Assembly: GCA_017441385.1 (NCBI GenBank)
Contig: JAFRXY010000076.1
Span: 1-43,518 of the forward strand
Direction: 5' to 3'
Source: Clostridia bacterium
Lineage (GTDB): Bacteria; Bacillota; Clostridia; Oscillospirales; Acutalibacteraceae
Length of the DNA: 43,518 nt
Part shown: positions 1-43,518 of the stretch, piece by piece
How positions within the stretch are numbered: position 1 is the first letter of the stretch
Layout: each line of letters starts with the position of its first letter
Notes under the pieces: model-generated
The model's database searches: none
Told to the model about the DNA's origin: nothing
The model's input: only the letters and a program-made list of their open reading frames with translations
Made by a program: the position numbers and the translations under genes

Positions 1-138
1 GCACGTCTGGCTGGCATCTTTTCCGCCATATTTTGCCAAAATCCTCGTTAATACACAAAGTATTGCCTGCGGTTTTGGCGTCATCTGGCGAAAAATCTGA
101 CGGCGCCATCCGCACACGCGGAGATTCTGAACAGGCTC
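1..138. mobile_element. Right part of a palindromic MITE (copy 1, cut by the window edge)
   Basis: This stretch matches 22968-23105 with no gaps and four substitutions by eye. The complete copy shows that both ends carry the inverted repeat GAGCCTGTTCAGAATCTC. Here only the right terminus is seen (121-138), followed by TTA at 139-141, which fits a TNA target duplication. The element folds on itself around AATAC-ACAAA-GTATT (50-64). It has no coding capacity. It ends 52 bp before the citrate synthase start, so it forms most of that gene's visible upstream region. Confidence 0.85.
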
Positions 139-190
139 TTAGATTAAGAAATTCCCGTTTAAGATACTAACATCCGGGAGATGAATACAA

Positions 191-1570
191 TTGAGTAAAA
201 TAGAAGTCGTACACTTTGAGCAGACAAAAACCGACCTCTTTGACGAGCTTTACAACAACGCCATGCTTTCGGGCATGATCGACGTGAGCCTTTATGAGGA
301 ATTCGGCGTCATGCGCGGTCTGCGCGATTCCAACGGAAAGGGCGTGCTGACCGGCCTGACCGAGATATCCGACGTCGTAGCTACCAAGAATGTCGACGGC
401 AAAAAAATGCCCGATGAGGGTGCGCTCTATTACCAGGGCTACAATGTCTATGACCTCATCGAGGGCGTGAAGGACAAGCGCTACGCCTTTGAGGAAACGA
501 CCTACCTGCTGCTTTTCGGCGATCTGCCCAGTGACGAGCATTTCGAGCAGTTCAAGGAGGTCATGTCGACCTTCTGCCCGCTGTCCAACGAATTCACCCG
601 CGACGTCATTATGAATATGCCGAGTGAGAATATCATGAACGGGTTGCAGCGCGGGCTGCTGACGCTTTATTCCTATGATGACAATCCGGAGGACATTTCC
701 CCGGCGAATATCCTGCGGCAGTCGCTCCAGATTATCGCCAAGATGTCGGCGATGGCGACCTATCTCTATCACGCCTATCAGCACATCGTGCTGGACAAAA
801 ACCTTGTTATCAAGAATCCCAAGCCGGAATATTCCACCGCCGAGAACCTGCTCTACATGCTGCGTCCCGACGGACAGTTTACCGAGCTGGAGGCGAAGGT
901 GCTGGATGTTGCGCTGGTGCTGCACGCGGAGCACGGCGGCGGCAACAATTCTACCTTCACCGCCCATGTAGTCACTTCCTCCGGCACCGACACCTATTCC
1001 GCCCTTTCCGCCGCGATTGCCTCATTGAAGGGTTTCCGTCACGGCGGCGCGAATCTCAAGGTCAAGCACATGATGGAGGAAATCATGGCGAATGTCAGCA
1101 ATTGGGAGGACGAAGAGGCGATACGCGATTACCTTATCAAGATTCTCGACAAGCAGGCATTCGACAAAAACGGATTGATTTACGGTATCGGTCATGCGGT
1201 CTATACCTATTCCGATCCCCGCGAAGTGATATTGAAGCAATACGCCGGGAAGCTGGCAGCGGAGAAGGGACGCGAGAAGGAATTTGAATTCTACGACCGG
1301 GTGGAGCGGATTGCCAAGGCGACCATCGCCAGCCGCCGGCACCTTTTCAAGCCGATCTGTGCCAACGTCGATTTCTACAGCGGGCTGGTGTATGACATTC
1401 TGGGCATTCCGGAATCGCTCTTCACGCCGATCTTCGCGATATCGAGGATATCCGGCTGGAGCGCACACCGGCTGGAGGAGGTCATCAATAAAGGCAAGAT
1501 CATCCGTCCGGCCTACAAGTACGTCGGGCACCACCGGCCGTACAAGACCCCCGACGTCAGGGAAGGGTAA
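191..1570 (+). CDS. gltA: Citrate synthase
   Basis: Condenses oxaloacetate and acetyl-CoA to citrate in the cytoplasm. The 459-residue protein shows the family's active-site blocks in order: LHAEHGGGNNSTF with the first catalytic His, the RHGGANLKV block, GIGHAVYTYSDPR with the second catalytic His, and FYSGLVYDILGIP followed by SRISGWSAHRLEE near the C-terminus. The TTG start at 191 is chosen because GGGAG lies 10 nt upstream and the ATG at 181 is out of frame and closes at once. Isocitrate dehydrogenase follows 69 bp downstream, so the pair probably serves 2-oxoglutarate and glutamate supply in an anaerobe with an incomplete TCA cycle. No aconitase is in the window. No convincing promoter is seen between the MITE and the start. 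Family assignment is firm. Confidence 0.95.
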   Translation: MSKIEVVHFEQTKTDLFDELYNNAMLSGMIDVSLYEEFGVMRGLRDSNGKGVLTGLTEISDVVATKNVDGKKMPDEGALYYQGYNVYDLIEGVKDKRYAFEETTYLLLFGDLPSDEHFEQFKEVMSTFCPLSNEFTRDVIMNMPSENIMNGLQRGLLTLYSYDDNPEDISPANILRQSLQIIAKMSAMATYLYHAYQHIVLDKNLVIKNPKPEYSTAENLLYMLRPDGQFTELEAKVLDVALVLHAEHGGGNNSTFTAHVVTSSGTDTYSALSAAIASLKGFRHGGANLKVKHMMEEIMANVSNWEDEEAIRDYLIKILDKQAFDKNGLIYGIGHAVYTYSDPREVILKQYAGKLAAEKGREKEFEFYDRVERIAKATIASRRHLFKPICANVDFYSGLVYDILGIPESLFTPIFAISRISGWSAHRLEEVINKGKIIRPAYKYVGHHRPYKTPDVREG

Positions 1571-1639
1571 TTTTATTAGTACTGTCAACAGCTCCACACT
1601 TTTTTCATAAATAGATTTGTAAAAAAAGGACTGATTTCA

Positions 1640-2854
1640 ATGGATAAAATTCAGATGAAAATGCCGCTGGTCGAGATGGACGGCGACGAAATGACCCGCA
1701 TTATCTGGAAGATGATCAAGGACATCCTCATCACGCCCTATGTCGATCTGAAAACCGAATATTACGACCTCGGGCTGATTCACCGCAACGAAACCAACGA
1801 TCAGGTGACTTTCGATAGTGCGGAGGCGACCAAGAAATACGGCGTAGCTGTCAAGTGCGCCACCATCACCCCCAACGCGGCGAGAATGACCGAGTACGAT
1901 CTCAAGGAGATGTGGAAGTCCCCCAACGGCACGATCAGAGCCATTCTGGACGGTACCGTCTTCCGTGCCCCGATACTGGTCAAGGGCATCACCCCCTACA
2001 TTCCCACATGGAAGAAGCCCATCTGCATTGCCCGTCACGCCTACGGCGACGTTTACAAGAACACCGAAATGGTGGTGCCGCAGGGCGCAAAAGCGGAGTT
2101 GTGCGTGACCGCGCCTGACGGCAGTGAACAGCGCAGTCTGATTCATGAATTCAATAATTCCGACGGAATTATTCAGGGCATTCACAACCTCGACAATTCC
2201 ATCAGTTCCTTCGCGAGAGCCTGTTTCAATTACGCGCTCGATCAGAAGCTGGATATCTGGTTTGCCACCAAGGACACCATCAGCAAGAAGTACGATCACC
2301 GTTTCAAGGATATTTTTAATGAGATATTCGAGAAGGAATACAAGGCAAAATTCGAGGCGGCGGGAATTACCTACTTCTACACCCTGATCGACGACGCGGT
2401 GGCTCGCGTCATCCGCAGCGAAGGCGGTTATATCTGGGCCTGCAAGAATTACGACGGCGACGTGATGAGCGACATGATCGCCACCGCCTTTGGCTCCCTT
2501 GCCATGATGACCAGCGTGCTGGTTTCTCCCGACGGCGTGTATGAATACGAAGCGGCGCACGGCACCGTGCAGCGCCATTACTACAAGCACCTCAAGGGGG
2601 AGGAAACCTCCACCAATTCCGTCGCCACCCTCTTTGCGTGGAGCGGCGCCCTGAGGAAGCGCGGAGAGCTGGACGGCACGCCCGATCTCTGCCAATACGC
2701 CGACAATCTGGAAAAAGCCACCGTTCAGACCATCGAGGAAGGCGTGATGACGGGAGATCTCTACCTGCTCTCCACTCTGGAAAACAAGACCAAGGTCAGC
2801 ACCGAGCAGTTCCTCCGGGAAGTGGACAAGCGCCTCGCCGCGATGTATGCGTAA
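1640..2854 (+). CDS. icd: NADP-dependent isocitrate dehydrogenase (eukaryote-like dimeric type)
   Basis: Oxidatively decarboxylates isocitrate to 2-oxoglutarate. The 404-residue length and blocks such as [16 protein letters not shown] at the N-terminus, [50 protein letters not shown] and [12 protein letters not shown] match the dimeric NADP-IDH subfamily found in eukaryotes and many anaerobes rather than the E. coli type. The ATG at 1640 follows an AAGGA box. It sits just downstream of gltA with no terminator between them, so cotranscription is likely. The next gene has its own promoter at 2873-2901. NADP specificity is inferred from the subfamily and was not tested residue by residue. Confidence 0.95.
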
Positions 2855-2872
2855 GAATCCTGAAAAATTCAT

Positions 2873-2901
2873 TTGACCTCCGATACAAACTATGATATAA
2901 T
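2873..2901 (+). promoter_or_regulatory. Sigma-A-type promoter of the ClC gene
   Basis: TTGACC (2873-2878) and TATAAT (2896-2901) are separated by 17 bp. The predicted start of transcription falls at the foot of the hairpin described next. Confidence 0.75.
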
Positions 2902-2905
2902 TTTC

Positions 2906-2942
2906 GGCAGACTGTGTTTTCTGAAAAAAATCACGGTCTGCC
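2906..2942 (+). promoter_or_regulatory. Hairpin in the 5' leader of the ClC gene
   Basis: GGCAGACTGTG (2906-2916) pairs with CACGGTCTGCC (2932-2942): 11 pairs with one G-U, across an A-rich loop, followed by the moderately T-rich TATTCTTTT. It lies between promoter and coding start, so it could act as an mRNA 5' stem, an attenuator or an operator. It does not resemble the fluoride riboswitch known upstream of some ClC genes. Confidence 0.5.
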
Positions 2943-2965
2943 TATTCTTTTAGAGGGTGATAAGA

Positions 2966-4255
2966 TTGCCTTTGTTGATAAGAAAATTCGAGCGAAAATC
3001 CAAGGAAGAATTGAGTCACGGCGTAACCCATTTCAGAACCTTTTTCAAATGGTGCTTCTGTGCCGTGCTCATCGGGATAATTGTCGGATGTGTCGGGACG
3101 CTGTTTCATTACCTGATTCATTTCTCTGCCGATGCTTTTGCTAATTCCAATCAAAGAATGATCTGGCTGCTGCCGCTGGCGGGTGTGGTGATTGTCGCCG
3201 CTTACAAATACTGCGGCATGGACAACGACAGAGGTACCAACATGATTCTTGTGTCGGTGCGGAGCGAGGAAAAACCTCCGGTATTCACCGCGCCGCTCAT
3301 ATTCCTTTCCACCGTGCTGACCCACCTCGCGGGCGGTTCCGCCGGCAGGGAAGGCGCGGCGATTCAGATGGGCGGAGGAATCGGCTATCAGGTAGGCCGG
3401 CTGCTCCGTCTTGATGAAAAAGATCAGAAGCTCATTATCATGTGCGGAATGAGCGCGGCCTTCTCGGCGCTTTTCGGAACGCCTGTGACGGCGGCGATCT
3501 TCTCCATGGAGGTGATCAGCGTCGGCGCTATGTACTATTCCGCGCTGGTGCCGAGCGTCATTTCCGCGCTTGTGGGTTACTGCATTGCCATTCATTTCGG
3601 TGTGGAAAAGACCTTTTTTTCGTTAACCGGAATACCCGAGATTACCATTCCGTCGGTGATTCTCGTGACAGTTCTCGCTGGGTTCTGCGGGCTGTTGAGC
3701 ATTGTCTTCTGCGTCGTCATGCACGGCACGGGCCGATTGCTCAAAGCAGCCTACCCGAATAAAGTCATCCGGATTCTGCTCTGCTCGGCGCTGCTGATCA
3801 ATCTTACCTATCTGGTGGGCAGCGGAGATTACAACGGCGCGGGAATGGCGCTCATCAATGACGCGGTGCTGAACGGGCACACCCTTCCGCAGGCATTTGC
3901 CCTGAAGCTGCTGTTTACGGCAATTACACTAGGCGCGGGATTCCGCGGGGGCGAAATTGTCCCCTGCTTTGTGGTGGGGGCGACCTTCGGCTGTCTGGCC
4001 GCCCCGCTGCTGGGTTTCAGCGGCACCTTCACCGCGGCGGTGGGAATGATTGCGGTCTTCTGCGGTGTCACCAATTGCCCGATCACATCCATCATTCTGT
4101 CGGTGGAAATGTTCGGGCCGAAGGGGCTTCTGTTCTTTGCAGTCGCTGTCGCCACCAGTTATATGCTTTCCGGCTACTACGGACTCTATATGGGGCAGAA
4201 GATTCTCTATTCCAAGGACAGGGCAGAGTTCATCAACACAAGCGCACATTTTTAA
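2966..4255 (+). CDS. ClC-family chloride channel/antiporter
   Basis: A polytopic membrane protein of the ClC superfamily, about 429 residues. Family hallmarks are GGSAGREGAAIQMGG (the GREGP-like filter segment with the gating Glu), FGTPVTAAIFSMEVI and GGEIVPCFVVGATFG (the GxFxP-like segment). The usual GSGIP segment near the N-terminal third is replaced by a divergent NDRGTN stretch. By eye, the position of the internal proton glutamate of exchangers (E203 of the E. coli protein) is Val in SMEVI, as in ClC channels. TTG 2966 is preferred over GTG 2957 because GAGG at 2953-2956 is 9 nt from the TTG but abuts the GTG. It is monocistronic with its own promoter. The ion carried and the channel-versus-exchanger mode are not decided by sequence alone. 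Confidence 0.88.
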   Translation: MPLLIRKFERKSKEELSHGVTHFRTFFKWCFCAVLIGIIVGCVGTLFHYLIHFSADAFANSNQRMIWLLPLAGVVIVAAYKYCGMDNDRGTNMILVSVRSEEKPPVFTAPLIFLSTVLTHLAGGSAGREGAAIQMGGGIGYQVGRLLRLDEKDQKLIIMCGMSAAFSALFGTPVTAAIFSMEVISVGAMYYSALVPSVISALVGYCIAIHFGVEKTFFSLTGIPEITIPSVILVTVLAGFCGLLSIVFCVVMHGTGRLLKAAYPNKVIRILLCSALLINLTYLVGSGDYNGAGMALINDAVLNGHTLPQAFALKLLFTAITLGAGFRGGEIVPCFVVGATFGCLAAPLLGFSGTFTAAVGMIAVFCGVTNCPITSIILSVEMFGPKGLLFFAVAVATSYMLSGYYGLYMGQKILYSKDRAEFINTSAHF

Positions 4256-4297
4256 ATGATGAAATGATGAAATACCGTAATTCTTTATAAAAAACAC

Positions 4298-4325
4298 TTG
4301 ATATTTTTCTGAAAACTGTTATAAT
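4298..4325 (+). promoter_or_regulatory. Promoter of the TMEM43-like gene
   Basis: TTGATA (4298-4303), a 16-bp spacer and TATAAT (4320-4325) lie about 60 nt upstream of the TTG start. Confidence 0.75.
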
Positions 4326-4386
4326 TACAAGTGAAATACTTTGTCGGAATGCGTTTTGTCATTCCGCGTGAAAGAAGGTTATATCA

Positions 4387-5517
4387 TTGGCAAATTTTAG
4401 CAGTGGCAGCAACAAGAAAGGCGGTCTTTTCGCGGGAGTGCTGGTCGGAATTCTGATGGTCATCATCGGCACCGTTCTGCTCTGGTGGAATGAGGGCAAC
4501 AATGTCCGCAACATCAAGACAACCGACGAGATCGAAAAGAGCGTAGTCGAGATCACTCCGGAAGAAAATCCCGACGAAGTTGCGGGACAGCTTGTCGCGG
4601 TCGGCGGCAAGTTCGTTGTGGAAGATGTGTCGCTTTCCGATAAGACATTCGGAATAAGCGCGCACACCGCCGTGCTCACCCGTGTGGTCGAGGTCTATCA
4701 GTGGGAAGAAGAATCTCATTCCGATGACGACGGCACAACTTATACTTACAAAAAGGTATGGCACGAGGGTTTGATTGATTCATCGAATTTCTCCAGATCC
4801 GGTCACGATAATCCGACGTCCGTTGCTTATGAGAGCGAGTCGGAATATGCCGAGACTGTCACGCTGGGCAATTTCCATCTCAGCAGCGCACAGATTCAGA
4901 AGATGGATGCAGAGAAGTCGCTCAGCGCGGCCGAAGCAAAGAAGATTCCCAAAAAATACAGTGTGGCAGGCAATTATGTCACCAATTCCGCCGATCTCGA
5001 CAGCCCGGAGATAGGCGATGTGAGAATCAGCTGGAAGTACAACGACTGGAAGGAAGTCAGCCTGATCGCGCAGGCGACCGGCACCACCTTCGTCAGCTGG
5101 ACGTCCGCCGTGGGCAAGAAGGTCAACTGGGTTACGGAAGGCACTAAGACTTCCGCCGAAATGATTCAGGATATGCGCACACAGGATAAGATAATGAAGT
5201 GGCTGCTCCGACTGCTCGGGTTCATCCTGATATTCACCGGTTACATGTCTTTCATCAGCCCGCTCACCAAGCTGGTCGGATATATCCCGATTCTCGGCAA
5301 TGTGGTCAACTTCACCTTCGGCCTTATCATTTTGCTGCTTTCGCTGATCCAGTCGTTGCTGGTCATCATCGTCGCGTGGTTCCGCTTCCGCCCGCTGCTG
5401 AGTATCTGTCTGCTGGTAGTGGCTGCGGGCATCGGCGTGCTGATCTATGTGCTGAAAAAGAAGCATCCCACACCGCCCCCCGCACAGCCGCCTGTGCAGC
5501 CCGCGCAGACTGTGTAA
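4387..5517 (+). CDS. TMEM43 (LUMA) family membrane protein
   Basis: A 376-residue protein with the layout of the TMEM43 family. One N-terminal membrane segment (about residues 13-33) runs into LLWWNEGNNVRN, resembling the family's WNEG motif. A large, mostly polar region of about 230 residues follows, rich in Asp, Ser and Lys. At the C-terminus three hydrophobic segments (about 272-358) contain SPLTKLVGYIPILGNVVNF and a conserved AWFRFRPLL-like stretch, ending in a Pro-rich tail. The TTG start at 4387 has AAGAAGG about 8 nt upstream. The function of bacterial members is not established; the human protein is an inner nuclear membrane protein. It stands alone between its own promoter and a terminator. 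Confidence 0.8.
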   Translation: MANFSSGSNKKGGLFAGVLVGILMVIIGTVLLWWNEGNNVRNIKTTDEIEKSVVEITPEENPDEVAGQLVAVGGKFVVEDVSLSDKTFGISAHTAVLTRVVEVYQWEEESHSDDDGTTYTYKKVWHEGLIDSSNFSRSGHDNPTSVAYESESEYAETVTLGNFHLSSAQIQKMDAEKSLSAAEAKKIPKKYSVAGNYVTNSADLDSPEIGDVRISWKYNDWKEVSLIAQATGTTFVSWTSAVGKKVNWVTEGTKTSAEMIQDMRTQDKIMKWLLRLLGFILIFTGYMSFISPLTKLVGYIPILGNVVNFTFGLIILLLSLIQSLLVIIVAWFRFRPLLSICLLVVAAGIGVLIYVLKKKHPTPPPAQPPVQPAQTV

Positions 5518-5559
5518 TTAGTTTATACTGTAATCAACTAATCCTTACTTAAAAAAATT

Positions 5560-5607
5560 CGCTGTCCGTCAAGGCAATTCAGCCGGCGCGGACGGCGTTT
5601 TTTCTTT
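5560..5607 (+). terminator. Intrinsic terminator after the TMEM43-like gene
   Basis: CGCTGTCCG (5560-5568) pairs with CGGACGGCG (5589-5597), one G-U, followed by TTTTTTCTTT. Confidence 0.8.
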
Positions 5608-5697
5608 GTAAATATGGTTGTTTTTCCGAATCAAAGGGCAAAAACGCGGTTTAAAATATACTAAATTGCTATACTTTAAATTGTTAAAAAATAATGC

Positions 5698-5726
5698 TTG
5701 ACAAATACTGTTTCACATGGTAAAAT
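5698..5726 (+). promoter_or_regulatory. Promoter of the O-acetylhomoserine sulfhydrylase gene
   Basis: Near-consensus TTGACA (5698-5703) and TAAAAT (5721-5726) with 17 bp between. It predicts an untranslated leader of about 200 nt. The 90 bp between the preceding terminator and this promoter are AT-rich and hold nothing else recognisable. Confidence 0.78.
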
Positions 5727-5759
5727 ACCTATAAAGCCTATCAAACATATAAGTTTTAA

Positions 5760-5900
5760 GAAGGAACGGATATTCCGGACTTGTCAGGAATATCCGCCAA
5801 AGTGAGGAATGATCGGGAATGACCCAGCAATTTGTTTTCCTCGTCCGTATCAATTACAGGTTCGGACGAATGTGAGCATGAATGTTTCATTGCATACTTT
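5760..5900 (+). promoter_or_regulatory. Long structured 5' leader, possible riboswitch of unknown class
   Basis: Three hairpins can be drawn by eye. CGGATATTCC (5767-5776) pairs perfectly with GGAATATCCG (5787-5796). GAGGAA (5804-5809) pairs with TTCCTC (5837-5842) around an inner GGG/CCC (5815-5817 with 5823-5825). TCGTCCG (5841-5847) pairs with CGGACGA (5863-5869). The last two compete for 5841-5842. No T run follows, so control, if any, would be translational or through RNA stability. The leader precedes a sulfur/methionine gene, but I do not find the conserved SAM-I core, a T-box AGGGTGG-type motif or a cobalamin box. Confidence 0.45.
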
Positions 5901-5931
5901 AACACATTAACACAAAAAGGAGAAACAGAAC

Positions 5932-7326
5932 ATGAGCATATTCGGAAAGAAAAAGAACCGCACAGAAAGCGCTGTGGAAGAACAGCAGATTACGGAAACA
6001 ACAAAGACTGAGCAGAAAGAAGTACCAGCTTCCCATGCGGAGGAGAAAATAAATTACAGATTTGAAACGCTCCAGCTTCATGTGGGACAGGAAGAACCCG
6101 ACCCGGCAACCGACGCAAGGGCGGTTCCGATTTACCAGACCACGTCCTATGTTTTCCGGAATTCCGCCCACGCGGCGGCGCGTTTCGGTCTGGCCGACGC
6201 GGGCAATATCTACGGCAGACTTACCAATTCCACGCAGGAAGTGCTGGAAAAGCGCGTTGCGGCACTGGAGGGCGGTGTGGCTGCGCTGGCGGTCGCTTCG
6301 GGCGCGGCGGCGATCACTTACACAGTGGAAGCGCTGGCGCAGGCGGGCGAGAATATCGTCGCGCAGAAGACCATTTACGGCGGCAGCTACAACCTTCTGG
6401 CTCATACCCTTCCTCAGTACGGCGTGACGACGCATTTTGTCGATATCCACAACTTAAAAGAAGTTGAATCGGCCATCGACAAAAAGACCAAGGCGGTTTA
6501 CTTGGAAACCCTCGGCAACCCGAACAGCGACATTCCCGACATCGACGCGATTGCGGAAATTGCCCATAAGCACGGCATTCCGGTGGTGATTGACAACACA
6601 TTCGGCACGCCCTACCTCATCCGGCCCATCGAGCACGGAGCGGATATTGTGGTGCATTCCGCTACCAAATTCCTCGGCGGTCACGGCACGACGCTGGGCG
6701 GCATTATCGTAGACTCGGGCAAATTCGACTGGAAGGCTTCCGGGAAGTATGCCCCCATTTCCGCCCCGAATCCCAGCTATCATGGCGTGTCTTTCACCGA
6801 CGCGGCGGGGGCGGCGGCTTTTGTCACCTACATCAGGGCAATACTGCTCCGGGATACCGGCGCGGCAATTTCTCCCTTCAACGCGTTCCTGCTGCTGCAA
6901 GGGGTGGAAACCCTTTCACTCAGGCTTGAACGCCACGCGGAGAACACCGCCAAGGTGGTGGAATATCTTTCCCGCCACCCGCAGGTGGAAAAGGTCAATC
7001 ATCCCTCGCTGCCCGACCACCCGCAGAACGCCCTTTATCGGAAATACTTCCCTAACGGCGGCGGCTCGATTTTCACCTTCGACATCAAAGGCGGTCAGGA
7101 GGCAGCCTTCGCCTTCATCGACAGCCTGAAAATATTCTCGCTGCTGGCCAATGTGGCGGATGTGAAGTCGCTGGTCATTCATCCCGCTACCACTACCCAT
7201 TCCCAGCTCTCACCGGAAGAACTGCTCTATCAGGGCATTACGCCGGGAACGATACGCCTTTCCATCGGCACGGAGCATATCGACGACATCATTGCCGATC
7301 TCGAAAGGGGCTTCAAGGCGGTTTAA
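5932..7326 (+). CDS. metY: O-acetylhomoserine aminocarboxypropyltransferase (sulfhydrylase)
   Basis: A PLP enzyme of the Cys/Met metabolism family that makes homocysteine from O-acetylhomoserine and sulfide. It begins the family homology at about residue 43 (YRFETLQLHVGQEEPDP), continues with PIYQTTSYVFRN and IYGRLTNSTQEVLEKRVAAL, and has the PLP-binding lysine K246 in HSATKFLGGHGTTLGG. The length of 464 exceeds the usual 425-430 because of a charged, low-complexity N-terminal extension (FGKKKNRTESAVEE and on). That extension looks truly translated, since AAAAAGGAG stands just before the ATG at 5932. It is monocistronic, with its own promoter, a structured leader and a terminator at 7441. The methionine role is inferred from the family; cysteine synthesis is a possible alternative use. 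Confidence 0.92.
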   Translation: MSIFGKKKNRTESAVEEQQITETTKTEQKEVPASHAEEKINYRFETLQLHVGQEEPDPATDARAVPIYQTTSYVFRNSAHAAARFGLADAGNIYGRLTNSTQEVLEKRVAALEGGVAALAVASGAAAITYTVEALAQAGENIVAQKTIYGGSYNLLAHTLPQYGVTTHFVDIHNLKEVESAIDKKTKAVYLETLGNPNSDIPDIDAIAEIAHKHGIPVVIDNTFGTPYLIRPIEHGADIVVHSATKFLGGHGTTLGGIIVDSGKFDWKASGKYAPISAPNPSYHGVSFTDAAGAAAFVTYIRAILLRDTGAAISPFNAFLLLQGVETLSLRLERHAENTAKVVEYLSRHPQVEKVNHPSLPDHPQNALYRKYFPNGGGSIFTFDIKGGQEAAFAFIDSLKIFSLLANVADVKSLVIHPATTTHSQLSPEELLYQGITPGTIRLSIGTEHIDDIIADLERGFKAV

Positions 7327-7440
7327 TGCTTGGCAATTGCCCTTTGCTGCCAGAAAGATTCAAAAAACAACCAAAAATTTCAGTATTTTTTGTGCAGATA
7401 AATACTGGATATCTCGCGTTCAAAAAAAATTAAAAAATTA

Positions 7441-7474
7441 AAAAACAGTGTCTCTCAAGGACACTGTTTTTTTT
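7441..7474 (+). terminator. Intrinsic terminator after metY
   Basis: AAACAGTGTC (7443-7452) and GACACTGTTT (7460-7469) form a perfect stem with a 7-nt loop, followed by TTTTT. Confidence 0.9.
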
Positions 7475-7567
7475 ATAATTATTGTGCTATAATATTCATC
7501 GCAAAATACATTTTTGTCTGCATGAATCTGCGGAGATCATTCATGCATTCATTCAGGAGGTAATTTT

Positions 7568-8086
7568 ATGAAGAAGGCAATACTCATGATCCTGGCTGCG
7601 GCGCTGGTGCTGTGTGCCATGACAGCCTGCGGCGACAGCCACAGACAGACCGGCTCACAGCCGGAATCCGCCGTGTTCCAGACTTCCGAGGCGGCAATTG
7701 ATGAGGATCTGGCGTTAATTATTGATGACGCGGGGACAATAGGAGAAGGCACCGCCGGTTCCTCTCTCAAAAGGGCGAAGCTCGCGCACGATCTGGCGGC
7801 GCTGGCTGCGGAGAAAGGCTACACCGAGGAAGACATCGAGACACTCAGATCCACCTTTGAAACAACAGTGAACACGATGGAAGAGGACGCAAAGAGCAGC
7901 GTCGAATCGGCCTTTGAAAACAGCGTTTTCCCGATGCTCGACAGCATGATCAATGACGGCGAAACCGCATTCTACAAGGGTCTGCTGGAAGATGCCGGCG
8001 TGGGCGGCGATATGGATTCCATACTGAATACCCCCGGCTTTGCGGAAAGCTACAACAGCATCAAGTCGGCATACCCATTCAACTGA
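7568..8086 (+). CDS. Small lipoprotein of unknown function
   Basis: A 172-residue protein with a lipoprotein signal: MKKA, a hydrophobic core, then AMTAC with the modified Cys at residue 21. The mature part is acidic, predicted mostly helical, and has no family I recognise. It would be held on the outer face of the membrane. The start follows AGGAGGTAATTTTATG, and the next lipoprotein gene has the same string at its start. A TATAAT box lies at 7488-7493, just after the metY terminator, with no good -35. The next gene starts 23 bp downstream, so the two form an operon. Confidence 0.7.
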   Translation: MKKAILMILAAALVLCAMTACGDSHRQTGSQPESAVFQTSEAAIDEDLALIIDDAGTIGEGTAGSSLKRAKLAHDLAALAAEKGYTEEDIETLRSTFETTVNTMEEDAKSSVESAFENSVFPMLDSMINDGETAFYKGLLEDAGVGGDMDSILNTPGFAESYNSIKSAYPFN

Positions 8087-8109
8087 ATGTTTCATTAGGA
8101 GGTAATTTT

Positions 8110-8853
8110 ATGAAAAATATATTTTTCACACAAAAGACATTTCATCGATTCATGGCTCTCGCGATTGCAGCCGTCATGCTGCTTTCTTTTGCCGCGTGCG
8201 GCAAGGATAGTTCCGGCGTCAGCAGTGGAGAAGCCGTCACAAATCTGAAAGCCGAAGATCTGGACCCCGCCATCATGGAATTCCTCTCCCGGTTTACCGA
8301 CTGGTACTTCATCGAGGGCAGCGGAACCGTTTACTACGACAGCGAGAAGGCGGGCGAAGGCGACACCAACATCCTCCGCTGCATTCTGGGCGACGCGGGC
8401 TGCGCCGACTGGACGAAGTACCCGGTCAGCGAACCGAAGGATGTCTACAATCAGAAAAAGCTCGACCCAAAGAAGTGGGCAAAGGAATCCGGCGGTGCGT
8501 ATAAGGTTTTCAATGCCGACGACGCGGACTGGATTGCACGCAATATCTTCAACGTCAGTGACGATGCTCTGGAAGCTATGCGTGCTCAAGGCGAGAAGAA
8601 CAAGTGGTTTTACCTCAAGAACGGCAAATACTATAAAGTGATCGGCGGCGTGGGCGACCCCTTCACCGTATACGAAGTGAATCTTGCCAGCAGAGATGGT
8701 ACCGTCTATTACATCAACTACTCCTGTTACTATGACGCGCCAGACGGAAGGGAATTCCGCAGTGCCTATACAGCTGAGATTCAGCAGAAGACTATAGAAG
8801 ACAAGGATTACTGGACGCTGCTGAAATTTGGCGAGGAGGAAATCGCAGGGTAA
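8110..8853 (+). CDS. Lipoprotein of unknown function
   Basis: A 247-residue protein with a long signal peptide ending in SFAAC (Cys at residue 30). The mature domain contains several aromatic-rich stretches such as DWYFIEGSGTVYYDSEK, NKWFYLKNGKYYKVIGG and INYSCYYDA, suggesting a beta-rich extracellular domain. I do not recognise the family. It uses the same Shine-Dalgarno context as the lipoprotein gene just upstream. An intrinsic terminator follows at 8929. Confidence 0.7.
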   Translation: MKNIFFTQKTFHRFMALAIAAVMLLSFAACGKDSSGVSSGEAVTNLKAEDLDPAIMEFLSRFTDWYFIEGSGTVYYDSEKAGEGDTNILRCILGDAGCADWTKYPVSEPKDVYNQKKLDPKKWAKESGGAYKVFNADDADWIARNIFNVSDDALEAMRAQGEKNKWFYLKNGKYYKVIGGVGDPFTVYEVNLASRDGTVYYINYSCYYDAPDGREFRSAYTAEIQQKTIEDKDYWTLLKFGEEEIAG

Positions 8854-8928
8854 TTCTTACGGAATGTCCGATTTTACCGGATCATGGGAATGTAATTCAT
8901 TACTTCGCCTTTTGCTATAGTATTACCC

Positions 8929-8980
8929 AAGCCTGCATCTTACATCTGAGCGATTCATTTGTAAGACGTGGGCTTTTTTT
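8929..8980 (+). terminator. Intrinsic terminator after the lipoprotein pair
   Basis: AAGCC (8929-8933) with GGCTT, plus CTTACA with TGTAAG inside, form an interrupted long stem that ends in TTTTTTT at 8974-8980. Confidence 0.75.
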
Positions 8981-9026
8981 GTTAATCGCATTATGACAAA
9001 GAATATATAAAACACCGGCAAATGTC

Positions 9027-9055
9027 TTGATTTTTTGGTAAAATTAGTTTATAAT
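9027..9055 (+). promoter_or_regulatory. Promoter of the seven-gene lipid operon
   Basis: TTGATT (9027-9032), a 17-bp spacer and TATAAT (9050-9055) lie 68 nt before the first start codon. This is the only clear promoter seen upstream of 9124, and all seven genes below it are tightly packed. Confidence 0.75.
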
Positions 9056-9123
9056 AGGTTTGCAATTTTTTACATAATTGTAATTGTAATGATATCTACC
9101 GATAAAGAAGGATATGGTACAAA

Positions 9124-9714
9124 GTGCTTACAATTATCCTGATGATGTACGTCACGCTGATTCCGGTCATTCTGGCGGGTGTCGCGAATATGGCGTGGTG
9201 CAAGTCCGGTGTGCTTGACGGCACGAGAAAGCCGATCGACGGCGGGAAAAACTTCATTGACGGCAGGCGGATATTCGGCGACAACAAGACATGGAAGGGC
9301 CTGATCGGTTACGTCCTCTTCAACACCATCTTCTTTGTCCTCTGGGGGTTTCTCTGCAAGGAGGCGTCGTGGGAAAGCCTGCATTTCTTCTATCTCGGTC
9401 ATGACAATACGGTTCCGTTCAATCTTTTGGCCGGTACGCTGCTGGGATTAGGCTATTCGCTCTTTGAACTGCCCAACAGCTTTCTGAAAAGGCGGCTGGG
9501 CATTACCCCGGGGAAGACGCTGAAAGGATTTTCAAAGGTTTTTTTTGTCTTTCTCGATCAGGCGGATTCCATTTTCGGCTGCGCCCTCGTCGTGTGGATG
9601 TTTTATGATCTCGGAATTCTGCTTTACCTGCTGTATGTGCTGGTAGGCGCGGCTACGCACATCCTCTTCAATATGCTTCTCTACTTCGCCGGATTGCGAA
9701 AAAATATGTTCTGA
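9124..9714 (+). CDS. CarS/DUF46-like CDP-lipid synthase
   Basis: A 196-residue polytopic membrane protein related to CDP-archaeol synthase (CarS), a CTP transferase that activates lipid phosphates as CDP-lipids. Family blocks seen are ANMAWCKSG near the N-terminus, FIDGRRIFGDNKTWKGLIGY, then ELPNSFLKRRLGITPGKTL, and FLDQADSIFG. In archaeal CarS the block before SFxKRR reads GDxxK; here it is ELPN, so this is a bacterial variant. The GTG start at 9124 has AAGAAGGA about 11 nt upstream; the ATG at 9114 is out of frame. It is the first gene of the operon. The substrate could be phosphatidate, an ether lipid phosphate or a prenyl lipid; sequence does not decide. Confidence 0.8.
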   Translation: MLTIILMMYVTLIPVILAGVANMAWCKSGVLDGTRKPIDGGKNFIDGRRIFGDNKTWKGLIGYVLFNTIFFVLWGFLCKEASWESLHFFYLGHDNTVPFNLLAGTLLGLGYSLFELPNSFLKRRLGITPGKTLKGFSKVFFVFLDQADSIFGCALVVWMFYDLGILLYLLYVLVGAATHILFNMLLYFAGLRKNMF

Positions 9715-9730
9715 CAGGACGGTGGCGGCC

Positions 9731-12268
9731 ATGATTGCTTATTTGAAAAAATCGGAAATCCATGAGGAAAAACTGGGGAACAAGGGAAAATTCCTGCTTG
9801 AAATGCTGAAAGCCGGATTCCCTGTGCCGGAAGGTTTTATTCTGGACAGCGACGTGTATGACGAATTTGTCCTGCAAAACGGGCTGAAGGAACGTATTCT
9901 TGCTAGGCTCAATGAGCTTGGCAAGGATAACATCGCGGAAACCTCCAAAGAGCTTATCGCCCTGTTTGAAGCTACCGCGCTTTCGGATTCAGTCAGAACC
10001 GAGATGGAAAAGCGCGCCAAAAGCGGCGTTCTGTATGCGGTAAGAAGCAGCGGCATATTGGAAGATATGGCGGAGCATTCCTTCGCCGGACAGTACGACA
10101 CCTTCCTCAACGTGCCGAGGGAAGAGCTCTGCGACCGTGTGATCGACTGCTACCGATCCATGTTCCGCGAGGTGATTCTTTCCTATGTGGTGGACAATCA
10201 GATTCCGGCGGAAGCGCTGGGCATGTCGGTCGTCATTCAGGAGATGGTGGACGCCGATCTGAGCGGTATCTGCTTCACGGTCGATCCCACCACCGGAAAC
10301 GATAAGGAAATGCTGATCGAGGTGTCGGAAGGACTGGGCGAAAACCTCGTCAGCGGCCGGACCGCACCCCAGCAGTATTACTTCAACTGGTACGACGACG
10401 CGGAAGCAGTCAAGGGCGAACCGCCCGCAAGCAGACTCCTGACGGAGGAAAAGCTAACGGAATACGCCCTCTGCTTCAAGCGGATACAGCAGTATTTCGG
10501 CTATCCCTGCGATATCGAGTTCGCCGTGAAGGACGGAAGGCTCTACATATTGCAGTCCAGAGCCATCACCAAGCTGCAATACGGTTTTACCCCCTATGTC
10601 TGGACGACGGCCGATTTCAAGGACGGCGGCGTTTCCGCCACGATCTGCACACCCTACATGTGGTCGCTGTATGAATACATATGGGAATATTCGCTGAGGA
10701 AATTCATCGTCGATTCCGAGATACTGACGGATGAGGAGCTGCCTCCCAAGCTGGGTGAAATGTTTTACGGCAGACCCTACTGGAACCTGAGCGCCGTCAA
10801 AAAGGCGCTGAGTCAGATCATCGGCTATAAGGAGCGGGAATTCGACAACGAATACGGCATCCGGGGCCATTACGAGGGCGACGGGCAGACCACCGGCGTG
10901 TCGGCGAAGATTCTGCTCAGAATGTCCAAGATCATCTATCATCAGACCCGGCTGTTGAACGACCGCCGCAGAAATGCCGAAAGGTACAAGGCGGAATTGC
11001 TGGCCATCTATGACGAATACAAGAAGCAATACGAGGAACGCCGCATCAGCAGCATGACGCAGGCATATTTCGACCTGACACATAATATCTACCTCAGAAG
11101 CGAAACCACCTATTTCTGGCAGATATTCCTGAATACCATTCACCAGTCGCTCTACAAGGACAGTCTGCTGAAATACGTTTCGGAGAGCGAATATCTCTCG
11201 CTGCTGTCGAGTATCGACAATATTTCCCACCTCCTTCCGTTCTATGAAATCTGGGAGCTTACGCGAAATATCCGGTTCGACGTGGAGGCGGCGGGCTTCT
11301 GGCGGGACAACAGCGCGGAGGAAATTGCAAAATCGCTGGACGGCGACGGGTATTTTCTCCCTGAGGCACGCGCGCTGATAGAGAAATACGGCTATCACTC
11401 CGACAAGGAGCTTGATATCACATACCCCTGTTACTATGAGGAACCGGAGACACTCCTGCAGGTCATCAAGGACACCGCGCTGCTGGACGATTCCTTTTCT
11501 CCGGAGAAGGACAAGGAACGCGGCAGGCGAACCAACGAGGAAATCCTCAGCCGCCTTGAAAAGGACGTGTCACGCGGTACATACAAAAAGATCGTCAGGA
11601 AGATCGGCAACATGCGGCGGATGCTCTGGTGGAGAGAGGAATTCCGCGACGTTTCCACCCGATTTTATTACCTGTTGCGCATTTATACCGTCAAGTACGC
11701 CAAATCTCTGCAAAAGAAGGGCATTCTGGAAAGCTGGGAGGACGTGTGGTTCCTGAAAGTCGGCGACCTGTGGAACTATATCGAAAAAAAGCGCACCCCC
11801 GACGAATTCAGAATGGTCAAGGAGCTGCGTGCTACCGTTAAAAAGAACAAGCTCTACTACAACGCCTACCGGAATTACATGAGCGAGAACGAAATCGGCA
11901 GCGATTTTTCGCTTGTCAGCGAGACTCCTTCCGCCGACTCCCTCAAGGGACTGGGCGCCAACAACGGCAGGATGACGGGAACCGCGAGAGTGATCCACGA
12001 CTTCTCCGAGATCGACCGCCTGCGGGAGGGCGATATCCTCGTCACCCGATTCACCGACACCGGCTGGACCCCCAAATTCGCCATCCTGTCGGGCATCGTC
12101 ACGGAATACGGCGGCATTCTCTGCCACGCGGCGATTGTGTCGAGGGAGTACGGTATTCCGGCAATCGTCTGCTGCAAGGACGCGATGAGCCGAATCGCCG
12201 ACGGGCAGACAATTTCCATTGACGGCTCGACCGGCACCGTGACGCTGAACGGAGAGCAGAGCCAATGA
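9731..12268 (+). CDS. Rph/PEP-synthase-like phosphotransferase (ATP-grasp plus swivelling His domain)
   Basis: An 845-residue protein. The N-terminal third is a PPDK-type ATP-binding domain: GNKGKFLLEMLKAGFPVPEG, then YAVRSSGILEDMAEHSFAGQ with R105, and VIQEMVDADLSGICFTVDP. A central region of about 450 residues, predicted mostly helical, has no close family I recognise. The C-terminal His domain carries LCHAAIVSREYGIPAIV with catalytic His at about 799. The protein stops there, with no PEP/pyruvate TIM barrel. That architecture matches rifampicin phosphotransferase-like enzymes, which pass the ATP beta-phosphate via His to a hydroxyl, rather than PEP synthase. ATG 9731 is preferred to GTG 9722 because GGTGG at 9721-9725 and AGGA at 9716-9719 then serve as the ribosome binding site. 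The acceptor is unknown; context suggests a lipid or headgroup alcohol. Confidence 0.82.
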   Translation: MIAYLKKSEIHEEKLGNKGKFLLEMLKAGFPVPEGFILDSDVYDEFVLQNGLKERILARLNELGKDNIAETSKELIALFEATALSDSVRTEMEKRAKSGVLYAVRSSGILEDMAEHSFAGQYDTFLNVPREELCDRVIDCYRSMFREVILSYVVDNQIPAEALGMSVVIQEMVDADLSGICFTVDPTTGNDKEMLIEVSEGLGENLVSGRTAPQQYYFNWYDDAEAVKGEPPASRLLTEEKLTEYALCFKRIQQYFGYPCDIEFAVKDGRLYILQSRAITKLQYGFTPYVWTTADFKDGGVSATICTPYMWSLYEYIWEYSLRKFIVDSEILTDEELPPKLGEMFYGRPYWNLSAVKKALSQIIGYKEREFDNEYGIRGHYEGDGQTTGVSAKILLRMSKIIYHQTRLLNDRRRNAERYKAELLAIYDEYKKQYEERRISSMTQAYFDLTHNIYLRSETTYFWQIFLNTIHQSLYKDSLLKYVSESEYLSLLSSIDNISHLLPFYEIWELTRNIRFDVEAAGFWRDNSAEEIAKSLDGDGYFLPEARALIEKYGYHSDKELDITYPCYYEEPETLLQVIKDTALLDDSFSPEKDKERGRRTNEEILSRLEKDVSRGTYKKIVRKIGNMRRMLWWREEFRDVSTRFYYLLRIYTVKYAKSLQKKGILESWEDVWFLKVGDLWNYIEKKRTPDEFRMVKELRATVKKNKLYYNAYRNYMSENEIGSDFSLVSETPSADSLKGLGANNGRMTGTARVIHDFSEIDRLREGDILVTRFTDTGWTPKFAILSGIVTEYGGILCHAAIVSREYGIPAIVCCKDAMSRIADGQTISIDGSTGTVTLNGEQSQ

Positions 12269-13125
12269 GGATTTATGACAGGCACAAACGGGAATACATC
12301 GAAACCGAGCAGTACGGGCAGGGAAAGCTGCAATTCCTGTACGGAAACCCGATAGGCAGGATTCTGCTCAGGCTCGTGATATCCTCCTTTACCTCAAGGC
12401 TATACGGCTTCTACAACAGCCTGCCGGTTTCGGCGAAAAAGATACCCCCGTTTATTGAGAAATATCAGATATCACTCGATGAATACGAAAAAAGCGAGTT
12501 TCGTTCTTTCAATGAATTTTTCACACGGAAACGCCGACCCGAAGCGATACACATTGACCTTCACCCTAACGCGCTGATTTCGCCCGCCGACTCCAAGCTG
12601 CTGGTCTACAATGTGACCGATGATCTGAAGCTCACGGTCAAGGGCAGTCCCTATACGCTGGAGGAGCTGGTCGGCAAAAAAATAGATGTGTCGGATTATT
12701 CCGGCGGGCTTTGTCTGGTGTTCCGGCTGTGCATGGACGATTACCACCGCTACTGCTTCATCGACAGCGGGAAGGTCGCGGACAGCTTCTTCATCAAGGG
12801 CAGACTGCACACCGTCAGCTCGATTTCCAAGGATTACAAGATATTCAAGGAAAATGCAAGAGCGGTGACGGTCTGCGAGACAGAGCATTTCGGTCGGGTC
12901 ATTCAGATTGAGGTGGGCGCGCTGCTGGTCGGCAGGATTGTCAACCATGAACGCAAAACCTTCCGCAAGGGGGAGGAAAAAGGCTTCTTCGAGCCGGGCG
13001 GCTCGACAATTGTTCTCCTGCTGAAAAAGAATACCGCCGACATCGACGGGGAACTTCTGGAGCAGAGCAGGCAAGGAATCGAAACCGTCGTCAGATACGG
13101 AGAAAGGATCGGTCAGAAATTATGA
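12265..13125 (+). CDS. psd: Phosphatidylserine decarboxylase-like (pyruvoyl) enzyme
   Basis: A 286-residue proenzyme of the PSD family, which decarboxylates phosphatidylserine-type lipids to ethanolamine lipids at the membrane. Seen are FNEFFTRKRRPEA, ISPADSKLLVY, the RLCMDDYHRYCF block with its His, VGALLVGRI, and the self-cleavage motif GGST with the predicted G246-S247 cut that makes the pyruvoyl group. Its start overlaps the previous stop by 4 bp (ATGA), indicating translational coupling. No phosphatidylserine synthase is in the window. Because a CarS-like gene lies in the same operon, an archaetidylserine-like or otherwise modified substrate cannot be excluded. Confidence 0.88.
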   Translation: MRIYDRHKREYIETEQYGQGKLQFLYGNPIGRILLRLVISSFTSRLYGFYNSLPVSAKKIPPFIEKYQISLDEYEKSEFRSFNEFFTRKRRPEAIHIDLHPNALISPADSKLLVYNVTDDLKLTVKGSPYTLEELVGKKIDVSDYSGGLCLVFRLCMDDYHRYCFIDSGKVADSFFIKGRLHTVSSISKDYKIFKENARAVTVCETEHFGRVIQIEVGALLVGRIVNHERKTFRKGEEKGFFEPGGSTIVLLLKKNTADIDGELLEQSRQGIETVVRYGERIGQKL

Positions 13126-14030
13126 TTGCAATGTTAAAGAGATGGCATGTGTACTACAAGGAGAGATACCCCATCATTCCGCGCCTGATTCTGGGTTTGA
13201 TCGTGTTCGGAGAGATACACTTTATTATTCTGCTCAACGCCGGGATCACTGAGTTTCATATCGGCATAGAGGAATTTGTTGGCGCGTTCACGGTTTTTGC
13301 CTTTTTGCTTTGGCTGCGTGACGCGGACGACCTCAAGGATTTTGAAACCGACAAGCGGCTTTTCCCCGACCGGCCGCTTCCCAGCGGCCGGGTCTACAAG
13401 AAGGATCTGATGATAAGCTGTACCATCGTACAGGCGATCACCGTGGTGCTGAATGTCATTTTCATGAACAACCTGATCTACTTTGCGGTGCTCTACGCCT
13501 ACGGCTATCTCATGAGCAAGTGGTTTTTCCAGCGGGCGAAGATTCAGCCCAGCCTGCCGCTGGCGGTTGTCACCCACAACCCAGTGCAGATGATCGTCAA
13601 CCTGTACATCATTTCCTTCACCGTCATCAAATACGACATTCCCGCCTTCACGCTCTACAACGCCATGGCGCTTATGACGCTCTATTTTCCGGCGCTGATC
13701 TGGGAGGTTTCCCGCAAGATCAAAGCGCCCAAGGACGAAAACGACTACACCACCTATTCCAAGCTCTTCGGCTACAAGAAGGCAACCCGCTTTGTCCTGA
13801 TACTGACCATCGCCGATATCATCACCAATTTCATTCTGGTTTTCAATCTCAACAAAATTTCGGTCGCGGTGCTCTTCCTGTTGGTGTCGTGGATGACGTG
13901 GAAATTCATTCAGTTCATCAAAGACCCGGACCGGTTTGTCATTGTGGAAAAGGTGGAGATTTATACCTATCTTCAGGAATCGACCATGCTGCTCACGATC
14001 GTGGCGTTCCTGATATTCGGTAAGATATGA
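13122..14030 (+). CDS. UbiA-family membrane prenyltransferase-like protein
   Basis: A 302-residue polytopic protein with about eight hydrophobic segments. The first Asp-rich signature reads RDADDLKDFETDKRLFPDRP followed by LPSGRV, which matches the UbiA pattern of spaced Asp residues then PDRPxPSG, with Arg in place of the usual Asn at the front. The second signature is weaker: EVSRKIKAPKDENDY before SKLFGYKKA, where DxxGD would be expected. UbiA enzymes attach isoprenyl chains to aromatic or glycerol phosphate acceptors, or form prenyl-phosphate sugars. The start codon overlaps the psd stop (ATGA). The altered second motif leaves the exact chemistry open. Confidence 0.75.
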   Translation: MIAMLKRWHVYYKERYPIIPRLILGLIVFGEIHFIILLNAGITEFHIGIEEFVGAFTVFAFLLWLRDADDLKDFETDKRLFPDRPLPSGRVYKKDLMISCTIVQAITVVLNVIFMNNLIYFAVLYAYGYLMSKWFFQRAKIQPSLPLAVVTHNPVQMIVNLYIISFTVIKYDIPAFTLYNAMALMTLYFPALIWEVSRKIKAPKDENDYTTYSKLFGYKKATRFVLILTIADIITNFILVFNLNKISVAVLFLLVSWMTWKFIQFIKDPDRFVIVEKVEIYTYLQESTMLLTIVAFLIFGKI

Positions 14031-16306
14031 TGACGGGACAGAAAGCCATCCACCTCCAAAAGCTGCGCGAAGCCGGAATTCCTGTGCCGGATTTTTCGGT
14101 GATCCCTCACGAAAACTTCCGCGGCGGACACACTGATCTTTCCGGGCTGCCGGTGCTGCTTGACCATGACTGCGACAGATTCGCCGTGAGAAGCTCCGCT
14201 TCGGCGGAGGACAGCGACTCCGCCAGCTTTGCCGGGCAGTTCAGAACCTTCCTGAATGTTCCCAAAGAGGAAATAGAGAGCAAGGTTCGTCTGTGTTTTG
14301 CGTCGCTTCAATCGGACAACATAAAGCAATACGCTTTGAAAAACGGCTTGAATCCGGACGATCTGAAAATGGACGTGATCGTGCAGCGGATGGTCAACCC
14401 GGAGCTTGCCGGCGTGATTTTCACCTCCAACCCGCAGGGATTGCTGAATGAAACCGTCATCACGGTGGGGAAGGGACTGGGGGAAAACGTCGTTTCGGAA
14501 AAAGCCGAGACAACTTCCTATTACTACAGCGCCACCGACAGGCTTTACTATTACGACGGGAATGAAAATCTCCTCTCCGACGCGCTGGTGGAAGGGCTTA
14601 TCGGCGTGTCCGAAAAAATCAAATCCATTCTCGGGGACTATCTGGACATAGAATTTGCCGTCGAGAAGGGCGAAATATTCATTTTACAGGCGAGAAAAAT
14701 CACGACCCTGTCGGGCGATTCGCCGCTGGTGCTCGACAACAGCAATATCGTGGAGAGCTATCCCGGTCTGTCTCTGCCGCTGACGGTGTCATTCGTGCAT
14801 ACGGTATATTCCGGCGTGTTCAGGAGCTTGTGCAGGAGAATCGTCCGGAATGAAAAGGTGATCGGCCAGAAGCAGGACGTTTACAACAACATGGTGGGCC
14901 ACGTCAACGGCCGGCTCTACTACAAAATCAGCAATTGGTACGCCGTCCTGCGCCTTCTTCCCCTCAGCAAAAAGATCATTCCGGTCTGGCAGGAAATGCT
15001 TGGCGTGAAGGCCAGAAGCTACACAGGGGAGGATGTGAAGGTTCCCTTGCGTGTCAGAGCGATGTCCTACCTGCACTGCGTCACCGAGCTGTTCGGCGCT
15101 CCCAAAAATATGGAAAAGCTGTACAGGGATTTCCGCGTCATCCACGACGGATTTTACGCGAGGTTCAGCGAATCCATGACAAGCGGGGAGCTTCACGGGA
15201 TTTACGACGATATCAGGCAAAAGCTCTTCGGCGTATGGGACGTCACGCTGGTGAACGATATGTACGCCTTTCTTTTCACCGCCCTTCTCAAAAGCCGCCT
15301 GAAAAAGCGGGGCAGAACCGACGATCAGATCAACGCCTTCATCTCCGGCATATCCGATATCGAGAGTATGAAACCCATGAAGGCACTGATTGATATTGCC
15401 TTTCACAGGGACGAAATGTCTGCCGCCGAATATGAAGCGGCGAAGGCGGACTACATCAAGGAATTCGGCGACCGCTCGCTGGAAGAACTCAAACTGGAGA
15501 GCAGAACCTTCCGTACTTCACCGGAGCTGTTTGACGAAAGAATCGAATTCTACCGCGCCGACCGCGAAAAGCTGGCACAGATGTACGCCGACCTGCAACG
15601 CCACGGAACCGCGAAGGAGGAAAAGTACGATTTTATCACGAATTTCCTGCGAAAAAGAGCCTCGCTCGGCATCAGGAACAGAGAAATATCCCGGCTCAAC
15701 CGAAGCCGCGCTTACGGCATCGTCCGGCAGATTTTTCTGACGATCGGCAAGCACGCAGCCGAAGATGGGAGGATAGGGGAGAGGAGAGATATCTTCTATC
15801 TGACGGTGGAGGAAGCTTTTGACATTCCCGCCGACGCAAAAGAGCTGATCGAGCGGCGAAAGGAGCAGTATTCGCTCTTTGCCCGGTTGCCCGCCTATAC
15901 GAGGCTGATTTTTGAAAACGCCGAATTCGACAAGAATCACGCCTGTGTCAATTCCTTCCGGAAGCGCCTTTCCGACAACCGGCTCAGCGGCACGCCCTGT
16001 TCCTTCGGCGTCGCGGAGGGAGAAGCGCGGGTAATCACCGACGTTTCCTCGGTGGGCGACGTCCGGGGAAAAATACTGGTTACCCGCATGACCGACCCCG
16101 GCTGGGTATTCCTGCTGGCGGCTGCCAAGGGCGTGATCTCGGAAAAAGGCTCCCTGCTTTCCCACACGGCAATTATTTCCCGTGAGCTGAAAATTCCTTC
16201 GATCGTGGGAGTGGAAGGGCTGCTGGACACGGTGCGCGACGGCGACAGAATCCGCATGGACGGCAGAACCGGCGAAATAATCATCCTTCGTGAGGAGAAA
16301 GAGTGA
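14027..16306 (+). CDS. Second Rph/PEP-synthase-like phosphotransferase
   Basis: A 759-residue homologue of the 9731 gene product. It keeps the N-terminal ATP-binding domain (GQKAIHLQKLREAGIPVPDF, FAVRSSASAEDSDSASFAGQ, VIVQRMVNPELAGVIFTSNP, DIEFAVEKGEIFILQARKI), a long divergent middle, and the C-terminal His domain KGSLLSHTAIISRELKIPS with His at about 713. It also lacks a PEP-binding barrel. The middle region differs strongly from the first copy, so the two probably act on different hydroxyl acceptors or in sequential steps. The start overlaps the UbiA stop (ATGATG). Confidence 0.82.
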   Translation: MMTGQKAIHLQKLREAGIPVPDFSVIPHENFRGGHTDLSGLPVLLDHDCDRFAVRSSASAEDSDSASFAGQFRTFLNVPKEEIESKVRLCFASLQSDNIKQYALKNGLNPDDLKMDVIVQRMVNPELAGVIFTSNPQGLLNETVITVGKGLGENVVSEKAETTSYYYSATDRLYYYDGNENLLSDALVEGLIGVSEKIKSILGDYLDIEFAVEKGEIFILQARKITTLSGDSPLVLDNSNIVESYPGLSLPLTVSFVHTVYSGVFRSLCRRIVRNEKVIGQKQDVYNNMVGHVNGRLYYKISNWYAVLRLLPLSKKIIPVWQEMLGVKARSYTGEDVKVPLRVRAMSYLHCVTELFGAPKNMEKLYRDFRVIHDGFYARFSESMTSGELHGIYDDIRQKLFGVWDVTLVNDMYAFLFTALLKSRLKKRGRTDDQINAFISGISDIESMKPMKALIDIAFHRDEMSAAEYEAAKADYIKEFGDRSLEELKLESRTFRTSPELFDERIEFYRADREKLAQMYADLQRHGTAKEEKYDFITNFLRKRASLGIRNREISRLNRSRAYGIVRQIFLTIGKHAAEDGRIGERRDIFYLTVEEAFDIPADAKELIERRKEQYSLFARLPAYTRLIFENAEFDKNHACVNSFRKRLSDNRLSGTPCSFGVAEGEARVITDVSSVGDVRGKILVTRMTDPGWVFLLAAAKGVISEKGSLLSHTAIISRELKIPSIVGVEGLLDTVRDGDRIRMDGRTGEIIILREEKE

Positions 16307-17380
16307 ATGGAATTAATCAGATTTGACAAAGAGAAACAATATATCCGTGATTTTATAGGGATTGCCAAGAAACTGTACTCGGCAAAGGACAATATGGAAG
16401 ACCCCGATTCGATGAAGAAATTCCTTACCGGCACCCATGCCCTTTCCAAATATTTTGCGCTGGACAAATTTCTCGTCTATGACAGGGGCAAGCCGGTGGG
16501 GCGGTTCGCCATTACCACCTATCCCGACGACGACACGGCGTATTTCGGCTTCTACGAATGTGTGGACGACGACAGCGCGGCGAATTTTCTGTTTGATGAA
16601 GCTGTCGCGTTCTGTCGGGAAAAGGGATACGCCAGAATTGAGGGGCCGGTGGACGGTTCCTTCTGGCAGAAGTACCGGCTCAAGATCAATCTTTTCGACC
16701 GGCAGCCCTATACAGGAGAACCCTACAACAAGCCCTATTATTTCAGGCAGTTCACCGACAACGGCTTTACCGTTTCGGCGCATTATACTTCCAACCTGTT
16801 CCATCCCATTGACGAGAGCTACCGGAATGAAAAATTCGAGCAGCGCTTTCAGCAATTCCTCGATAACGGCTACCGCATTGAAAGCCCTACGGAAGAGAAT
16901 TACGACGCGATCATGGGCGATGTGTATGACATGATCATGGAACTGTACAGCGACTTCCCGATCTTCAAGGCGCTGTCCCGTGAGGATTTCATGGAAATAT
17001 ACGGCAGCTTCAGGATGATCATGAATATGAGCATGACCAAGATCGCGTTTTATCAGGATAAGGCGGTCGGCTTCTACATCAGTATTCCCGACTATGCCAA
17101 CAGGGTCTATCATGTCAGCCTTCTGAGCCTTCCCATGCTCCTGAAAATCAAAAAATCTCCGGAGCGGTATGTTATGCTTTACATGGGCGTCCGCCCGGAG
17201 CACAGGGGACTCGGCAAGGCGCTTGTTTACAGCATCATGAAGGAGCTTGCTCAGAACAGGCTGCCCAGTATCGGAGCGCTTGTCCGCGACGGCAAGCCAA
17301 ATCAGACTTACCTTCCCGACGATGTGACCGATATTTACGAATATGTGCTGCTGGAACGCACGATAGCACAAGGAGACTGA
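16307..17380 (+). CDS. GNAT-like acetyltransferase family protein
   Basis: A 357-residue protein with two apparent halves. The N-terminal half holds IEGPVDGSFWQKYRLKINLF and PYNKPYYFRQFTDNGF, a pattern of some GNAT-related proteins of the YghO kind. The C-terminal half has YVMLYMGVRPEHRGLGKALV, which matches the acetyl-CoA-binding R/Q-x-x-G-x-G/A loop. It starts one base after the previous stop, with GAGGAG 9 nt upstream inside the preceding gene. The acyl donor and acceptor are unknown; in this operon it could acylate a headgroup amine or receive an acyl group from the ligase that follows. Confidence 0.7.
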   Translation: MELIRFDKEKQYIRDFIGIAKKLYSAKDNMEDPDSMKKFLTGTHALSKYFALDKFLVYDRGKPVGRFAITTYPDDDTAYFGFYECVDDDSAANFLFDEAVAFCREKGYARIEGPVDGSFWQKYRLKINLFDRQPYTGEPYNKPYYFRQFTDNGFTVSAHYTSNLFHPIDESYRNEKFEQRFQQFLDNGYRIESPTEENYDAIMGDVYDMIMELYSDFPIFKALSREDFMEIYGSFRMIMNMSMTKIAFYQDKAVGFYISIPDYANRVYHVSLLSLPMLLKIKKSPERYVMLYMGVRPEHRGLGKALVYSIMKELAQNRLPSIGALVRDGKPNQTYLPDDVTDIYEYVLLERTIAQGD

Positions 17381-17382
17381 AA

Positions 17383-18813
17383 ATGAACACGCTTGACACC
17401 TTTCTGAAAAGCGCCTACGCAAAATGGCGCGACAACGATTATCTGCATCAGTCCGGCAGGACGGAGACTTACGGCAGCTTCACCGAAAAGGTGAATTACT
17501 TTGCGGCTTGCCTCCGTGAGAAGGGCTTTGCCGGAAAGAATATCGGCATATTCAGCCCGAACAGCATTGAATGGATGATTGCCGACATCGCCATCATGAA
17601 TTATGTCGGCGTGAGCGTCGGACTTTCCAAGGACTGGAAGTATGACGACCTGCTCTACGCCCTCAAAAAGTGCGATATTGCCTGCCTGCTCTATTCAGAG
17701 GTGAATGCTGAAATGATCGGGGCGGCGAAGTCGGTTTTTCCGGAGGTTGCTTTTATCTGTGTCGAGAAGGAATTTGAAAGCTGCGTTGCGGAGGGAAAGG
17801 TGCTGTGCGCGGAGCTTTTCACCCTGCCTACCAAGACCGACGGCGAAGCAGCCAAAATCGTCATGACAAGCGGTTCTACCTCTTTTCCCAAGGCCGTGCT
17901 GCTCTCCATCAAAAATATCTTTTCCGGTTGGGAGTCTCTTCAAAGAAGAATCCATGTCACTGAGGAGGATATCTGCTATCTCTTCCTGCCGCTGAGCCAC
18001 ACCTACGGTTCTATTTACAACTTTATCTATTCGCTTGTCTTCGGATTCAGGATATACCTTGCTGAGAACATCAAAACAATGGCGCAGGAGATGGGCGCAA
18101 TCCGGCCGACGCTTTTCTCTGCCGTGCCGATTGTCTTCATCAAGTTTCTGGAAGGCGCCAAGCAGTACGGCATTCCGGTCAAGATGCTGCTGGGCGGCCG
18201 GATCAAGTACCTGTTCTGCGGCGGCGCTGACCTCACGCTGGAACTGAGAAACAGCTACATTCAGCAGGGACTCTACCTGATGAACGCCTACGCCCTTTCC
18301 GAAACAGCTTCCGCCTTCAGTCTGGACTATCCGGGTGACAGCGTGCTGGACAGCGTGGGCACCCTTTTTGAAAATCTTGACGCAAAGGTCATTGCCCCCG
18401 GCGAAGACGGATACGGAGAGCTTGCGGTCAAAGGGGACAATGTCTTCATCGGCTACTACAACGACGAGGAAGCCACAAGGGCCGTGTTCGACAGCGAAGG
18501 ATATTTCCGTACGGGAGACATCGGCTGCATCAAAGACAAACATGTCTACGTCAGGGGCAGAAAGGACACCATGATCGTCCTTCCCAACGGTGAAAACGTA
18601 TCCTCCAACGCCCTTGTCCAAAAGATCAAGCAGACGGAACCTTCCATTCGCTCGGTCAAGCTGTATGTCCGGGACAACGCCCTGACGGCGGATATCTACA
18701 GCTCCGCGCAGTTGGATTGGGACAGCCTTATCGAAGCGCTCAATAACACCTTGCCGAAGTATGAGAGAATCAGGAAGTACAACATCGTCGATCCTTCGCT
18801 TCTCCTGAAATAA
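17383..18813 (+). CDS. AMP-forming acyl ligase (acyl-CoA synthetase family)
   Basis: A 476-residue adenylate-forming enzyme that activates a carboxylic acid as acyl-AMP. Core motifs: MTSGSTSFPKAVLLS (ATP loop, about residues 161-175), LPLSHTYGSIYN, FCGGADLT, YALSETASAF, GYFRTGDIG and GRKDTMIVLPNGENVSS. The C-terminal domain is short and the usual PKTxxGKIxR lysine motif is not evident: the chain ends LPKYERIRKYNIVDPSLLLK. This may mean thioester formation is altered or that adenylation alone is done. It closes the seven-gene operon; AAGGAG lies 7 nt before the ATG. The acid used is not predictable from sequence. Confidence 0.85.
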   Translation: MNTLDTFLKSAYAKWRDNDYLHQSGRTETYGSFTEKVNYFAACLREKGFAGKNIGIFSPNSIEWMIADIAIMNYVGVSVGLSKDWKYDDLLYALKKCDIACLLYSEVNAEMIGAAKSVFPEVAFICVEKEFESCVAEGKVLCAELFTLPTKTDGEAAKIVMTSGSTSFPKAVLLSIKNIFSGWESLQRRIHVTEEDICYLFLPLSHTYGSIYNFIYSLVFGFRIYLAENIKTMAQEMGAIRPTLFSAVPIVFIKFLEGAKQYGIPVKMLLGGRIKYLFCGGADLTLELRNSYIQQGLYLMNAYALSETASAFSLDYPGDSVLDSVGTLFENLDAKVIAPGEDGYGELAVKGDNVFIGYYNDEEATRAVFDSEGYFRTGDIGCIKDKHVYVRGRKDTMIVLPNGENVSSNALVQKIKQTEPSIRSVKLYVRDNALTADIYSSAQLDWDSLIEALNNTLPKYERIRKYNIVDPSLLLK

Positions 18814-18881
18814 CATAGTAGTTGATTATCATTTTGCAAGATGCAAATGGTACTTATTCATATTTTGCAAATTGAATGCAG

Positions 18882-18920
18882 AAAATGACTGTAAAAACGT
18901 GTTTTTTTGCAGTCGTTTTT
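18882..18920 (+). terminator. Intrinsic terminator of the seven-gene operon
   Basis: AAAATGACTG and CAGTCGTTTT enclose an inner A5/T6 pairing around CGTG, with the right arm ending in TTTTT. The stem is AT-rich but long. Confidence 0.65.
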
Positions 18921-18970
18921 GTATTGTTTTACAAAATTTCTTATTCGCCGTTTTTTTTGCTTAATTCTCG

Positions 18971-18999
18971 TTGACAAAACGTCGATATTGTGCTACTTT
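18971..18999 (+). promoter_or_regulatory. Promoter of the amino-acid ABC transporter
   Basis: Consensus TTGACA (18971-18976) and a weaker TACTTT (18994-18999) are spaced by 17 bp, upstream of the binding-protein gene. Confidence 0.6.
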
Positions 19000-19017
19000 A
19001 TTTCTTGCAGAATTTTA

Positions 19018-19047
19018 GCACTACAACGCTACAACGCGTTAAAGTGC
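19018..19047 (+). promoter_or_regulatory. Inverted repeat in the ABC transporter leader
   Basis: GCACTACAACGC (19018-19029) and GCGTTAAAGTGC (19036-19047) are complementary except for two central bases. The repeat lies just past the predicted transcription start, a usual place for a repressor operator or an mRNA stem. The regulator is not identified. Confidence 0.45.
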
Positions 19048-19085
19048 CGTTAATTCAGAAATTTTTTTGCAGGAGGAAAAGCACC

Positions 19086-19910
19086 ATGAAAAAAATCATT
19101 GCAACGCTCCTCGCCGCTTCCATGCTCTGCCTGAGCATTGTCGGCTGCGGCGGCAGCAAGCAGGACGATGTCAGCACACCTGAGAAAACGGGCACCGTTG
19201 ACATCAGCAACGTCAAGCTCATCAAGGAAGGCACTCTTACTGTTGGAATGGAGATCGGCTATCCCCCCTTCGAGGACAAGGCCGAGAATGGCGATCCCGT
19301 CGGTTACGACGTGGATCTGGTTTATGCCATCGCCGACAAACTGGGTCTGGAAGTCAACATCGTGGACACTGCCTTCGACGTGATTTTCGCGGGAATCGGC
19401 ACCAACTATGACTGCGTGGTTTCTGCTGTCACCATTACTGACGAACGCAGAGAGAACTGCCTCTTCTCTGATCCCTACATCGACAGCTATCAGGCAGTCG
19501 TCGTCAAGAAGGGCAGTAACATCAAGATCGAGTCGCTCAAGGATCTTTCCGGCAAGTCGGTCGGTCTTCAGGACGCCACCACTTCCAAGGCTCTGCTGGA
19601 GGATATGATCGGAACCGGCACCGTGACCGACTGCAAGATGGTTCCCTCCGAGAAGGTTCTCACTGTCTTTACCGCTCTGGACAACGGCGAGTATGATGTA
19701 GTGCTCTGCGACAGCCCTGTTGCTGACACCTACATCACCAACAATCCCGACACCTACGAGCTTGCGTTCCTCGATCAGGAGAATGTAGAGCAGTTCGGCG
19801 TGGCAATGGCCAAGACGGACGTCGATCTTCAGAAGGCCGTCAACGAGGCTATGAAGCAGCTTAAGGAAGAAGGCTTCTTTGAGGAAAATCAGGCAAAATG
19901 GTTTGCGTAA
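19086..19910 (+). CDS. Amino-acid ABC transporter substrate-binding lipoprotein
   Basis: A 274-residue periplasmic-binding-type protein anchored as a lipoprotein (signal ending IVGC, Cys at residue 21). The mature part follows the polar amino-acid binding family (SBP type 3): GTLTVGMEIGYPPFEDK, VGYDVDLVYAIADKLGL, AVTITDERRENCLFSDPY and DVVLCDSPVADTYI. ATG 19086 is chosen because AGGAGG stands just upstream; the open frame extends further but without a signal peptide. Permease and ATPase genes follow. The ligand is likely a polar amino acid such as glutamine or cystine, but not determined. Confidence 0.92.
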   Translation: MKKIIATLLAASMLCLSIVGCGGSKQDDVSTPEKTGTVDISNVKLIKEGTLTVGMEIGYPPFEDKAENGDPVGYDVDLVYAIADKLGLEVNIVDTAFDVIFAGIGTNYDCVVSAVTITDERRENCLFSDPYIDSYQAVVVKKGSNIKIESLKDLSGKSVGLQDATTSKALLEDMIGTGTVTDCKMVPSEKVLTVFTALDNGEYDVVLCDSPVADTYITNNPDTYELAFLDQENVEQFGVAMAKTDVDLQKAVNEAMKQLKEEGFFEENQAKWFA

Positions 19911-19920
19911 AAAAATAGTG

Positions 19921-20002
19921 AACAGAGGTAAGTGACTCTGTTTTCTACAGATTAATTATCCCAAAAAAAGGCACATGGCGGCGGTTTTCGCTGTGTGCCT
20001 TT
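19921..20002 (+). promoter_or_regulatory. Two intercistronic hairpins after the binding-protein gene
   Basis: AACAGAG (19921-19927) pairs with CTCTGTT (19936-19942), and AAAGGCAC (19967-19974) pairs with GTGCCTTT (19995-20002). The second is followed by AATTGGTTTTT. Such stems often protect the upstream message or partly stop transcription, giving more binding protein than permease. Confidence 0.6.
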
Positions 20003-20044
20003 AATTGGTTTTTACACAACTAACGGAACAGAAGGTGTTATCAA

Positions 20045-21112
20045 ATGAAAAATTCAAAAATTGCGTCATTCTTTAAGGGGCTGCTTTCCTTATTTGACGT
20101 GAGAAAGTGGGAGCGCAAATCCAAAATTATCGCGGTTGTGTTGCTATCGCTCTTTGTTGCCGCAACGGCATTTGCCTTTGTCAAGCCGAGCGAACAGGAA
20201 CTCATGGACAGCGCGTCCCAGAAAATCCGTTCCGAACTGAAAAAGGACGAAACGCGGTCCCGCCGTCAGGTCGCCATCACTTACAATGATCTCTATTTCA
20301 TCAATTACGCTTCCTTCTCCACTTCAGGCGTGAAGGGCATCAGTGAAAAATACGTCGGCTTTGCGGGCAGCGTCCATGCCGCCGACGAAGGCGCGTGGAA
20401 TGTCACCGGACAGTTCATCAATTACACCTACCGCATGCTGGGCTGCGGTCAGAGTGTGCTCTACGGCGCGAAGCTGACGATCCTGCTCACTACCATCAGT
20501 ATTGTCTGCGGTCTTTTCATCGCTGTATTTCTGGCGCTGGGCAAGATATCCAAAAATCCCATTATCAGTCTGCCCTGCCGTGCCTATATCTTTTTCTTCC
20601 GCGGAACGCCGCTCATGATTCAGATATTCTGCATCTATCTGGCGGTGCCCGGTATCTTTGAAGGATTCAGCTGGCGCAGCCTGTTTGATAACAATGACCC
20701 GGAAGGCGTTTTCAAAGGTGCGTTCGTGGCCGCCTGTATTGCTTTCGTGCTCAACAGCGCCGCCTACTGTGCCGAAATCGTCCGTGCAGCCGTGGAATCC
20801 ATTGACAAGGGGCAGTACGAAGCCGCTAAGGCGCTGGGTATGAGTTACGGACAGACCATGAGCAAGATTATTATTCCCCAGTCGGCACGCAGAATGATTC
20901 CTCCGGTTTGTAATGAATTTGTCATGATGATCAAGGACGCTTCACTGGTGTTCGTTATCGGATTAATGGACATTACCACCATCTCCAAGACCATTTCCGC
21001 CAGCGGCTCTTACTTGGTATTCATTCCGGCGCTGGTGATTTATCTCATTATTACCGCGTTCTTCACCTATATCTTCGGCAAGATCGAGAAGAAATTCTCG
21101 GTGTATGAATAA
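20045..21112 (+). CDS. Amino-acid ABC transporter permease
   Basis: A 355-residue inner-membrane permease of the His/Glu/Gln/Arg/opine family. The cytoplasmic EAA loop is YEAAKALGMSYGQTMSKII, preceded by YIFFFRGTPLMIQIF and followed by CNEFVMMIKDASLVFVIG, all family-typical. It is longer than the usual 220-250 residues because of an N-terminal region with an extra membrane segment and a polar stretch (about residues 30-135). It works with the 19086 binding protein and the 21128 ATPase. Confidence 0.92.
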   Translation: MKNSKIASFFKGLLSLFDVRKWERKSKIIAVVLLSLFVAATAFAFVKPSEQELMDSASQKIRSELKKDETRSRRQVAITYNDLYFINYASFSTSGVKGISEKYVGFAGSVHAADEGAWNVTGQFINYTYRMLGCGQSVLYGAKLTILLTTISIVCGLFIAVFLALGKISKNPIISLPCRAYIFFFRGTPLMIQIFCIYLAVPGIFEGFSWRSLFDNNDPEGVFKGAFVAACIAFVLNSAAYCAEIVRAAVESIDKGQYEAAKALGMSYGQTMSKIIIPQSARRMIPPVCNEFVMMIKDASLVFVIGLMDITTISKTISASGSYLVFIPALVIYLIITAFFTYIFGKIEKKFSVYE

Positions 21113-21127
21113 AGGAGGGATTTTGCC

Positions 21128-21886
21128 ATGTCAATGATTCGCACCGAACATGTCAGCAAGAAATTCGGACATCTGGAAGTTCTCAAGGATGTGAACCTGA
21201 CGGTGGAAAACGGCGAAGTGATCTGCATCATCGGCCCGTCCGGCGCCGGCAAATCCACTTTCCTGCGTTCCCTCAACCAGTTGGAAATGATTACCGGCGG
21301 CAAGATTTTCATCGAGGATGAGCTGTTCCTCCACCGTGAGCACGACCGCACTGTTGACAGCATCGACAAGGACAAGCACAAAGCGCTCATGCTGGAAATG
21401 GGCATGGTATTCCAGCATTTCAATCTCTTCCCTCACAAGACCGTGCTGGAAAATCTCATGCTGGCGCCTATGACTGTCAAAGGCATGAATCAGACGGAGA
21501 TCGAGCCGCTGGCTCGTCAGCTGCTGGAAGAAGTGGGTCTTTCCGACAAAGCGGACGAATATCCTTCCAAGCTTTCGGGCGGACAGAAGCAGCGTGTCGC
21601 CATTGCCCGCGCCCTTGCCATGCAGCCCAAGATCATGCTCTTTGACGAGCCGACCTCCGCCCTTGATCCGGAATTGGTGGGCGAAGTGCTCAACGTCATG
21701 AAAAAACTCGCCGAGGAAGGCATGACCATGCTGTGCGTCACCCACGAAATGGGATTTGCCCGTGAAGTGGCGGACAAGGTGGTATTCATGGCGGACGGTA
21801 TCATCATGGAGGAAGGCAAGCCTGAGGAGCTATTCAATAACCCCCAGAATCCCAGAACCAAGCAATTCCTGCAAAGTATACTTTAA
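21128..21886 (+). CDS. glnQ: Amino-acid ABC transporter ATP-binding protein (GlnQ-like)
   Basis: A 252-residue ABC ATPase. Walker A is GPSGAGKST, the signature is [15 protein letters not shown], Walker B is [14 protein letters not shown], and the switch His is in CVTHEMGFA. This is the polar amino-acid (GlnQ/ArtP) type. It begins 15 bp after the permease with GGAGGG just upstream, so permease and ATPase are cotranscribed. The terminator at 21908 ends the unit. Slightly longer than GlnQ of E. coli owing to a short insertion after [12 protein letters not shown]. Confidence 0.93.
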
Positions 21887-21907
21887 TGATCCAATTTACC
21901 AATCATT

Positions 21908-21953
21908 GCGCCGCTATCAGACTCGGAGCCGAGCGAATTAGCGGCGCTTTTTT
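21908..21953 (+). terminator. Intrinsic terminator of the ABC transporter operon
   Basis: GCGCCGCTA (21908-21916) and TAGCGGCGC (21939-21947) form a perfect 9-bp stem with an inner CTCGG/CCGAG stem, followed by TTTTTT. Confidence 0.9.
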
Positions 21954-21972
21954 AAAAAATCCGGAGGATAAA

Positions 21973-22935
21973 ATGAAAAATTCAAAACAGATACGCGCGA
22001 CCTTTCTGCTGATGCTGACAGCCGTCATATGGGGACTGGCCTTTGTGGCACAGGAGGTAGGCGCTGCATTCCTTGGCACATTCTCATTCAACGGAATCAG
22101 ATTTATGCTGGGCGCGGTGTCGCTGATTCCTGTCATTCTGCTCTTTGAGCGGGAAAAGATGAACGGAGCCAAACGGAAAAAGCTGTTCGTCAGCTCCCTT
22201 GTGGCGGGTACAGTGCTGTTTCTCGCCTCCGCTCTTCAGCAGTACGGTGTGCAGCTGGGTACTCCGGCAGGAAAAGCGGGATTTATTACCGGGCTTTACA
22301 CCGTCATCGTTCCGATTCTTTCCCTGATCCTTTTCCGCAAAAAGACACACCTTCTTGTGTGGGCTGGCGCGGTGCTGGCTGTGGCGGGACTGCTGCTCCT
22401 TAATCTCGACGAGAACTTCAATCTGGTGATTGGCGCGGGCGAATGCTGTCTGATAGCCGGATCGGTCATGTGGGCGGTGCATATTCTGGTGATCGACCGG
22501 TTTGTCACTTCCGTCAGTCCACTGAAATTCTCAGCGGGTCAGTTTACCGTCTGCGGCATCGAAAGTCTGCTATGTGCATTTCTGTGGGAAAATATGAGCC
22601 TTTCCGCCATTCAGTCCGCGGCTGTCCCGCTCTTTTACGGAGGAATTATGTCTGTCGGTGTCGCCTATACCTGTCAGGCATTGGGTCAGAAGGATTCCGA
22701 TCCGACCGTGGCTGCCATTGTATTTTCCATGGAATCGGTGTTCAGCGTGATCGGCGGTGTGCTGATTCTTCATGCCCGCATGGCATGGCAGGCATACGCG
22801 GGCTGTGCGCTCATTTTTGCCGGAATTATCATCGCGCAGCTTACCCCCAGCGGAAAAAAAGAAGAAAACAGCCGGCTTGTCTTCACACAAACCGAAACCG
22901 GCAAGAAGCGCATGGAGCTTCCGGCGAAAGTGTAA
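21973..22935 (+). CDS. DMT-superfamily (EamA) permease
   Basis: A 320-residue membrane protein with about ten hydrophobic segments in two EamA halves: TAVIWGLAFVAQEVGA with FNGIRFMLGAV in the first, and IAGSVMWAVHILVIDRF with AAIVFSMESVFSVIGG in the second. Members export metabolites or amino acids; the substrate cannot be read here. The start at 21973 has GGAGG 5 nt upstream; an upstream in-frame ATG at 21886 would overlap the ATPase stop and run through its terminator. The gene ends 9 bp before the MITE. Confidence 0.88.
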   Translation: MKNSKQIRATFLLMLTAVIWGLAFVAQEVGAAFLGTFSFNGIRFMLGAVSLIPVILLFEREKMNGAKRKKLFVSSLVAGTVLFLASALQQYGVQLGTPAGKAGFITGLYTVIVPILSLILFRKKTHLLVWAGAVLAVAGLLLLNLDENFNLVIGAGECCLIAGSVMWAVHILVIDRFVTSVSPLKFSAGQFTVCGIESLLCAFLWENMSLSAIQSAAVPLFYGGIMSVGVAYTCQALGQKDSDPTVAAIVFSMESVFSVIGGVLILHARMAWQAYAGCALIFAGIIIAQLTPSGKKEENSRLVFTQTETGKKRMELPAKV

Positions 22936-22944
22936 CTGTCATAA

Positions 22945-23105
22945 GAGCCTGTTCAGAATCTCTCCACGCACGTCTGGCTGGCATCTTTTCCGCCATATTT
23001 TGCCAAAATCCTCGTTAATACACAAAGTATTGCCTGCGATTTTGGCTTCATCTGGCGAAAAATCTGGCTGCGCCATCCGCACACGCGGAGATTCTGAACA
23101 GGCTC
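22945..23105. mobile_element. Complete palindromic MITE (copy 2)
   Basis: A 161-bp non-coding element. The ends are perfect 18-bp inverted repeats (GAGCCTGTTCAGAATCTC), flanked by TAA on both sides (22942-22944 and 23106-23108), a 3-bp target duplication of the TNA type. The interior is also symmetric: GCCAAAATC pairs with GATTTTGGC and AATAC (23017-23021) with GTATT (23027-23031) around a 5-nt loop at the exact centre. The whole element can form one long imperfect hairpin. TNA duplications are known for some IS5-group transposases, a plausible but unproven mobiliser. Confidence 0.9.
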
Positions 23106-23128
23106 TAAGAAGAAGGAGAAAAGATAAA

Positions 23129-23653
23129 ATGGATTTGATACCAAGTTTTTCTGTAGACCATACGGCAATCGTTCCCGGCATTTTTACAAGCCGTGTTGAT
23201 ACGGTCGGCGGATGTGCGGTCACAACATATGATATAAGGCTGACAAGACCGAACAGGGAACCTGCCGTTGATGTCGCGGCAATGCATTCTCTGGAACACA
23301 TCATAGCGACTTACCTGAGAAATGAACCCGACTGGAAGGAGGAGGTCATTTACTGGGGGCCGATGGGCTGTCTGACGGGATTTTACCTTATTCTCAAAGG
23401 CGGCAGGACTCCCCGCGAAATCTATGACCTGATCGTCAACGCGTTCCGCTCGGTGGACAATGCGTTGAGCGTTCCGGGCACCACTCCCGCGAACTGCGGG
23501 AATTATCTGATGCATAATCTGGGAATGGCGCAGTGGTATGCATCCAGATTTGCGGATTATCTCGTGGACAACGCTGATCATCCGGAAATTTTTGAATATC
23601 CTAAGGCGGAAAGACTTATTACGGACGAAGGACAGCGATTTTACGATTCATAA
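23129..23653 (+). CDS. luxS: S-ribosylhomocysteine lyase (LuxS)
   Basis: Cleaves S-ribosylhomocysteine to homocysteine and the AI-2 precursor in the activated methyl cycle. The 174-residue protein has the metal motif HSLEH (H53, E56, H57) and the third ligand C123 in ANCGNYL, together with GPMGCLTGFYLI. The start at 23129 is chosen because AAGGAG lies at 23112-23117 and the protein then begins MDLIPSFSVDHTAIVPGI as in other LuxS. The MITE ends a few bases before this ribosome binding site, so the gene's promoter must be inside or beyond the element. No terminator is obvious after it. Confidence 0.96.
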   Translation: MDLIPSFSVDHTAIVPGIFTSRVDTVGGCAVTTYDIRLTRPNREPAVDVAAMHSLEHIIATYLRNEPDWKEEVIYWGPMGCLTGFYLILKGGRTPREIYDLIVNAFRSVDNALSVPGTTPANCGNYLMHNLGMAQWYASRFADYLVDNADHPEIFEYPKAERLITDEGQRFYDS

Positions 23654-23707
23654 GGAAGTTGTTACCTGTCTTTGTAAAAAAATATGATCGGATGGTAGGC
23701 TTATATA

Positions 23708-23736
23708 TTGACTTTTACTAATAATTATGGTAAACT
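23708..23736 (+). promoter_or_regulatory. Promoter of the dTDP-sugar genes
   Basis: TTGACT (23708-23713) and TAAACT (23731-23736) have a 17-bp spacer, upstream of rfbA. Its presence supports starting rfbA at 23814 rather than at the far upstream in-frame ATG 23727. Confidence 0.6.
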
Positions 23737-23813
23737 CAAATCATTATGTGGATTTTGTGGACTATACTGTGTTTCAGATATCCCTACTCTGTGAAAAAAG
23801 GAAAATGAGAAAA

Positions 23814-24695
23814 ATGAAAGGTATTGTTTTATCAGGAGGAAGCGGTACACGCTTGTATCCGATTACCAAAAGCTTTACAAAGCAGCTGCTGCCGATTTAC
23901 GACAAGCCAATGATCTATTATCCGATTTCCGTGCTTCTTCTTGCCGGAATCAGCGATATCCTGATTATTACCACTCCCGACGATGTTCATCTTTATAAAA
24001 AGCTGCTGGGAGACGGCAGTCAGTTAGGCGTCCGTTTTTCCTATAAGGTGCAGGAGCAGCCTAAAGGAATTGCCCAGGCGTTTCTTGTGGGCGCGGATTT
24101 CATTGGCGACGACAATGTTTGCCTTGTTCTCGGGGACAATATTTTCCACGGAAGCTCTCTTGTAGACCGGCTGAAAGAAGCGGTAGACAATAAGAAGGGC
24201 GCAACGATTTTCGGTTATCCCGTGAAGAATCCAAGAGAATTCGGCGTTGCTGAATTCGACGAAAACGGAAAGGTGATTGAAATTGTCGAAAAGCCCGAAA
24301 ATCCGAAATCCAATTTCGCCGTCCCCGGTCTGTACTTTTACGACAACAAGGTAATTGAAATTGCCTCCGGAATTACCCCCTCTTATCGCGGAGAGCTGGA
24401 AATAACCTCCGTCAACAATGAATACATACGCAGAGGCGAGCTGAATATTGTCCGGTTCGGCAGGGGAATGGCATGGCTTGATACAGGAACTCCGACTGGA
24501 ATGCTGAAAGCGGCGGAGTATGTTGAAACGGTTCAGGAACGTCAGGGATACTATATTGCCTGTCTGGAAGAAATCGCTTGGCGGAGCGGATTCATTGATA
24601 CCGATCAGCTGATCAGGCTGGGCAGCGTCCTGAAAAAAACCGATTACGGTCAGTACATTCTTTCTTTGGCCAATAACATTGATGGGGGAAAATAA
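23814..24695 (+). CDS. rfbA: Glucose-1-phosphate thymidylyltransferase (RmlA)
   Basis: Makes dTDP-glucose from dTTP and glucose-1-phosphate. The 293-residue protein opens with the nucleotidyltransferase motif MKGIVLSGGSGTRLYP and shows QLLPIYDKPMIYYPISVL, LVLGDNIFHG, VEKPENPKSNFAVPGLYFYD and RGMAWLDTGTP, all standard for RmlA. ATG 23814 is preferred to 23805 because AAAGGA lies 11 nt upstream rather than 2. It is followed 4 bp later by rfbB. Confidence 0.96.
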   Translation: MKGIVLSGGSGTRLYPITKSFTKQLLPIYDKPMIYYPISVLLLAGISDILIITTPDDVHLYKKLLGDGSQLGVRFSYKVQEQPKGIAQAFLVGADFIGDDNVCLVLGDNIFHGSSLVDRLKEAVDNKKGATIFGYPVKNPREFGVAEFDENGKVIEIVEKPENPKSNFAVPGLYFYDNKVIEIASGITPSYRGELEITSVNNEYIRRGELNIVRFGRGMAWLDTGTPTGMLKAAEYVETVQERQGYYIACLEEIAWRSGFIDTDQLIRLGSVLKKTDYGQYILSLANNIDGGK

Positions 24696-24699
24696 AGCA

Positions 24700-25692
24700 A
24701 TGACGTATATTGTTACGGGCGGCGCCGGTTTTATCGGTTCCAATTTTATTCAGTATCTGCTGGACAAGCAGAGGGGGGACAGAGTTGTCTGTCTGGATAA
24801 GCTTACATATGCAGGGGATATTTCCACTGTACAAAGATTTGATGCAGATGAAAACTTCCGGTTTGTGAAAGCGGATATCTGCGACCGTGAGGCTGTTTTT
24901 GCATTATTTGAAGAAGAGAAGCCGGACTTCGTCGTCAATTTTGCCGCCGAAAGTCATGTTGACCGCTCAATTTTGCATCCCGACATCTTCCTCCAAACCA
25001 ACATTATGGGAACGCAGGTACTTATGGACGCTTCGCTTGCTTACGGAGTAAAACGGTATCATCAGGTATCCACGGATGAGGTTTACGGAGATCTTCCGCT
25101 GGATCGCCCTGACCTTATGTTCACAGAGGAAACCCCCATACGCTGTTCAAGCCCGTATTCGGCATCAAAGGCGTCAGCCGATCTGCTGGTACTGGCTTAT
25201 CACCGTACATTCGGGCTGCCGGTATCCGTTTCCCGCTGCTCCAACAATTACGGGCCGTATCATTTTCCCGAGAAGCTCATTCCTCTCATGATCATTAAAG
25301 CCATGCATAACGAACCTCTGCCTGTCTACGGCAAAGGAGCAAATGTGCGTGACTGGCTCTATGTGGAAGATCATTGCAGCGCAATTGATCTGGTCATTAC
25401 CAAAGGCAGACCGGGTGAGATTTACAACGTGGGAGGACACAACGAACGGGATAACCTCACCGTTGTAAAGACGATTCTGAGCATACTTGGCAAAGATGAA
25501 AGCCTGATTTCCTTTGTGCAGGACAGAAAGGGACATGATCTCAGGTATGCCATTGATCCTTCCAAAATCAGCCGTGAATTGAATTGGATTCCAAAGACCG
25601 ATTTTGACATGGGACTCAGGAAGACGGTTGAGTGGTACATCGCCAATCAGGATTGGTGGAAGCCTTTGCTTGACAGAAGCAAACTCAACTGA
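24700..25692 (+). CDS. rfbB: dTDP-glucose 4,6-dehydratase (RmlB)
   Basis: Converts dTDP-glucose to dTDP-4-keto-6-deoxyglucose. A 330-residue extended SDR with NAD motif TGGAGFIGSNF, FAAESHVDRSI, STDEVYGDL and the catalytic YSASK (Y153, K157), then RCSNNYGPYHFPEKLIPL. The start at 24700 follows GGGGGAA; the upstream in-frame ATG at 24679 lies inside rfbA. No rfbC or rfbD follows, so dTDP-rhamnose is not the product here; the aminotransferase downstream points to a 4-amino sugar. Confidence 0.95.
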   Translation: MTYIVTGGAGFIGSNFIQYLLDKQRGDRVVCLDKLTYAGDISTVQRFDADENFRFVKADICDREAVFALFEEEKPDFVVNFAAESHVDRSILHPDIFLQTNIMGTQVLMDASLAYGVKRYHQVSTDEVYGDLPLDRPDLMFTEETPIRCSSPYSASKASADLLVLAYHRTFGLPVSVSRCSNNYGPYHFPEKLIPLMIIKAMHNEPLPVYGKGANVRDWLYVEDHCSAIDLVITKGRPGEIYNVGGHNERDNLTVVKTILSILGKDESLISFVQDRKGHDLRYAIDPSKISRELNWIPKTDFDMGLRKTVEWYIANQDWWKPLLDRSKLN

Positions 25693-25793
25693 GAATCCTA
25701 TCATTTTATGTCTTTCTGATTGTCTGTGTATTATAAAGCCAGTATTTTTGTTGGAAGTAATATCTGTCTTACTATATCAAGGGAGTTTCTGTT

Positions 25794-26933
25794 TTGAAAA
25801 ATATATCATTTAATGTGCCGCCTAAAACCGGCAAAGAAGAGGAATGTATCCGCAAGGCGATAGAAAGCCGGCATATCTGCGGCGACGGAGAATTCACCAA
25901 GCTGTGTTCGTCTTTTTTGGAAAAGGATACGGGGGCGAAGCGTGTGCTGCTCACGACGTCAGGAACCCATTCACTGGAATTGGCGGCTCACCTCTGCGAT
26001 CTGCAATCCGGGGATGAAGTTATCCTGCCGTCATACACTTTTTCTTCTACCGCCAACGCCTTTGCGCTGGAAGGCGCCACACTGGTTTTTGTCGATGTTG
26101 ATCCTAAGACTATGAATATCAGTCCGGAAGCCATAGAACAAGCGATTACAGACAAAACAAAGGTGATTTGCGCCGTGCATTACGCCGGTGTTGGCTGCGA
26201 TATGGACAGAATCTGCGACATTGCGTCGCGTTACGGTCTGATGCTTGTTGAGGACGCGGCTCAGGCTGTCTGTGCCGATTACAAAGGAAAGCGGCTGGGG
26301 ACATTTGGCACCTTCGGCTGCTACAGTTTCCACGAAACCAAGAATTACAGCATGGGCGAAGGCGGCGCACTTCTGATCAACGACGCTTCGTATATTGAAC
26401 GCGCTGAGATTATGCGGGAAAAGGGAACCGACCGCAGCCTTTTCCTTCGGGGTCAGGTGGACAAATACACATGGCGCGACATCGGGTCTTCCTATCTTCC
26501 CAGCGAACTCAACGCCGCCTATCTGTGGCCGCAGCTTGAGATGTTCCGGGAGATCAACGAGAACAGGCTTGCAAGCTGGAACCGATATTACAAGGCCCTT
26601 TCCCGGCTGTCGGAAAAAGGCAAAATCGAGCTTCCCTATGTGCCTTCCGAGTGTTCGCACAACGCCCACATGTTCTATATCAAAACAAAGTCGCTGGGTG
26701 AAAGAACATCCCTTTCTGCCTTCTTAAAAGAAAGAGGCATTCTGGCTGTATTTCACTATGTGCCGCTTCATTCCGCTGCTGCCGGAAGAAAATACGGCCG
26801 CTTCAACGGTGAAGATCTCTATACGACTTCGGAAAGTGAACGTCTGCTCAGACTTCCTATGTATTACGGTCTGGAACCTGCTGATATTGATTGGATTGTA
26901 AATTCAATTTATGATTTCTACGCCAACAACTGA
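25794..26933 (+). CDS. wecE: dTDP-4-keto-6-deoxyhexose aminotransferase (WecE/RffA type)
   Basis: A 379-residue DegT/DnrJ/EryC1 PLP aminotransferase. It has TTSGTHSLELAA, the block ILPSYTFSSTANAFAL, and the PLP lysine K183 in HETKNYSMGEGGAL, whose sequence is close to the WecE subgroup that forms dTDP-4-amino-4,6-dideoxygalactose. The TTG start at 25794 has AAGGGAG about 9 nt upstream. With rfbA and rfbB just before it, it would complete synthesis of dTDP-Fuc4N or a close isomer (established for the family, inferred here). A terminator follows. Confidence 0.88.
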   Translation: MKNISFNVPPKTGKEEECIRKAIESRHICGDGEFTKLCSSFLEKDTGAKRVLLTTSGTHSLELAAHLCDLQSGDEVILPSYTFSSTANAFALEGATLVFVDVDPKTMNISPEAIEQAITDKTKVICAVHYAGVGCDMDRICDIASRYGLMLVEDAAQAVCADYKGKRLGTFGTFGCYSFHETKNYSMGEGGALLINDASYIERAEIMREKGTDRSLFLRGQVDKYTWRDIGSSYLPSELNAAYLWPQLEMFREINENRLASWNRYYKALSRLSEKGKIELPYVPSECSHNAHMFYIKTKSLGERTSLSAFLKERGILAVFHYVPLHSAAAGRKYGRFNGEDLYTTSESERLLRLPMYYGLEPADIDWIVNSIYDFYANN

Positions 26934-26954
26934 CTTATCAATACACAAAAAAAG

Positions 26955-27003
26955 TCATACCTGTTACCCGTTTTTTGTCGAGTTTGCAGGTATGATTTTT
27001 TAT
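26955..27003 (+). terminator. Intrinsic terminator of the dTDP-amino-sugar genes
   Basis: TCATACCTG (26955-26963) and CAGGTATGA (26987-26995) form a perfect 9-bp stem, followed by TTTTTTT. Confidence 0.88.
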
Positions 27004-27033
27004 ATTTTTACTGTTTATCAGAAATAAAAAATA

Positions 27034-27062
27034 TTGATTTTTATTTTGGAGTATGGTATAAT
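27034..27062 (+). promoter_or_regulatory. Promoter of kinase/anchor module A
   Basis: TTGATT (27034-27039), 17 bp, TATAAT (27057-27062), 77 nt before the start codon at 27140. Confidence 0.75.
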
Positions 27063-27139
27063 ACTGCTTAGTTATATTTCCGTTTCCCTGTTTGTTCTCG
27101 GAAACAGTTGATAACAGGGAATGATGAGGAGAAGATGAT

Positions 27140-28630
27140 ATGAATAATTCCAGCAATGTGCAAGGTGAAGTACAAAAGGACGAGGTGTTCGATATACTGT
27201 CGTTTCTTCAGTTTTTGCTGACAAAAATGAAATTGCTCGTTATCGGACTCATAGCGGGAGCCTTGGTGGGCTGGGCGTTGTCCATGTTTGTGATTCCCCC
27301 GAAGTATTCGTCCTATGTTGACCTGTATATAACCAACAGCAAAAAAACAGACTCCGATTCGGTTGGATACAACGATATTACGGCTGCCCAGAAGCTCGCA
27401 AGCACATATGTGGTCATTCTCCAATCGAATACTGTCACTAAGGAAGTTCTGAAGAACGTGGATTCGGAAATGACAATCGATCAGTTGCTTTCTGTGACAT
27501 CATTTACATCTGTACAGAATACCGAAGTGCTTCGTATCACTGTAGAAACGAATGACCCGCAGCTGACGAAAGAGATTTGTGATTCATATATGAATACCGC
27601 TCAGAATGCGCTTGACTCGATTGTCGGAGCCGGTTCTGTCAAGGTAATCAGCAAACCCAAGCTTCCTGAAAGTCCAAGTTCTCCCAGTATTAGGAAATAT
27701 ACCGCAATCGGCGGCTTTTTGGGTCTTGCCCTCATGATCGGTATTGCTTTTCTCAGTATGACGCTGAATCGCCCGATAAGCGACGATAAATCGCTCAGTG
27801 AGCGCTACTCAATCCCCGTTCTCGGCAAAGTGCCTGATTTCTTCCAGTTTTCCAAGGCGCTTAATATCTCCAAACAAGACATAAAGAAAAATCAGAAGCT
27901 CAAGGCAAAAAATCCAGATAACGAAAAAATCATTACATCTGCCACAATTCTGAACGATAAAACACCCTTCCCGATCAAGGAGGCTTATAACGGTATTCGT
28001 TCCAATATTCTGTTTTCACTGGCCAGTATGAAAAACGGCGTGATTATTGTAACCAGTCCCAATGCAAATGACCTTAAAACGACCACATCCATCAATCTTG
28101 CCATATCTATGGCCAATATCGGCGCCAAAGTGCTGCTGATTGACTGCGATCTGAGAAACGCCTCCATCTACAGGCAGTTTAAGCAGTCTAATCAGAAGGG
28201 GCTTTCCCGCGTTATCACGGGTTTTGAAAGTTTTGAGGATTCCGTGGTTAAGGATGTTGCGCCGGGAGTCGATTTTCTCGCGGCAGGTCCGCTGACGCCA
28301 CGGCCCTCCGAGCTGCTCGGTTCGAGCGGTATGACGGATTTCCTGAAACGGCAGGCGTACTTTTATGATTTCGTCATTCTCGACACATCGCCTATCAACA
28401 CCGTTTCCGATTCACTTTCCATGATCTCTGTTGCGGCCGGAATGATTTTGGTTGCAAGGCAGAATAAGACGACTTTCAACGACATTGATAAGGCAATCAA
28501 TTCCATTAAAATGGCTAACGGTCAGATAATCGGCTTTATATTGACCGATGTGGATGCATCAGGCGGCGGCTATGGTTACGGAAAGTACGGTTATGGTTAC
28601 GGTTACGGCGAAAGCAGAAAAACAAAGTAA
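27140..28630 (+). CDS. Wzz/BY-kinase-like fusion protein A (polysaccharide co-polymerase), degenerate P-loop
   Basis: A 496-residue protein that joins a Wzz/CpsC-type chain-length domain to a CpsD/CapB-type tyrosine kinase domain. Membrane segments are at about residues 33-52 and 187-207, bracketing an extracytoplasmic domain with YVDLYITNSKKTDSDS. The cytoplasmic half has Walker A' LLIDCDLRNASIYRQF and Walker B FVILDTSPINTVSDS. Walker A reads TSPNANDLKTTTSINLA: Lys313 and Thr314 remain but the loop glycines of PGxGKS are gone. The tail is tyrosine-rich (YGYGKYGYGYGYG), the usual autophosphorylation cluster. Fusion in one chain is like proteobacterial Wzc, whereas many Firmicutes split the two parts. 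It forms an operon with the next gene. Activity as a kinase is uncertain. Confidence 0.88.
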   Translation: MNNSSNVQGEVQKDEVFDILSFLQFLLTKMKLLVIGLIAGALVGWALSMFVIPPKYSSYVDLYITNSKKTDSDSVGYNDITAAQKLASTYVVILQSNTVTKEVLKNVDSEMTIDQLLSVTSFTSVQNTEVLRITVETNDPQLTKEICDSYMNTAQNALDSIVGAGSVKVISKPKLPESPSSPSIRKYTAIGGFLGLALMIGIAFLSMTLNRPISDDKSLSERYSIPVLGKVPDFFQFSKALNISKQDIKKNQKLKAKNPDNEKIITSATILNDKTPFPIKEAYNGIRSNILFSLASMKNGVIIVTSPNANDLKTTTSINLAISMANIGAKVLLIDCDLRNASIYRQFKQSNQKGLSRVITGFESFEDSVVKDVAPGVDFLAAGPLTPRPSELLGSSGMTDFLKRQAYFYDFVILDTSPINTVSDSLSMISVAAGMILVARQNKTTFNDIDKAINSIKMANGQIIGFILTDVDASGGGYGYGKYGYGYGYGESRKTK

Positions 28631-28647
28631 AAAGAGGATGAGGTTTT

Positions 28648-30117
28648 TTGAGCAAAGAAAACAAGAATGATATAAAAATGAGTTCCGTCTATCTGGATGC
28701 TTTTCGCAAAAGAAAAAACGAGCAGCTCGCATCGGAAATCGATTTATCCGAACCCCATGGCGTAAAAAAAGTCAACCAGTCGGCGAATTCCGTTTTTCTG
28801 GAGTCATTTAGAAAGAAAAAAAACAAGTTCCTTGCAGCTGAACTGAATATTCAGGATGCTCCGACAGCAGCTTCAGAAGACACCCCATCCGCTCACTCTG
28901 AGCAAAAGGCTGATTCCCCGCAGCCCGCTCCCGAAGAAAGGTCATCGGATAAGAAAACCGTTCCGGAAGTTGCGGAAACCGAGAAACCGGATGATGCCGG
29001 AACTTCCGAAAAAAAGGCGAAAACCCGGAGCAGCCGTTTCAAAAGATTGCCACGGAACAGCGTGGCTGACGGAAATGAAAGCCAAGCAGAGGGGAATTCT
29101 CCCGAAGCAACCGGCCTTGCTGTAGATGAAGCCGCTGCCGCGGCGGCAACCGCCATTGCTGCTACGCCCGATAAAACCGCAGATCCGGCGGATTCTACCT
29201 CAACGACCGATACCGATTCCGAACAAACCGAAGCAAAGACTCCTTCCGATTCGGAACAGCCGGAAGAAAAGTCCGATACTGAATCCGAACAGCCGGAAGA
29301 AAAGTCCGATACTGAATCCGAACAGCCGGAAGAAAAGTCCGATACTGAATCCGAACAGCCGGAAGAGAAGACTGACACAGAATCAGAACAGCCGGAAGAG
29401 AAGACTGACACAGAATCAGATCAGCCGGAAGAGAAGACTGATGCCGACACGGAACAGCCGGAAGAGAAGACCGATGCTGAATCAGATCAGCTGGAAGAAA
29501 AGGCTGATACCGACACGGAACAGCCGGAAGAAAAGGAAGATTCCGAATCCGCTCAAGCAGATTCCAAGACCGATACCGGCTCAGCAGAATCAATTAAAAA
29601 GACATCCGATAAACGCAAAGCGCAAATTGCTGTCCTGATCAGTCTTTCCATCATCATCATGTGCGAATTTGTGCTGGTTTTCAAATTAGCCAAGGCTTCT
29701 TTGGGCTCTGACAAAGAAAGCATATCGTATTCTTCTCAGGGCGAAACAAGCCAATCGGATTTACAGATCACGCAGCCTTCCGGTGAGAGCACCACTGTAG
29801 CATCTTCCTCTACGACTGATACAACAGCCTCCGAACCCACTACCACCACTGCTGTTGAAACGACAACCACTACCGCTGCCATCTATTACGCGCCCCTTTC
29901 GCCGGGGCAGCAAAGCGATGATGTCATGAAAATGCAGAAGCGTCTGGCAGAGCTTGGATATATCACTAAAAAAAGCTGTACCGGTTTTTACGGGGAATAT
30001 ACGGTTAAAATGATTAAAATGTTCCAGGAGAAAGCCGGGCTTAGCAAAACGGGAATCGCCGATTCAGAGACACTCGCCAGATTGTATGCTGATGACGCAC
30101 CGGACTGTTTTCATTAA
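28648..30117 (+). CDS. Membrane protein A with duplicated N-terminal FRKRK motif, acidic repeats and peptidoglycan-binding domain
   Basis: A 489-residue protein of an arrangement I do not know by name. Two copies of a basic motif lie at about residues 13-36 (SVYLDAFRKRKNEQLASEI) and 48-70 (SVFLESFRKKKNKFLAAEL). An acidic region follows with tandem 11-residue repeats SEQPEEKSDTE (about 202-300). One membrane segment is at about 324-350 (IAVLISLSIIIMCEFVLVF), then a Ser/Thr-rich linker, and a C-terminal PG_binding_1 domain (SPGQQSDDVMKMQKRLAELG ... TGIADSETLARLY). Predicted topology has the FRKRK motifs and repeats in the cytoplasm, the PG-binding domain outside. TTG start at 28648 after GAGGATGAGG, 17 bp behind the kinase-like gene. 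Confidence 0.85.
   Translation: MSKENKNDIKMSSVYLDAFRKRKNEQLASEIDLSEPHGVKKVNQSANSVFLESFRKKKNKFLAAELNIQDAPTAASEDTPSAHSEQKADSPQPAPEERSSDKKTVPEVAETEKPDDAGTSEKKAKTRSSRFKRLPRNSVADGNESQAEGNSPEATGLAVDEAAAAAATAIAATPDKTADPADSTSTTDTDSEQTEAKTPSDSEQPEEKSDTESEQPEEKSDTESEQPEEKSDTESEQPEEKTDTESEQPEEKTDTESDQPEEKTDADTEQPEEKTDAESDQLEEKADTDTEQPEEKEDSESAQADSKTDTGSAESIKKTSDKRKAQIAVLISLSIIIMCEFVLVFKLAKASLGSDKESISYSSQGETSQSDLQITQPSGESTTVASSSTTDTTASEPTTTTAVETTTTTAAIYYAPLSPGQQSDDVMKMQKRLAELGYITKKSCTGFYGEYTVKMIKMFQEKAGLSKTGIADSETLARLYADDAPDCFH
29251..29580 (+). repeat. In-frame 33-bp tandem repeat, about ten units
   Basis: Units start at 29251 and repeat every 33 bp. Two units (29284-29316 and 29317-29349) are identical by eye and later ones diverge gradually; the tenth is degenerate. 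Each encodes an 11-residue acidic unit like SEQPEEKSDTE. Because 33 is a multiple of three, gain or loss of a unit would change length without a frameshift. The paralogue at 34898 lacks this tract. Confidence 0.9.
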
Positions 30118-30156
30118 CAATCAGATTAACGGATGAAGTTATTGCATGAATGATTC

Positions 30157-30195
30157 AAAACGCCAAAGATCCTTTTTCCGGGTTTTTGGCGTTTT
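30157..30195 (+). terminator. Intrinsic terminator of module A
   Basis: AAAACGCCAAA (30157-30167) and TTTGGCGTTTT (30185-30195) form a perfect 11-bp stem whose right arm supplies the T run. Confidence 0.88.
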
Positions 30196-30269
30196 CGGTT
30201 CACAGGGTAGGGACATTTCTCTTTTGAATTTGTGATTCTGAATACTAATGACGGAGGTTCAAAATTATT

Positions 30270-31040
30270 ATGCTAACCAATTATCACACCCATTGCAACC
30301 GATGCAAGCATGCGGAGGGCAGCGTGGAGCATTATGTTCAGCAGGCGATCATGGAAGGATTCAGTGTGCTTGGAATGAGTGATCACCTGCCTTACCCGAA
30401 TTTTGATTACGGATTCCGAATGGATTTTGCCGAGATAGAGGATTACATTGCCGAAGTTCGTGAGGCACAGAAGAAATACGGGGACAGGCTCACCCTGCTG
30501 CTCGGCTTTGAGAGCGAATATTTGAGGGAATATCGCAGGTTCTACGAGAAACTGCTCGACAAATACGGCGTTGAATACCTTGTGCTGGGGCAGCATTTCT
30601 ATGACATCGGCGGACACTGGCAGAGCGCATATGACATTTCCGACACTGCCGAATGCGTTACTTACGCACGCAGCGTCAGCGAGGGTCTGGACACGGGTTA
30701 TTATTCCCTTCTGGCGCACCCCGACATCGTTGGGGTCAATTGCCTTGAATGGGATAGGAATATGGATGAAATGACTGACATTATCATCAACAGTGCCGTT
30801 AAGAATGACATTCCCATGGAAATCAACGCCAACGGTGTGCGCAGGGGATATGTCACTGACGGACTGGGAATGCACTACACCTACCCGCACTTCCTTTTCT
30901 GGGAAAAGGTCGCTGAAAGCGGCGCGAAGGTGATCATCAGCTCAGATTGCCATCACCCCGCGCTCCTCAATGACAAGGATGTGGGAAAATGCCGCACCAT
31001 TGCCCGCAACTGGGGGTTGAATGTCATAGAAAAGCTCTGA
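30270..31040 (+). CDS. PHP-family phosphatase (histidinol-phosphatase HisK type)
   Basis: A 256-residue PHP phosphoesterase. Metal-binding motifs in order: YHTHCNRCKHAEG, MSDHLPYP, GFESEY, LGQHFYD, LAHPDIVG and SSDCHHPALL. The RCKHAEG N-terminus and overall pattern match HisK-type histidinol-phosphatase, which makes histidinol in histidine synthesis. Its place between two BY-kinase-like modules raises the option that it is used as a protein tyrosine phosphatase, as PHP-type CpsB is in streptococcal capsule loci, although CpsB has a different N-terminal signature. GGAGG lies 12 nt before the ATG. It stands alone between a terminator and a structured gap. Confidence 0.82.
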   Translation: MLTNYHTHCNRCKHAEGSVEHYVQQAIMEGFSVLGMSDHLPYPNFDYGFRMDFAEIEDYIAEVREAQKKYGDRLTLLLGFESEYLREYRRFYEKLLDKYGVEYLVLGQHFYDIGGHWQSAYDISDTAECVTYARSVSEGLDTGYYSLLAHPDIVGVNCLEWDRNMDEMTDIIINSAVKNDIPMEINANGVRRGYVTDGLGMHYTYPHFLFWEKVAESGAKVIISSDCHHPALLNDKDVGKCRTIARNWGLNVIEKL

Positions 31041-31062
31041 GGTCAAAAAAATAGGTACGCGG

Positions 31063-31175
31063 TATTGCAAAGGGGCAATCGTGCATGGAAAGAGGATAGT
31101 TATTCTAATTGCGAAAATAATTCAATTGGAATATTGTATAAAAATTGCTATGAACAAGCGGCAATTTTATACAAT
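31063..31175 (+). promoter_or_regulatory. Cluster of three hairpins in the gap before the LCP operon
   Basis: ATTGC/GCAAT (31064-31079 region), ATTCTAATTG with CAATTGGAAT (31102-31111 with 31123-31132, one G-U) and ATTGTATAAAAATTGC with GCAATTTTATACAAT (31133-31148 with 31161-31175, one bulged base). The last is a long AT-rich stem that could end the PHP transcript or bind a regulator. The remainder of 31041-31331 holds only the promoter at 31230. Confidence 0.5.
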
Positions 31176-31229
31176 GTGATGTTTTGCCAGTTTGTCCTAA
31201 AAATTAACAATTTTATAGGGCAGTAGATA

Positions 31230-31258
31230 TTGATTTTTTTGTTGATGTATGATATAAT
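31230..31258 (+). promoter_or_regulatory. Promoter of the LCP/module B operon
   Basis: TTGATT (31230-31235), 17 bp, TATAAT (31253-31258). It also shows that in-frame ATG codons upstream of 31332 are unlikely starts for the LCP gene. Confidence 0.75.
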
Positions 31259-31331
31259 GCCAAATATATTTGTAGAGCTTTTATTGGCAAGAATTTGCTG
31301 TGATCATACATGTTTTTTGGGGGGCTTATCG

Positions 31332-32387
31332 ATGGACGGTGAAATACAGAAGGATAAAGCAGCCGGGAATACCGCTCTGTCAGATACAATAAACCAGCCT
31401 AAAAAAGGGCACAGCAGGAAGACGAAGGTGGCTGTAATTGTCATGTCTGCCGTTTTGATTGTACTTTTGACGGCGTCATTGACGGTTATCGTACTGTTTT
31501 CTCATTATTATTCTTTGATGGATACGGGCGATCATGACGGCGATTACAGTCATGTGGAATCCATCACAGACAGTGATCTGGAAATAGGACAAAGCGCCGA
31601 GCTGCCCGAAGATGCTATTTATTCGGACAGCAATATCCTGAATATTCTGCTGATCGGAACCGATGAACGCATTGAGCAATTCGATCCTTATGCAAGAGCG
31701 GATTCCATCATGGTGCTTTCTCTTAATAAAAAGACGCACTCTGTCAGACTGGTTTCGCTGGAACGCGGAATGACGGTACGTCTGCCGGGAGAAAAAAGAT
31801 ACGACCTCCTGACCCATACATTTCATTACGGCGGAGCAAAGCTGGTCATTCAAACCGTCCGCACCCATTTCAGTCTGGATACGGAAAAATATGTCAGGGT
31901 GAATTTTTATGTCTTTCGGAAGCTGATCGATTGCATCGGGGGAGTGGATATCACTCTTACAGCGAAGGAAGCGGATGCTTTGAACCAATACTTACCTTGT
32001 CAGGTTTCAGAAGGAAAAAATCACCTCGACGGCTACAGCGCGTTGATGTTTGCCAGACTGAGAAGTATTGACAGCGACTGGCAAAGAATAAAACGCCAGC
32101 GCAAGGTGATTGCCTCCGTCAAAAACGGGTTCAAAGACAAGTCTGTTCTGGAATTGAATCAGATTGCCAATGAGTGTCTGCCGTTTGTCCAGACCAACCT
32201 CACATCTCTGGAGTTTGCCGATCTCATGCTGAATCTGCCACAGTACGTAAACGGGGATTTCAAAGAAATGACCATTCCGAAAAAAGGCACTTATAAGGGT
32301 CTTGGGAATGTTGATTTTAAGGGAAACAGCCGGATCCTTCGCGAATTCCTTTACGGAAAAACAAAGGAAACAACCGTAACGGGGTGA
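31332..32387 (+). CDS. LytR-CpsA-Psr (LCP) family protein 1, divergent active site
   Basis: A 351-residue membrane protein: a short cytoplasmic N-terminus, one membrane segment (about residues 36-60), then an extracellular LCP domain from NILNILLIGTDER. LCP enzymes transfer undecaprenyl-linked glycopolymers to peptidoglycan. Conserved parts present are YVRVNFYVFRKLIDCIGGVDI and HLDGYSALMFARLRSIDSDW. Several key positions differ from the norm kept in the next gene: ADSIMV for SDTMM, ERG for ERD (G146), and LLTHTF for KLNHTF. Activity may be altered. ATG 31332 follows GGGGGG. It starts an operon that continues through 36037. Confidence 0.88.
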   Translation: MDGEIQKDKAAGNTALSDTINQPKKGHSRKTKVAVIVMSAVLIVLLTASLTVIVLFSHYYSLMDTGDHDGDYSHVESITDSDLEIGQSAELPEDAIYSDSNILNILLIGTDERIEQFDPYARADSIMVLSLNKKTHSVRLVSLERGMTVRLPGEKRYDLLTHTFHYGGAKLVIQTVRTHFSLDTEKYVRVNFYVFRKLIDCIGGVDITLTAKEADALNQYLPCQVSEGKNHLDGYSALMFARLRSIDSDWQRIKRQRKVIASVKNGFKDKSVLELNQIANECLPFVQTNLTSLEFADLMLNLPQYVNGDFKEMTIPKKGTYKGLGNVDFKGNSRILREFLYGKTKETTVTG

Positions 32388-32395
32388 AAATGCAT

Positions 32396-33373
32396 ATGAA
32401 GAAGAAATCTGAAATCATCATTGCCGCATCCTGTAGTTTACTGATTGTGGTGCTCCTTATCATTAACTTTGCGGTTGGCACGTTTTATCGCTATTACTCT
32501 ATGATTTCCGTGACGGAGGAAGACGATTACAGCGATTTGCTGGTTTCTTACTCTGATGAAGAACCGGCAGCACCGTCGGATATAGAGATAGAATTGCCGG
32601 AGGGAAGCGTTTTTTACAATAAGGATGTAATGAATATTCTTCTGATCGGCACGGATGAACGGAATGAACATTTTTACAGGGCGGCGCGTTCCGATACCAT
32701 GATGCTGATGTCCCTCAACAAAAACACTTTTGACGTCAAACTGGTTTCGTTTGAACGCGATATGTATGTAGCGATACCCAAAATCCCTTCCAGAAATCCC
32801 GACAAGCTCAATCACACCTTCCAGTTCGGAGGCGCGAAACTCCTGATGGAAACGCTGCGGACGCATTTCAACCTTGATGTGCAAAAATATGTCCGTGTCA
32901 ATTTTTTTGTTTTTGAAAAGCTGGTAGATGAGATCGGCGGCGTGGATATCGTTCTGACAAAAACAGAAGCCAATATCATTACCAACGATACGGGCAGATT
33001 GTATTCTCACCCCTATAAAGAAGGCAGAAACCATCTTGACGGCGCCGCCGCGCTCTGCTATTGCAGAATCAGGAAAATCGACAGCGACTGGGAGCGTGTC
33101 AAGCGGCAACAGAACGTGATTGTCGCGGTAAAAAAAAGCTTCAGCAAAAAATCCGTAGGCGATCTGAAGAGAATTGTGGATACATGTCTGCCATATGTTC
33201 AAACCAATCTTTCTGCATCTGAATGCGCCTATCTCCTGCTGAATATCGCGGATTATGCCAAGGCGGATGTATCCCGGATGACTATTCCCGACCGAAAGAC
33301 ATTCATAGATCTGGAACATGTCGATTTCAAAACCAACACAAAAATTCTCAGAGAATTTTTATATAACAAATGA
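32396..33373 (+). CDS. LytR-CpsA-Psr (LCP) family protein 2
   Basis: A 325-residue LCP protein with an N-terminal membrane anchor (about residues 7-28) and the canonical residues: ARSDTMMLMSLN, VSFERDMYVAIP, DKLNHTFQFGGAK, YVRVNFFVFEKLVDEIGGVD and RNHLDGAAALCYCRIRKIDS then RVKRQ. It should attach a wall polymer to peptidoglycan outside the cell. The start is not certain: GTG 32384, ATG 32390 and ATG 32396 are in frame; the last is preferred because GGGGTG at 32381-32386 is then 9 nt away. It is adjacent to LCP 1 and 15 bp ahead of the kinase-like gene B. Confidence 0.92.
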   Translation: MKKKSEIIIAASCSLLIVVLLIINFAVGTFYRYYSMISVTEEDDYSDLLVSYSDEEPAAPSDIEIELPEGSVFYNKDVMNILLIGTDERNEHFYRAARSDTMMLMSLNKNTFDVKLVSFERDMYVAIPKIPSRNPDKLNHTFQFGGAKLLMETLRTHFNLDVQKYVRVNFFVFEKLVDEIGGVDIVLTKTEANIITNDTGRLYSHPYKEGRNHLDGAAALCYCRIRKIDSDWERVKRQQNVIVAVKKSFSKKSVGDLKRIVDTCLPYVQTNLSASECAYLLLNIADYAKADVSRMTIPDRKTFIDLEHVDFKTNTKILREFLYNK

Positions 33374-33388
33374 CAAGGAGCCGATTAA

Positions 33389-34885
33389 ATGACTACGCAA
33401 AACAATGTAACTACCGGAGCTCAGCAGGAAGAAGAATTTGACGTCTTGAAATTTCTCTTGTTCTTGCAGAAGCGTTTGAAGCTTCTGCTGCTGGGATTGA
33501 TTTTAGGAGCTTTGGCAGGCTGGGCTTTGTCCTCTTTTGTGATTCATCCCAAATATGCCTCCTTTGTCGACCTCTATATTACCAACAGTAAAAAAACAAA
33601 TACAGACTCTGTGGAATACAACGATATTAACGCGGCACAGAAGCTGGTCAATACGTATGTGGTGATTCTTCAATCAAGCCAAGTCACGCAAGATGTTCTT
33701 GATACGCTGGGTTTAGATATGACAAATGAAGAATTGCTATCCATGACTACATTTTCGTCGGTCCAGAATACAGAGGTTTTGCGCATTAATGTAGAAACCA
33801 AAGACCCGCAGCTGACGAAGGATATCTGCGATTCATATATGAAAACCGCTCAAAGCGCCCTTAATTCTGTTGTAGGAGCCGGTTCTGTCAAGGTGATCAG
33901 CGAACCGGAACTGCCGCAAAAGCCCAGTTCTCCGAGTATTCCCAAATTTACGGCAATCGGCGCGCTTCTGGGACTCATGCTGATGGTAGGCGTGTCTTTT
34001 CTCAGCATACGTCTCAATCGTCCGGTCAGTGACGAGAAAATGCTCAGTGAGCGTTATTCCGTACCTGTTCTCGGTTCAGTTCCTGATTTCTTCCAGTTTT
34101 CCAAGGCACTTAAGATTTCCCGGAAAGACGTAAAAAAGAATCAGAAATTAAAAGCCAATAATCCCAACAACGAGAAAATTATCACTCCGGCGACGATACT
34201 GAACGACAATACCCCTTTCCAGATCAGAGAGGCTTATAACGGAATACGATCCAACATTCTGTTCTCTCTGGCAAATATGAATAACGGAATTATTCTCGTT
34301 ACAAGCCCGAACGCAAATGACCTGAAAACAACCACCTCCATTAATCTGGCTATTGCCATGGCTCATATCGGGGCAAGGGTGCTGCTTGTTGACTGTGACC
34401 TCAGAAATCCTTCGATATACAGACAGTTCAAGCTTTCCAATCAAAAGGGTATTTCAAGAATCATTACAGGTTTTGATAAGTTCGATACTTCCGTGTATAA
34501 AGATCTTATGCCCGGTGTGGATTTCCTCTCGGCAGGTCCGGTTACCCCCAGACCGTCTGAACTGCTCGGTTCTAGCAGAATGATCGAATTTCTGAAAAGA
34601 CAGGCGTATTATTATGACTTCATTATTCTTGACACATCTCCTTTGAATTCAGTTTCGGATTCACTTGCATTGACATCGGTGGCAGCGGGAATGATTTTGG
34701 TAGCAAGAGAGAATAAGACGACAGTCAATGATATTGACAAAGCATTGAATTCAATTAAGATGGCCAACGGAAAGATTATGGGCTTTATTCTTACGGATGC
34801 CGACTTATCCGGCGGTTCCTATGGCTACGGCAAGTACGGTTACGGATATGGTTACGGAGAAAGCGGCAAGAAAAAGAAAGGATAG
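33389..34885 (+). CDS. Wzz/BY-kinase-like fusion protein B, degenerate P-loop
   Basis: A 498-residue paralogue of the 27140 product, alike over its full length including FVDLYITNSKKTNTDS and PSSPSIPKFTAIGALLGLML. Domain order is the same: membrane segment, Wzz-type extracellular part, membrane segment, CpsD-type ATPase part, Tyr-rich tail (YGYGKYGYGYGYG). Its Walker A is again TSPNANDLKTTTSINLA with Lys313 at the same residue number. Walker A' is LLVDCDLRNPSIYRQF and Walker B FIILDTSPLNSVSDS. AAGGAG lies 10 nt before the ATG. It is paired with the 34898 anchor gene as module A is with its own. Confidence 0.88.
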   Translation: MTTQNNVTTGAQQEEEFDVLKFLLFLQKRLKLLLLGLILGALAGWALSSFVIHPKYASFVDLYITNSKKTNTDSVEYNDINAAQKLVNTYVVILQSSQVTQDVLDTLGLDMTNEELLSMTTFSSVQNTEVLRINVETKDPQLTKDICDSYMKTAQSALNSVVGAGSVKVISEPELPQKPSSPSIPKFTAIGALLGLMLMVGVSFLSIRLNRPVSDEKMLSERYSVPVLGSVPDFFQFSKALKISRKDVKKNQKLKANNPNNEKIITPATILNDNTPFQIREAYNGIRSNILFSLANMNNGIILVTSPNANDLKTTTSINLAIAMAHIGARVLLVDCDLRNPSIYRQFKLSNQKGISRIITGFDKFDTSVYKDLMPGVDFLSAGPVTPRPSELLGSSRMIEFLKRQAYYYDFIILDTSPLNSVSDSLALTSVAAGMILVARENKTTVNDIDKALNSIKMANGKIMGFILTDADLSGGSYGYGKYGYGYGYGESGKKKKG

Positions 34886-34897
34886 GATGGTGTCATT

Positions 34898-36037
34898 TTG
34901 AGCAAACATAGTCAAAGAGATATTTCTATGAATTCTGCCTTCCTTGAATCATTTCGCAAGCGTAAAAACAGACTGCTTTCTTCGGAAATTAATTTTGCTG
35001 AACCCGAAAGTTATTCTGATTTTTCTGACAGTCAGTCATCACCGAATTCAGCCTTTCTTGAGATGTTCCGTAAACGAAAAAAAGAATTCCTTTCAGAAGA
35101 ACTAAATATCGATGAACCCAACTCCGGCGCCTATTCAGACGATAGGTCTTCCTATTACTCACAATCAGGAAGGACAAATCCCGGTTACGCAGGATCGTTT
35201 TCCGATGAGTTTGATACTGACATAATTTCTGAGCCGGAATTACCGTATCACAGAGAGAATTATCAAGGCAGTACATCTGAAAGGTCGGATTATGCAGGGA
35301 GAAAACATTTCAACAGAACCGGCGGTAATGTCAGGAATGACACTTATGATAGAAGGTTCTCCCATAATGACGCGGATAACCTCATTTTTGACAGTGATGA
35401 TGCGATTGATTTTTCAGACAATGTCGGTAATGCAAACAATCAAACGGTTTCCCGGAATGTTCGCTCTGATACCCAAGCCAAAAAAAACAGGAATTCCGCT
35501 GTAGTCGACAGTAAAACAGAAAAAAAGAGTGAAAAGAAAATTCTCTCTAAAGTTATTCTTCTGCTGTGTTCTGTGTTTGTTATTGTATGTATTTTTGTAT
35601 TGATTACAAAAATCAACAGTGATTCTTTGGTAGAAGAGGAAGATACTTCATTCTCTCAAAGCAATACAACATCAACCATTCCCGAAACTACAGAATCCAC
35701 CGGAACTGCGACAACCGAGAATACCGTAACATCGTCCACGACTCCAACAACGGAATCCACCGGCGAAACCACTCTGAATACTACCGCTGCCATTGAACCG
35801 GTCATTTACGAAGCCTTGTCTCCCGGTCAACAGAGTGATGACGTTATGAAAATGCAGAAGCGGCTGTCCCAGCTCGGATATCTCGGTAAAAAAAGCTGTA
35901 CCGGCTTTTACGGTGAATATACGCAAAAAATTCTAAAGATATTTCAGGAAAAAGCAGGACTGAAGCAAACCGGAATTGCTGATTCCGAAACACTTGCAAG
36001 ACTGTATGCTGATGACGCTCCGGATTGTTTAAAATAA
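34898..36037 (+). CDS. Membrane protein B with duplicated N-terminal FRKRK motif and peptidoglycan-binding domain
   Basis: A 379-residue paralogue of the 28648 product. The two N-terminal motifs are sharper here: NSAFLESFRKRKNRLLSSEI (about residues 8-27) and NSAFLEMFRKRKKEFLSEEL (about 48-67). The middle is a polar, Asp/Asn/Ser/Tyr-rich linker instead of the acidic repeats of A. One membrane segment (about 216-238), a Thr/Ser-rich stalk, and a C-terminal PG_binding_1 domain almost identical to that of A (SPGQQSDDVMKMQKRLSQLG, KSCTGFYGEYTQ, TGIADSETLARLYADDAPDC). The TTG start is 13 bp behind kinase-like gene B. Conservation of ends and motifs with a free middle suggests that the ends do the work. 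Confidence 0.85.
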   Translation: MSKHSQRDISMNSAFLESFRKRKNRLLSSEINFAEPESYSDFSDSQSSPNSAFLEMFRKRKKEFLSEELNIDEPNSGAYSDDRSSYYSQSGRTNPGYAGSFSDEFDTDIISEPELPYHRENYQGSTSERSDYAGRKHFNRTGGNVRNDTYDRRFSHNDADNLIFDSDDAIDFSDNVGNANNQTVSRNVRSDTQAKKNRNSAVVDSKTEKKSEKKILSKVILLLCSVFVIVCIFVLITKINSDSLVEEEDTSFSQSNTTSTIPETTESTGTATTENTVTSSTTPTTESTGETTLNTTAAIEPVIYEALSPGQQSDDVMKMQKRLSQLGYLGKKSCTGFYGEYTQKILKIFQEKAGLKQTGIADSETLARLYADDAPDCLK

Positions 36038-36075
36038 TTCAAACCGTCCGGATGAATAATGGACAATTGGAGATG

Positions 36076-36103
36076 AAGTGCCCCATTTACCGGGGCGCTT
36101 TAT
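36076..36103 (+). terminator. Weak intrinsic terminator after module B
   Basis: AAGTGCCCC and GGGGCGCTT form a stem with one G-U pair around ATTTACC, followed only by TAT. Partial read-through into the dehydratase gene is possible. Confidence 0.55.
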
Positions 36104-36132
36104 CAATCTGATGACCAGGAGGAGCTATTTAG

Positions 36133-38184
36133 TTGAACATGTTGAAAAATGATGAAGGAAAAAAAACAGTCAGCAAGAAAAAAAATAATTCATTGTTTAA
36201 GCATTGGCAGATTGTGGTTATTCTGCTGATTATTTACGATGTGATTGCTGTGCATACGGCGTATTTTCTGGCGCTGTGGGGAAGATTTGACTTTGTCTTT
36301 TCGCAAATCCCTGAGCAGTATCTTACGCCTTTCAAGCTGACAATCACACTCTATTCATTGCTCTGCATTGCCATACTGTGGATATTCAGACTGTACAGAG
36401 TCATCTGGCGATTCGCAAGCTATACGGAGCTCTTCAGAGCACTTGAAGCCTCTTTTTTGCTTTCGTTTCTGTATTCGATCGGCATTACTGTCTTTGTGGC
36501 CAGAATGCCATTGACCTACTACTTTTTCGGCGCATTGATCCAAGTCATTCTGCTGACAGGAGCCAGATTTTCGTACAGATTCTATCTTCTGCTGGCCGCG
36601 AAGTATCAGCCGGCCAACGAAGCAACCGGTCGGGTTATGCTGATCGGCGCGGGCTCCGCAGGACAGATGATTCTGCGCGATATTAATTCGACAAAAGAAG
36701 CGAATGAAAAGGTTCTCTGCATTATAGACGACAATCCAAACAAATGGGGAAGATACATCGACGGGGTTCAGGTAGTCGGCGGCCGTGATGATATTCTGAT
36801 GAATGTCGAGAAATTCAACATCAATAAGATTTATCTTGCGATTCCCAGCGCGACGGCACAGAATAAACGCGATATTCTCAGTATTTGTAGCGAGACTGAC
36901 TGCAAACTGAAACAGTTGCCGGGTATGTACCAGTTTGTTCTTGGACAGGTTTCGGTAAGCGCCCTGAAAAATATTTCCATTGAGGATTTGCTGGGCAGAG
37001 AACAGATCAAAACCGATCTTAATGAAGTATATCAGTTCCTTCATGGCAAAACGGTTCTTGTAACTGGCGGCGGCGGTTCAATCGGAAGTGAGCTGTGCCG
37101 TCAGATAGCAGGCCATTCTCCGAAAATGCTGATCATTTTTGATGTGTATGAGAATAACGCCTATGATATTCAGCTGGAGTTGAAAGAAAGATACCCGGAT
37201 CTTGATATGCGTGTTCTGATCGGTTCGGTACGCGACAGCCGCCGGATTTTTGAGGTGTTTAAGAAATACCGCCCTGAGATCGTGTATCACGCAGCTGCTC
37301 ATAAACACGTTCCTCTGATGGAAGAAAGCCCCTGCGAAGCGGTTAAGAACAACACCATCGGTACATACAAGACAGCATATGCCGCAATGGTCAACGGATG
37401 TGAACGCTTCGTTCTGATTTCCACAGACAAGGCTGTCAATCCGACCAACATCATGGGTGCGAGCAAGCGTCTGTGTGAAATGATCGTCCAGAGTTTTGAC
37501 GCAAAGATTAAGGCCGGCGAAGCGGACGAGATTTCCGAGCTTTTCACGCATCTTGGCACCGAAACCGTTGACAAGAACGGTACAGGCGAAGTCTTCAAAA
37601 ACATCAAGACCGAATTTGTTGCTGTTCGTTTCGGAAATGTTCTGGGAAGCAACGGGTCAGTCATTCCGATTTTCAAAAAACAGATTGAAAACGGACTTCC
37701 GGTAACTGTCACTCATCCCGATATTATCCGTTATTTTATGACGATTCCGGAGGCTGTGAGTCTTGTAATGCTGGCGGGAGTCTACGCACATGGCGGAGAA
37801 ATCTTTGTGCTCGATATGGGCAGTCCTGTGAAGATTGACACGCTTGCCAGAAACCTCATTAAACAGGCGGGTTACAAGCCGGATGTAGACATCAAGATAG
37901 AATACACCGGTCTTCGTCCCGGTGAAAAGCTGTTTGAAGAGAAACTCATGGCGGAGGAAGGATTAAAAAAGACCCAAAACGATCTGATTTTCATCGGTTC
38001 ACCCATTCCGTTTGACGCCAATCGTTTTCTTTCAGGGCTGGACAAACTTATGAATGCGTCATATTCCAACAAAGAGAATATACGGGAAATGGTGGAGGAA
38101 ATGGTGACTACGTATCATCCGATAGACTATTCGCCTGCAAAGAAGACAGAACGTACCTCTACGCCGAAAACAGAAAAAGTATAG
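36133..38184 (+). CDS. Membrane UDP-sugar 4,6-dehydratase (PglF/WbpM/CapD type)
   Basis: A 683-residue protein with four or five N-terminal membrane segments (about residues 25-155), a first Rossmann-like domain (VMLIGAGSAGQMILRDI), and a C-terminal extended SDR domain (VLVTGGGGSIGSELCRQI). The active-site segment is STDKAVNPTNIMGASKR, in which Met replaces the usual SDR Tyr, as in WbpM and PglF that act on UDP-GlcNAc. The product would be a UDP-4-keto-6-deoxy-HexNAc, precursor of bacillosamine, FucNAc or similar. TTG 36133 is chosen because AGGAGG is 9 nt upstream; ATG 36139 would be 15 nt away. It lies downstream of module B. Confidence 0.93.
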   Translation: MNMLKNDEGKKTVSKKKNNSLFKHWQIVVILLIIYDVIAVHTAYFLALWGRFDFVFSQIPEQYLTPFKLTITLYSLLCIAILWIFRLYRVIWRFASYTELFRALEASFLLSFLYSIGITVFVARMPLTYYFFGALIQVILLTGARFSYRFYLLLAAKYQPANEATGRVMLIGAGSAGQMILRDINSTKEANEKVLCIIDDNPNKWGRYIDGVQVVGGRDDILMNVEKFNINKIYLAIPSATAQNKRDILSICSETDCKLKQLPGMYQFVLGQVSVSALKNISIEDLLGREQIKTDLNEVYQFLHGKTVLVTGGGGSIGSELCRQIAGHSPKMLIIFDVYENNAYDIQLELKERYPDLDMRVLIGSVRDSRRIFEVFKKYRPEIVYHAAAHKHVPLMEESPCEAVKNNTIGTYKTAYAAMVNGCERFVLISTDKAVNPTNIMGASKRLCEMIVQSFDAKIKAGEADEISELFTHLGTETVDKNGTGEVFKNIKTEFVAVRFGNVLGSNGSVIPIFKKQIENGLPVTVTHPDIIRYFMTIPEAVSLVMLAGVYAHGGEIFVLDMGSPVKIDTLARNLIKQAGYKPDVDIKIEYTGLRPGEKLFEEKLMAEEGLKKTQNDLIFIGSPIPFDANRFLSGLDKLMNASYSNKENIREMVEEMVTTYHPIDYSPAKKTERTSTPKTEKV

Positions 38185-38203
38185 TAATAACTGCCAAAAA
38201 AAC

Positions 38204-38258
38204 AAACATCAGCGGCACGATACCTGCGTAGTGTTCTCATCGTGCTGCTGATGTTTTT
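38204..38258. terminator. Bidirectional terminator between the surface locus and tsaD
   Basis: AAACATCAGCGGCACGAT (38204-38221) pairs with ATCGTGCTGCTGATGTTT (38239-38256) with one G-U. T runs lie on both sides in the respective strands, and the genes converge here. Confidence 0.9.
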
Positions 38259-38301
38259 GAATTATAACGCATACTAATGTGACAGGTTGAACAGATAGAA
38301 T

Positions 38302-39414
38302 TCACAGCTCAATGCTGCGCTCTGCGCGGGCATTCAGGCTCATGTCGGCGGTATGGCCGCAAAGGAATTCAAAATACCCCTGTGCGCCGATCATGGCGGC
38401 ATTGTCCCCGCAGAGCGAAAGTGCGGGGTAGTAAAGCTCATAACCGCCCGCGTCGCAAAGTTCCTTCATCCGCCTGCGGAGAAGAGAATTAGCTGAAACG
38501 CCACCCGCCAGCACCAATCTTTTGTAGCCTGTGTCACGCGCCGCCAGAAGGAACCGGTCGGTCAGGATATTCACTACGGAATTCCGCACGGAAGCCGCCA
38601 TGTCTTCCCGCGGAAGTTCCATGCCCTTCTGCTGCATGTTGTGAATGGTGTTGATGACGGCGGTTTTCAGTCCGGAAAAGCTGAAATCGTAGGGCGAACC
38701 GCTGACCTTAGGCACAGGGAAGGTGAATGCTTCGGGATTGCCGTTTTCCGCCAGTTTGTCCATATGCACGCCGCCGGGGTAGGGAAGACCCATCGTTCGG
38801 GCGGTCTTGTCGAAGGCTTCTCCCGCCGCGTCATCCCGCGTGCGTCCGATGATGCGCATGTCGGTGAAGTCCTTCACCTCAACGATGTGGCTGTGGCCGC
38901 CTGACACAACAAGGCAGAGGAAGGGCGGCTCCAATCCGGGATGGGAAATGAAATTGGCGGCGATGTGCCCCCGCAGATGATGCACCGGAATGAGCGGCTT
39001 TGAGGCTGTGAGAGCCAGACCTTTGGCGAAATTCACTCCCACCAGCAGCGACCCGATCAGTCCGGGATAAGCCGTCACCGCGATGGCGTCCACGTCGTCT
39101 ATTGTCACTCCCGCCTGTGAGAACGCTTCTTTCGCCACGCCGGAAATGGCCTCGCAGTGCATTCTTCCGGCTATCTCGGGCACCACGCCTCCGAATTCCA
39201 CATGGCGGAAGACCTGCGACGCCACCACGGAAGAAAGCACCTTCCGTCCGTTCTCCACCACCGCCGCGGCCGTATCATCGCAGGAAGATTCTATGGCGAA
39301 TATTTTTAATGAAGGGGAGAGGGGGTAGGAGGTAGGAGGTAGGAGGGAGGAGGGAGAAGGTGAGGGGGAAGTTTGGGCGGGATTGGTGGCGGTTGTTTGT
39401 GATTGCGGCTGCAT
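38302..39414 (-). CDS. tsaD: tRNA N6-threonylcarbamoyladenosine transferase subunit TsaD
   Basis: The Kae1/TsaD ATPase that puts threonylcarbamoyl on A37 of ANN-decoding tRNAs, with TsaB and TsaE partners not in the window. Family homology begins LKIFAIESSCDDTAAAVV at about residue 36 and includes HCEAISG, YPGLIGSLLVG, the metal site HHLRGHIAA, VSGGHSHIV and LAGGVSANSLL. The first 35 residues are an unusual Pro/Ser-rich extension. It seems genuinely translated: AGGAGG lies 8 nt before the ATG at 39414 and no start codon exists nearer the conserved core. RimI is encoded just upstream in the same operon. Confidence 0.95.
   Translation of the reverse strand: MQPQSQTTATNPAQTSPSPSPSSLLPPTSYPLSPSLKIFAIESSCDDTAAAVVENGRKVLSSVVASQVFRHVEFGGVVPEIAGRMHCEAISGVAKEAFSQAGVTIDDVDAIAVTAYPGLIGSLLVGVNFAKGLALTASKPLIPVHHLRGHIAANFISHPGLEPPFLCLVVSGGHSHIVEVKDFTDMRIIGRTRDDAAGEAFDKTARTMGLPYPGGVHMDKLAENGNPEAFTFPVPKVSGSPYDFSFSGLKTAVINTIHNMQQKGMELPREDMAASVRNSVVNILTDRFLLAARDTGYKRLVLAGGVSANSLLRRRMKELCDAGGYELYYPALSLCGDNAAMIGAQGYFEFLCGHTADMSLNARAERSIEL
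39324..39358. repeat. 7-bp tandem repeat within the start of tsaD
   Basis: GGTAGGA occurs three times in a row from 39324, then GGGAGGA and GGGAGAA, in a longer purine-rich tract (39311-39370). The unit is not a multiple of three and lies inside the tsaD reading frame, encoding the Pro/Ser-rich extension. Confidence 0.8.
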
Positions 39415-39453
39415 TGGGCATTCCTCCTGATGGTTGATTGAAATTCTTTGATT

Positions 39454-39897
39454 TCAGATGGATTTTGTGTAGATTTCCGCGTCTTCTTGAGGATGCATGT
39501 AGTAATCCGGGCGGGTTCCTATGTGTGTGAAGCCGAATTTCTCATACAGTTCACGCGCCGGGGTGTTGGAAGTGCGCACTTCCAGCGTGATTTCGGTCAT
39601 GCCGTGTTCGGCCGCCAGACGGATATGTTCCTGTAGAAGACGGGACGCGATCCCCTGCCTGCGGAATGGCTGCGCTACAGCGATATTGCAGATGTAGGAG
39701 GAGTCGCCCAGATGATGCGCTCCGGCGTAGCCTGCAACAGCGCTGTCGCAGACCGCTACGAGGAAGACGGAAAACGGATAGCCGAGTTCTTCCCTGAGCG
39801 ATTGGTCGCTCCACGGGTCGGAAAAGCATTGTTTTTCAAGCGCCGCAATTTCGGGAATATAGGCGTCCTTCATCGGAACAATTTGTATTTCATTCAT
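39454..39897 (-). CDS. rimI: Ribosomal protein S18 alanine N-acetyltransferase (RimI)
   Basis: A 147-residue GNAT enzyme. CoA-binding is by QPFRRQGIASRLLQEHI, with the RimI-like N-terminal EKQCFSDPWSDQSL and C-terminal LEVRTSNTPARELYEKFGF. The start has AAGGAGCG about 9 nt upstream and overlaps the end of the phosphatase gene by 8 bp. RimI next to tsaD is a common bacterial pairing. Real targets in Firmicutes may extend beyond S18. Confidence 0.92.
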   Translation of the reverse strand: MNEIQIVPMKDAYIPEIAALEKQCFSDPWSDQSLREELGYPFSVFLVAVCDSAVAGYAGAHHLGDSSYICNIAVAQPFRRQGIASRLLQEHIRLAAEHGMTEITLEVRTSNTPARELYEKFGFTHIGTRPDYYMHPQEDAEIYTKSI

Positions 39898-40348
39898 GTC
39901 TGTCGCGCTCCTTGTCGTCAGTTTCGGACAGGCTTTCCAGAAGCTGCTCTACCGCCCTGTGGATTTCATCGCGGCAGGCGCGGTATTCCTCTTCGTCGCC
40001 GCCGTAAGGGTCGGGAATTCCTTCCCCCAGCAGGGCGATTCTTTTTGCCGGAATGCCGCATTGGAGAAGGATATTGCGGTGGGAATCGGTCATGACGGCG
40101 AATAGATCGGTATTCGCGGCGATTTCGGGATTGAGCCGCTGACTGCGGTGGGAAGATAAATCAATCCCGATTTCGCGGCATACGTCGATGGAATGCTGAC
40201 TTGCGGGAGCGCCATTGAAGGTGGCAAGACCCGCGCTGGAGAAACACCAGTTCTGATCGGGATAATGATCCGCGGCAATTTTACGGGCGATTCCCTCCGC
40301 CATTGGCGAACGGCAGGTATTGCCGGTGCAGATGAATGTAATGTGCAT
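39890..40348 (-). CDS. ywlE: Low-molecular-weight phosphatase, YwlE-like (possible protein-arginine phosphatase)
   Basis: A 152-residue LMW-PTP fold protein. The catalytic loop is CTGNTCRSP near residue 7, the general acid lies in DPYGGDEEEY. In this family a Thr at the fifth loop position after Cys (CTGNTCR) marks YwlE-type arginine phosphatases, while tyrosine phosphatases usually have Ile there; Thr is present. No arginine kinase McsB is in the window. Given the two BY-kinase-like proteins nearby, tyrosine phosphatase activity should not be ruled out. A good AGGAGGGA ribosome binding site precedes the ATG. Confidence 0.85.
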   Translation of the reverse strand: MHITFICTGNTCRSPMAEGIARKIAADHYPDQNWCFSSAGLATFNGAPASQHSIDVCREIGIDLSSHRSQRLNPEIAANTDLFAVMTDSHRNILLQCGIPAKRIALLGEGIPDPYGGDEEEYRACRDEIHRAVEQLLESLSETDDKERDRHE

Positions 40349-40490
40349 TTTTCCTACTCCCTCCTAAAGGCGTTCGCTTAGTGAAAGGTGAATAATGAAT
40401 AGAGAATCATTGCGGAAGGGTGTCATTCTTGCAAAAAATCTATTCCAAGCCTGCAAGGGCTTCCTTCATTATTCGTTATTCTCTATTCTC

Positions 40491-42626
40491 TTAGCGAGCG
40501 AATGCGAGCGCCAACGCGACCCTGCCTGTTGATATTCTCGCCGCGGCAACTCTGACCCGGATGGAATCCCCTACCCGGAAGGTCTTCCCGCTCAGCTTAC
40601 CGTGAAGCGAAGCAAGCCCGTCATATTCATAATCGTCGTCCGGCAGGTCGTCAAGGTGAACCATACCCTCCGCGCTGTTCTCCAGACGCACAAAGAATCC
40701 GTTATCCACCACGGAACAAATCGTTCCGTCGAATTCCTCCCCGATGAAGCGGGACATGTATTCCGCCATGTAGCAGTCCTCCGTGCGGCGTTCGGCATTG
40801 ACTGCTCTCAGCTCGTACTCGGAGGATAGCGCCGCCGCGTCCTCCGCCTTGGCGTAGTATTTCTTGGTGATGGAAGCCTGCGGTTTTCCCGCCGTGAGTT
40901 CCGACAGCATTCTGTGAATAAAGGTGTCTGGATACCGCCGGATAGGGGAGGTGAAGTGGCAGTAATCCCACAGCGCAAGGCCGAAATGCCCCAGCGGTTC
41001 GGTGTCGTACCGGGCTTTGGCCATCGCCCTGAGCAGCACGTTGGAAACAATCTCCTCATAGGGCGTCCCCTTTGTTTCGGCGAGAATTCTGTCGATGTCG
41101 GCCGGCTTGGGATTGCCGCAGATGCTCCGCGCGTCCACCCCCACCACCCGCAGCAGCATGGCGGCGCGCTGGAGCGCTTCCGGGTCGGGGGATTCATGCA
41201 CGCGGTAGACAAAGGGAATCTTCGCCTTCTTGGCCAGCGTGGCGGCCGCAGTGTTGGCGGCAATCATGAATTGCTCGATCATCTTCTCTGCGGTGCCTGA
41301 TTCGCGGGCTTTCAGGCCGATACAAACGCCGTTTTCGTCCAGCATGAATTGCGATTCCTCCGAGCTGAAATGCACATTCCCGCGCCGATCGGCAGCCTTA
41401 TCGAGAATTTTATAAAGCGCCAGCGCGTCGCTGAGTACGGAATCGACACAGGCGTATTTCTCGCGAATTTCCGGAGCCGCCGTCCCGTCGAGAATGGCAT
41501 TGACTTCGGAATAAACGCCGCGCACCTTGGAATGAATGACGGTTTTCTCAAAGCGGTAGTCCAGCATCTTGCCGCTGCCGTTGAATTTCATGAAGGCGGA
41601 GAAGGCCAGCTTGTCTTCCCCCGCACCCAGGGAGCAGATGCCGTTGGAAATGTCGGTGGGGTACATGGGAATCACGCGGTCGGCGAAGTAGACCGAAGTG
41701 CCGCGTTCCAGCGCTTCCAAGTCAAGCGGGCTGCCATCGGTGACGTAGTGGGAAACGTCGGCGATGTGTACCGACAGCTCGAATTCTTCTCCCAGACGCT
41801 TGACCAGAATTGCGTCGTCGAGATCCTTTGCGTCGGCTCCGTCGATGGTGAAAATGGCTTCGTTCCGCAGGTCGGCGCGGCCGTTCAGATCGGCCGGCGT
41901 GACCCCCGCTTTGTTGATGCGCTTTGCCTCGGAGAGCACTTCCTCGCTGAATTCATGCGGAATGCCCAACGCGTCGATGATTGCGTCGGCGCAGATGCGG
42001 GCGCATTCCGCTTCACCGTAGACTTTGAGCGGGGTGCAGGTGAGCTTCCGCCCGTCGGGGGAGTAGCGCACTTTGACCAGAATCTTTTCCCCTTCGTGCG
42101 CGTCGAGCTTGTTCTTGACGATCTCGATGGGGGATTGATAAAACGCGTCGGCATGAAGTTCCGGCTTGCCGTGGAACCGCTTGACCGTGCCGACCGCCGT
42201 CCTGTCGCCGTAGCAATAGACGCTGCACACCCGGCCGCAGATGCCTTTGTCGTCGGAATGCAGCGAAAGTACCACCCGATCGCCGGGAAGGGCGCTCATC
42301 GTGTCGTCGATGGGAATATACACATCGTCGCCTTCCTCCGGTTTGGCAAAGCAGAAGCCGCGGGAAACCGAAACAATTCTTGCCTTCACAAGCCCCGAAC
42401 CGCGAACGCTGCGGACGTTGTTCTTCTTGGTGATGATGACCTCACCCGCCCGCTCCAGCGCACTGAGATCCTGAATAAAGGCCGGAACGTCGGTGACGCC
42501 CAGTTCTTTGATGAGTTTGTCCGTCCGTACGGGGCGGTTCTTTCCGCTGAGCTGATCGCAGATGAATTGCTGCTGTTCGGTCAGCCTTGGATTTTTATTC
42601 TTTTCTTTCTTTTCTGTATTTTTCAT
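40491..42626 (-). CDS. rnr: Ribonuclease R
   Basis: A 3'-5' exoribonuclease of 711 residues that degrades structured RNA. In order: a Lys-rich N-terminus with a winged-helix-like segment, cold-shock-type domains (KARIVSVSRGFCFAKPEEGD), the RNB catalytic domain with TIDGADAKDLDDAI carrying the metal-binding Asp residues, HIADVSHYV, HFTSPIRRYPDTFIHR, and a C-terminal S1 domain (FDGTICSVVDNGFFVRLENS). AAAGGAG lies 10 nt before the ATG. It is next to secG, as in many Firmicutes, but smpB is missing from the usual neighbourhood. The 140-bp gap downstream (40349-40490) contains simple AT-rich GAATAATGAATAG-like tracts in inverted order. Confidence 0.96.
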   Translation of the reverse strand: MKNTEKKEKNKNPRLTEQQQFICDQLSGKNRPVRTDKLIKELGVTDVPAFIQDLSALERAGEVIITKKNNVRSVRGSGLVKARIVSVSRGFCFAKPEEGDDVYIPIDDTMSALPGDRVVLSLHSDDKGICGRVCSVYCYGDRTAVGTVKRFHGKPELHADAFYQSPIEIVKNKLDAHEGEKILVKVRYSPDGRKLTCTPLKVYGEAECARICADAIIDALGIPHEFSEEVLSEAKRINKAGVTPADLNGRADLRNEAIFTIDGADAKDLDDAILVKRLGEEFELSVHIADVSHYVTDGSPLDLEALERGTSVYFADRVIPMYPTDISNGICSLGAGEDKLAFSAFMKFNGSGKMLDYRFEKTVIHSKVRGVYSEVNAILDGTAAPEIREKYACVDSVLSDALALYKILDKAADRRGNVHFSSEESQFMLDENGVCIGLKARESGTAEKMIEQFMIAANTAAATLAKKAKIPFVYRVHESPDPEALQRAAMLLRVVGVDARSICGNPKPADIDRILAETKGTPYEEIVSNVLLRAMAKARYDTEPLGHFGLALWDYCHFTSPIRRYPDTFIHRMLSELTAGKPQASITKKYYAKAEDAAALSSEYELRAVNAERRTEDCYMAEYMSRFIGEEFDGTICSVVDNGFFVRLENSAEGMVHLDDLPDDDYEYDGLASLHGKLSGKTFRVGDSIRVRVAAARISTGRVALALAFAR

Positions 42627-42704
42627 TTATGATAACTCCTTTCTGACTTTTCTGATTTATATTGAACTAACTTCCCTCATAGGAGAAGAAGACGGAATCC
42701 GATG

Positions 42705-42743
42705 CAAAAAAATATGCGAAACAGTGCAAACTGCTTCGCATAT
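42705..42743 (-). terminator. Intrinsic terminator of secG (minus strand)
   Basis: ATATGCGAA (42712-42720) and TTCGCATAT (42735-42743) form a perfect 9-bp stem, with eight T residues on the minus strand opposite the A run ending at 42712. Confidence 0.85.
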
Positions 42744-42771
42744 GCTTTGACAAAATAACCTCCGGGCGACA

Positions 42772-43035
42772 TTATTTGTTAATCAGAATAATAATGTCAA
42801 GTACCATAACAAAAACAAAGAACACGGCAGCCAGCATTTTTGTGAATTTAGCGAGCTTGGCAGATGTCGTTCTGCTCTCGTTTTTGCCCAGGTAAGAATC
42901 ATAAGCGGAAGAAGAACCTCCTATGGCACTGGAAAGTCCGTCGTCATCGCTCTGCTGGAAGAGCACAATGATGATCATGACAACCGCCACCACCATAAGC
43001 ACAATGCTTATTATCCATTCCCAAGCTGTCAGCAT
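42772..43035 (-). CDS. secG: Preprotein translocase subunit SecG
   Basis: An 87-residue protein with two membrane segments (about residues 5-26 and 64-85) and between them the SecG loop FQQSDDDGLSSAIGG. It stimulates SecYE-dependent protein export. GGAGG precedes the start. A terminator between secG and rnr separates their transcripts at least in part. Confidence 0.93.
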   Translation of the reverse strand: MLTAWEWIISIVLMVVAVVMIIIVLFQQSDDDGLSSAIGGSSSAYDSYLGKNESRTTSAKLAKFTKMLAAVFFVFVMVLDIIILINK

Positions 43036-43098
43036 ATAGTCTACACCTCCAAAGCAAATAATTGCAATGCGAAAAATTCATTGTTTGCATACTAGATT

Positions 43099-43127
43099 AT
43101 TTTATCACGGAATTGCAGAATTTGCAA
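43099..43127 (-). promoter_or_regulatory. Promoter of secG (minus strand)
   Basis: On the minus strand TTGCAA (43122-43127) and TAAAAT (43099-43104) are 17 bp apart. The rest of 43128-43230 is very AT-rich and shows nothing else. Confidence 0.65.
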
Positions 43128-43233
43128 TAGTTTTTTTGAAATTTTTATTCTTCCCATAAAAATAAATTTTTTTAAGGATTTTATAATAATTTTTTGATAA
43201 TCTGACAATATTGAAATTATTTAAAAAAATGAC

Positions 43234-43262
43234 TTGACATTTGACTGCGTCGGTGTTATACT
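43234..43262 (+). promoter_or_regulatory. Promoter of tRNA-Arg
   Basis: Consensus TTGACA (43234-43239), 17 bp, TATACT (43257-43262), 36 bp before the mature tRNA. Confidence 0.8.
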
Positions 43263-43298
43263 TATCTAGCATTCAAGGAAATGCTGATCATTCAATAT

Positions 43299-43375
43299 GC
43301 GCTTGTAGCTCAGCTGGATAGAGTGTTTGACTACGAATCAAAAGGTCGGGGGTTCGAGCCCCTCCAAGCGCGCCA
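43299..43375 (+). tRNA. tRNA-Arg (anticodon ACG)
   Basis: A complete cloverleaf: acceptor GCGCTTG with CAAGCGC, D arm TAGCTCAGCTGGATAGAG, anticodon stem TTTGA/TCAAA with loop CTACGAA and anticodon ACG at 43333-43335, T arm GGGGGTTCGAGCCCC, discriminator G, and encoded CCA at 43373-43375. ACG would be read as ICG after deamination by TadA. Confidence 0.96.
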
Positions 43376-43377
43376 AT

Positions 43378-43518
43378 GGGGCTGTCGCACTAAGAAAAGT
43401 GAGGCAGCCTCATTTTGATACAAAAAAACAGCCAAGGACTGTACAATCCCTGACTGTTAGTGTAAAATAGAAGTATGGTCAAACACAACTATTTACAAAA
43501 GGATTATACAACAAACGA
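43378..43518 (+). mobile_element. Probable left end of an insertion sequence (cut by the window edge)
   Basis: GGGGCTGTCGCAC begins three bases after the tRNA CCA end and resembles terminal inverted repeats of IS1182-like elements. About 100 bp later a short frame with a transposase-like N-terminus opens and runs off the window. The right end and target duplication are not visible, so the family is tentative. Confidence 0.5.
43475..43518 (+). CDS. Possible transposase N-terminus (partial)
   Basis: Fourteen codons are visible: MVKHNYLQKDYTTN. This recalls the first residues of IS1182-like transposases, but it is far too short for a firm call. The ribosome binding site is weak (TAGAAG). It lies behind the presumed IS terminal repeat and continues past the window. 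Confidence 0.4.
   Translation, partial: MVKHNYLQKDYTTN

Follow-up and report, generated by a model that had tools for sequence, protein, structure and literature searches.

A conserved seven-gene operon of gut Clostridia that most likely builds an unusual membrane lipid

Architecture of the operon

Our analysis covered a 43,518-nucleotide stretch of DNA, referred to below as the window. Seven open reading frames, all on the + strand, occupy positions 9124-18813 and are separated by 7, -4, -4, -4, 0 and 2 bases, which bears out the arrangement of co-directional, tightly packed genes described in an earlier note on this DNA. The genes and their flanking signals are as follows.

9027..9055, + strand: promoter-like site TTGATT-17-TATAAT, 10/12 matches
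9124..9714, + strand: CarS-like CTP transferase, GTG start, 196 aa (PF01864, 69.1 bits, cut-off 22)
9722..12268, + strand: PpsA1, ATP-grasp and swivel-His dikinase, Rph relative, 848 aa (PPDK_N and PEP-utilizers)
12265..13125, + strand: phosphatidylserine decarboxylase (PSD) family protein, 286 aa (PF02666, 165.7 bits)
13122..14030, + strand: UbiA-superfamily membrane prenyltransferase of the PRK13592 type, 302 aa (NF010118, 423.6 bits, cut-off 443)
14027..16306, + strand: PpsA2, second Rph-like dikinase, paired with UbiA, 759 aa (NF004882, 787.4 bits, cut-off 850)
16307..17380, + strand: tandem-GNAT acyltransferase, 357 aa (GNAT, 20.3 bits, cut-off 20.7; predicted model)
17383..18813, + strand: AMP-forming acyl ligase of the acyl-CoA/ACP synthetase type, 476 aa (PF00501, 171 bits)
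18881..18920, + strand: terminator-like stem-loop of 17 pairs with a T-rich tail after it

Profile scores upheld the family assignments proposed earlier (CarS-like, two PPDK_N and PEP-utilizers proteins, PSD, UbiA, GNAT and AMP-binding), with UbiA marginally below its Pfam cut-off and GNAT marginally below its own. For UbiA the PF01040 score was 33.7 bits against a cut-off of 34.2, and a distant relative (L109) reached 36.4 bits. A single promoter had been placed at 9027; a site is present there and scores highest in the scanned region, but 15 such sites were found where shuffled sequences yield 11.3 ± 2.9, so it is weak on its own evidence. The terminator placed at 18882 agrees with the 17-pair stem, one of 24 such stems in the scanned region (15.0 ± 4.4 expected).

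Conservation and distribution

A further 84 loci (85 with the window) carry these families, their gene order matching or resembling that of the window as far as each contig allows. These were drawn from two genome collections, and some may represent the same species; the search for relatives used the best 80 of 152. Estimates of dN/dS against two relatives range from 0.06 to 0.20 per gene, values that are only approximate, as dS in many of the pairs approaches or exceeds 1. Given this recurrence and these ratios, the operon is real and its gene set lies far beyond chance. The earlier note had made its idea of a dedicated lipid pathway depend on conserved gene order and on CarS and UbiA staying clear of families with a known unrelated role. 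Gene order is kept across the recurring loci and no such family was matched, so that neither count refutes the idea, and a dedicated, conserved lipid pathway is supported.

Among the 85 loci the median pairwise identity of UbiA is 73 percent. At all loci but one (84/85) the first family gene to follow UbiA is PpsA2; the AMP-ligase is present at 57. Family distances and trees were computed from one best piece per locus, and members below 85 percent of the median length were excluded; the UbiA tree is unrooted, since rooting on distant rows put branch lengths at their ceiling. A 398-genome sample of the phylum contained the cluster in the source genome only, and the plasmids searched gave no match to it. 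Dozens of Clostridia from rumen and gut carry the operon, so that an abundant group may possess an undiscovered lipid class. A few of the carriers are apparently in culture, among them Butyrivibrio sp. XPD2006, Lachnospiraceae bacteria P6A3 and AC2028 and Ruminococcaceae bacterium YRB3002 (loci L046, L028, L056 and L026). Several literature searches were swamped by unrelated papers, and no description of the operon appeared among the matches listed. Extra ORFs lie between operon members at L023, L037, L026 and L041 and seem incidental. An apparent PssA-PSD fusion at L077 was discarded, since a stretch of N in the sequence had created it.

Proposed genes for the headgroup

The CarS family profile matches the CDP-archaeol synthase of A. 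pernix (5guf, E 3e-9). The motif DQ.DS is present in all 74 members and PNSF.KRR in 73 of them, and the score against NF003114 (CDP-bis-geranylgeranylglycerol synthase) is 80 bits, below the equivalog cut-off of 148. Archaeal CarS favours isoprenoid substrates over acyl ones, according to passages of PMC9385802. All 74 PSD members carry the GGST/LGST motif, and the crudely drawn patterns D.HR and D.[HW].Y were found in 65 and 64 of them; the PSD scores 273.4 bits against the equivalog NF001941 (PRK00723), below the cut-off of 371.

Our comparison added three observations to the earlier reading: an eighth gene, the mutual exclusion of two kinases and a variant cluster with DUF3419. The eighth gene encodes a PssA-like CDP-alcohol phosphatidyltransferase and is present at 55 of the 72 loci with enough upstream DNA. 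In the source genome the nearest homologue of this gene lies outside the operon, on another contig, and its product is only 45 percent identical to the operon type (L009) over 151 residues. PssA and PSD are both absent at four loci with a DgkA-type kinase (L073, L074, L085 and L091), and one or both are absent from some further loci, such as L014, L023 and L049. At other sites the source genome also encodes a CdsA, a further DgkA and two more PSDs, so the operon copies look dedicated.

The kinases were counted at those loci, 72 including the window, where 4.8 kb or more of sequence precedes UbiA, using a DgkA profile built on four members (the PssA profile was built on six). CarS is accompanied by PpsA1 at 59 loci and by a DgkA-type kinase at 11; none has both. 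The two loci with neither kinase in their 10-kb flanks (L087 and L090) also have no CarS nearby, and their draft genomes gave no CarS at E 1e-5, while it was found in 6/6 other genomes searched. The kinase and CarS are thus missing together where UbiA, PpsA2, ligase and GNAT are retained. On the UbiA tree the replacement of PpsA1 by DgkA is a single event in one clade, and therefore counts as one observation rather than eleven.

The Rph-like dikinases

Both PpsA1 and PpsA2 contain PPDK_N ATP-grasp and PEP-utilizers swivel-His domains above cut-off, and both retain two features of RPH, its swivel His and the Arg-Glu pair that contacts phosphate. By alignment column, the pair aligned to R666/E667 of RPH-Lm and the His are invariant in PpsA1 (63/63); in PpsA2 the pair is present in 78/78 and the His in 77/78, the remaining row being a gap. 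Scores against the rifamycin phosphotransferase model NF041857 are 310.9 and 221.4 bits, where the family cut-off is 999. By this model the proteins labelled 'Rph-like' earlier are relatives of Rph and not members of its family, and on that cut-off we reject the reading as a rifamycin resistance gene. As far as portions of PMC4844700 describe rifampin phosphotransferase RPH, the likeness extends to domain layout, swivel His and phosphate-binding Arg-Glu pair. The operon dikinases differ in scoring far under the family cut-off, in a substrate-binding middle part that cannot be aligned and in their lipid-operon setting.

PpsA1 probably acts as a lipid kinase. If so, some of the widespread Rph-like dikinases would gain a natural metabolic role beyond rifamycin resistance. 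Since many DgkA-type enzymes in Firmicutes phosphorylate undecaprenol, the exchange of PpsA1 for DgkA is also compatible with a prenol kinase.

UbiA and the source of a proposed prenyl chain

The match of UbiA to NF010118 spans its full length and falls just short of the equivalog cut-off. D69-x3-D73-x3-D77 is invariant in the 22 aligned members, and the motif pattern occurs in 81 of the 85. Against the DGGGP-synthase models NF009521 and NF009522 the scores are only 16.1 and 17.3 bits (cut-offs 296 and 353). Passages of PMC9385802 give the DGGGP synthase motifs as D-x3-D, Y-x5-K and a third Asp motif. By eye, the first is kept, the second is Y127-x5-K133 here with a K that varies in relatives, and the third reads KDEND/KDETE, which is non-canonical. 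A PDB sequence search with the UbiA profile gave no match.

GGGPS/PcrB (PF01884) was not found in the source genome, which is 98.75 percent complete; as a control, the same model was found in 7 of 14 genomes (5 above cut-off), including all four archaea. The source genome has a single PF00348 prenyl synthase with an FPP-synthase-like motif. Taken literally, the archaeal ether-lipid route towards which the earlier note leaned is not supported, given a UbiA far below the DGGGP models, a lone FPP-like synthase and no GGGPS/PcrB found. PF00348 was present in 14 of 15 cluster-bearing genomes and was not found in the remaining one, G229 (98 percent complete), which puts the prenyl donor in doubt and argues against the explanation that we favour below.

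Tandem GNAT, ligase and the DUF3419 variant

The predicted model of the GNAT protein has two GNAT folds in one chain; a PDB sequence search with its profile gave no match. Three distant clusters in two genera (L109, L110 and L121) keep UbiA, a PpsA2-type dikinase, GNAT and AMP-ligase, and in them DUF3419, which we take to be the BtaA family, stands in place of the kinase, CarS, PssA and PSD. PF11899 (DUF3419) scores 225 and 229.5 bits in L109 and L110 (cut-off 28.2) and is absent from the operon of the window; the L121 protein was assigned by BLAST only, at 92 percent to L110. These clusters also encode a 440-aa membrane protein, phytol-kinase-like by eye, for which neither Pfam nor a PDB search with a two-row profile gave a match.

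Proposed pathway and alternatives

An unusual membrane lipid is the most likely product of the conserved seven-gene set. Operon structure, conservation, retained active-site residues, the PpsA1/DgkA exclusion, the recurrent PssA-like gene and the DUF3419 variant are observed; all reactions and substrates of the pathway, and its prenyl and acyl chains, are inferred. We lean towards a pathway in two modules, of which module A would make a lipid alcohol and module B would add a phosphoethanolamine headgroup. Module A would comprise UbiA, PpsA2, the AMP-ligase and the tandem GNAT. UbiA probably puts an isoprenoid chain on the lipid alcohol; the ligase probably activates an acyl chain that the GNAT transfers to it. 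PpsA1 (or DgkA) would then phosphorylate the free hydroxyl with ATP, PpsA1 releasing AMP and Pi by Rph chemistry. From the lipid phosphate CarS would form a CDP-lipid, whose CMP would be exchanged for serine by a PssA-like enzyme (its gene lying outside the operon in the source genome), and PSD would decarboxylate the serine headgroup to phosphoethanolamine. The adjoining kinase, CarS, PssA and PSD supply the enzymes by which a CDP-alcohol route would reach an ethanolamine phospholipid, and the DUF3419 variant is as expected if module A supplies its alcohol to alternative headgroup enzymes. In favour of this reading we also count the PpsA1/DgkA exclusion, the joint absence of kinase and CarS, the retained RPH residues, the dedicated look of the operon copies, the isoprenoid preference of archaeal CarS and the low dN/dS. 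Against it weigh the single origin of the DgkA exchange and its fit to a prenol kinase, the loci lacking PssA, PSD or the ligase, and the low identity of a PssA-like gene placed outside the operon. More tentatively, gut Clostridia may make a hybrid isoprenoid-acyl lipid by their own route, with UbiA drawing its isoprenoid chain on FPP or on a prenol taken up from outside (phytol, for example) and converted to the diphosphate by PpsA2; Rph-family dikinases would then phosphorylate lipids, and the headgroup would be phosphoethanolamine (CarS-PssA-PSD) or of the homoserine type (DUF3419).

Two other readings assign the kinases or the acyl genes differently. PpsA1 or DgkA together with PpsA2 might turn a scavenged isoprenoid alcohol into the diphosphate used by UbiA, whose product, already a lipid phosphate, would pass to CarS, PssA and PSD. 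Phytol is abundant in the guts of plant-fed hosts. PpsA2 follows UbiA at 84/85 loci and adjoins it in the DUF3419 clusters, as a supplier of its substrate would, and G229 has UbiA yet gave no trans-prenyl synthase; the phytol-kinase-like appearance of the 440-aa protein points the same way. However, that protein had no Pfam or PDB match, a prenyl synthase is present in 14/15 cluster-bearing genomes, and at L087 and L090 UbiA-PpsA2 persists without PpsA1 or DgkA in the flanks, neither genome having yielded a CarS, so the first kinase tracks CarS rather than UbiA. We regard such salvage as unlikely. Somewhat less likely still is an N-acylated phosphatidylethanolamine, in which the backbone of the PE from module B is ordinary or of plasmalogen type, the ligase and GNAT N-acylate its ethanolamine, and UbiA and PpsA2 act elsewhere. 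GNAT-fold enzymes as a rule acylate amines, and both ethanolamine and the presumed DUF3419 product carry one. But GNAT and ligase remain with UbiA-PpsA2 in L087 and L090, where CarS, PssA and PSD are not nearby, and ordinary PE should need no separate CarS.

An archaeal-type diether lipid, for which UbiA would act as DGGGP synthase and CarS, archaetidylserine synthase and a decarboxylase would carry out the later steps, appears improbable. The CarS, UbiA, PssA and PSD families do correspond to the final four steps of archaetidylethanolamine synthesis, and the CarS profile matches A. pernix CarS. Set against this are the failure to find GGGPS/PcrB in a source genome with one FPP-like synthase, a UbiA score of 17.3 bits where a DGGGP-synthase model requires 353, and the missing canonical third Asp motif; the kinases, GNAT and ligase would also be left unexplained. 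We give least credence to a lipid-linked surface molecule, with the prenyl or acyl lipid serving as anchor for a polymer whose synthesis would fall to the genes downstream. Polysaccharide-type genes do extend from about 23.7 kb to 38.2 kb (the first two judged by eye), but none of the seven operon genes matches a glycosyltransferase, and among the shared flanking-ORF groups listed the window is represented by just two ORFs, for an ABC ATPase and a PLP enzyme, and by no polysaccharide gene.

Relation to known lipid pathways

The two-module pathway that we favour shares four enzyme families, and CTP activation via a CarS-family protein, with the archaeal archaetidylethanolamine pathway. It differs in that the UbiA is of another subfamily, the source genome has only an FPP-like synthase and no GGGPS found, and the operon adds two dikinases, an acyl ligase and a tandem GNAT. 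FCB-group bacteria (Ca. Cloacimonetes) are likewise bacteria with a partial archaeal lipid gene set; according to portions of PMC7852524 they have GGGPS and DGGGPS with CarS undetected, whereas the operon bacteria have CarS and UbiA, and GGGPS was not found in the source genome. If our reading is true, the CarS family, familiar from the isoprenoid lipids of archaea, would have a working member in ordinary bacteria, a point of relevance to the lipid divide.

The bacterial CdsA-PssA-Psd route makes phosphatidylethanolamine by the same steps of CDP-lipid formation, serine exchange and decarboxylation. The operon differs from it in using CarS for CdsA, in its adjoining kinase and in a linked module for a non-standard backbone. 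In BtaA-type homoserine and betaine lipids the headgroup is placed on a neutral lipid alcohol. The DUF3419 clusters, in contrast to the operon, have no adjoining CarS, PssA or PSD, and what they share with it is the module A genes.

Operon layout and recurrence

The seven open reading frames lie in one direction exactly where the earlier note had placed them, with spacings of 7, -4, -4, -4, 0 and 2 bases, on a contig that is number 36 of 110 in the 2.66-Mb draft genome. Family models matched a CarS-like CTP transferase (PF01864), PSD, UbiA, GNAT and an AMP-binding ligase, and both dikinases (PpsA1 and PpsA2) carry PPDK_N and PEP-utilizers domains. Two flanking signals were found by sequence match:

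9027-9055, + strand, promoter-like site
18881-18920, + strand, terminator-like stem

Both fit the single transcript suggested earlier, although shuffled sequence often yields such matches.

Searching genome contigs with the UbiA protein gave 152 relatives, and the best 80, four loci from a genome sample and the window made up a set of 85 loci. Many titles among these best 80 name rumen or intestinal samples; four have strain names without a MAG label and are taken as isolates. The expectation that order and co-occurrence of the families would be conserved in relatives was borne out by profile searches across the 85 loci, the usual order being CarS - PpsA1 - PssA - PSD - UbiA - PpsA2 - GNAT - ligase. 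Variants of this order occur, and many loci are cut by the end of their contig. Among the family genes, PpsA2 comes next after UbiA in 84 of 85 loci; in the sole exception, L066, the contig stops two bases on. GNAT is present in 77 loci; of the eight lacking it, all except L088 have less than 4.2 kb of sequence downstream. The ligase occurs at 57. UbiA is the most conserved family (median identity 73 percent), and each operon gene compared with two relatives gave a dN/dS of 0.06-0.20. Pairwise distances among the eight families correlate at 0.67-0.93, which plain common descent would fit equally. PssA and PSD are relocated to the operon end in L010, L065 and L071, while L022, L026 and L041 have an additional acetyltransferase-like gene (about 340-349 aa) flanked by GNAT and ligase.

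The distribution of the operon is patchy. A distant UbiA query matched 10 of 391 genomes of the class, with G200, G229, G276, G278, G702 (by score alone) and G767 scoring like the source genome and G084, G143 and G744 giving distant-type matches. Among the genomes listed from this class sample, none of eight others of the same family and none of nine others of the same order matched, and the source genome was alone among 398 in the phylum sample. Lachnospiraceae and Oscillospiraceae are intermixed on the UbiA tree, which may reflect horizontal transfer.

An eighth gene and a likely headgroup route

Clustering of the ORFs left over after the seven families revealed one further family, at 61 loci. 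By motif it is a CDP-alcohol phosphatidyltransferase (PssA), the motif being kept in 63 of 64 profile-found members (the miss is L013). PssA usually lies between PpsA1 and PSD; of the 72 loci whose contig extends 4.8 kb or more upstream of UbiA, 55 have it nearby. The source genome encodes four PF01066 proteins; the nearest PssA homologue, on contig 33, matches the L009 protein at 45 percent identity across 151 residues, and its counterpart in L013 (90 percent identical) lies about 2.7 kb downstream of that operon. Because PssA recurs with kinase, CarS and PSD, these four (module B) likely constitute a complete CDP-alcohol pathway to a phospholipid with an ethanolamine headgroup.

Within the same 72 loci, window included, CarS occurs with PpsA1 in 59 and with a small DgkA-type ORF upstream in 11, and the two kinases are never found together. 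The remaining two loci, L087 and L090, have neither kinase and no CarS; their draft genomes gave no CarS at E 1e-5 in a search that was positive in 6 of 6 other genomes. The UbiA tree places all 12 DgkA loci in a single group, which needs one change. In a smaller tree the group, nested among PpsA1 loci, takes two changes because L087 and L090, without module B, fall inside it. The single grouping points to one replacement of PpsA1 by DgkA, not eleven independent ones. Another DgkA is encoded outside the operon in the source genome, so the exclusion holds within the operon. PpsA1 would act as a lipid kinase feeding CarS.

The best structure matches by sequence for both dikinases are rifampin phosphotransferase (RPH) structures. 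In RPH, R666/E667 is described as an Arg-Glu pair contacting the transferred phosphate (PMC4844700). The aligned pair is invariant in 63/63 PpsA1 and 78/78 PpsA2, and the swivel His is kept in 63/63 and 77/78, respectively (the remaining PpsA2 has a gap). The middle, substrate-binding part of both failed to align with RPH, and both score far under the family cut-off for rifamycin phosphotransferase.

Two proposed modules

The distant UbiA proteins of G084 and G143 are 27 and 29 percent identical to that of the window; the G744 protein, from the same genus as G143, was reached via G084 (35 percent). The adjacent dikinase in all three scores 515-544 bits against the PpsA2 profile versus 227-285 against PpsA1, and GNAT (58-85 bits) and AMP-ligase (26-50 bits) are neighbours. 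In these loci a DUF3419 protein, which we take to be of the BtaA family of betaine-lipid synthesis, occupies the place of kinase-CarS-PssA-PSD; the PF11899 scores are 225 and 229.5 bits in the two clusters scanned. These loci also encode a membrane protein of ~440 residues that by eye looks like a phytol kinase and had no match in Pfam or PDB. In L087 and L090, too, UbiA, PpsA2, GNAT and ligase (module A) stand with no module B. Mainly because of these module B-free occurrences, we propose a split in which module A would supply a lipid alcohol and module B the headgroup.

The distant clusters (L109, L110 and L121) read UbiA - Rph-like dikinase - DUF3419 - 440-aa membrane protein - GNAT - AMP-ligase, which looks like another undescribed lipid cluster, its headgroup possibly of the homoserine type. 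No ligase was seen in the CarS-type operon of G767 (L122).

Prenyl donor

The source genome gave no GGGPS match. Its one PF00348 synthase, with xse and dxs genes on either side as judged by eye, has the motif YSLIHDDLPCMDDDDLRRG, which we read as the farnesyl diphosphate (FPP) synthase type. At E 1e-10, 13 of 15 further cluster-bearing genomes (three with the DUF3419 type) had one PF00348 protein, G767 had two and G229 none. The motif was readable in 12 of 15 proteins; three gave none. Nine of the 12 have Tyr or Phe at the diagnostic position, which we take as the FPP synthase mark. L132 and L136 have Ser there and could make longer chains, and the L135 synthase, from the closed genome G278, resembles long-chain enzymes. 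With no GGGPS found and a lone FPP-like synthase, the source organism probably lacks C20 chains, which some relatives may have. G229 (locus L010), which bears the operon with no PF00348 prenyl synthase found, is a 1.2-Mb genome estimated to be 98 percent complete.

A probable dedicated lipid pathway

Comparative evidence supports well the earlier proposal that the operon would encode a dedicated lipid pathway, and the module B chemistry is likely as proposed. The operon observation was right, and it is more interesting than first described. Ordinary phospholipids do not seem to need the operon, since the source genome also encodes one CdsA-family protein and two more PSDs, at 44 and 30 percent identity. 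Archaeal CarS favours isoprenoid over acyl substrates and reportedly discriminates little between ether and ester linkages or by backbone stereochemistry (PMC9385802); this pattern fits a non-standard backbone.

Among the matches listed from the open-access literature, no paper described this gene set. PMC12419801 mentions a gene neighbourhood of UbiA that differs from this one. In Ca. Cloacimonetes, GGGP and DGGGP synthases are present and CarS was not detected, according to PMC7852524, roughly the reverse of the operon set.

Other genes in the window

Adjacent citrate synthase and isocitrate/isopropylmalate dehydrogenase family genes occupy 191-2851. A bacterial homologue of TMEM43, a family of animal nuclear envelopes, lies at 4387-5517 on the + strand (PF07787, E 4.9e-62), between a chloride-channel-type gene and what by eye is a PLP-enzyme gene. 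Two similar pairs, each of a Wzz/ATPase protein and a peptidoglycan-binding-domain protein (27140-30117 and 33389-36037), lie on either side of a PHP-domain gene and two LytR-CpsA-Psr genes; the pairs appear to be a duplicated polysaccharide control unit.
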